Part shown: one piece after another, positions 1 through 38,595 of the stretch
Layout of the letters: the number at the start of each line of letters is the position of its first letter
Position numbering within the stretch: position 1 is the first letter of the stretch
Assembly: GCF_009906315.1 (NCBI RefSeq)
Contig: NZ_JAAALL010000006.1
Coordinates: 1-38,595 of the forward strand
Direction: 5' to 3'
DNA length: 38,595 nucleotides
DNA from: Kineococcus vitellinus
GTDB taxonomy: Bacteria; Actinomycetota; Actinomycetes; Actinomycetales; Kineococcaceae
Notes under the pieces: model-generated
What the model was told of the DNA's origin: nothing
Seen by the model: the letters and a program-made list of their open reading frames with translations, nothing else
Databases searched by the model: none
Made by a program: the position numbers and the translations under genes

Positions 1-2
1 GT

Positions 3-539
3 GCGGCGCCCGCCCGCCCGCGCCGCACCGCGCGGGTCTTCGCCGTGTGGGCCCTCGTCTACGCGCTGGACCAGGTCACCAAGGTGCTCGCCGTCGCGCA
101 CCTGGAGCCGGGCGTGGTGCGGCCCTTCGTCGGGCAGCTGCTGCAGTTCCACCTCATCCGCAACCCGGGGGCGGCCTTCAGCTTCGCCACCGGCAGCACC
201 TGGATCTTCACGGTCCTGGCCGCCGTGGCGGTGGTGGTCATCGTCCGCCTCGCGCGGCGGCTGCGCAGCGGCGCCTGGGCGCTGGCCCTGGGCCTGCTGC
301 TGGCCGGCGCCACCGGCAACCTCACCGACCGCCTGCTGCGCCAGCCGGGCTTCGCGCGCGGCCACGTCGTGGACTTCCTGCAGCTGCCGCACTGGCCGAT
401 CTTCAACGTCGCGGACGCCGGCCTGTGCGCGGCCGCCGCGCTCATCGTCGTGCTGGCCGTGCGCGGCACCCAGCTGGACGGCACCCGCGAGCCGAGCACC
501 CGGCGCGGCCGGGCCCACCAGGAGGAGACCGGTGCCTGA
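3..539 (+). CDS. lspA: Lipoprotein signal peptidase (signal peptidase II), 5' end outside the window
   Basis: Membrane aspartyl protease that cleaves the signal peptide from diacylglyceryl-modified prolipoproteins in the cytoplasmic membrane. The reading frame is open from the first bases of the window, so the N-terminus is missing; the internal GTG at 45 falls inside the first membrane span ([13 protein letters not shown]) and is not the true start. Family motifs visible are the early D-Q-x-T-K, NPGAAFS, the catalytic Asp in GNLTDR and the second catalytic Asp in FNVADAG. The order of hydrophobic spans matches the four-span fold. The stop overlaps the start of rluD, and lspA-rluD is a common actinobacterial pair. 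A charged tail ([12 protein letters not shown]) ends the protein. Identification is firm; only the 5' boundary is unknown. Confidence 0.93.
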
Positions 540-1455
540 GCTGCGCAGCCTGCCCGTGCCCGACGGCCTCGAGGGCGAGCGCGTCGACGCGGCCCTCTCG
601 CGCCTGCTGGGCCTCTCGCGCACCCGCGCGGCCGAGCTGGCCGCCGAGGGCCTCGTCGTCATCGACGGCGCGCCCGCGGGCAAGTCCGACCGCGTGCGCG
701 CGGGCTCCTGGCTGGAGGTGGAGGTCCCCGACCCGCCGGCGGCGCCCGCGCTCGTGGCCGAGCTCGTCGAGGGGCTGGTGGTCGTCCACGACGACGACCA
801 CCTCGTCGTCGTCGACAAGCCCGTGGGCGTCGCGGCGCACCCGAGCCCCGGCTGGAGCGGCCCGACCGTCGTCGGCGGCCTGGCGGGAGCGGGCTACGCG
901 ATCGCCACCTCCGGGGCCGCCGAGCGCCAGGGCGTCGTGCACCGCCTCGACGTGGGCACCTCCGGGCTCATGGTCGTGGCCAAGAGCGAGCACGCCTACT
1001 CCGCGCTCAAGCGGGCCTTCAAGGAGCGCACGGTCGACAAGGTCTACCACGCGCTCGTGCAGGGCCACCCGGACCCGCTGCGGGGCACCATCGACGCCCC
1101 CATCGGGCGCCACCCCGGCGGGGCCTACAAGTTCGCGGTGACGGCCGAGGGCAAGCCCAGCGTCACCCACTACGAGGTCCTGGAGGCCTTCCGGGCCGCC
1201 GCGCTGTGCGAGGTGCACCTGGAGACCGGGCGCACCCACCAGATCCGGGTGCACTTCTCCGCGCTGCGCCACCCCTGCGTGGGGGACCTCACCTACGGCG
1301 CCGACCCGACGCTGGCGGCCCGCCTGGGCGTGGCGCGCCAGTGGCTGCACGCCGTGCGCCTGGGCTTCGAGCACCCCGGCACGGGGCAGCCGGTGGAGTT
1401 CACCAGCTCCTACCCCGAGGACCTGCGCACCGCCCTGGAGCGCCTGGCCGACTGA
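532..1455 (+). CDS. rluD: RluD-family 23S rRNA pseudouridine synthase
   Basis: Predicted to isomerise uridines to pseudouridine in 23S rRNA. The 307-residue length is typical of the RluA/RluD family. An N-terminal S4-like RNA-binding segment (about residues 1-75, with [21 protein letters not shown]) is followed by the catalytic domain with the signature HRLDVGTSG; the catalytic aspartate is residue 140. The later motif GRTHQIRVH is also present. The GTG start at 532 lies inside the end of lspA (8-bp overlap) and is preceded by a strong ribosome binding site, AGGAGG at 520-525, so the two genes are probably co-translated. Members RluA, RluC and RluD cannot be told apart with certainty by eye; RluD is chosen from gene order and length. 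Confidence 0.92.
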
Positions 1456-1503
1456 GCCCGCCCGCTCCCGGCGAGGCGGCCGGGTGCTGTCCGACCCGGC
1501 GCC

Positions 1504-1509
1504 TACGAT
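1504..1509 (+). promoter_or_regulatory. Possible -10 element (TACGAT) upstream of dnaE
   Basis: TACGAT fits the actinobacterial TAnnnT -10 pattern and lies 41 bases before the dnaE ATG, leaving room for the AGGAGG site at 1537-1542. No convincing -35 hexamer is seen at 16-18 bp, so this is tentative. Confidence 0.35.
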
Positions 1510-1550
1510 CGATCCGCACCACCGCCCGACAGCACCAGGAGGCGCCCCCC

Positions 1551-4500
1551 ATGGCATCCGCGGACTCCTTCGTCCACCTGCACGTGCACACCGAGTACTC
1601 GATGCTCGACGGTGCGGCGAAGGTGGACGACCTCTTCCGCAGCGCCGCCGAGATGGGGATGCCGGCCGTCGCCACGACCGACCACGGCTTCGTCTTCGGC
1701 GCCTACGACTTCTGGAAGACGGCCAAGAAGCACGGCGTGAAGCCGATCATCGGCGTCGAGGCCTACCTGACCCCGGGCACCGCCCGCCAGGACAAGACGC
1801 GCGTGAAGTGGGGCGACCAGTCCAGCCGCTCCGGCGACGACGTCTCCGGCGCCGGCTCGTACACGCACATGACGATGCTGGCCAGCAACACCGCCGGCAT
1901 GCACAACCTCTTCAAGATGAGCTCGCTGGCCTCCCTGGAGGGCTTCCTCTACAAGCCCCGCATGGACCGCGAGCTGCTCTCGCAGTACTCCGACGGGCTC
2001 ATCGCCACCACCGGCTGCCCCTCGGGGGAGGTGCAGACGCGGCTGCGGCTGGGCCAGTACGACGAGGCCCGCCAGGCCGCGGCCGACTACCGCGACATCT
2101 TCGGCCGGGAGAACTTCTTCTGCGAGCTGATGGACCACGGCCTCGACATCGAGCGCCGGGTGCAGGACGACCTGCTCAAGCTCGCCAAGGACCTCGACCT
2201 GCCGCTGCTGGCGACCAACGACCTGCACTACACCCACGCGCACGACGCCCAGGCGCACGCCGCGCTGCTGTGCGTGCAGTCCGGCTCGACGCTGGCCGAC
2301 CCCAAGCGCTTCAAGTTCGACGCCGACGAGTTCTACCTCAAGAGCCCGGCGCAGATGCGCGACGTGTGGCGCGACCACCCCGAGGCGTGCGACAACACCC
2401 TGCTCATCGCCGAGCGCTGCGAGGTGGAGTTCACCGAGTCCACCGGCGCCTACATGCCGCGCTTCCCCTGCCCGCCCGGGGAGAACGAGGAGAGCTGGTT
2501 CGTCAAGGAGGTCTGGACGGGCCTGGCCCACCGCTACCCGGCCGGCATCCCCGACGACGTGCGCAAGCAGGCCGAGTACGAGATCGAGGTCATCACCTCC
2601 AAGGGCTACGCCGGCTACTTCCTCGTCGTCGCCGACTTCATCAACTGGTCCAAGGCCAACGGCATCCGCGTCGGCCCCGGCCGCGGGTCCGGCGCCGGCT
2701 CGATGGCGGCCTACGCCATGAAGATCACCGACCTCGACCCGCTGCGGCACGGTCTCTTCTTCGAGCGCTTCCTCAACCCCGAGCGCATGTCGATGCCCGA
2801 CTTCGACGTCGACTTCGACGAGCGCCGGCGCGGTGAGGTCATCCAGTACGTCGTCGAGAAGTACGGCACCGACCGCGTCGCCCAGATCGTCACCTACGGC
2901 ACGATCAAGGCCAAGCAGGCGGTCAAGGACTCCTCGCGCGTGCTCGGGTTCCCCTTCTCCATGGGCGACCGGATCACCAAGACGATGCCGCCGGCCGTCA
3001 TGGGCAAGGACATCCCGCTGTCGGGGATCTTCGACCCCGGCCACAAGCGGTACTCCGAGGCGGGGGAGTTCCGCGAGCTGTACAAGTCCGACCCCGAGGT
3101 CGTGCGGGTCGTCGACACCGCCCGCGGCCTGGAGGGGCTGAAGCGGCAGTGGGGCGTGCACGCCGCCGGCGTCATCATGTCCTCCGAGCCGCTGATCGAC
3201 CTCATCCCGATCATGAAGCGGGAAGCCGACGGGGCGATCATCACGCAGTTCGACTACCCGACGTGCGAGACGCTCGGGCTGGTCAAGATGGACTTCCTGG
3301 GCCTGCGCAACCTGACGATCCTCGACGACGCGCTGAAGAACGTCGTCGCCAACGGCAAGGAGCCCGTCGACCTCGACGCCCTCGAGCTCGACGACCAGGC
3401 CACCTTCGAGCTGCTCGGGCGCGGGGACACCCTCGGCGTCTTCCAGTTCGACGGCGGTCCCATGCGCTCGCTGCTGCGGCTGATGCGCCCGGACAACTTC
3501 GAGGACATCTCCGCCGTCGGCGCGCTCTACCGGCCCGGCCCGATGGGCGCGGGCTCGCACACCGCCTACGCCCGGCGCAAGAACGGCCAGGAGCCGATCA
3601 CCCCGATCCACCCCGAGCTCGAGGAACCCCTCAAGGAGATCCTCGGCACGACCTACGGCCTGATCGTGTACCAGGAGCAGGTCATGTCGATCGCGCAGAA
3701 GGTCGCCGGGTACAGCCTCGGCAGCGCCGACCTGCTGCGCCGCGCGATGGGCAAGAAGAAGCGCGAAGTCCTCGACGCCGAGTACGTCGGCTTCGAGAAG
3801 GGGATGCTCGACAACGGCTTCTCCAAGGAGTGCGTCAAGGCGCTGTGGGACATCCTCGTCCCCTTCTCCGACTACGCCTTCAACAAGGCGCACTCGGCCG
3901 CCTACGGCCTGGTCTCCTACTGGACGGCCTACCTCAAGGCCAACTACCCGGCCGAGTACATGGCCGCGGTGCTCACCAGCGTGCGCGACGACAAGGACAA
4001 GTCGGCGCTGTACCTCAACGAGTGCCGCCGCATGGGCATCCAGGTGCTGCCCCCGGACGTCAACGAGTCCAGCGCGAACTTCACCGCCGTCGGCTCCGAC
4101 ATCCGCTTCGGCCTCACGGCCATCCGCAACGTCGGCGCGAACGTCGTCGACGCGGTCGTCGAGGCGCGCCGGGAGAAGGGCCGCTACGAGTCGTTCACCG
4201 ACTTCCTCACCAAGGTGCCCGCGGTCGTGTGCAACAAGCGCACCATCGAGTCGCTCATCAAGGCCGGCGCCTTCGACTCCCTGGGCCACCGCCGCCGCGC
4301 CCTGGTCGCCCGCCACGAGGACGCCGTCGACGCGGTCGTCGACGTCAAGCGCAACGAGGCGATCGGCCAGTTCGACCTCTTCGCCGGCCTCGGCGGGGAC
4401 GACGACGGCGCGGGCGGCGGCGGCTTCCACGTCGAGATCCCGGACCTGCCCGAGTGGGAGAAGTCCGAGCTGCTGGCCCACGAGCGCCAGATGCTCGGGC

Positions 4501-5096
4501 TCTACGTCTCCGACCACCCGCTGTTCGGCCTCGAGCACCTGCTGGCCAACGCCTCCGACGTGCCGATCGCCGCGCTGCTGGAGGACGAGTCCCGCCCCGA
4601 CGGCTCGCAGATCACCATCGCCGGGATGATCACCGGCCTGCAGCGCAAGACGACCAAGCAAGGCAACTACTGGGCCATCGTCACCGTCGAGGACCTCGCC
4701 GGCGCCATCGAGTGCCTGTTCTTCCCGCAGGCCTACACCGACGTCGCCCAGCTGCTGGCCGAGGACCTCGTCGTCGTCGTCAAGGGCCGGCTCAACCGCC
4801 GCGACGAGGTGCCGACCATCTACGCCTCGGGCCTGACGGTGCCGGACGTCTCCTCCACCGACGGCGTCCCGGTAACGGTGACGATGCCGACCTCCCGCTG
4901 CACGGCCCCCGTCGTGGAGAGGCTCAAGGACGTCCTCACCACCCACCCGGGGGTGACCGAGGTGCGGTTGCGGCTGACGAAGAACGGCGGGGGAGGGGGC
5001 ACCCTCATGCGCCTGGACGACTCCCTGCGGGTGACGCCCAGCCCGGCGCTGTTCGGCGACCTCAAGGCCCTGCTGGGGCCGACCTGCCTGGCGTGA
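1551..5096 (+). CDS. dnaE: DNA polymerase III alpha subunit (replicative polymerase DnaE1)
   Basis: Catalytic subunit of the replicative polymerase, 1181 residues, the usual length for actinobacterial DnaE1. It opens with a PHP domain (FVHLHVHTEYSMLDG near residue 5) whose His-x-His pair and later metal-ligand motifs are kept, as expected for the intrinsic proofreading exonuclease of DnaE1. The polymerase core shows GPGRGSGAGS and the catalytic aspartates in MPDFDVDFDE (about residues 411-420). YRPGPM, the helix-hairpin-helix region and a C-terminal OB-fold (IAGMITGLQRKTTKQGNYWAIV) follow. The ATG is chosen because AGGAGG at 1537-1542 sits just upstream; longer readings run through rluD. No frameshift is visible. 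It is the last housekeeping gene before the polysaccharide island. Confidence 0.97.
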   Translation: MASADSFVHLHVHTEYSMLDGAAKVDDLFRSAAEMGMPAVATTDHGFVFGAYDFWKTAKKHGVKPIIGVEAYLTPGTARQDKTRVKWGDQSSRSGDDVSGAGSYTHMTMLASNTAGMHNLFKMSSLASLEGFLYKPRMDRELLSQYSDGLIATTGCPSGEVQTRLRLGQYDEARQAAADYRDIFGRENFFCELMDHGLDIERRVQDDLLKLAKDLDLPLLATNDLHYTHAHDAQAHAALLCVQSGSTLADPKRFKFDADEFYLKSPAQMRDVWRDHPEACDNTLLIAERCEVEFTESTGAYMPRFPCPPGENEESWFVKEVWTGLAHRYPAGIPDDVRKQAEYEIEVITSKGYAGYFLVVADFINWSKANGIRVGPGRGSGAGSMAAYAMKITDLDPLRHGLFFERFLNPERMSMPDFDVDFDERRRGEVIQYVVEKYGTDRVAQIVTYGTIKAKQAVKDSSRVLGFPFSMGDRITKTMPPAVMGKDIPLSGIFDPGHKRYSEAGEFRELYKSDPEVVRVVDTARGLEGLKRQWGVHAAGVIMSSEPLIDLIPIMKREADGAIITQFDYPTCETLGLVKMDFLGLRNLTILDDALKNVVANGKEPVDLDALELDDQATFELLGRGDTLGVFQFDGGPMRSLLRLMRPDNFEDISAVGALYRPGPMGAGSHTAYARRKNGQEPITPIHPELEEPLKEILGTTYGLIVYQEQVMSIAQKVAGYSLGSADLLRRAMGKKKREVLDAEYVGFEKGMLDNGFSKECVKALWDILVPFSDYAFNKAHSAAYGLVSYWTAYLKANYPAEYMAAVLTSVRDDKDKSALYLNECRRMGIQVLPPDVNESSANFTAVGSDIRFGLTAIRNVGANVVDAVVEARREKGRYESFTDFLTKVPAVVCNKRTIESLIKAGAFDSLGHRRRALVARHEDAVDAVVDVKRNEAIGQFDLFAGLGGDDDGAGGGGFHVEIPDLPEWEKSELLAHERQMLGLYVSDHPLFGLEHLLANASDVPIAALLEDESRPDGSQITIAGMITGLQRKTTKQGNYWAIVTVEDLAGAIECLFFPQAYTDVAQLLAEDLVVVVKGRLNRRDEVPTIYASGLTVPDVSSTDGVPVTVTMPTSRCTAPVVERLKDVLTTHPGVTEVRLRLTKNGGGGGTLMRLDDSLRVTPSPALFGDLKALLGPTCLA

Positions 5097-5219
5097 GGTG
5101 CTGCGGAGGCGTCGAGCTGCGGCAGCCTCGGCGCGGGGGTCTTGCGGGCTGACGGAGTCGGGGAGGACGGCCGGCGGCGGCTGCGGCTGCGGCCGCACCG
5201 TGGCGACTGCGCCGCACCA

Positions 5220-6341
5220 TCACGGTGAGCCGTGAGCCGCTCGTGCGAGGACGTCCTCCACCGCTGCCACATGCTGCTCGTAAGGAAAGCGGTCGCGCGT
5301 CCAGGCCGCGTACTCCTCCTCGGAAGAGCGGTCCGGGCCGGTGGCGAGAACGTCCCGAAGAGCGGCCGCCAACGCTTCCGGGTCGCCGGACGGGACGAGG
5401 AAGCGGTCCAGAGGACCCGCCAGGATCTCCGGGACAGCTCCCACCTTCGAGGCGATCACACGTCGGCCCGACATGAGCGCCTCGAGGACGACTCGCCCGA
5501 AGGCCTCGGGCAGAAGTGAGGGGAAGAGGACCACGTCGCTGGCGTGGAGCACCGTGCTTACGTCCGACCTGGCTGGCAGCCACGTGCACCTGCCATCCTG
5601 ACGCAGCCGTTCGATCCGCTCGAGGAGTTCCGGGGGAGCGCCCATGCCGTCTCCCACGAGCAGCAGATGACCGTTCCCGGGGTCGAGTCGGAGCGACTCC
5701 CATGCCTCCAATGCCACCGACACGCCCTTGTCGACGGAGATGCGTCCGTAGTAGAGGGCGATGAAGGTGTCCCCCGGCACCCCCAGCGCCCGTCGTGCGG
5801 CAACGCGTTCCGCATCGCCTCCGAAGGGGTACTCCGCTTCAGGCACAGCGTTGGGGATCGTGAGCACCTGGTCGGCCGGCAGGCCCCTGCGCACCCACGT
5901 GCGTCGCATGAACTCCGAGACGGCGATGAAGGCGGCTGCGCCGCGACCAAGAAGGGACACCTTGTTGTAGTTGGGCATGTGGTGGAGGTGGCAGACGAGG
6001 GGCGCGCGGGCTGCGCGGGCGACGACCTGTCCCCAGACGATGTGCTCGAAGCGCTGGAGCCACAGGACGTCCGGTCGGTGCCCTGCGGCCCACAGTGCTG
6101 CCGGGGCCATGCGTGCCACGTCCTGCACCGCTGTGCGCGGTGTCAAGGAGAAGGACGTGGGGCCCTGGAGGCGGATGCCGGCACGTTCGTACTCGGTGCG
6201 CAGGGAGCCGTCGTGCTGGAAGAGCACTGTGACGCCGTGACCCCGCTGGACGAGGCTGCCACTTAGCTGGTAGGTGCACATCTCGATGCCTCCGGCGCGA
6301 TCGAGAGCCGTGGCGTGGGTGCAGATCTTCACGGTGGTCAT
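5220..6341 (-). CDS. Glycosyltransferase family 4 (GT-B), exopolysaccharide assembly
   Basis: Predicted retaining sugar-nucleotide-dependent transferase acting on a lipid-linked acceptor at the cytoplasmic face of the membrane. The 373 residues have the two-lobed GT-B layout: the N-terminal lobe has the GGIE loop near residue 17, the middle has a typical switch (LTIPNAVPEAEYPF), and the C-terminal lobe begins near YYGRISVDKG. The E-x7-E nucleotide-sugar motif is EAFGRVVLE, preceded by DVVLFPSLLP. It starts at ATG 6341, with AGGGGCAGG directly upstream. It is divergent from the PIG-L gene across a 161-bp spacer and ends 123 bp from dnaE, tail to tail. Donor and linkage cannot be read from sequence. 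Confidence 0.88.
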   Translation of the reverse strand: MTTVKICTHATALDRAGGIEMCTYQLSGSLVQRGHGVTVLFQHDGSLRTEYERAGIRLQGPTSFSLTPRTAVQDVARMAPAALWAAGHRPDVLWLQRFEHIVWGQVVARAARAPLVCHLHHMPNYNKVSLLGRGAAAFIAVSEFMRRTWVRRGLPADQVLTIPNAVPEAEYPFGGDAERVAARRALGVPGDTFIALYYGRISVDKGVSVALEAWESLRLDPGNGHLLLVGDGMGAPPELLERIERLRQDGRCTWLPARSDVSTVLHASDVVLFPSLLPEAFGRVVLEALMSGRRVIASKVGAVPEILAGPLDRFLVPSGDPEALAAALRDVLATGPDRSSEEEYAAWTRDRFPYEQHVAAVEDVLARAAHGSP

Positions 6342-6442
6342 CCTGCCCCTTGGGGCGGCTCCGTGGGGATCTTCAGCGGACCCAGCTCGATGGAGCCAGC
6401 TTCGGGGCGCGGCTAGGGTGATGCTGCTCGTGTACGTTGCCT

Positions 6443-6448
6443 TATGAT
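6443..6448 (+). promoter_or_regulatory. -10 element TATGAT of the PIG-L gene
   Basis: TATGAT differs from the TATAAT consensus at one base and lies in an AT-richer stretch between divergent genes. A transcript starting near 6455 would have a leader of about 48 nt before the GTG at 6503, and would exclude the TTG at 6437 as a start. A weak GATGCT at 6420-6425 is the only -35 candidate at 17 bp. Confidence 0.5.
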
Positions 6449-6502
6449 CGTCACAAGTCCCTCCATCACTGTGGGAGTCCCGCTATTGGTCGTCGAGCCT
6501 CA

Positions 6503-7417
6503 GTGACGCGTCACCGAACTCCGGTGGCCTGGCGACCGTGGGTGCTGGTCGGCGCCGTCCTCATTGTCGTCCTGTTGATGTACTTGTTCCTCCGTACCGG
6601 CTCCGGAGGGAGCGTTGCCTGCCGCGGGCCCGTGCACTTGAGCTTCGTCGCGCACCCGGACGACGACCTCTTCTTCCAGACACCGGACATCCTCGACGAC
6701 ATCCGAGCGGGAATCTGTCACCGGACGGTCTACGTCACCAGCGGTGATTACGCCGCGGGCCCTGAGTACTGGGGATCGCGCGAGGCCGGTGTGCAGGCGG
6801 CCTACGCGCACATGGCCGGACGAGCCGACCGGTGGACGGCGTCCCCGCAAGTGATCTCCGACCACCCTGTGACCGTCTGGGAGCTCGCTGGGCGGCCAGA
6901 GGTCTCCGTGGTCTTCCTGAGGATCCCCGACGGCGGTCTCGAGGGAGGTGGGAGCGAGCGATACGGTGGTGTCAGCTTGCAGAAGCTGTACGACGGCCGG
7001 ATCAGCTCCATCTCCACGGTCGACGGCTTGGCGGAGTACACCGCTGACGACCTGGTCGAGCTCATCGGTGGCATTGCGAGTGCTCAATCGACCGAGGTCA
7101 TCAGGACGCACGACGTCCAGGGGCGGTTTGGTGACGGGGACCACAGTGATCATCACGCGGTGGCCCGCTTCGTCGCTGCTGCGCACCAGCAGTACGACAT
7201 GCGCAGTCGGTTGATCAGCTACAAGGGGTACCCGGTCGCCGAGCTCCCGCCGAACGTTGCAGGTGAGGATCTTCAGCGCAAAGTGGATGCCTACCTCACG
7301 TACGCCCCTCACGATCCGGAGGTGCCTGATTCGCAAGACGCCCTGCGGGACCAGCCCGAGGGCGCTTGGCTCCAACGACAGTACGCGCAAGAGATCACAG
7401 GTGGCGATCTGTCCTAG
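6503..7417 (+). CDS. Membrane-anchored PIG-L/LmbE family deacetylase
   Basis: Zinc-dependent N-deacetylase fold, known from GlcNAc-PI and mycothiol-pathway deacetylases. Zinc-site motifs are clear: AHPDDD with His51, Asp53 and Asp54, and the distal GDHSDHHAV with His217/His218. An N-terminal hydrophobic segment of about 20 residues (VLVGAVLIVVLLMYLFL) after a short basic stretch predicts a single membrane anchor with the catalytic domain outside the cell, unlike the cytoplasmic MshB type. With GTs and GH16 enzymes around it, removal of N-acetyl groups from the exported polymer is a reasonable inference. GTG 6503 is preferred over TTG 6437: the TATGAT at 6443-6448 lies between them and codon use upstream is not coding-like. 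The stop abuts the left end of the IS remnant. Confidence 0.82.
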   Translation: MTRHRTPVAWRPWVLVGAVLIVVLLMYLFLRTGSGGSVACRGPVHLSFVAHPDDDLFFQTPDILDDIRAGICHRTVYVTSGDYAAGPEYWGSREAGVQAAYAHMAGRADRWTASPQVISDHPVTVWELAGRPEVSVVFLRIPDGGLEGGGSERYGGVSLQKLYDGRISSISTVDGLAEYTADDLVELIGGIASAQSTEVIRTHDVQGRFGDGDHSDHHAVARFVAAAHQQYDMRSRLISYKGYPVAELPPNVAGEDLQRKVDAYLTYAPHDPEVPDSQDALRDQPEGAWLQRQYAQEITGGDLS

Positions 7418-8876
7418 TAGTGCTCTGTTGGGTCTTGTCAAGGATGGTCACCGCGTGGTGCCTTGCGGCGGTGACTCTCGAAGAGCTGGCGGCCGCGCGC
7501 GAGCAGCTGCAGCACTTCGCCGAGAACGTCTTCGCGCCCTTGGTCCGGACCGATCAGCGGGCCAAGGGGCAGACCTACCTGCGCGGGCTGCTGCTGAACG
7601 GGGCGCGCAAGGCGATGCAACCGATGCTGAACGGCTCGGCGTGGATCACCTGGGGCTGCAGCGGTTCGTCTCCTCCTACACGTGGGACGTGGCCGCGGTG
7701 CGCTGCCTGATCGCCGCCAAGGCGGTGGAAGTCATCGATCCGGTGGCGTGGGTGATCGATGACACCGGTTTCCCTAAGAACGGCAAATCCTCACCCGGGG
7801 TGGCGCGGCACTACGCCCCCGCGAACGGGAGGTACCCCCACGGAACGCTGGACAAGGTCGACAACTGCCAGATCGGCGTCAGCGTACGCCGCCACCGACA
7901 CTGCCTCCTGCCCGCTGGACTGGCGGCTGTTCCTGCCGGCCAGCTGGGACGCGACGGCACTCCAAGCCGATGCCGACACTGCTTCGGACCCCGCCTCGGC
8001 AGCCACCGCGTTGCAGGCTGTCCGGTTGCGCCGCACGTGCGCCGGCATCCCCGATGCACTGTGCCACGAGCCGAAGTGGCGCCTGGCCCTGGACATGCTC
8101 GATGAGGTCGCCGGCTGGGGCTTGACGCTACCTATGATCATCGCCGACCCCGAATACGGCAACAACGCCCACTTTCGCGGTGCTCTTGACGAGCGGAACC
8201 TGTTCTGGATCGTGCAGGTCGAGTCCGACCTGACCGCCACCCCGTTGATGCCGTTCCCGAGCTGCGCGAGTACGCCGGCGCCGACCCGCGCGGCAAGCCG
8301 CGCTACCGTGACGCGCCGATCAACTTGCGCCAGCGCGCCTTGGCCGCTGGGACGGGCGCGGCAAGACATCTCACCTGGCGGACTGGTTCCCGAGACCAAC
8401 TCACCTCACGGTTCCTCTAGATCCGCATCCGCCCGGCGGGCCGCAAGTACACCGCACGGCTGGCCGAGGACGGTTCTCTGCCCGAGCAGTGGCTGACGGC
8501 GAACTGGCCCGAGGATGCGGTCGAGCCGGTGAGGTACTGGTTGTCCAACCTACCCGCTGACACGCCACTGGCCGACCTGGTTCGGCGGGGAAAGTTGCGC
8601 TGGCGCATCGAGCATGACTACCGCGAACTCAAGACCGCCCTGAGATTGGACCACTTCGAAGGCCGCAGCTTCACCGGCTGGCACCGCCACGTCACTCTCG
8701 TCACCGCCGTTCACCTGTTCTGCGCCCTGTTGCGCGCCGGTTCGAAAGCCCGTGGCGCAGCCTGAGCACCTATGCCGTGCTGTTCCTGCAAATGCTGGCC
8801 ACTTGGATCGGCATCTGCAGCGTCTGTGGACAGCGTGCCCGGGACCGACCCTTGGTGCCGACCTAACGAAGTACGA
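7418..8876 (+). mobile_element. Decayed IS701-like insertion sequence with tentative imperfect terminal repeats
   Basis: A degenerate IS701-type transposase fills the interval. Candidate ends are 7418-7434 (TAGTGCTCTGTTGGGTC) and the complement of 8860-8876, which match at 12 of 17 positions, most differences being transitions. The right end overlaps the transposase TAA at 8864-8866, as in many compact insertion sequences. The left end touches the PIG-L stop codon. No target-site duplication could be confirmed. The ends are less certain than the transposase assignment. Confidence 0.5.
7444..8866 (+). pseudogene. IS701-family transposase, inactivated by frameshifts and a stop
   Basis: Recognisable DDE transposase of the IS701 type. 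The diagnostic block WVIDDTGFPKNGKSSPGVARHY is present, as are CQIGVSV, IIADPEYGNN, WRIEHDYRELKTALRLDHFEGRS and the C-terminal ATWIGICSVCGQR with a CxxC pair. The coding frame changes several times: frame 1 to about 7640, frame 3 to about 7880, frame 1 to about 8250, frame 3 to about 8755, and frame 2 to the TAA at 8864-8866. An in-frame TAG at 8418-8420 interrupts the third-frame section. At least four frameshifts plus one stop make it inactive. It marks an old insertion between the deacetylase and the first GH16 gene. Confidence 0.88.
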
Positions 8877-8996
8877 CTGTGCGTGACGGACGACGCGGTG
8901 CTCCTCTCCACGAGTCCGACCGTCGAGCCGCGGCTGAGCGTCGCCTGCCGGCGAGGTCGGCGGCTCCTCACAGTGCGCAGGAAGGGGTAGTGAAGT

Positions 8997-9026
8997 GTTA
9001 CATGTTTTTGGAGTGACGCTGGTCAC
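8997..9026 (+). promoter_or_regulatory. GTTACATGTT element followed by dyad GTGAC-GCTG-GTCAC
   Basis: GTTACATGTTTTTGG at 8997-9011 is followed by a perfect inverted repeat at 9013-9026, which also reads GTGA-N6-TCAC, the core of a CRP/GlxR-type operator. The same arrangement, with the dyad centre at the same distance, occurs at 18024-18053 (inside the repeat) and, with a different dyad, at 26585-26613. Likely a regulator site or promoter for the GH16 gene starting at 9122. Confidence 0.5.
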
Positions 9027-9051
9027 ATCTAGTCCGTTCGCTCAAGGGGTG

Positions 9052-9116
9052 CGGGACCGGGGTCGAGAGCTCGTGGGTCAGCACAGACCCGGTTCTGGTC
9101 ACGACTCAGGAGCTCC
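9052..9116 (+). promoter_or_regulatory. Structured leader with possible RBS sequestration
   Basis: The leader RNA can form a 10-bp stem between 9052-9061 and 9088-9097 (core ACCGGG/CCCGGT, flanked by G-C and G-U pairs). A competing hairpin GGGTC (9075-9079)/GACCC (9086-9090) excludes it. GAGCTC at 9067-9072 can pair with the GAGCTC at 9110-9115 that contains part of the AGGAG ribosome binding site. This is suggestive of a translational switch but not proven; the right copy of the repeat has the same leader. Confidence 0.3.
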
Positions 9117-9121
9117 CTTAC

Positions 9122-10222
9122 ATGCGAACCCCTTGGAAGACCGCGCTCTCCTTGCTGTGCGCCGGCGGCATCCTCGCCGGCGGTGCCACCCCCGCCTCGG
9201 CGGCGACCACGTTCAGTGCCACCAGTTCGGTCACCGTCAGCGGGAGCACGGCCACGGCGAGCACGACCATCAAGGCCTCGACGGACACGACCGCGGAGTA
9301 CGCCGGCATCTGCGCGCGTGATTCCAGCGGCCGCAACGTCGACTTCCCCGCGAAGCAGAACATCCGGTTGACGACGGCCGGAACGAAGATCACCGCGAGT
9401 CGGAGCTTGTCGGTGGGTAGCTACACCTACTTCGCCTGCGCGCGCATCGCCGGTCAGTGGCAGAACATCGGCAGCGTGAAGTCCTTCTCGGTCAGCGCCC
9501 AGAGCACCTCCACCACCCCCACGACCTCTACCCTCTCGGCGTCGAGCATGCCGTCCGGGACACTTGCCGGCTGGCAGCAGGTGTGGGCTGAGGACTTCAC
9601 GAGGGATGCGCCGACTGGATCCTTCCGCGCCGCCTACCCGAGCATCGGCGACTACGGTGACGGGAGCCCCGACACCTCCCGCAACGGCTGCTACAACAAC
9701 GGCGCGAACGTCTCCGCCCACGACGGTATGGCGGACATCCACCTCCGTACGGTGGATGGCTGTCCCTCCGGCGGCGTCCTCGTGGCGAACAACTGGAAGG
9801 CGCAGACCTACGGTCGCTACTCCATCCGCTACCGCGCGGACGCGGCCACCGGTTACGGCGCGGCATTCCTCTTGTGGCCTGCTTCAGACAACTGGACGGA
9901 GGGAGAGATCGACTTCCCGGAGAGCTCTTTCACGCAGAAGCAGTACATGGCCGTGTTCCAGCCGGGAGCGCCCGGCGTCGTCGCGTACAAGAACTCCACG
10001 AACGCGTCGTGGCAGGATTGGCACACGGCCACCATGGAGTGGACTCCCGGCCTGATCGTGTTCTTGATCGACGGCGCCGAGGTTGGCCGTACCACCAAGG
10101 GAGTTCCCACGACTCCGTTCAAGTGGATCCTCCAAGCGGCCACCGACGGGGCGAGCAAGCCTGCGCCGTCGGTACAGGGGCACCTCCTCATCGACTGGAT
10201 GACCTACTCCCGGCGCGCCTGA
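9122..10222 (+). CDS. Secreted GH16-family glycoside hydrolase A, module-swapped N-terminus
   Basis: Exported endo-beta-glycanase of family GH16, 366 residues. A Sec signal peptide (KTALSLLCAGGILAGG, cleavage after ASA near residue 27) precedes a beta-rich module of about 100 residues with the conserved phrase YAGICARDSSGRNVDFP. A Ser/Thr/Pro linker (about 126-150) leads to the catalytic domain. The E-x-D-x-x-E motif is intact (EIDFPE): Glu262 is the expected nucleophile, Asp264 the helper and Glu267 the acid/base. The first 134 codons are identical to the gene at 18149, while the catalytic halves are unrelated beyond family level. ATG 9122 follows AGGAG at 9108-9112. It converges on the GH16 gene on the other strand, with 15 bp between stops. 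Likely cuts or trims the locally made polysaccharide; substrate unknown. Confidence 0.88.
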   Translation: MRTPWKTALSLLCAGGILAGGATPASAATTFSATSSVTVSGSTATASTTIKASTDTTAEYAGICARDSSGRNVDFPAKQNIRLTTAGTKITASRSLSVGSYTYFACARIAGQWQNIGSVKSFSVSAQSTSTTPTTSTLSASSMPSGTLAGWQQVWAEDFTRDAPTGSFRAAYPSIGDYGDGSPDTSRNGCYNNGANVSAHDGMADIHLRTVDGCPSGGVLVANNWKAQTYGRYSIRYRADAATGYGAAFLLWPASDNWTEGEIDFPESSFTQKQYMAVFQPGAPGVVAYKNSTNASWQDWHTATMEWTPGLIVFLIDGAEVGRTTKGVPTTPFKWILQAATDGASKPAPSVQGHLLIDWMTYSRRA

Positions 10223-10237
10223 ACCGGCGGCAGCATT

Positions 10238-11707
10238 TCAGCGTGGCACAGCGCCCTGCCACACCTCCACGGGTGAGACCACCATGGAGCGTGGAAGCGC
10301 CGTGGTGCTGCTGTCTTCCCAACCGTCGACGGCCACGTTGAGCACGAGCGCCTGCGGGCCGCTGAACGGCCAGGCCCAGCCCGCTGCGACGGCGTCCTCG
10401 GCGAGCACGGACCTGACCTCGACCCGATCGATGTAGAAGCGGACGACCGACTGGTCGAAGTAGACCCCGTAGCGGTGTGGCCGCGCGTCGACCGCCTCTT
10501 GCAGTTCCGCGGTGCCGCCGTCGATGCCCCAGCCGCTCTGGACGTGCTCGGTGGGATCGCGCACCGTGGACGTGTGGACCGCATTGCGGGCCGTCGTGGC
10601 TTCGGCGCCTCGTCCTTCGAAGACGTCGATCTCGCCACAGGCCGGCCAGCCAACCTCCGGGAAGTTCGCCCCGATCAGCCAGAACGCAGGCCACAGGCCG
10701 CTTCCTGTCGGGGCCCGGAGCGAGGCTTCGACGTAGGAGCCGCTCGGAACGCTCACCTTGCCAAGGGTGGACAGTCGGGCGCTGGTGAAGTCGCGCTCGA
10801 TCTCGTCCTCGCCCCGGAAGCGCTCGCGGCGGACTGTGATCACCAGGTTGCCGTTGCCGTCCACGGTGGCGTTGCGTTCGTTCGGCGTGTAGGTCTGCAG
10901 CTCACCGTTGCCCCAGCCGTGGCCGCCCACCTCGCGCGTCCACGCGCACGCCGCCACGGACGTCCCAGGTGCAGCGGTGAAGCCGATGCGAGTGCTTGCC
11001 GGTCGTGTCGTGCGTGTGGTCCCGGCGGCGGCGACCCGGTGGACGCTCGCGCCGGTGATCTGCCAGTCGATCGGGCCGTTCGGTGGGAGATTCACGTAAA
11101 AGCCGGTTCCCGGCTCACCGGGCGCCGTCGCCACGAAAGTACGCGTCAGCAGTCGCCACGTCGGGACGGGTCCGCTGGTGTACTGGCTGCTGATCGTGGG
11201 ACGGCTGCCGACGTTGGCGTCGGCCAGGAGGATGCCGATCGACTGCTCGTCCGAGCCCAGGTTCCTCACCCACAGCTCCATGCGGTAGGTATCCCCGATC
11301 CGGAAGAACCCCTGCGGTGACGCGAGTTGGCCGAGGGCGAACGCCCAGCGCCCTTGGGCGCCGGGGTGCCGGACCTGCAAGGCCGACGTGAACCCCGCGG
11401 GGCCGTCGGGGACGCCTACCCGGTTGAGCTCGATGGGTCCCGTCTCGGCGGCGGCCGACCACCCAGACGGATCGGAAGCGGCAGTCGCGCCGGCCACCGC
11501 CTCAGCGGTCGGCACGGAGCCGGCGGTGCCCGTCATCCGCTCCTCATCGGCTCGCGCCACGCTGTTCACCGCCGCGCAATCCGCAACCGCCTGCTCCTTG
11601 GGTGCGAGCGCCACGGTGAGCGCGAGCGCGAGCAGCGCAGCCAGTCCGGCGCACAGCGCTGCGAGACCCAGCCTGCGCGCCTTGATCCTCGGTGCGGGCA
11701 CGGTCAC
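10238..11707 (-). CDS. Secreted GH16-family hydrolase C (laminarinase-like) with N-terminal CBM-like domain
   Basis: 489 residues. The N-terminus has a basic stretch and one hydrophobic segment (LAALCAGLAALLALALTVAL), a signal peptide or anchor. About residues 65-215 resemble a carbohydrate-binding jelly-roll of the CBM4/9 type (WVRNLGSDEQSIGILL, WRLLTRTFVATA). The catalytic domain from about 235 has the laminarinase/beta-glucanase look (GHGWGNGELQTYT, SGLWPAFWLIG) and the E-x-D-x-x-E motif EIDVFE with Glu359, Asp361 and Glu364. Unlike the two other GH16 enzymes here, it lacks the repeated N-module. It is third in an apparent minus-strand operon, 66 bp after the GT14 gene, so synthesis and cleavage of the polymer would be co-expressed. 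Confidence 0.87.
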   Translation of the reverse strand: MTVPAPRIKARRLGLAALCAGLAALLALALTVALAPKEQAVADCAAVNSVARADEERMTGTAGSVPTAEAVAGATAASDPSGWSAAAETGPIELNRVGVPDGPAGFTSALQVRHPGAQGRWAFALGQLASPQGFFRIGDTYRMELWVRNLGSDEQSIGILLADANVGSRPTISSQYTSGPVPTWRLLTRTFVATAPGEPGTGFYVNLPPNGPIDWQITGASVHRVAAAGTTRTTRPASTRIGFTAAPGTSVAACAWTREVGGHGWGNGELQTYTPNERNATVDGNGNLVITVRRERFRGEDEIERDFTSARLSTLGKVSVPSGSYVEASLRAPTGSGLWPAFWLIGANFPEVGWPACGEIDVFEGRGAEATTARNAVHTSTVRDPTEHVQSGWGIDGGTAELQEAVDARPHRYGVYFDQSVVRFYIDRVEVRSVLAEDAVAAGWAWPFSGPQALVLNVAVDGWEDSSTTALPRSMVVSPVEVWQGAVPR

Positions 11708-11773
11708 CTCGTGCTCATCCGGAGCGGACCCGTCGCTCGGTGGCCCGGGTGCCGAGGCCGGGCGAAGGTGCGG

Positions 11774-12700
11774 TCATGCCCGCAGTTCGGCATCGATGCG
11801 ATCGATCAGACCACCCTCGGTCTCGCTGGAGAACTTGCGGGCGAACAGCGCCTGCGGCATCGGTCCTGGCTGCTGGAGCACGACGGGATCCGCGACGGGT
11901 CCGCGACGGGCGGCGGCGATGCGGTCGAAGTCGTCCACCCGCAGCCAGTCGGGGTGGTCGGGCCTGTCATCCGTCCACTGCTGGTACCAGGCGTGGCCGT
12001 GGCACAGCGGTGCGGCGTCCACTCCCGCAAGCGTGGGAGAGCTGAGCACCGATGCGGCGAAGCTCTCGTCGGGAACGAGGGTCCTGCGCCAGAACGCCAC
12101 GACATCGGGCCTGGTGTCCACGATCCTCAGGAGAAGCTCGGCGTGGTGGCGAGCGTAGATCTTCCACTGGGAGGAGGCGCGGAGGCGCAGCCCCTCGGGC
12201 ACCTGTCGACGACCCGGCCACCGCAGTGGGACGCCGGCGACGAAGACCACGTCGTCGCCGCGGAGCACGAAGCGGCGGGTGAAGCGCCAGGTACCCCCGT
12301 CCTGGTGCCGGGGGGTGTTCCACGGCGTGAAGGGGATCGGCACGCTCATCAGGTACGACCTCCCCGCCCACGCCGTGAGCTGACGGTGCAGCTCCGCTCC
12401 GCTGACGAGGGGGTAGCACGCACCGGAGAGCACGGCGATGTGCTCGGCAGCCGACTGGCGGAGCACCGCGCGCAGGGCGTCCAGTTCGACCTGAACGAGG
12501 GACCAGCTCGCCAGCGTGGCCGAGCGCCGGGGCAGCGGAACCGCTCGACCGCGCCAGCCACGGACCATGTCCTCGGCCACGACCCTGCTGGCCTTGGCGT
12601 CGCAGTGCACGAAGACGGGGACGTCCTCCAGGGCGCCGATGAGGCGGTGCACCTGCCGGGGATCGCGGTGGGCGAGCACTACGGCGGCTAGGGACGTCAC
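11774..12700 (-). CDS. GT14-like (core-2/I-branching enzyme family) glycosyltransferase
   Basis: 308 residues resembling the bacterial branch of the core-2/I-branching beta-1,6-N-acetylglucosaminyltransferase and xylosyltransferase family. Visible hallmarks are the opening AAVVLAHRDPRQVHRLIGAL, the VFVHCDAKAS strand, SWSLVQVELDALRAVL, HIAVLSGACYPL, SSQWKIYARHHAELLL and the late LVPDESFAASVL, which carries the expected catalytic acidic residue. GTG 12700 overlaps the upstream membrane-protein stop by 4 bp (GTGA), so the two genes are coupled. Probably adds a side-chain sugar to the repeat unit. Family-level confidence is good; donor (GlcNAc, xylose or other) is unknown. Confidence 0.8.
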   Translation of the reverse strand: MTSLAAVVLAHRDPRQVHRLIGALEDVPVFVHCDAKASRVVAEDMVRGWRGRAVPLPRRSATLASWSLVQVELDALRAVLRQSAAEHIAVLSGACYPLVSGAELHRQLTAWAGRSYLMSVPIPFTPWNTPRHQDGGTWRFTRRFVLRGDDVVFVAGVPLRWPGRRQVPEGLRLRASSQWKIYARHHAELLLRIVDTRPDVVAFWRRTLVPDESFAASVLSSPTLAGVDAAPLCHGHAWYQQWTDDRPDHPDWLRVDDFDRIAAARRGPVADPVVLQQPGPMPQALFARKFSSETEGGLIDRIDAELRA

Positions 12701-14964
12701 GGGACCGCCACGCCGACGGCGGAGCCCGAGCGGTCCAGGCGGAAGAGGTAGGTGCCGTCCCGCGACACCTCGACGCTCCACTCCGGCAGCTCCATCAGAC
12801 CGTCCCGCAGGGCGGTGAACTGCTCTGGGCTCTGGACGCCGTAGGCCCAGGAGTAGTCCTGGACGGTCGGCGACCACACCGCAAAGACGTCCGTGGCTGT
12901 CGAGGGTAGTCGGCGCGTGAGCGCATCGGTGAGCGTGCGCGCCTGCCCCGCCACTTCCTCCGGCGGCAGCTGCCGGGGCGCGAGGTCGAGGTCCTGCTGC
13001 CCCAGCACCACTCCGTTCCAGCCCAGTTCGGGCGCCGAGGTGGGGAGGTTGCCGGTGCCCAGGAACACGACCACCGTCTGCGCGCCGCTGGCACCACGCT
13101 GCGTTTGCTGGAACTGCTGGAGGACTGCCAGATCCGACGGTCGGATGACGGTGAGCCGGTCGAGGCCGAAGGCCGCGACGAGGAAGGCGGTGGTGAGCAC
13201 TCCGACGACGGCCGTCACCAGGGCGGTGTGCCGGACCCTGGCCGACCACCTGCCGGCTGGTTGCACCAGGCTGGGTGCCGCGAGGACGGCCAGCCAGGGC
13301 ATCCCGAAGAGGACTGCGCGGAAGATGCCTTCCTGACCGTACGGGTTGGCGGCCACGAGGACGAGCCCGACAGCGGGTGCCGCCGCCAGGGACCAGGACT
13401 GCAGCGATCGCCGCGTGCGAACCAGGGTGCGCAGCGCCAGGAGACCGGTGACGCCCACGCACAACAGCAGCGCTACGACGGTCGCGGGCACCACGGGCAG
13501 ACGGGAGAGCTGCTCGGAACCCACGGTCTGGGGTGGGCGGAAGTTCTCCGGGTCGCCCAGGGCGCCGAAGGAGAGGAACGGGCTGAGCTCCGCGCGGTGG
13601 AGCAGCGCCCACAGCACGGCAGGGAGCAGTACCAGTCCCGGGACCCACCACGGCCGGATCTGGCGGAACACCACGAGGACGGCGAGGGTGCCGCCGATCA
13701 CGAAAGGGCTCAACTGGTGACTCACCGTGATCAAGCATCCGGCGAGGAGGATCAGGGGGAGGACCGGGAGGTCGCGGCCCCGGTGCAGCGCGAGTCCGTA
13801 GACGATCAGCCCCAGGACGAAGCCCACTGATTGCGGCGAGTAGTAGTCCGCGCCGAGGGGATCGGCCAGCACCGCCAGCAGCACGGCGGTCCAGATGGTC
13901 CGCGGGGACTTGAGGAGCTGGCCGGCGACCAGTCGCAGGGCGGCGACGCGCAGCCCGACCAGGACGAGCGGCCACGCGGTCGCCAGGTTCATCGGGTTGC
14001 GCAGGCTCGCGACCTCGGACCACCAGGCGTTCGCGGCGAAGAACCCTGGCCAGGCGTTGTAGACGGCGACGCTGGAACGCAGCTCGTGGTACAGCCGGAT
14101 CTGCTCGACGAGGTCGACGTGCTTGGCTGCCGACTGCGACCGCGGCCCGTCGTAGACGATCGCAGGTGTGGCGACAGTGACGATGGCGAGGAGCACCACG
14201 GGAACGGCGATGGACCACTGGTCCCGCGCCGCAGCGAGCACGAATCCCGCCAGGATCAGCGCCACGCCTGCGTACCAGGCGGGTCCGATGTCCGCGGGGA
14301 AGCCCCAGAAGGGCGGTGTGCTCGTGCCGCGGTGCGCAGCCGCGGCGGCGAGGCAGAGCAGCGTCCCGGCGGCCGCCAGCGCGACGGGCAGCTGCGCTTT
14401 GCTGGCCAGGTGGGAGCGCAACGGCCGGGGGATGGCGGAGTGCCTGGGCGGGGAGGTGCCCGCGCGCGAGAGCCGCAGATCGCTCCAGGCGCGGAGCAGC
14501 GCCAAGCAGTGGAGCACCCCGCTCACGGCGCCGACGAGCGCGAACGCCTCCAACGGGCGCCAGGTGCCGAGGGCCATCATGACCATCGGGACGATGGTCC
14601 CGACAGCGATCCCGGTGAGGCCGGCGAGGACCACGCGCACGTGCAGTCCGAGGTCCGCCCGGAGGTTCCACGGAGCGAACCCGATTCCCGCCACGCAGTA
14701 GGCGATGAGTGCGGGCACCCGGACGGCTTCGACCCCGGCCACCGCTGCCAGCACGCCGAGTGCGAGGGCGCCCGTCGCGAGGCCCGAGGTCACGAGACGG
14801 GCGGGGGCCGTGTCGGTGACCAGCTCGCGGTGCAACCTCTGGGGAGGGGCCTCGTCGAGGTGCGAGGCGCCGTCCGCGGTGTCGCCGGGACGGTCCACCT
14901 CGATGGGTCGCTCCTTCTCGATGGGTCGCTGCTTCACGACGTCCCGCTCATGCGGCTCCTGCAC
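12697..14964 (-). CDS. Large polytopic membrane protein, candidate polysaccharide polymerase or GT-C enzyme
   Basis: 755 residues with at least a dozen hydrophobic segments from about residue 60 to 600, then a soluble C-terminal part of about 140 residues. The first 55 residues are charged and contain a tandem peptide (RPIEKE RPIEVD) caused by an 18-bp DNA duplication. No family signature is recognised with certainty. The architecture (many spans, a long extracytoplasmic loop with DGPRSQSAAKHVDLVEQI, and a soluble C-terminus) fits Wzy-like polymerases or GT-C transferases, and a polymerase is the missing function next to the flippase. Start GTG 14964 has GAGAGGAT further upstream than ideal, so an inner GTG at residue 10 is possible. 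First gene of the minus-strand operon. Confidence 0.7.
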   Translation of the reverse strand: MQEPHERDVVKQRPIEKERPIEVDRPGDTADGASHLDEAPPQRLHRELVTDTAPARLVTSGLATGALALGVLAAVAGVEAVRVPALIAYCVAGIGFAPWNLRADLGLHVRVVLAGLTGIAVGTIVPMVMMALGTWRPLEAFALVGAVSGVLHCLALLRAWSDLRLSRAGTSPPRHSAIPRPLRSHLASKAQLPVALAAAGTLLCLAAAAAHRGTSTPPFWGFPADIGPAWYAGVALILAGFVLAAARDQWSIAVPVVLLAIVTVATPAIVYDGPRSQSAAKHVDLVEQIRLYHELRSSVAVYNAWPGFFAANAWWSEVASLRNPMNLATAWPLVLVGLRVAALRLVAGQLLKSPRTIWTAVLLAVLADPLGADYYSPQSVGFVLGLIVYGLALHRGRDLPVLPLILLAGCLITVSHQLSPFVIGGTLAVLVVFRQIRPWWVPGLVLLPAVLWALLHRAELSPFLSFGALGDPENFRPPQTVGSEQLSRLPVVPATVVALLLCVGVTGLLALRTLVRTRRSLQSWSLAAAPAVGLVLVAANPYGQEGIFRAVLFGMPWLAVLAAPSLVQPAGRWSARVRHTALVTAVVGVLTTAFLVAAFGLDRLTVIRPSDLAVLQQFQQTQRGASGAQTVVVFLGTGNLPTSAPELGWNGVVLGQQDLDLAPRQLPPEEVAGQARTLTDALTRRLPSTATDVFAVWSPTVQDYSWAYGVQSPEQFTALRDGLMELPEWSVEVSRDGTYLFRLDRSGSAVGVAVP
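14899..14934. repeat. 18-bp tandem duplication within a coding region
   Basis: Two 18-bp units (14899-14916 and 14917-14934) differ at one base and encode the repeated hexapeptide RPIEKE/RPIEVD near the N-terminus of the 755-residue membrane protein. Confidence 0.9.
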
Positions 14965-15309
14965 GCGTGCTCATCGAGATCCTCTCGTGCATCCGGTCGG
15001 TGTCGGGTACCCGTCTGCGGACCTCCTGCGCGATCCGCCCCGCCCGCGACCATAGGGCCGCGGCGTGCGGGGCTCGTGCGGCACGGTGCTGGCGCCGGTG
15101 CACAGGACGCCTCGACCGCGGCCCTCACCGGGCCGCGTGCCGGATACCACGGGGAACGCTGCGGGCGCTGTGTCGCCTAGGGTCTAATGGTACTGGCGTC
15201 GGCGCGACCCGGTGGCGTGGTCCAAGGACAGTGAGGAAATCACCATTCGGAGTCACATGTTCACTGTTCGCAGCTTTTCGTCCTGTTTTGCGCGGCGAGG
15301 TCCACTCCG
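14965..15309. promoter_or_regulatory. Divergent promoter region between membrane-protein operon and flippase
   Basis: 345 bp without a credible gene. It is clearly AT-richer around 15175-15290. GTCACATGTT at 15252-15261 matches the GH16 leader element at 9 of 10 bases and points towards the flippase. An inverted repeat GTGA-N5-TCAC lies at 15231-15243, and GGAAATCACC at 15235-15244 recurs on the minus strand at 23388-23397, upstream of the GT2 operon. No convincing complete -35/-10 pair was found. Confidence 0.5.
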
Positions 15310-16956
15310 GTGGTGAGGGACGGAGACTCCACCCGGATCGGTGACGCGCGCAGAGCTTCCATGGGCCTGTCGACGGACCAGGGACCGGCCCAGGAGGGTT
15401 GTCCTGACCGGAGGGCGGACGCCGCGGTCGGTGGGAGCGCAGGATCCGGTTTGTTCGGTCGCGGGCTGCTGTACGTCTCCGCCGCCGCGGCGCAGATGGT
15501 GAGCAGCGCCGTCGTGTCACCGGTCCTGGCTCACGGCATGGGGGATCCGGCGGAGTTCGGCAAGCTGGCGTCCGCGATCGCCTTGCACCAGCTGCTGGTC
15601 GTGGTCGCCGCGGCCGGGCTCGACCAGGCGGTCGTGCTCCAGCGGGCTGAGGACGGGCACGAGCGGAACGCGGGTGCGGCCGCAGGCGCGGGCATCGTCC
15701 TGGCGACCGCAGTGACGCTGCTGCTCGCCGTCACGGCACGTTGGTGGGCCGGGCCAATGGGGTTCGAAGAGCCGTCGGCGCTCCTCACGGCCACGATCGT
15801 CTGGACCGTCCCCGCGGTGGCTGTGATGGTCCTCCTGGGCCTCTTGCTGGGTGGCGACCGCCTGCGCCCGTTCGCCGTCATCAGCCTCGTCGCGGCGCTG
15901 GGGGGCCAGCTCCTCGGCCTCGTGCTGCTCTTCGGCCTCCGGCCGCTGGCCGCCTCCTACCTCTGGGGGGTCGTCGCCGCGGATGCGCTCGCTGCCGCGA
16001 TCGCCCTCGTCCTCACGCGTCGCGCGTGGTTCAGAATGCCCCGGCCAGTGGTGGTCCGCAGGTCGCTGGCCCTGGGGCTGCCGCTGCTGCTCGGCTCCCT
16101 GTCCACCTTCGTGCTCAACGCCGGGGACCGCATCGTCATCCAGCGGGTCGCGGGTGCTGCTGAGGTGGGTCGGTACCAGGTCGCCTACACCTTGGGGGGT
16201 GTGGTCGTGCAGCTGGTCGTGATGCTGGGCAGCTCGTGGTTGCCGCGCTTCGCAGAGGTTCGTGAGGAGGCTCAGCGGTGGCGGCTCATCGGCCACTCGC
16301 GGGACGGCCTCTACCTCTTGCTGGCCCCCGTCGTGCTCGGCCTGACCCTGGCTGCTCCTGTCCTGCTGAGGATTTTCGCCCCGGAGAGCTTCGGGCGCGA
16401 GACGCTGCTGGTGGTGGTTCTCATGGTGCTCGTGTCGGCCTACCCCGTGGCAGCGTCAGGCGCTAGCGGCAGGATGCTGCTCACCGCCCGCAGGGCCAGG
16501 CCGATCGGCGTCATCGCCCTCGTCGCGGCGGTGGTGAACATCGGCCTGAACTTCCTGCTCGTCCCCCTCGCCGGCATCGCCGGTGCTGCAGCTGCCACGG
16601 TCCTGGCCTTGATGGTGCAGGCCGTGCTGCAGCGCCTCGCGGTCGTCACAGGAGGACACGGGTCACCGTGGCCGCGGTCCTCGATCGTGCTGCTGGTGCT
16701 GTCGACCGCAGTGGTCCTCGTCGCGTGGCTCTCCACCTTCCTCCCGCAGTCCGCGCTCTTCAACGGCGCGCGGTTCGCCCTCGGCTTGGTCTGCCTGCCG
16801 TGGCTGTGGTTCTACTGGCGTCGCGTCGTGCGGTCGGGTTCAGCGGCCCCGCCGCCGCGGGGAGCCGTGGTCGACGCCAGCCGCGCACGGCACCGCTCGG
16901 TGCGCCCATCGCGGCGATCACTCCGCAGGGATCCCTCCCGGCGAGACCCCTGTTGA
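15310..16956 (+). CDS. Wzx-type polysaccharide flippase (MOP superfamily)
   Basis: Predicted to translocate undecaprenyl-linked repeat units across the membrane. 548 residues with roughly 12-14 hydrophobic spans between about 45 and 500 in the Wzx/MATE pattern. The start of span 1 (GRGLLYVSAAAAQMVSSAV) and the internal block NAGDRIVIQRVAGAAEVGRYQVAYTL are typical of polysaccharide exporters. The basic C-terminal tail of about 45 residues (RSVRPSRRSLRRDPSRRDPC) is cytoplasmic. GTG 15310 is used here, but ATG 15361 (18 codons shorter) is equally plausible as neither has a strong ribosome binding site. Divergent from the membrane-protein/GT14/GH16 operon. Confidence 0.88.
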   Translation: MVRDGDSTRIGDARRASMGLSTDQGPAQEGCPDRRADAAVGGSAGSGLFGRGLLYVSAAAAQMVSSAVVSPVLAHGMGDPAEFGKLASAIALHQLLVVVAAAGLDQAVVLQRAEDGHERNAGAAAGAGIVLATAVTLLLAVTARWWAGPMGFEEPSALLTATIVWTVPAVAVMVLLGLLLGGDRLRPFAVISLVAALGGQLLGLVLLFGLRPLAASYLWGVVAADALAAAIALVLTRRAWFRMPRPVVVRRSLALGLPLLLGSLSTFVLNAGDRIVIQRVAGAAEVGRYQVAYTLGGVVVQLVVMLGSSWLPRFAEVREEAQRWRLIGHSRDGLYLLLAPVVLGLTLAAPVLLRIFAPESFGRETLLVVVLMVLVSAYPVAASGASGRMLLTARRARPIGVIALVAAVVNIGLNFLLVPLAGIAGAAAATVLALMVQAVLQRLAVVTGGHGSPWPRSSIVLLVLSTAVVLVAWLSTFLPQSALFNGARFALGLVCLPWLWFYWRRVVRSGSAAPPPRGAVVDASRARHRSVRPSRRSLRRDPSRRDPC

Positions 16957-17142
16957 AAGGACTCGTTCGACGGTGGAGGTGTTGCGCGAGGCCCTACCCG
17001 TCGCAGCACGGTGCGGGCGCTGGGGCGCACGTGCGCCTCTGGATCGATCTGTGGGACGAGGCCCACGGTCGCGCCCTCGTGCCGGCGGTGAGGAGGGATG
17101 CTCCTCGAGTCGCCTGGCCACCGTCGTCAGCGGATCAGCGGT

Positions 17143-17706
17143 TCACGTCCCCGCGACGAGGTCCAACGGGCACTCCTGCGGAGCCTCGGTGTACCAAGGC
17201 TGCTTCGTGCACCACGACTGCAAGGCGTTCGCCAGTGAGCGCTTGACCGGTCGCAGGTGCACCACGTCGGCTTGTCCCCACTGGCTCGGGTTGGAGTAGC
17301 GGCACGCATCACTGCGCTGCGTGGAAGCGCCACGACGCTCCGCCGTGCGCACTTCGAGGGTCGGTCCAGCGGTGTAGTGGGTGCCTCTGACGACGGTTAC
17401 CCGCCCGTCGGCGACGGGGACGAGAGCTTCCTGGCCGTCAGGTGAGTCCCACGGCCCGACGTAGATCACGTACTCGACCGTAGCTACCTTCCGACTGCTG
17501 TCCGACGTCACCACCATGCCCAGGGGCGCGGTGGTCCCGTGCACGGTGGGCACGGCGTCGCATGTCAACGGCGGGCCGTACCGGCTCGCCACGCTGCGGA
17601 AGTCGAGCAGCGGATCCCCGCTCCTTCCGAGCGACTGCGCCGATGCCGGCGCTGCCGCAGCCAGGCTCACCACCAACGTCGTGGCCAGGGCGTGCGCGAC
17701 CTTCAT
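17143..17706 (-). CDS. Secreted protein of unknown function
   Basis: 187 residues, not recognised. A clear Sec signal peptide (MKVAHALATTLVVSLAAAA, cleavage after ASA) gives a mature protein of about 163 residues. It carries four cysteines (in LTCDAV, DACRYS, SWCTKQ and QECPLD), enough for two disulphides. The middle is beta-rich (VATVEYVIYVGPW, VPVADGRVTVVRGTHYT). ATG 17706 is chosen because the signal peptide begins there, although the frame stays open for another 89 codons of low-quality, arginine-rich sequence. It lies between the flippase and the second repeat-bearing GH16 gene, on the opposite strand to both. Context suggests a cell-surface or polymer-associated role, but no function is assigned. 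Confidence 0.7.
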   Translation of the reverse strand: MKVAHALATTLVVSLAAAAPASAQSLGRSGDPLLDFRSVASRYGPPLTCDAVPTVHGTTAPLGMVVTSDSSRKVATVEYVIYVGPWDSPDGQEALVPVADGRVTVVRGTHYTAGPTLEVRTAERRGASTQRSDACRYSNPSQWGQADVVHLRPVKRSLANALQSWCTKQPWYTEAPQECPLDLVAGT

Positions 17707-18015
17707 GCTGGACCCCCGGGAAGCTCTACCGAGACGGCGCCCTGCCGACCCGGGAGACGCTATCGGCCGTCGCGTCGCCGCGGGGGAGAATCCTGTGATC
17801 CACCGTCTCGCCACCGGACCGACCACGCTCGCAGCCGCCGTCGGCGGCACGCAGTGGTGCCGGGACGACGCGGGTGCACCCGTCGCTCGGCGCACCCGTC
17901 GCTCGGCGCGACCGCGCCGCTTTTGAGCGCAGGGTGAGTCGCAGCGGTGATCGTAACGCTCCGTAGTTCTCAATGGCCCGTTCGAGTGGTGTGCTTGGCA
18001 ATTACCACAACTCAG
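17707..18015. other. Intergenic region between the secreted protein and the right repeat
   Basis: About 310 bp without a convincing gene. Contains a 16-bp perfect tandem duplication (17876-17907), then an AT-richer stretch from 17930. GTTACGATCA on the minus strand at 17948-17957 is a weak relative of the GTYACA element and could serve the secreted-protein gene. Confidence 0.4.
17876..17907. repeat. Perfect 16-bp tandem duplication
   Basis: GCACCCGTCGCTCGGC occurs twice head to tail at 17876-17891 and 17892-17907, in non-coding DNA. Confidence 0.9.
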
Positions 18016-18550
18016 AGTGAAGTGTTACATGTTTTTGGAGTGACGCTGGTCACATCTAGTCCGTTCGCTCAAGGGGTGCGGGACCGGGGTCGAGAGCTCG
18101 TGGGTCAGCACAGACCCGGTTCTGGTCACGACTCAGGAGCTCCCTTACATGCGAACCCCTTGGAAGACCGCGCTCTCCTTGCTGTGCGCCGGCGGCATCC
18201 TCGCCGGCGGTGCCACCCCCGCCTCGGCGGCGACCACGTTCAGTGCCACCAGTTCGGTCACCGTCAGCGGGAGCACGGCCACGGCGAGCACGACCATCAA
18301 GGCCTCGACGGACACGACCGCGGAGTACGCCGGCATCTGCGCGCGTGATTCCAGCGGCCGCAACGTCGACTTCCCCGCGAAGCAGAACATCCGGTTGACG
18401 ACGGCCGGAACGAAGATCACCGCGAGTCGGAGCTTGTCGGTGGGTAGCTACACCTACTTCGCCTGCGCGCGCATCGCCGGTCAGTGGCAGAACATCGGCA
18501 GCGTGAAGTCCTTCTCGGTCAGCGCCCAGAGCACCTCCACCACCCCCACG
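18016..18550. repeat. Right copy of the 535-bp direct repeat
   Basis: Same sequence as 8989-9523 with no difference seen. It includes the GTTACATGTT element (18024-18033), the GTGAC/GTCAC dyad (18040-18053), the foldable leader and 134 codons. Upstream DNA here is ordinary intergenic sequence, while the left copy sits close to an IS remnant, which hints that the right copy is the ancestral position. Confidence 0.97.
18024..18053 (+). promoter_or_regulatory. GTTACATGTT element and GTGA-N6-TCAC dyad, right copy
   Basis: Identical to 8997-9026; drives or controls the GH16 gene starting at 18149, 125 bp downstream. Confidence 0.5.
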
Positions 18551-19285
18551 GCAGCGGTTGTGCCGCCGGTCGGTGCCGCGTCGGGCTGGTCCCTCAGCTT
18601 CAGCGACGAGTTCAACGGTACGGCCGTCGACACCAGCAAGTGGCTCCCGCAGCGGTTCAGCTGGGGTGACCCGTACGACCAGCCCTTCAACGCCTCCGAA
18701 GGCGCGTCGTTCTCCGCCAAGAACGTCACCGTCTCCAACGGTGCTGCCGTTCTCACCACCAAGCGGGAGGCGAGCACCGCATGGGGCAAGTCGTACACCC
18801 ACACGTCGGGAATGCTGTCCTCGGAAGGCAAGTTCACCCTCAAGCGCGGTGACTACATCGAGGCCCGCATCTGGATCCCGAAGAGCGACGGTCTGTGGCC
18901 GGCGTTCTGGACCGTGCCGTCCGGTCAGTGGCCGCCGGAGATCGACATCTTCGAGTTCTTCGACACCGCGAAGCAGAGCCAGCCCAAGTTCAACTACCAC
19001 TGGGGTACGTCGAGCAACCACCAGCAGCTCGGGCCCCGCACGTACGGCGCTGCGGGTGTGGACTACCGCAACTCCTGGCACACCTACGGCCTTCACCGGA
19101 CTCTCGACAACCGGCTGGTTCCCTACGTGGATGGCGTCGCGTACCCGGCGGCGAGCGTCACGAGCCAAGACGCCTTGCCGCAGTTCGTCATCCTCAACCT
19201 CTCGATGTACGCAGGCGCCAACCCCTCGTCGACCGAGCAGATGAAGATCGACCACGTGCGCGCGTGGAGTCCCAAGGCCTCCTGA
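18149..19285 (+). CDS. Secreted GH16-family glycoside hydrolase B, shares N-terminal module with hydrolase A
   Basis: 378 residues: signal peptide (cleavage near 27), the same beta-rich N-module as the gene at 9122 (residues 1-134 identical), a short linker (TAAVVPPVGAASG) and a GH16 catalytic domain from about 147. That domain begins SLSFSDEFNGTAVDTSKW, the usual first strand of the family, and has the intact E-x-D-x-x-E motif EIDIFE with Glu264 (nucleophile), Asp266 and Glu269 (acid/base). GLWPAFWT before it is also typical. It looks closer to classical beta-glucanase/carrageenase-like GH16 than hydrolase A does. Ends 66 bp before a strong bidirectional hairpin. Probably acts outside the cell on the polymer of this locus or a related glycan. 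Confidence 0.9.
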   Translation: MRTPWKTALSLLCAGGILAGGATPASAATTFSATSSVTVSGSTATASTTIKASTDTTAEYAGICARDSSGRNVDFPAKQNIRLTTAGTKITASRSLSVGSYTYFACARIAGQWQNIGSVKSFSVSAQSTSTTPTAAVVPPVGAASGWSLSFSDEFNGTAVDTSKWLPQRFSWGDPYDQPFNASEGASFSAKNVTVSNGAAVLTTKREASTAWGKSYTHTSGMLSSEGKFTLKRGDYIEARIWIPKSDGLWPAFWTVPSGQWPPEIDIFEFFDTAKQSQPKFNYHWGTSSNHQQLGPRTYGAAGVDYRNSWHTYGLHRTLDNRLVPYVDGVAYPAASVTSQDALPQFVILNLSMYAGANPSSTEQMKIDHVRAWSPKAS

Positions 19286-19350
19286 ACCGACCGCAGGAGC
19301 AAGGACCGCGGACGCCGTACCGGTCCACGCAGACAATCACGATCTCTTGA

Positions 19351-19407
19351 GGAGCGCCGCGGGGGTGGCTCCCGGCAACCGGCCGGGAGCCACCCCCGCA
19401 GCGCTCC
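19351..19407. terminator. Strong bidirectional hairpin between converging genes
   Basis: A 17-bp perfect stem (19359-19375 with 19383-19399) extends by 7 more pairs (19351-19357 with 19401-19407) across one mismatch, around a 7-nt loop. Placed between the stops of the GH16 gene (+) and the GT2 operon (-), it is suited to end both transcripts. There is no clear T-tract. Confidence 0.8.
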
Positions 19408-19428
19408 AGCGTCTCCGGTGCGGACCCG

Positions 19429-20643
19429 TCAGGCGGTGCGGCGAGCACGGGCGTACAGGAACGGTCCTGCCGCCATCCCGGCCAGTTCGCGCAGCACCAG
19501 GTTCCGGTGCAGAGACGCCGGGCCGGCGGCGGAGTCAGACGCGGATGGCACGGCCGCGAGTCGAGCGAGACCCTGGGGCAGGACGCGCATCAGCTGTCGC
19601 CTGGTCCCCGGATTCACTAGGTGCTTGACGTAGAAGGCGCTGAGCCCGGTGCCGTAGCTGAACATCTGCTGCTGCAACTCCTTCAACTCGGCGCGATGGT
19701 GGTGCCAGACGATGGCCGACGGTTCATGGGCGATCGAGTGCCCTGCAGCGAGGACGCGCACGAACGCATCCAGGTCCTCGCCTCCACGAGTGCACGCGCC
19801 CGCACCCAGCGCTTCGTCGAACCCGCCGAGTTCACGCAGGACGGAGGTTCGAAAGGCGAAGTTGGCGCCCGTGCCGAAGAGGCCAGCGGCGTAGGGGTAC
19901 ATGGAGCTGTCGTCGCGGTGATCCGTCAGGTTGAACAGTCGCGGAGGACGCACGTGCGCCCAGGAAACCCGTGCGTCGAAGTACGCCTCGACCGCCGTCT
20001 CGATCCCGGCGGTCGCCACGAGGCCGGTTACGCAGGCGACGTCCTTCCGTCGTTGGAACCCGAGAGCCACGCCTTCCAGCCACCGCTCGTCGACCCGCAC
20101 GTCGTCGTCCGTGTAGGCGATGACGTGACCACTGGCGGAGTGCATCGCTCGGTTGCGTGCGCGCGAGAGCCCTGGTCGGGGTTCGTGGACGTAACGCACC
20201 CGCTCGTCCTCCCGCTGCACGGACGCCACCAGTGCACGCGTCCGCCCGGACGTCGGTGCATTGTCCACCACCAGCAGTTCGGTGTTCGGGTAGTTCAACC
20301 GCCGCAGGTGCTGCAGGCAGCGCTCCAGGGACTCGGGGCGTTCGCGGGTGCAAACAGCGACGCTGATCCGCAGCGTGGCGGGGACGGGATCTGGTCGGTG
20401 GTCCCCGTCGTCCGCCCAAGCATGCCGTACTCGGTCGCGAGCCGGTGCCCCGAGCTGGGCGACGGCTTCCTCGAGCTTCAGCGGGCTGCCTACCGGGGCG
20501 GTGGCGTAGCCCAGCGGCTCTCCGCGGAGCTTCAGGAGCAGGCGCTGCGAGAAGTGCCGCGCCGGCGGTTCGGGCAGGGTCGAGGGTCGAGGGTCGAGCT
20601 CGACCTCCCCGCACCACACGGGCAGTTCCAGGACGTCAGCCAA
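19429..20643 (-). CDS. Glycosyltransferase family 2 (GT-A)
   Basis: 404 residues. An N-terminal extension of about 90 residues (VLELPVWCGEVELD, LLLKLRGEPLGYATAPV) is followed by the GT-A domain: ISVAVCTRERPESLERCLQHL, the nucleotide-binding strand TELLVVDNAP, LSRARNRAMHSASG and the metal-binding YTDDDVRVD. FGTGANFAFRTSVLRELGGFDEALGAG and GGEDLDAF complete the acceptor side. No membrane spans are evident, so it is probably cytoplasmic or peripheral. TTG 20643 is the only nearby start and overlaps the upstream gene by 8 bp. Last of three GT2 genes; the first in this operon shares the same two-part layout and the phrase HEPRPG, so the pair may be paralogues. Confidence 0.87.
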   Translation of the reverse strand: MADVLELPVWCGEVELDPRPSTLPEPPARHFSQRLLLKLRGEPLGYATAPVGSPLKLEEAVAQLGAPARDRVRHAWADDGDHRPDPVPATLRISVAVCTRERPESLERCLQHLRRLNYPNTELLVVDNAPTSGRTRALVASVQREDERVRYVHEPRPGLSRARNRAMHSASGHVIAYTDDDVRVDERWLEGVALGFQRRKDVACVTGLVATAGIETAVEAYFDARVSWAHVRPPRLFNLTDHRDDSSMYPYAAGLFGTGANFAFRTSVLRELGGFDEALGAGACTRGGEDLDAFVRVLAAGHSIAHEPSAIVWHHHRAELKELQQQMFSYGTGLSAFYVKHLVNPGTRRQLMRVLPQGLARLAAVPSASDSAAGPASLHRNLVLRELAGMAAGPFLYARARRTA

Positions 20644-21727
20644 CGCTGTGGCCCACCGTCACGACGGCGCCTCGGGGCGGCGGGCGCAGCCCGCGTGCGC
20701 GGCCGTACGCGTACCCGAACGCAGTGGTCCCCAGTCCCAGGACCACGGCAGCGGACTGCCGCGCAGCGGCGGTGTCGCCTCGGCGCAGGAGCGACGTCAG
20801 GCCACGCAGCACCGCGACAGGCAGAGTGCGAGTGGCGTAGACGCGCTCGGACTCGAGCGCGTCCTGGGTCCCCACGGTGGAGGCCACGACTGCCTTGGAG
20901 TAGCCCTCCCAGAAGCAGCGGCGGACGAAGTAGGCCAGCGTTCGGCGAGCAGCCGTCACCCGGTGGTGCACCACGGCCGAGGGTTCGTGGATGATCCTCG
21001 ACCCCGCTTCCTGCGAGCGGATCCTGATCGACAGCTCCGTCTCCTCGCACCCCACGGGGTGCTTCCCGACACGCCCGATCCCGCTGGTGAAGCCCTGGGC
21101 AGCCAACAGCGCGTGCCGACGAAAACCCATGGTGCAGCCGATGGGGTTCCGGACCTCAGCCCGCTGATGAGGCAGGCCCTCGTAGCTGCAACCCACGACC
21201 CACAAGAACGCCTCGGGGAACCACGAGGGTCGCCCGGGGGCGTCCCAGTCAGCGCTGGCCCAGCCGCTCACACCGACGACTGTGGAGTCCTGCATCGGTG
21301 CGCAACTGCGCTCCACCCATTGCTCGTCCGGACGGGCGTCGTCGTCCAGGAAGAGGACGACGTCGCTCCGGCAGGCGGCGATGCCGGTGTTCCGGGCGCC
21401 CGAGAGTCCGCGGTCCCCGGTGTTGGTGATGACCGTGGCCCGCTCCAGCACGTCTCGGGCCCGGCTCAGCAGGGCGGTGTTGTGGTCCACGACGATCACC
21501 ACCTCGTCGGGTTCGCGCGTCTGGCGCCACAGCGCTTCGTACCCGGCGATCAGGTCTGACCAGCGTTCCTCCGTGTAGGCGCAGATGACCACCGCGGCGG
21601 TGTCGGCGAGCGGTGGAGGCGTCGGACCCTGCTTCGCCACCTCGACGTGCCCGGATCCGCGGGTGGAACGGCTCACGAGCCCCTTCCGGGTCAGGGGGCC
21701 TGGAATGGACCGGGCTGGGTCGACCAC
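20636..21727 (-). CDS. Glycosyltransferase family 2 (GT-A), WcaA-like
   Basis: 363 residues with an inverting GT-A fold: AAVVICAYTEERWSDLIAGYEAL, EVVIVVDHN, LSGARNTGIAACRSDVVLFLDDDARPDEQWVE (DDD metal motif), IGCTMGFRRHALLAAQGF and GCEETELSIRI for the catalytic acidic region. The C-terminal 90 residues are basic with one weak hydrophobic stretch (AAVVLGLGTTAFGYAYG). GTG 21727 is 4 bp after the stop of the preceding GT2 gene; the end overlaps the next. It lacks the long N-terminal extension of its two neighbours, so it is a distinct subfamily. Probably adds one sugar of the repeat unit. Confidence 0.88.
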   Translation of the reverse strand: MVDPARSIPGPLTRKGLVSRSTRGSGHVEVAKQGPTPPPLADTAAVVICAYTEERWSDLIAGYEALWRQTREPDEVVIVVDHNTALLSRARDVLERATVITNTGDRGLSGARNTGIAACRSDVVLFLDDDARPDEQWVERSCAPMQDSTVVGVSGWASADWDAPGRPSWFPEAFLWVVGCSYEGLPHQRAEVRNPIGCTMGFRRHALLAAQGFTSGIGRVGKHPVGCEETELSIRIRSQEAGSRIIHEPSAVVHHRVTAARRTLAYFVRRCFWEGYSKAVVASTVGTQDALESERVYATRTLPVAVLRGLTSLLRRGDTAAARQSAAVVLGLGTTAFGYAYGRARGLRPPPRGAVVTVGHSVG

Positions 21728-21731
21728 TGGA

Positions 21732-23129
21732 TCAACTCCTCGACGGGGACGGGTTCAGGAGACTGCGACGCGCTGCACGTCCGTCGCTCGAGGATCGGGC
21801 CAACGCCGCGCGGCTGCGCACGTACGCGAAGGCTCCCAAAGGCATGCCGCTCAGCTCGAGCGCGACGAGGGACCGAGGTGCCGGCGTGCGCCTGGCCGAG
21901 GGCTGCGGGCCTGGGGTCGCCGCCGATCGGTCCTGCGCCATCCGGGAAACGGTCTGCCGCGCCATGGTGCGCAGAGCCGCCGGGCCGAGGGTGAGGAGGG
22001 TCCTCAGGTGGTGGTGGTCGTGGACCACGAGTGATGCCAGCATGGCGGTGAACCCGATGCCGCTGGCCAGCATCTGCCGTCTCAGCCCTGCCTCGTCGCG
22101 GCGGTGGCGGTGGTGCACGAGTGCCGCCGGCTCGTAGCCGAGTGCTCCTCCGGACCACAGTGCGGAGATCATCGCGGCCAGGTCCTCCCCACCTCTCGCC
22201 GGCGTTCCCGTGCCCAGAGCCGGGTCGAACCCCCCGCTTGCGACCAGGGCGTGCCTCCTGAACGCCATGTTCGCGCCTGCTCCGTAGGTACCGATGCCGT
22301 ACACGGCGAACACCTGCAGCATCTCGCCGTCGAGCCCTCGGGCTACCACCTGTCCGCGTCCGCGCCCCGGAGCGCGCTCGACGTGGACCGGCGTGAACGT
22401 CCGCCGCCCGCCGAAGCCGCCGTAGTGGGCCTCGTACTGCAGCTGAGCGGGCGTTTCGAGCTCCGAAGGGACCACCAGTCCCGTCACGACGACCTCATCC
22501 GGGTGCGTCGCGAACCGCCGACCGAGGGCCTGCAGCCAATGCCTGTCGACCTGGACGTCGTCGTCGGTGAACGCCACCACCTCGCCCGAAGCCGCCAGCA
22601 GACCCGCGTTGCGAGCGGCGGAGATGCCCGGCCGCGGCTCGTGGACGACGTGGACGGAGGGGAAGCGCGCCACCAGACCCGTCAAGGGGTCGAGCGTCGG
22701 GCGCTCGGGGCGGTTGTCGACGAGGATCACCTCGTAGCGCGGGTGGTCTGTCGTCGTGAGGCTCGCGAGGCAGCGCTCCAGTTCGGGAACCCGCTGGACC
22801 ACCGTCGGCACCACCACGGAGATCGACGGCAGGTCGACCCGTGCGGCCGGGGGGTCGGCCGCCAGGAGGTCGTGGTCCATATCGTTCAAGCGCCGCTCGA
22901 CGACCGCCTCGTCCAGGGGAAGGTCGAACTCCACGACGCCCACCGGGCGGAGCCCGACGCGGAGCAGGACCCACGTGTGCCCGTAGTGGGCGGGGGCCGG
23001 GGCGCTCATCAAGCCCTGGCGGACGGCGTCTACGACCGCCCGCACCGCACCGGGCCTGTCCCTTGCAGGGCACTGGGCGGTGGCCACCAGGGTCGCCGCT
23101 GCCCCGCCCGAGTCCGTGTCGTCGCTCAC
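21732..23129 (-). CDS. Glycosyltransferase family 2 (GT-A) with N-terminal extension
   Basis: 465 residues from GTG 23129, chosen because GGGGGAG lies about 10 nt upstream and the 86 codons further upstream look non-coding. An N-terminal section of about 110 residues (WVLLRVGLRPVGVVEFDLPL, LNDMDHDLLA) precedes the GT-A domain: ISVVVPTVVQRVPELERCLASL, EVILVDNRPERPTL, ISAARNAGLLAASGEVVAFTDDDVQVD and GAGANMAFRRHALVASGGFDPALGTG with GGEDLAAM. The N-terminal section resembles that of the GT2 at 19429, and both have the VHEPRPG phrase. First gene of a three-gene minus-strand operon, with its promoter in the 570-bp spacer. Confidence 0.87.
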   Translation of the reverse strand: MSDDTDSGGAAATLVATAQCPARDRPGAVRAVVDAVRQGLMSAPAPAHYGHTWVLLRVGLRPVGVVEFDLPLDEAVVERRLNDMDHDLLAADPPAARVDLPSISVVVPTVVQRVPELERCLASLTTTDHPRYEVILVDNRPERPTLDPLTGLVARFPSVHVVHEPRPGISAARNAGLLAASGEVVAFTDDDVQVDRHWLQALGRRFATHPDEVVVTGLVVPSELETPAQLQYEAHYGGFGGRRTFTPVHVERAPGRGRGQVVARGLDGEMLQVFAVYGIGTYGAGANMAFRRHALVASGGFDPALGTGTPARGGEDLAAMISALWSGGALGYEPAALVHHRHRRDEAGLRRQMLASGIGFTAMLASLVVHDHHHLRTLLTLGPAALRTMARQTVSRMAQDRSAATPGPQPSARRTPAPRSLVALELSGMPLGAFAYVRSRAALARSSSDGRAARRSLLNPSPSRS

Positions 23130-23699
23130 GTGCAGCTCGCTCCCCCGTGGTCGTGCGTCGCGTCCCCTGCTCTGCCACGACAGTAGCGTCGTCCCCACGG
23201 TCTGCTCGTCCTTGTTCGGGAACGGTGCAGGAACGGCCCGCACCAGCAGCCTGGCCGTGCCGGTGGTGCGGGCCGACGCGGTCGGGTGTCGGGCGGGGGT
23301 GCGTTTCGCGACGCCCGGGTGGTGCGCGGGTCTGCGTGGGATCGGCATCCATAATTTGTGACTCTCTGGAGCAGAATCTTGACCCAAGGTGATTTCCGCC
23401 TGGTGCCACCGAAGAAGTGCAGATCGAGATCGCAGGGATCCCCCTCCCTTCCGCCTGTGTCTGCCCTATGCTCCCTCATGATCTTGGTGACGACGCTCCA
23501 CGTGCTCGAGCACAGCGAATCGGGGTGGTCCACGGACTGCGGTGGCTCACGTCGTCGCTGCGGTCCGCGGTGCGGCCGGGAAGGTCCGGCCCCGCCGTCG
23601 CATCCTCTCCTGCTTGCCGACCCGGTGCTACAGCCTCTTGTTCGACGCGCAGCCCACGGCGCCTGCCCCGGCTGACCTGAGTGAGGAGTCCCCGACCCC
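23130..23699. promoter_or_regulatory. Divergent spacer between GT2 operon and A-T-TE gene
   Basis: 570 bp with no credible gene. The AT-richest part is 23345-23400. On the minus strand, GTCACAAATT (complement of 23353-23362) is a 10-bp relative of the GH16 leader element and points to the GT2 operon. GGAAATCACC (complement of 23388-23397) repeats an element from the flippase promoter. GAGGAG at 23683-23688 is the ribosome binding site of the A-T-TE gene. No full promoter could be assigned for the plus strand. Confidence 0.5.
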
Positions 23700-26309
23700 A
23701 TGACCACCACGTCGATGCGCGAGTCCACCTGTCCGCTGCGGGAGGACTCGGTGCTTCACCGCTGGGCGAGCGTCGTCCGAGCGTCCCCCGACCGGCCGGC
23801 CTTCAGCTCACCGGGGAAGTCCGTGACGTTCTCCGAGGCCGACCGGGGGTCCGACCGGGTGGCCCGCGCTGTCCTCACCGCCGCGGAGGGCGTCGCAGGA
23901 CCTGTGGGACTTCTGGTGGAGCAGAGCGCGGAGGGTCTGGTCGCCTTGATCGGGGTGCTGAAGACAGGCCGCCTCGTCGTACCGCTCGATCCACAGCTGC
24001 CGGTGGCGCGGCTGCAGCAGATCGCCGCCCGGGTCGACCTCTCGGTGTGCCTCACCGACGCGACGCACATCGCGACCGCGCACCTCATCGGCTCGCGCGG
24101 GGCTGCGGTCCTCGACGTAGAGGAGATCCTGGCGGGAGTCGACCCGGAATCTCCGGACCAGCCGCTGGACGTCCCCGGGGGACGCGGGAGCGACGGCGCG
24201 GTCATCGTGTTCACCTCGGGCTCCACCGGCCACCCCAAGGGAGTGGTGCTCACCCATGACCTGATGCTCAGCAGCGCTGCTGCGGCTCGGGAGCGCTTCG
24301 GCATCGCGTCCGGTGACAGGGTGGCGCTCGTGCTTCCCCTGGCGTTCACGGCGGGGTTGCTCGTGGTGGCTGTCGCCTTGTGCAACGGAGCCGGTGTCTG
24401 GGCCTACGACCCCCGCCGGCGAGGTGTCCGCGACTTGATCGCCTGGGTGGAGGAGCAGCGCCTGACCACGCTGCACTGCACCCCCCACCTGCTCCGGTCC
24501 ATCGTCGACGCCCTTCATCCGCAGCAGGTGCTGTCCTCGGTCCGCCTCGTGACCACGGCGGGCGAAGCCGTCTTCGGGAAGGACGTCCTCGCGGTGCGAC
24601 CGCACCTGCCCGCGCACGCGTCCTTCTTCAACTGGTCGGGATCGTCCGAGATCGGGAGCCTGGCGTCCTTCGCGGTCCGCGGTGGGGATCCCGTCCCCGC
24701 CGGAGCCCTACCGGCGGGGCTCCCGGAGGCCGACAAGGAGGTCCGCGTCCTGCGTCCCGACGGCAGCGCCGCCGACGTGGGAGAGCCCGCTGAGGTGGTG
24801 GTCGTGTCCCGCCACCTCTCCGCGGGGTACTGGGAAGATCAGGAGAGGACGTCCGCGCGGTTCGGGGAGGAGGCCGACGGGCGGCGGTCCTACCGCACCG
24901 GGGACCTGGGAAGGCTCGACGTGGACGGCAACCTCCACCTGCTGGGCCGCATGGACGACGCCGTGAAGGTGCGCGGTTACCTCGTCGAACCGGCCGAGGT
25001 CCAGGCCGCCCTGCTGTCGAGCCCGGCGATCACGGAGGCTGTCGTGGTTCCGGTCGTCGACCCACCGAGCACCACGCGGCTGGTGGCGTACGTGTCACCC
25101 AACCCCGGGATGTTGTCGGAGTCGCCCGCGACGATTCGCCGCCGATTGCGCGCCGCGCTCCCTGAGTACATGGTCCCCTCCGCCATCGTCCAGCTGCCCT
25201 TGCTGCCCCGCTCGGAGCGTGGCAAGGTCGACCGCGACGCGCTCCCGCCGGCGGCGGTGCGCTCATGCTCGCGTCCCCCGGCGACTCGGGAGGAAGCCGC
25301 CGTCGCCGATCTGTGGTCCCTCGTCCTCGGCCTGGACCCCATCGGCGCCGACGACGACTTCATGCAGCTCGGCGGCGATTCCCTGGCGGTCGAGGAGATG
25401 CTCACGCTGACCGAGGAGCGGTTCAACGTCTCCCTCGTCTCCGGCGACCTCCTGCAAGCACCCACGCTCGCCGAGTTCACCCGTCGCGTGGTGTCCGGCG
25501 CGGCCGCGCTGCCCACCCACCCCACAGCGGTGACCCTGCGGAGCGCCGGAGCCAAGAAGGCCCTCTTCTGCTTCGCCGGAGCCGGTGCCCTGGGCATGTC
25601 GTTCCTCCCGCTGGCGCGCCACCTGCAGGACCGCCCTGTGCACGCCTTCCAGGCAAAGGGCCTGGAAGGCAGGGCGGTGCCGGACTGGAGCGTGCATCGA
25701 GCTGCCCGCCGGCACCTGCAGGTGATGCGGGTGCTCCAGCCTCGCGGTCCTTACATCCTGGTAGGGCACTCCTTCGGGGGCCTGCTCGCGCTGGAGGTGG
25801 CGCACCAGCTGCGGGCGGCGGGCGAGGAGGTCGCCCTCCTCGCCCTCCTCGACACCTACCTGCCGTTGGCGATGCGCCCCCGCGAGGTGTCCGCCCCCGA
25901 GAGGACCGCTCATCCCCTGCTGGTCGCCGCAGGAGCAGCGCGGCGAGTCTTGTCCGTCCCGGCGCGGCGACTGCTGCCCGAGGGGCTTCCCCCGCTGCGC
26001 CAGGTGCCCGAGCGGTTGCGCATCCCGCTCGCCGGTGTCGTGCGCTTCGGGATGACCCGGCAGGCCGAGGTGTTCTTCAACCAGAGTCAGGTCGTGGCGC
26101 GCCGGCACCGGATGCAGCCGTACGCGGGGCGGGTCGTCGCCGTGCTCGCGAATGGCAACCCGGATGGTCCCACGGCCTGGAAGCCGATCCTCGTCGGGTC
26201 CCAGGACTTCCATCAGTTCTCTTGCGATCACAACTCCCTGCTGAGGGAGCCCTTCGTCAGCGAGTTGGCCAATCTGCTGGAGCGGAAGTTGGGCGAGGTG
26301 GCGCTCTGA
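23700..26309 (+). CDS. NRPS-like A-T-TE protein (adenylation, carrier and thioesterase domains)
   Basis: 869 residues with three domains. Adenylation (1-510): TSGSTGHPKG at 172, NWSGSSEIG in place of the usual A5 motif, YRTGDLGR, GRMDDAVKVRGYLVEPAEV and the catalytic lysine in RGKVDRDAL near 507. Carrier (about 530-600): DDDFMQLGGDSL with phosphopantetheine Ser561. Thioesterase (about 615-869): GHSFGG with nucleophile Ser691, Asp718 in LLDT and His844. All catalytic residues are intact. There is no condensation domain, so it should activate an amino or aryl/acyl acid, hold it as a thioester and release, dimerise or transfer it. ATG 23700 follows GAGGAG by 11 nt. Its place among EPS genes suggests polymer decoration; a free metabolite, as from fungal and bacterial A-T-TE quinone/furanone synthetases, is the alternative. 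Confidence 0.9.
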   Translation: MTTTSMRESTCPLREDSVLHRWASVVRASPDRPAFSSPGKSVTFSEADRGSDRVARAVLTAAEGVAGPVGLLVEQSAEGLVALIGVLKTGRLVVPLDPQLPVARLQQIAARVDLSVCLTDATHIATAHLIGSRGAAVLDVEEILAGVDPESPDQPLDVPGGRGSDGAVIVFTSGSTGHPKGVVLTHDLMLSSAAAARERFGIASGDRVALVLPLAFTAGLLVVAVALCNGAGVWAYDPRRRGVRDLIAWVEEQRLTTLHCTPHLLRSIVDALHPQQVLSSVRLVTTAGEAVFGKDVLAVRPHLPAHASFFNWSGSSEIGSLASFAVRGGDPVPAGALPAGLPEADKEVRVLRPDGSAADVGEPAEVVVVSRHLSAGYWEDQERTSARFGEEADGRRSYRTGDLGRLDVDGNLHLLGRMDDAVKVRGYLVEPAEVQAALLSSPAITEAVVVPVVDPPSTTRLVAYVSPNPGMLSESPATIRRRLRAALPEYMVPSAIVQLPLLPRSERGKVDRDALPPAAVRSCSRPPATREEAAVADLWSLVLGLDPIGADDDFMQLGGDSLAVEEMLTLTEERFNVSLVSGDLLQAPTLAEFTRRVVSGAAALPTHPTAVTLRSAGAKKALFCFAGAGALGMSFLPLARHLQDRPVHAFQAKGLEGRAVPDWSVHRAARRHLQVMRVLQPRGPYILVGHSFGGLLALEVAHQLRAAGEEVALLALLDTYLPLAMRPREVSAPERTAHPLLVAAGAARRVLSVPARRLLPEGLPPLRQVPERLRIPLAGVVRFGMTRQAEVFFNQSQVVARRHRMQPYAGRVVAVLANGNPDGPTAWKPILVGSQDFHQFSCDHNSLLREPFVSELANLLERKLGEVAL

Positions 26310-26584
26310 CGGGCGCCGCCTCACCTGGACCTCCGGCCGGCGCCGGTGCTTCCATCCGGACCCTGCGGTCGCCGCCGGTCGTGTCGGTGACCCGCGACCA
26401 CCGCCGTCGTGCGTGGGCAGGCGACGCCGCGTCGACGACGCCGTTCTGTTCCGGCGAGGTTCGGCCGCTTTCGTGCTGTGCCCTCGTGCTCACGTCCCGT
26501 ATCCGGCCGTTCACGCGGGTGCGTGCCCGCGGTCTCCGCTGCGCTGGCGAGTTCTCCGAGGTGGAAACCTCGACTTGGCATTTC

Positions 26585-26613
26585 GTTACATATTGTTGGT
26601 GTGCGGTTACGCA
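26585..26613 (+). promoter_or_regulatory. GTTACATATT element followed by dyad TGCG-GTTA-CGCA
   Basis: GTTACATATTGTTGGTGTG matches the GH16 leader element at 8997 at 15 of its 19 bases. The following inverted repeat (26602-26613) has its centre at the same distance (22.5 bp from the first G) although its sequence differs. No gene start lies within 125 bp; the nearest plus-strand gene starts at 27420. Confidence 0.45.
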
Positions 26614-27226
26614 ATTGGGCGTTGCGTGCAGTGTGGTCCATGTGCAATGTCATCGGCGGTGCGGGGCGCAGTGTCCGCCATCACTGGCCTGCACCACGCC
26701 GGTCAGCGCTGCGTGCGATCGCGGCTGGCGGGTGGCCTCCGTGATGGCGGCGTCGTCGAGATGTCGCCCGTCGGTTCTCCGCTCCTCGGCTGACCGGGGC
26801 GCTGCCATGCGGCCGCCTAGCTCATCCCCGCGCGAGCAGCGGGCGGCCTAAGGCCGCGGTCCTGTTCGCCGAGCGTGGCCAGCGCCTCGACTCGGTTCTG
26901 CTCCACCGTTCCGGTGAAGCTGTCGTCGTCCGCGGGGAACGGTGCTGGCCTCTCCGCAGCGATCCGCGGTCGGGGCGCGTACAGCCGTGGGGACGGCTCC
27001 GCGCGAGCTGCTCGCGGACCACGTCGCGCCTTCGGGACCAGGCGGTCGCTCACATCGGTCGAGGCGCGCCTGAGCTGGTCCGCGGAGTCGCCCGGACGAC
27101 GAGGTGGCGAGTGGCTCGAGCGGGTGGTCGTGCTGTTGGAGGGGGGGTCCTGGCCCCCTGGGCACCTGCTGACTAGTCACGATGAGTCATTTCTGGCTGT
27201 TGTGCGTGTTTGGTGTGCTTGGAGTA

Positions 27227-27254
27227 TTGACCTCACCGCATGAACCTTTAAGCT
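27227..27254 (+). promoter_or_regulatory. Sigma-A-like promoter for the GT2 gene at 27420
   Basis: TTGACC (27227-27232) and TAAGCT (27249-27254) are spaced by 16 bp in an AT-rich stretch. A transcript would begin near 27261 and carry a leader of about 160 nt. GTCACGATGA at 27176-27185 upstream is a weak relative of the GTYACA element. Confidence 0.6.
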
Positions 27255-27419
27255 CACGCTCAGTTCCGCGACTTCGGCAGCGTAGGCCTACGCAGCTCGG
27301 TCGAGGAATGGTGTGGGTGGGCAGTGATCCGTTGGGCGTCCTTGGTCGCCACGGCCCGGCGGGGAGTCAGAGGCGAAACCGGGCCCCTCGTCATCCGGAG
27401 TGATTTGTGGGGGAGAGCC

Positions 27420-28433
27420 ATGTCCGAGCGCCACGTGATCGATACCACCGGCAGTATCGCCGAGACCCGCGCCGTGGGGGCGCCGCGGGTCAGTGTCGTC
27501 ATCCCGACGTACAACGAGGCCGCCAACCTGCCGCACGTCTTCGCCCTGCTGCCTGACGACCTCTACGAGGTGATCGTGGTGGACGGGCGCAGCACCGACG
27601 GCACGATCGAGACGGCGGAGGCGTTGCGTCCCGACGTGCGGATTGTGCTGCAGAACCGCCGCGGCAAGGGCAATGCCATGGCCTGCGGCTTCGCCGCGGT
27701 CACCGGCGACATCATCGTGATGCTCGATGCGGACGGCTCCGCCCACCCGGGGGAGATCGAGCGCTACGTCTCGGCCCTGACCGACGGAGCGCACTTCGCC
27801 AAGGGATCGCGCTTCGTCGCTGGCGGTGGCAGCAACGACATCACCCGCCTGCGCAAGGCCGGCAACTGGGGCTTGAACGCCGTGGCCAACGTGCTCTTCG
27901 GTACCCGCTACACCGATCTCTGCTACGGTTACAACGCCTTCTGGGCGTCGTGCCTGCAAGTCCTGGAGCTGGATCCCTCAGGGGAGAGCAAGGACGTCAA
28001 GCGTTGGGGTGACGGCTTCGAGATCGAGACTCTGATCAACGCTCGGATTGCCAAGGCCAAGCTGATGATCACCGAAGTGCCCAGCTTCGAGCATCCTCGG
28101 CTTCACGGAGAGTCAAACCTCAACACTTTCCGTGACGGTTTCCGAGTGCTGCTCGCACTTGCGGTGGAGCGCTGGCGCAAGCCGGTGCGCGCGGCGGTGC
28201 GCATGCCGCACCAGGTCGGTGAGCAGCTGACCGTGGAAGTCGCCGACGTGATCGACCTGGATGCCGTCTTCGATGCCACGGCCCTTGCCGAGGACGCGAT
28301 CGTGCCCGCGGCCGACGTCCTCCTGGGCGAGCCGTCGGCGGTGGTGCCGACCAGGAGCGACCTCCCGCCGGCGCGTACCGTGATCGACCTCACCGCCGTC
28401 GAAACGCCCGAGCGGACGGCCGTCCACTCCTGA
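27420..28433 (+). CDS. Glycosyltransferase family 2, polyprenyl-phosphate/DPM1-like
   Basis: 337 residues from ATG 27420, chosen for the GGGGGAGAG just upstream; the frame is open 32 codons further but that part looks non-coding. The GT-A domain shows VSVVIPTYNEAANL (near 24), YEVIVVDGRSTDGT, NRRGKGNAMACGFAAV and the DxD site in MLDADGS (about 102-106). GSRFVAGGGSNDITRLRKAGNWGLN and DLCYGYNAF are typical of the dolichyl-phosphate-mannose-synthase-like group. No membrane spans follow. The last 80 residues (VIDLDAVFDATALAED, ARTVIDLTAVE) are acidic, of no known family and probably disordered. Likely makes or extends a polyprenyl-linked sugar. Last recognisable gene of the island. Confidence 0.88.
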   Translation: MSERHVIDTTGSIAETRAVGAPRVSVVIPTYNEAANLPHVFALLPDDLYEVIVVDGRSTDGTIETAEALRPDVRIVLQNRRGKGNAMACGFAAVTGDIIVMLDADGSAHPGEIERYVSALTDGAHFAKGSRFVAGGGSNDITRLRKAGNWGLNAVANVLFGTRYTDLCYGYNAFWASCLQVLELDPSGESKDVKRWGDGFEIETLINARIAKAKLMITEVPSFEHPRLHGESNLNTFRDGFRVLLALAVERWRKPVRAAVRMPHQVGEQLTVEVADVIDLDAVFDATALAEDAIVPAADVLLGEPSAVVPTRSDLPPARTVIDLTAVETPERTAVHS

Positions 28434-28470
28434 CGCCTCGCGATGCATGAGCCGTCACGGATCCGGCGGC

Positions 28471-28476
28471 TAGCGT
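28471..28476 (+). promoter_or_regulatory. -10 element TAGCGT of a likely leaderless gene
   Basis: TAGCGT ends 6 nt before the GTG at 28483, so transcription would begin at or next to the start codon. The same spacing pattern occurs before the LON-domain gene, hisD and priA. Confidence 0.5.
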
Positions 28477-28482
28477 GTCCCC

Positions 28483-28947
28483 GTGACTCAGCGCGACCCG
28501 CACCAGCGACAGCTCACATGGCCCGTTCTGCTCTTCGGGCAGGCGCTGGTGGGGGTCGTGGTCGGGTTCGTGTGGTGGGCTCTAACCCGCCGGCCGGGGG
28601 ACTGGCTGGTCGGCGAGCCCGTCGTCACCTCCACCAGCATGTACCCGATCGCACGCGACGGCGTGTTCGCCGTGCTCACCGGGCTCCTCGGTCTCGCCGC
28701 GGGCCTGCTGGTGGCGGTGCGTCCTGGTCCGCGACCACTGGTCACCTTCGTGGCTGCGCTGGTGGGGGCTCTGGCCGGTGCCCTGCTGGCCGCCGGTTTG
28801 GGTAGTTCGCTGCCCCCCACCCCCACGGACGACCCCGCGCACGTCACGCTGCTGGCCTGGGCAGTCCTGCTCGTGCAGGCGTTCGCCGTCGCGGCCGTCG
28901 TCGCCAGCATCAGCCTGGTGCGGGCGGTACTGGACTTGAGCCGCTGA
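28483..28947 (+). CDS. Small membrane protein of unknown function (four predicted spans)
   Basis: 154 residues, not assigned to a family with certainty. Four hydrophobic segments are visible: VLLFGQALVGVVVGFVWWAL, VFAVLTGLLGLAAGLLVAV, LVTFVAALVGALAGALLAAGL and LLAWAVLLVQAFAVAAVVASI. The loop after span 1 (TRRPGDWLVGEPVVTSTSMY) and the arrangement recall the DUF2567-type membrane proteins of actinobacteria, but this is a resemblance only. GTG 28483 lies 6 nt after a TAGCGT -10 element and lacks a ribosome binding site, fitting leaderless expression. GC and codon use return here to the extreme values of the housekeeping flank, so it may mark the island's right edge. Confidence 0.75.
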   Translation: MTQRDPHQRQLTWPVLLFGQALVGVVVGFVWWALTRRPGDWLVGEPVVTSTSMYPIARDGVFAVLTGLLGLAAGLLVAVRPGPRPLVTFVAALVGALAGALLAAGLGSSLPPTPTDDPAHVTLLAWAVLLVQAFAVAAVVASISLVRAVLDLSR

Positions 28948-29061
28948 CCGTGAGCAGGGATCGACGTCCGAGGATGGGCCCTCGCACGTGATCAGCGCGA
29001 GCACCGCGGCGGCCGGTGCTCCGGCGCGCGGAACGGTCCGAACCCTCCCGGGAGCCAGGCC

Positions 29062-29571
29062 TCACGTGCGGGCGATCGCGGCGAGCGTCCCGCCGGTGGC
29101 GGCGAGCAGGTCCGCCGGCGCCAGCTCCACCTGCAGGCCCCGCTTGCCGGCGCTGACGAACACCGTCGCCCACGCCGAGGCGGAGGCGTCCACCACCGTC
29201 GGCAGCGCCGTGCGCTGCCCCAGCGGGCTGATGCCCCCGACGACGTAGCCGCTGCTGCGCTGGGCGCGCGCCGGGTCGGCCATCGCCGCCTTCTTGCCGC
29301 CGACGGCCGCGGCGAGCGCCTTGAGGTCGAGCATCGCAGCCACGGGCACCACCGCGACGACGAGGGAGCCGTCGACGTCGGCCAGCAGCGTCTTGAACAG
29401 CTGCTCGGCGCTCACGTCGACACCCGCAATCCGCAGGGCGCGCACGGCCTCCTCGCCGTAGGAGCCCTCCGCCGCGTCGTGCTCGTAGGGGTGCACGACG
29501 TGGGCCGCGCCACGCTCGGCGAGCAGCCGCAGCGCAGGGGTACCGGCCTCGGCGGCCTTCTTCTTCGCCAC
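29062..29571 (-). CDS. ybaK: YbaK/EbsC-family aminoacyl-tRNA deacylase
   Basis: 169 residues, the typical length of the Cys-tRNA(Pro)/Cys-tRNA(Cys) deacylase family, which hydrolyses mischarged tRNA. Conserved features are the N-terminal [17 protein letters not shown], the strand [20 protein letters not shown], the lysine-rich [17 protein letters not shown] with the catalytic lysine region, and [13 protein letters not shown]. The GTG start ([10 protein letters not shown]) is at 29571, 28 nt after the LON-domain stop on the same strand, so the two genes are probably co-transcribed. Identification is firm; exact tRNA preference is not. Confidence 0.92.
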
Positions 29572-29599
29572 GACGCTCCCGGGGTCCGCTGCTGCCGGG

Positions 29600-30286
29600 T
29601 CAGTTGGGGTCGGCCGGCAGCACCGGCAGCTCGGTGGCGGGCACCGCGCCGAAGGTGGTGACGAGCGCGATCTCCTCGCGCAGCAGGTCCCGCTCGGCGA
29701 GCAGCCGGGAGCGGGTGTCCGGCGCCTCCAGCAGCAGCTGGCGCTGGCCGACGGTGAGCACCATCGCGGCGGCCACGAGGTAGGAGACGACCCGGGGGTC
29801 CTCGGGCGCCGCGGCGCCGCCGATGTCCAGGACCTCGCGGTACTCCTCGAAGCGGCGGGTCACGGCCGATGCCAGCAGTCGCAGCCCCCCGTCCTCGTCC
29901 TCGTCCTCGCTGTCGTCGTCGCCGAAGGGCTCCACGAGCGCGGTGAGGTAGGGCGTCCCGGCCGCCTCGTCGATGCCGACGACGCGGAAGCGGCCCGCCC
30001 CGACGGTGACGATCTCGTACTGGCCGTCGTCGGTCTCGCTCACCTCGCGCAGCAGCGCCACGCAGCCGATCTCGTGCAGCGCCTGCACGTTGCCCTCGCC
30101 GACCTCGTGCCCGGCCCTGATCGCCACCACGCCGAAGCCCTTGACGGTCTCCTCGTCCTCCGCGGCGGCCTCGGCGACGAGGTCCTGCACGAGCAGGCGG
30201 TAGCGCGGCTCGAAGACGTGCAGCGGCAGGACGAGCCCGGGGAACAGGACGCTGCCGAGGGGGAACAGCGGGAGGCGTTGCGGCAC
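29600..30286 (-). CDS. LON N-terminal (substrate-binding) domain protein
   Basis: 228 residues resembling the N-terminal domain of Lon protease alone, without ATPase or protease parts. The family opening [26 protein letters not shown] is plain, and [29 protein letters not shown] is the conserved core. An acidic insert ([12 protein letters not shown]) lies near residue 135. The C-terminal helical half is also family-like. Role in the cell is not established for these stand-alone proteins. GTG 30286 follows a TAGGGT -10 element by 6 nt on the minus strand, so the mRNA is probably leaderless. Divergent from hisD with only 78 bp between starts. Confidence 0.9.
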
Positions 30287-30292
30287 GCCGCC

Positions 30293-30298
30293 ACCCTA
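30293..30298 (-). promoter_or_regulatory. -10 element TAGGGT for the LON-domain gene
   Basis: Reads TAGGGT on the minus strand, 6 nt before the GTG start at 30286. Implies a leaderless transcript. Confidence 0.5.
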
Positions 30299-30350
30299 GT
30301 GACGTCGCGGCCCCACCGGCCGCGCCGCCACCTGCGCCGCCACCCGCTCG

Positions 30351-30356
30351 TAGACT
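30351..30356 (+). promoter_or_regulatory. -10 element TAGACT for hisD
   Basis: TAGACT lies 8 nt before the hisD GTG, with no ribosome binding site between. The identical hexamer has the same 8-nt spacing before priA (36983-36988). Confidence 0.55.
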
Positions 30357-30364
30357 GGCCGACC

Positions 30365-31696
30365 GTGACGACTCCCCACCTGCGCCGCATCGACCTGCGG
30401 GGGCAGACCCTGGACGCGATGGCCCTGCGGGCCGTGGTGCCCCGCGCCGACGTCGACGTCGCGGCGGCCATGGCCACCGTCGCCCCGATCTGCGAGGACG
30501 TGCGCGCGCGGGGGGTCCCGGCGCTGCTGGAGCTCACCGAGCGCCTGGACGGCGTGCGGATCGCCGACGTGCGGGTGCCGCGCGAGGCGCTGCGCGCCGC
30601 CCTCGACGGCCTGGACCCGCAGGTGCGGGCCGCGCTGGAGGAGGCCGTCCGCCGCGCCCGCCTGGTGCACGCCGACCAGCGCCGCGCGGACACCACGACG
30701 CGCGTGGCCGAGGGCGGCACCGTCACCGAGCGCTGGGTGCCGGTGGGCCGCGTCGGCCTCTACGTGCCGGGCGGGCGGGCCGTCTACCCCTCCAGCGTCG
30801 TCATGAACGTCGTGCCCGCCCAGGCCGCCGGGGTGGCCTCGATCGCGGTGACGACGCCGGCGCAGAAGGAGTTCGGCGGCTCGGCGCACCCGACGATCCT
30901 CGCCGCGTGCGCGCTGCTGGGCGTGGAGGAGGTCTACACGGTCGGCGGGGCGCAGGCCGTCGCGATGTTCGCCTACGGCGCCCGCGACGCCGACGGGGAG
31001 GTCGTCGTGCGGCCCGTGGACGTCGTCACCGGCCCCGGCAACATCTACGTCGCCTCCGCCAAGCGCTACGTGCAGGGCGTGGTCGGCATCGACTCCGAGG
31101 CCGGTCCCACCGAGATCGCCGTCCTCGCCGACGGCACCGCGGACCCGGTGCACGTGGCCGCCGACCTGGTCAGCCAGGCCGAGCACGACCCGATGGCCGC
31201 GGCCGTCCTCGTCACCGACTCCCCGGCGCTCGCGGACGCGGTCGACGCGGAGCTGGCCCGGCGGGTGCCCGCCGCCAAGCACGCCGGGCGCATCGAGGAG
31301 GCGCTGCGGGGGCGCCAGTCGGCCACCGTCCTCGTCGACGACGTCGACACCGGCCTCGCGGTGGTGGACGCCTACGCCGCCGAGCACCTGGAGGTGCAGA
31401 CCGCCGACGCGCGCGCGGTGGCCGCCCGGGTGCGCAACGCCGGCGCGGTCTTCGTGGGGGCGCACGCGCCGGTGTCGCTGGGCGACTACTGCGCCGGCTC
31501 CAACCACGTGCTGCCCACCGGCGGCACCGCCTCGCACTCGGGCGGCCTGAGCGTGCAGACCTTCCTGCGCGGCGTGCACGTCGTCGACTACGACGAGCCC
31601 GCGCTGCGCGAGGTCGCCGCCCACGTGGTGGCGCTGGCGGAGTCGGAGGACCTGCCGGCCCACGGCCAGGCCGTCACGGCGAGGTTCTCCTCGTGA
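30365..31696 (+). CDS. hisD: Histidinol dehydrogenase
   Basis: Catalyses the last two steps of histidine synthesis, L-histidinol to L-histidine, with NAD+ and zinc. 443 residues, the usual length. Visible motifs are [26 protein letters not shown], the NAD-binding [43 protein letters not shown] with the zinc-site Gln/His, AEHLEVQT and [23 protein letters not shown] 30365 is preferred: the open frame runs further upstream but overlaps the divergent LON-domain gene. The stop overlaps the next start (GTGA at 31693-31696). Normally followed directly by hisC; here three other genes intervene. Confidence 0.96.
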
Positions 31697-32280
31697 GCGG
31701 GCCGGACGGGCCCGACCTGCCCGACCTGCCCGACCTGCCCGAGGATTCCTCCTTCGACTTCGACGCGGAGTTCGCCAAGTCGTTCGGGCCGAAGCCGCCG
31801 GTGCGCTCGGTGGTCGTCGTCCCGGTCGCCGACGCCCGCCGCCTGGCCGAGGTCTGCACGCTGGCGCAGGTGCACGCCCACGTCGTGCCGGTGCGCGGCC
31901 TGGGCTGCGTCCTGGTCACCGAGGACCCGGGCACCGGGGAGCAGGACGTGCAGACGCTGTCGCGGCTGGTGCAGGGCGCCGAGCTGGTGCTGCTGACCGT
32001 CGGCGAGGACTCCATCGAGGGTCAGACGTGGTCCGCCGGCGAGCGCGGCACCGACCCCAGGCCGGGTCTGCTGCTGTCGGTGTGGCCGGACGTCGTGCAG
32101 CAGCTGGTGCTGGGCCGGCTGGACCCCGCGCAGGCGGCCGGTGCGGCCACCGGCGGGGAGGGCAGCCGCGTGGGCGCCTTCTGGAAGCTGCTGCGCGGCA
32201 AGGACGAGGGCAGGCGCGGCCAGCCGCGCGAGAGCGGCGGCCAGAGCGGCGGCGAGGAGCCGGGACCCGCCCCGCGCTGA
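31693..32280 (+). CDS. Conserved hypothetical protein coupled to hisD
   Basis: 195 residues, not recognised. The N-terminus is acidic with three tandem DLP units ([15 protein letters not shown]) from a 9-bp repeat in the DNA. A core of about 120 residues follows, with alternating strands and helices ([51 protein letters not shown]). The C-terminus is charged and low in complexity ([22 protein letters not shown]). There is no signal peptide or membrane span, so it is probably cytoplasmic. Its GTG start overlaps the hisD stop in a GTGA, indicating co-translation with hisD; no enzymatic motif is visible. Confidence 0.8.
31714..31740. repeat. 9-bp tandem repeat, three units
   Basis: GACCTGCCC occurs three times in a row and encodes the DLPDLPDLP run near the start of the hypothetical protein after hisD. 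Confidence 0.9.
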
Positions 32281-32291
32281 CGCGGGCGCGC

Positions 32292-32313
32292 GGGGTGGGC
32301 GGCCGCCCGCCCC
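32292..32313. terminator. Possible hairpin at the end of the hisD transcript
   Basis: GGGGTGGGCGG is followed directly by its near-perfect complement CCGCCCGCCCC (one G-T pair). It lies 12 bases after the stop of the hisD-linked gene. No T-tract, and in DNA this GC-rich such palindromes arise by chance, so the assignment is weak. Confidence 0.35.
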
Positions 32314-32451
32314 GGTGCGGGCGCCGTGCGCTCCGCTCTGCGAACGTTCCCAGGAGATGGGCGCGCCGATCTTCCGTCGAGGGCCCGGCCTGCTCTAGCG
32401 TCGCCGGTGCACGACCCCACGACTCGACGAAGCGTCCGGAGGAAACCCCTC

Positions 32452-33444
32452 GTGCCCCACCTCGACGTGGCCGTGCTCGGCTGCTGGCACGTGCACGCGC
32501 GCGACTACGCCCGCTCGGCGAGCGAGCACCCCGGCACCGCACTGGTCGCGGTGTGGGACCGCGACACCGCCCTCGGCCACCCGCTGGCGCAGGAGCTCGG
32601 CGTCGAGCCCGCCGACGACCTCGACGCCCTGCTGGCGCGCGAGGACGTCGACGCGGTCACCGTCACCACCGAGACCACCGCCCACGCCGACGTCATCGGC
32701 CGCGCGCTGGCGGCCGGCAAGCACGTCTTCACCGAGAAGCTGCTGGCCCCCACCGTCGCCGAGTGCGAGGCCCTGGTGGCGCAGGCCGCCGACGCCGGGC
32801 TCGCCCTCGTGGTCTCCCTGCCGCGCCTGTCGCACGGGTACGCCCTGGCGGTGCGCGAGACGATCGCCGCCGGCGGGCTGGGGCGCCTCACCCACGCCCG
32901 GGTGCGCCTGTCCCACGACGGCGCCGTCCACGGCCGCGGCGACGGCCGGCCGGGCGGCTGGCTGCCCGAGCGCTTCTTCGACCCCGGCCCGGCCGTCGGC
33001 GGCGCGCTCACCGACCTCGGCTGCCACCCCCTCTACCTCACCCAGCTCTTCCTGGGCGAGGACCCGCGCACCGTGCGGGCCGTCTACGGGCACGTCACCG
33101 GCCGCGCGGTCGAGGACCACGCCGTCGTCACCCTCGGCTACGAGGACGGCCGCATCGGCGTCGTCGAGGCGGGCTTCGTCAGCGACGACGCCTTCACGAT
33201 CGAGGTCCGCGGCACCGAGGGCAGCGTCCACTACAGCCAGGACGGGGCGCGCCTGCAGCTGCGCCGCCCCGGCGGCGCCGTCGAGGACCTCGCCGTCCCC
33301 GACGACGCCCCGGACCCGTTCGCGCAGTGGGTCGCCCACGCCGCCGACGGCACGCGGGCCACCGAGAACCTGCACCGCGCCGTCGAGCTCACCCGTCTGG
33401 TCGAGCGGTCCAACGCGGCCGCGCAGGAAGGAGGTGCCCGGTGA
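32452..33444 (+). CDS. Gfo/Idh/MocA-family NAD(P)-dependent oxidoreductase, variant EKL motif
   Basis: 330 residues. The N-terminal Rossmann domain starts LDVAVLGCWHVHARDYARSA, with His in place of the usual GxGxxG glycine run. The family's EKP site appears as HVFTEKLLAPT, keeping the lysine but replacing proline by leucine. The C-terminal domain has GGALTDLGCHPLYLTQLF with the expected Asp and His. Substrate is probably a sugar, inositol or similar polyol. GTG 32452 follows GGAGGAAA. It is coupled by GTGA overlap to a second member of the family. The pair interrupts the histidine genes, which is unusual; the two may act on one substrate, for example in successive oxidation and reduction. Confidence 0.88.
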   Translation: MPHLDVAVLGCWHVHARDYARSASEHPGTALVAVWDRDTALGHPLAQELGVEPADDLDALLAREDVDAVTVTTETTAHADVIGRALAAGKHVFTEKLLAPTVAECEALVAQAADAGLALVVSLPRLSHGYALAVRETIAAGGLGRLTHARVRLSHDGAVHGRGDGRPGGWLPERFFDPGPAVGGALTDLGCHPLYLTQLFLGEDPRTVRAVYGHVTGRAVEDHAVVTLGYEDGRIGVVEAGFVSDDAFTIEVRGTEGSVHYSQDGARLQLRRPGGAVEDLAVPDDAPDPFAQWVAHAADGTRATENLHRAVELTRLVERSNAAAQEGGAR

Positions 33445-34442
33445 GCGACGTCGTCAAGGTCGGGCTGGTCGGCGGCGGCGGGATCACCCGCGCCCACGTG
33501 CGCGGCTACCTCGCGCACGCCGGGAAGATCACCGTGACCGCGGTCGCGGACATCGACGCCGACGCCGCCTCGGGCCGCGCCGCGGAGCTGGGCGCGCAGC
33601 CGTTCACCGACTACCGCGAGATGATCGCCACGGCGGACGTCGACGCGGTCGACGTCTGCCTGCCGCACCACCTGCACGCCGACGCCATCGTCGCGGCCGC
33701 CGAGGCCGGCAAGCACGTGCTGTGCGAGAAGCCGCTGTGCCTGACGGCCGAGGAGGCCCGGCGGGTCGCCGACGCCGTGCGCGGCGGCGGCGTCACCCTC
33801 ATGTGCGCGCACAACCAGCTGTTCTTCCCCTCCGTCGCCAAGGCCAGGGAGCTCCTCGGCTCGGGGGTCCTCGGCACCGTCTACGAGGTCCGCACCACCG
33901 ACAGCTTCCACAACGACTTCGACCCCGCGACCATGGGCTGGCGCGCCTCGGCGAGGACCAGCGGCGGCGGCGAGCTCATCGACACCGGCTACCACCCCAC
34001 CTACCTGCTGCTGCACCTGGCCGACGCGCAGCCCGTCGAGGCGACGGCGATGCTCTCCACGCACCGCCTGACGTTCATGGAGGGCGAGGACTCCGCCCAG
34101 GTGCTCGTCCGCTTCGAGAACGGCGTCGTCGGGCAGGTGGCCACCAGCTGGGCCTACGACGCCGCGCCGGGCACCGAGAAGTTCTCCGTCGTCGGCGAGC
34201 TCGGCTCGCTCACCGGCACGGCGGACTCCCTCACCTACCGGCTGCGCTCGGGGCAGGAGGAGACCTTCACCTTCCCCGAGACCGACGCCTTCGTCGACGA
34301 GATCGGCGCCTTCGCCGACTGCCTGCGCACCGGGACCCGCCCGCTCCACACCGAGGCCGAGGGCATCGCCGTCCTCGGCGTCCTGCTCGCCGCCTACGAG
34401 GGCGCCCGCACCGGCACGATCGCGAAGGTCCTCCGGCTCTGA
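33441..34442 (+). CDS. Gfo/Idh/MocA-family NAD(P)-dependent oxidoreductase, canonical EKP motif
   Basis: 333 residues. Rossmann start [20 protein letters not shown], then [36 protein letters not shown] with the canonical [22 protein letters not shown] and [19 protein letters not shown] supply the substrate-site lysine-distal Asp and His. It is a more typical member than its upstream partner, with which it is coupled (GTGA at 33441-33444). It ends just before a perfect 25-bp stem, so the pair forms its own transcription unit. Sugar or inositol dehydrogenase is the likely general activity; substrate is unknown. Confidence 0.9.
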
Positions 34443-34449
34443 CGCCCCG

Positions 34450-34511
34450 CCCGCCCCCTCCGCCGCGGCCCCGCCCGGCACCACGCGCGGGGCCGCGGCG
34501 GAGGGGGCGGG
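34450..34511. terminator. Perfect 25-bp inverted repeat, 12-nt loop
   Basis: Bases 34450-34474 are exactly complementary to 34487-34511, with a loop at 34475-34486. It starts 8 bases after the Gfo/Idh stop and ends 45 bases before hisC. Almost entirely G and C, with no T-tract. Most likely a terminator insulating the Gfo/Idh pair from hisC. Confidence 0.8.
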
Positions 34512-34555
34512 ACGGAGGTGCGGGCCGGGGCGCGGCGTCTGGGACACTGGCGCGC

Positions 34556-35704
34556 GTGAGCGCCGCGACCGACCGCACCAGCACGAGGGCCGCCGGGACC
34601 ACCCTGGCCGACCTGCCCCTGCGCGAGGACCTGCGCGGCGAGCACCCCTACGGCGCGCCGCAGCTGCACGTGCCCGTCGTGCTCAACGTCAACGAGAACC
34701 CGTACCCCGTCGCCCCCGGGATCGTCGCCGACGTCGCCGCCGCCGTCGCCGAGGCCACCACCGGCCTCAACCGCTACCCCGACCGCGAGTTCCTGGACCT
34801 GCGCGCCGACCTCGCCGCCTTCCTGCGCACCGAGTCGGGCGCGCAGCTGAGCCCGCAGCAGGTGTGGGCCGCCAACGGCTCCAACGAGGTCATGCTGCAC
34901 GTGCTGCAGGCCTTCGGCGGCCCGGGCCGGCGCGCCCTGAGCTTCGCCCCGACGTACTCGATGTACCCCGAGTACGCGCGCGACACCCTGACCACCTGGG
35001 TGGCGGGCCAGCGCACGGACGCCTTCGCGGTCGACGCCGAGCACGCCCGCGCGATGGTCCGCGAGCACCGCCCCTCGGTGGTGCTGCTGGCCAGCCCGAA
35101 CAACCCCACGGGCACGGCGCTGCCGCTGTCGACGATCGAGGCCGTCCTCGACGAGTGCTCCCGGCTGCCGCAGGGCGCCGTCGTGGTCGTCGACGAGGCC
35201 TACGGGGAGTTCCGCCGCGCCGGGGTGCCCAGCGCGCTGGAGCTGCTGCCGCACCACGGCAACCTCGCGGTGAGCCGCACCATGAGCAAGGCGTTCTCGC
35301 TGGCCGGTGCCCGCGTCGGCTACCTCGCCTCCTCGGAGGCCTTCGTGGACGCGCTGCGGATCGTCCGCCTGCCCTACCACCTGTCGGCCGTCACCCAGGC
35401 CGTCGCCCGGGCTGCGCTGCGGCACTCCGCGACGCTGCTGTCGACGGTGGCCGAGCTGCGCGAGCGCCGCGACGAGACGGTGGCCTGGCTGCGCGCGCAG
35501 GGCTTCGACGTCGCCGACTCCGACGCGAACTTCGTCCTCTTCGGCCGCTTCGCCGACCGGCACGCCGTCTGGGCGGGCCTGCTCGAGCGGGGCGTCCTCA
35601 TCCGCGAGACCGGCCCGCAGGGGTGGCTGCGGGTGAGCATCGGCACGGCCGACGAGATGCAGCAGTTCAGGACCGCACTCCGGGAAGTGGTGGGACAGCA
35701 GTGA
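34556..35704 (+). CDS. hisC: Histidinol-phosphate aminotransferase
   Basis: PLP-dependent transaminase that converts imidazole acetol phosphate and glutamate to histidinol phosphate. 382 residues. Motifs are [10 protein letters not shown] at the N-terminus, [61 protein letters not shown], and the PLP-binding lysine in [20 protein letters not shown] 34556 lies 7 nt after a GACACT hexamer that may be a -10 element, and no ribosome binding site is seen, so expression may be leaderless. The stop overlaps the hisB start (GTGA). First gene of the hisC-hisB-hisH run. Confidence 0.96.
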
Positions 35705-36300
35705 GCCGCACGGCGCGCATCGAGCGCAGCACCAGCGAGTCCAGCGTCCTCGTCGAGCTCGACCTCGACGGGACCGGGCGCACGCGGATCGACACCAGCG
35801 TGCCCTTCTACGACCACATGCTCACGGCGCTGGGCAAGCACTCCCTGGTGGACCTCACCGTCCAGGCGAAGGGCGACACCCACATCGACGTCCACCACAC
35901 CGTGGAGGACACCGCGATCGTGCTCGGCCAGGCCTTCCGCCAGGCCCTGGGGGACAAGGCCGGCATCCGCCGCTTCGCCGACGCGACGGTCCCGCTCGAC
36001 GAGGCCCTCGCCCACGTGGTCGTCGACGTCTCGGGCCGCCCCTACTGCGTGCACTCCGGCGAGCCCGCCGGCCAGGAGCACCACCTCATCGGCGGCCACT
36101 TCACCGGCTCGCTGACCCGGCACGTCCTGGAGAGCTTCGCCTTCCACGCCCAGATCGCCCTGCACGTGCGGGTCCTCGCCGGCCGCGACCCGCACCACGT
36201 CGTGGAGGCCCAGTTCAAGGCGCTCGCCCGCGCGCTGCGCTACGCCGTCGAGCCCGACCCGCGCGTGCAGGGGATCCCCTCGACGAAGGGCGCCCTGTGA
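35701..36300 (+). CDS. hisB: Imidazoleglycerol-phosphate dehydratase
   Basis: Dehydrates imidazole glycerol phosphate to imidazole acetol phosphate, with manganese. 199 residues, the single-function form (no phosphatase domain). Metal-binding motifs are [36 protein letters not shown], and the second-half [47 protein letters not shown], read here as separate conserved pieces. GTG 35701 overlaps the hisC stop and the end overlaps hisH, so all three are translationally coupled. Confidence 0.97.
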
Positions 36301-36941
36301 GCGCCCGCCGCGTGGTCGTCCTCGACTACGGCTTCGGCAACGTCCGCTCGGCCGTGCGCGCCCTCGAGCGCGTCGGCGCCGACGTCGAGCTGACCAGCGA
36401 CCGCCGGGCGGCCCTGGAGGCCGACGGGCTGCTGGTGCCCGGCGTCGGCGCGTTCGCCGCCGTCAACGCCGGCCTGCAGGAGATCGGCGGCGCCTCCATC
36501 GTCGACCGCCGCCTGGCCGGCGGCCGCCCGGTGCTGGGCATCTGCGTGGGCATGCAGGTGATGTTCGAGAGGTCCACCGAACCCGGTGAGGGCGTGCAGG
36601 AGGGGCTGGGGGAGTGGCCCGGCACCGTCGAGCGGCTGCCCGCCGACGTCGTCCCGCACACCGGCTGGACGCCCGTGGAGGTGCCCGCCGGCTCCCGGCT
36701 GTTCGCCGGCGTCGAGGAGGAGCTGTTCTACTTCGTGCACTCCTACGGCGTGCAGCGCTTCGAGCTCGTCGACACCACCGGCGGCCGCATCGCCCCTCCG
36801 CAGGTGACCTGGGCCGAGCACGGCGCCCGGTTCGTGGCGGCCGTCGAGAACGGCGCGCTGTCGGCCACGCAGTTCCACCCGGAGAAGTCCGGGGACGCCG
36901 GGGCGCAGCTGCTGCGCAACTGGGTGGGCTCCCTGGACTGA
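36297..36941 (+). CDS. hisH: Imidazole glycerol phosphate synthase, glutamine amidotransferase subunit
   Basis: Class I glutaminase that feeds ammonia to HisF. 214 residues. Catalytic Cys lies in [14 protein letters not shown], and the His-Glu pair in [16 protein letters not shown]. The opening [22 protein letters not shown] is typical. GTG 36297 overlaps the hisB stop in a GTGA. The partner hisF is not in the window and is expected elsewhere. A 55-bp gap and a new -10 element separate it from priA. Confidence 0.97.
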
Positions 36942-36982
36942 CCCGCCCCCCGCCGGCGGTCCGGAGGAGCGGCCGGTCCTCG

Positions 36983-36988
36983 TAGACT
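36983..36988 (+). promoter_or_regulatory. -10 element TAGACT for priA
   Basis: TAGACT lies 8 nt before the priA GTG, the same hexamer and spacing as for hisD. Suggests a separate, leaderless promoter within the his region. Confidence 0.5.
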
Positions 36989-36996
36989 CGCCCCCC

Positions 36997-37755
36997 GTGA
37001 CCAGCGAGAACACCTCTCCCGCCGCCGCGACGCGGCTGCAGCTGCTGCCCGCCGTCGACGTCGCCGACGGCCAGGCCGTCCGGCTCGTGCAGGGCGAGGC
37101 CGGCAGCGAGACCTTCTACGGCGCACCGCTGGAGGCGGCCCTGGCCTGGCAGGAGGCGGGGGCGGAGTGGGTCCACCTCGTCGACCTCGACGCCGCCTTC
37201 GGGCGCGGGTCCAACCGCGAGCTGCTGGCCGAGGTCGTCGGCCGCCTCGACGTGGCCGTGGAGCTGTCCGGGGGCATCCGCGACGACGCCTCCCTGGAGG
37301 CCGCGCTGGCCACCGGCTGCCGCCGGGTGAACCTCGGCACCGCCGCCCTGGAGGACCCGGAGTGGACCCGCTCGGCCATCGCCCGCCACGGCGACCGCAT
37401 CGCCGTCGGCCTCGACGTGCGCGGCACCACGCTGGCCGCCCGCGGGTGGACCCGCGAGGGCGGTGACCTGTGGGAGGTGCTCGCGCGCCTGGACGCCGAC
37501 GGCTGCGCGCGCTACGTCGTCACCGACGTCACCAAGGACGGCACGCTGAAGGGCCCGAACACCGAGCTGCTGCGCGAGGTCTGCGCGCGCACCAGCGCGC
37601 CCGTCGTCGCCTCCGGGGGCGTCTCCAGCCTCGACGACCTGCGCGCACTGCGCGAGCTCGTCGACGCCGGCGTCGAGGGCGCCATCGTCGGCAAGGCGCT
37701 GTACGCGGGCAGCTTCACCCTGCCCGAGGCGCTCGACGTGGCGGGCCGGCCCTGA
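36997..37755 (+). CDS. priA: Bifunctional phosphoribosyl isomerase A (HisA/TrpF)
   Basis: A (beta-alpha)8 barrel enzyme that, in actinobacteria, serves both histidine (ProFAR isomerase) and tryptophan (PRA isomerase) synthesis. 252 residues. The catalytic acid-base pair is visible as [15 protein letters not shown] (first Asp) and [15 protein letters not shown] (second Asp). Phosphate-binding loops are [13 protein letters not shown] and [12 protein letters not shown]. Assignment as PriA rather than HisA rests on the actinobacterial context, since both share the fold. The stop overlaps a probable CTG start of the next gene. Confidence 0.93.
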
Positions 37756-38567
37756 GCGGCCCGGGCCAGGACGAGCAGCCCCCCCACCGCGGGCCCGGCG
37801 ACCCGCACCGCACCGACTCCGCCGGCGTCCCCTGGGCCGGGCGCACGCTGCAGCCCAACGCCTTCGCCGCCGACGACGGCGGCCGCTCCCCGGCGCTCGC
37901 GCAGGCCCTCGCCGCCTGGCGGGCGCTGAGCGCCGGGGGCCAGCGCCCAGGAGGCGCTGCGGGCACCGCCCGCCTGCGCGCCGAGGCGGACGTCGTGGCC
38001 GCGCTGGCCGGCACCCGGGTGTTCGCGCCCGTCGTGGCCGAGCTCGGCGAGGTGGCCGCCGACGGCGGCGACAAGAGCGCCGACATGGCGCTGGCCCTGC
38101 TCACCCAGCCCGACGGCCGGCGCGCGCTGCCGCTGTTCACCGACCTCGCCGCGCTCGTCGCCTGGCGCCCCGACGCGCGCCCGGTCCCGGTGCCCGCGGA
38201 GCAGGCCGCGCTGTCGGGGGTGCAGGAGGAGTGCGACGCGCTCGTGCTGGACCCCGCGGGGCCGGTCCGCTTCGTGGTGCGCCGCAGCGCCTCCTGGGCC
38301 CTGGCCCGCGGCGCGCAGTGGGTGCCGGCGGCCCTGGACCCCGTGGTGGCCGCCGCCGCCGGGGAGGCCGTCGAGGGCCTCGAGGTCGTGCGCGGGGTGC
38401 GCTGCGAGCCGGGGGAGGGCGCCGAGCTGCGCGTCGTGCTCGGCATCGTCCCCGGCCTGGAGCGCGCGCGGCTGGACGAGGTGCTGCGGACCGTCGGAGA
38501 GCGGCTGGCCGACGGGCCGGTCGCCGAGCGCGCGGAGTCGCTGGAGTTCCGGGTCCTGCCGGCCTGA
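37752..38567 (+). CDS. SseB-family protein, probable CTG start
   Basis: 271 residues if begun at CTG 37752. The SseB N-terminal-type domain is visible as [55 protein letters not shown] and [25 protein letters not shown]. In many actinobacteria an SseB-like gene follows priA. No ATG, GTG or TTG lies in frame between the priA stop and about 37997, and a start there would remove the conserved first helix. CTG at 37752-37754 overlaps the priA TGA exactly as the GTGA couplings do elsewhere here, so translation from CTG is the best reading. Function of these proteins in actinobacteria is not established. Confidence 0.8.
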
Positions 38568-38595
38568 GCGGGTGCCCGCCCTCCCCGTCGCGGGG

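Follow-up and report, generated by a model that had tools for sequence, protein, structure and literature searches.

An identical 535-bp leader, signal peptide and module unit precedes two different GH16 domains in an exopolysaccharide-type locus of Kineococcus vitellinus

The window, by which we mean the whole stretch of 38,595 nucleotides that was analyzed, is one entire contig (C665) of the 698-contig draft genome (4.86 Mb) of Kineococcus vitellinus. Its main features are listed in Table 1. Two genes coding for secreted proteins with a GH16 domain, of type T1 in gene 1 and type T2 in gene 2, lie about 9 kb apart on the plus strand. Judged by gene content, the locus is of the exopolysaccharide or capsule type, because a family 4 glycosyltransferase, a PIG-L deacetylase, a third GH16 enzyme, a flippase and three family 2 glycosyltransferases surround the two genes. 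The region between them also contains, on the minus strand, a large membrane protein without a Pfam match (12697-14964) and a small secreted protein whose family was not assigned (17143-17706). An NRPS-like single-module protein with AMP-binding, carrier and thioesterase domains is encoded within the same locus at 23700-26309.

Table 1. Features of the locus (positions in the window)
Feature	Position	Strand	Remarks
Glycosyltransferase gene, group 1 / family 4	5220..6341	-	locus context
Degenerate IS701-family element, broken transposase	7416..8878 (about)	+	probable 19-bp terminal repeats, 14/19 matching
Shared leader, copy 1 (upstream/regulatory region)	8989..9121	+	133 bp, 58% GC; identical to 18016-18148; AGGAG at 9108
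Palindrome AGTGACGCTGGTCACA, CRP/GlxR-type candidate	9012-9027 (leader copy 1), 18039-18054 (leader copy 2)		pattern match
Gene 1, secreted module + GH16 type T1, 366 aa	9122..10222	+	PF00722 1.4e-11; PDB matches to 1,3-1,4-beta-glucanases
Coding part of the unit, copy 1 (from signal peptide to linker start)	9122..9523	+	exact match, model, fold search
Third GH16 gene, between the copies	10238..11707	-	PF00722 8.2e-13; catalytic EIDVFE; different N-terminus, without the shared unit
Wzx-type polysaccharide flippase (Polysacc_synt)	15310..16956	+	Pfam
Shared leader, copy 2	18016..18148	+	identical to copy 1
Gene 2, secreted module + GH16 type T2, laminarinase-like, 378 aa	18149..19285	+	PF00722 1.2e-12; PDB 2vy0 endo-beta-1,3-glucanase 1.5e-16
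Coding part of the unit, copy 2 (from signal peptide to linker start)	18149..18550	+	identical to copy 1
Three glycosyltransferase family 2 genes	19429..23387	-	locus context

Both reading frames are complete, with the module, the linker and the GH16 domain in frame, and both catalytic ExDx(x)E motifs are intact (EIDFPE at residues 262-267, 9905-9922, in gene 1; EIDIFE at residues 264-269, 18938-18955, in gene 2). The PF00722 scores were 44.6 and 48.1 bits against a curated cut-off of 22. The two catalytic domains are only distantly similar: a forced global alignment gave 28% identity over 215 residues, and BLASTP returned no real alignment between them. Both scored below the NCBIfam EglC equivalog cut-off (18.9 and 72.4 bits versus 700), and neither gene matched NCBIfam ExoK. 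Our best reading is that both genes encode predicted secreted GH16 endoglycanases, which would hydrolyze beta-glycan.

A base-by-base extension of the match showed that positions 8989-9523 and 18016-18550 (offset 9027) are identical over 535 bp with 0 differences, as the first-pass annotation had claimed, leader included. This length of exact match rules out chance similarity. The unit comprises 133 bp of non-coding DNA and 402 bp of coding sequence, and 83 of its 134 codons have fourfold-degenerate third positions; the absence of differences places the 95% upper bound on divergence at 0.56% per site. Both genes start with ATG (9122 and 18149) behind the same ribosome-binding-like AGGAG. In the 400 bp upstream of the unit and in the DNA downstream of it, matches were at chance level only. 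The exact match ends at codon 134, inside a Thr/Ser/Pro linker that precedes the catalytic domain, again as first described, and the edges of the unit coincide with functional borders, from the start of the leader to the linker. Since the window is one contig of a 698-contig draft, “identical” may mean near-identical copies that were collapsed by the assembler.

The earlier description of the coding part also holds: an export signal and a beta-rich module precede two GH16 domains that differ. Inspection predicts a Sec-type signal peptide at residues 1-27, with cleavage between PASA and A; the module spans residues 28-126, where the linker begins that is shared up to residue 134. The structural model of the module (pLDDT 97.7) is a seven-stranded, FN3-like beta-sandwich. 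Among its closest folds in a PDB search was the RsgI4 sensor domain (Z 10.6; 85 residues superposed with an rmsd of 1.8), and others were sandwich domains of the GH2 type and RbmA, a biofilm protein; the search returned nothing prominent apart from FN3-like sandwiches. No Pfam family covers the module, and no Pfam CBM model scored above its cut-off in the 17 members of the module alignment.

The shared leader contains the palindrome AGTGACGCTGGTCACA, which resembles the Escherichia coli CRP consensus TGTGA-N6-TCACA (PMC4117774), used here for comparison. The two copies of AGTGACGCTGGTCACA are the only exact WGTGA-N6-TCACW matches in the whole genome. From base composition, about 2.5 such sites would be expected by chance in the 4.86-Mb genome, but far fewer than 0.001 in a leader of 133 bp, which makes AGTGACGCTGGTCACA no more than suggestive as a candidate CRP/GlxR site. 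The leader contained no match to a sigma70-type promoter, and its predicted RNA structure was unremarkable (z -1.2). Leaders of the homologous genes in K. indalonis, K. rubinsiae and a further Kineococcus genome (G005) showed neither the palindrome nor visible similarity to it. We therefore rejected the view of the leader as regulatory DNA under purifying selection. Of the causes first proposed for the identity, a recent event is supported; the data give no sign of selection acting on the DNA as such, because the leader is not conserved among the Kineococcus homologues.

The search for further copies that the first-pass annotation had proposed was carried out in the genome and in relatives. 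The unit occurs twice in the 4.86 Mb and 698 contigs of its own genome and was absent at the DNA level from ten other Kineococcus genomes; the genome also contained no orphan third module and no orphan 5' end. Its ends carry no terminal repeats, and no recombinase belongs to it. The IS701-family element is present in a single copy in the genome, and terminal repeats matching at 14 of 19 positions were reached by 9 of 200 shuffles. Between the apparent end of this remnant and copy 1 lie 110 bp, and copy 2 has nothing similar beside it; on these grounds an IS-mediated origin of the unit was rejected.

We then compared the module and the two catalytic types with those of relatives. The module is rare, being found in its own genome and in one other among 396 sampled genomes of the phylum, and it gave no match in a plasmid collection, so that spread by plasmids was rejected. 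Within Kineococcus it is joined to a T1-type GH16 domain twice in K. rubinsiae and once in G005. Loci fetched with an alignment of the T1 domain also contained it in Nakamurella, Cryobacterium, Microbacteriaceae MAGs, Nocardioides and a Pseudonocardiales MAG, in some cases with two modules in tandem, and three g35 (Streptomyces-like) genomes carry it with a T2-like GH16 domain. In whole-genome searches made without use of the GH16 domain, GH16 followed the module in all confident matches (G005, K. rubinsiae (G009) twice, G236, G299 and G650); the match in K. indalonis (G003) is truncated in the linker by the end of its contig, and the one weak match, in G057, lies outside this set. Going by these domain orders, the module has an established place at the N-terminus of GH16 enzymes, and the architecture is old. 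A brand-new fusion never seen before was thus rejected: since fusions to both catalytic types occur elsewhere, neither is unprecedented, and the recent part is the DNA identity. The T1 + T2 pairing is likewise not peculiar to the present genome, since both types occur together in Arthrobacter/Pseudarthrobacter loci, and the one such locus that was checked (L115) also contains family 2 glycosyltransferase genes and a flippase. In K. indalonis, contig C86 of G003 (locus L012) terminates within the linker that follows the module, in a perfect inverted repeat; this is probably an assembly break that separates the module from its GH16 domain.

Taken together, we consider it likely that one recent copying event within the locus put the 535 bp in front of both catalytic domains. 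A single event of this kind explains the identity, the sharp ends and the uniqueness of the unit. It would have been a 5' partial gene duplication or a one-way gene conversion that carried the leader, the signal peptide, the FN3-like module and the start of the linker. The linker is rich in ACC/CCC repeats, which are a plausible site for the 3' crossover. The direction was probably from gene 1 to gene 2. The likely donor is T1, since this type is the habitual partner of the module in Kineococcus, where relatives of T1 are plentiful. None of the ten other Kineococcus genomes contains a close relative of T2, and its best relatives in the sampled genomes of the phylum and order show 34-40% identity, which makes gene 2 the likelier recipient. 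Against this direction, a constraint on the module tree that groups the module of the window with T2-linked modules was not rejected (p-AU 0.22). Among close relatives we found no intermediate state that would tell a de novo fusion in gene 2 from the replacement of an older module. Both enzymes would thereby share upstream control, export and an accessory module, and may cleave different linkages in a polysaccharide that belongs to the cell or is associated with it.

Two other explanations of the identity were weighed against this copying event. In the first, both genes are old module-GH16 paralogues that have long had the module, and ongoing gene conversion keeps their 5' ends identical. The T2-like fusions in the three g35 genomes show that gene 2 could earlier have had a module of its own. 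However, homogenization is absent from other loci in which two GH16 genes bear the module: the two modules of K. rubinsiae have no DNA similarity to each other, and loci L051 and L081 contain no exact repeat of at least 45 bp. Furthermore, no diverged flanks around the tract betray an older homology. Continuous homogenization is less likely for the first of these reasons, and we regard it as an unlikely alternative. In the second, the identity would be an artefact of assembly, either by collapse of similar, non-identical units or because gene 2 was wrongly joined to the unit. The repeat is longer than a short read, the draft is fragmented and the window fills an entire contig, and the K. indalonis draft of the same genus breaks exactly in such a linker. 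Against this, both junctions are in frame and give complete enzymes of types found elsewhere, no leftover 5' end or third module exists in the genome, and the given order is the only linear one that keeps everything when a single contig contains two direct repeats. An artefact of this kind therefore appears improbable.

Several known systems come close to the present case. In Caldicellulosiruptor bescii, a cluster of multimodular glycoside hydrolases carries identical GH5 and GH48 domains on different partners (PMC4892530). As in Kineococcus, identical modules stand on different catalytic domains in one polysaccharide-related cluster, which tells against the first-pass remark that no described system of such form was known to it. 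However, C. bescii repeats a catalytic domain, whereas Kineococcus repeats the leader, signal peptide and accessory module, and the C. bescii substrate is plant biomass, whereas the Kineococcus locus is one of exopolysaccharide biosynthesis. Partial or chimeric gene duplicates are a recognized class, reviewed mainly for eukaryotic genes (PMC3449122), in which a 5' flank and 5' coding part are duplicated and joined to a different 3' part. The present pair shares these properties and is recent, although it is bacterial and lies within one locus. Sinorhizobium meliloti ExoK and ExsH form a pair of endoglycanases acting on the exopolysaccharide of the cell itself (PMC4916376), and the Kineococcus enzymes would likewise be a pair serving one exopolysaccharide; unlike ExoK and ExsH, they have no NCBIfam ExoK match and share an identical 5' unit. 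Finally, two Curtobacterium loci with T1 GH16 genes (L086:8337-9211 and L107:8232-9206) contain identical tandem repeats of 431-453 bp of an accessory, probably carbohydrate-binding, module. Here, too, accessory modules next to or within a GH16 of the same type were recently and exactly duplicated, but the duplication is in tandem, involves neither leader nor signal peptide, and concerns a different module.

In light of these precedents, the case does not represent a new system. The first-pass annotation had proposed that the locus uses one cassette behind which new catalytic domains are placed. As a system, this is not supported, given the presence of two copies only, their absence from all ten other Kineococcus genomes, the lack of homogenization in other two-gene loci, and the age of the module-GH16 architecture, known with both GH16 types. 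It is very doubtful that exopolysaccharide loci of the present Kineococcus repeatedly copy the leader-signal-module unit in front of incoming glycanase domains; if they did, each new polysaccharide-cutting activity would immediately be expressed and targeted through one unit, which may be controlled by CRP. An antigenic-variation-type cassette system of gene conversion would have several silent or expressed copies, and only two exist here. A dedicated cassette-swapping or promoter-capture system, to which the coincidence of unit and functional boundaries and the nearby IS701 element might point, is scarcely credible for a two-copy unit that is missing in congeners, has neither terminal repeats nor a recombinase and starts 110 bp beyond the apparent end of the element.

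The case is thus best read as recent copying by a known route for building modular enzymes. It would be a very young and sharply bounded example of how a modular extracellular enzyme gains an upstream region, an export signal and an accessory domain in one step. In addition, it draws attention to an uncharacterized FN3-like module found together with GH16 glycanases in exopolysaccharide loci of actinobacteria.
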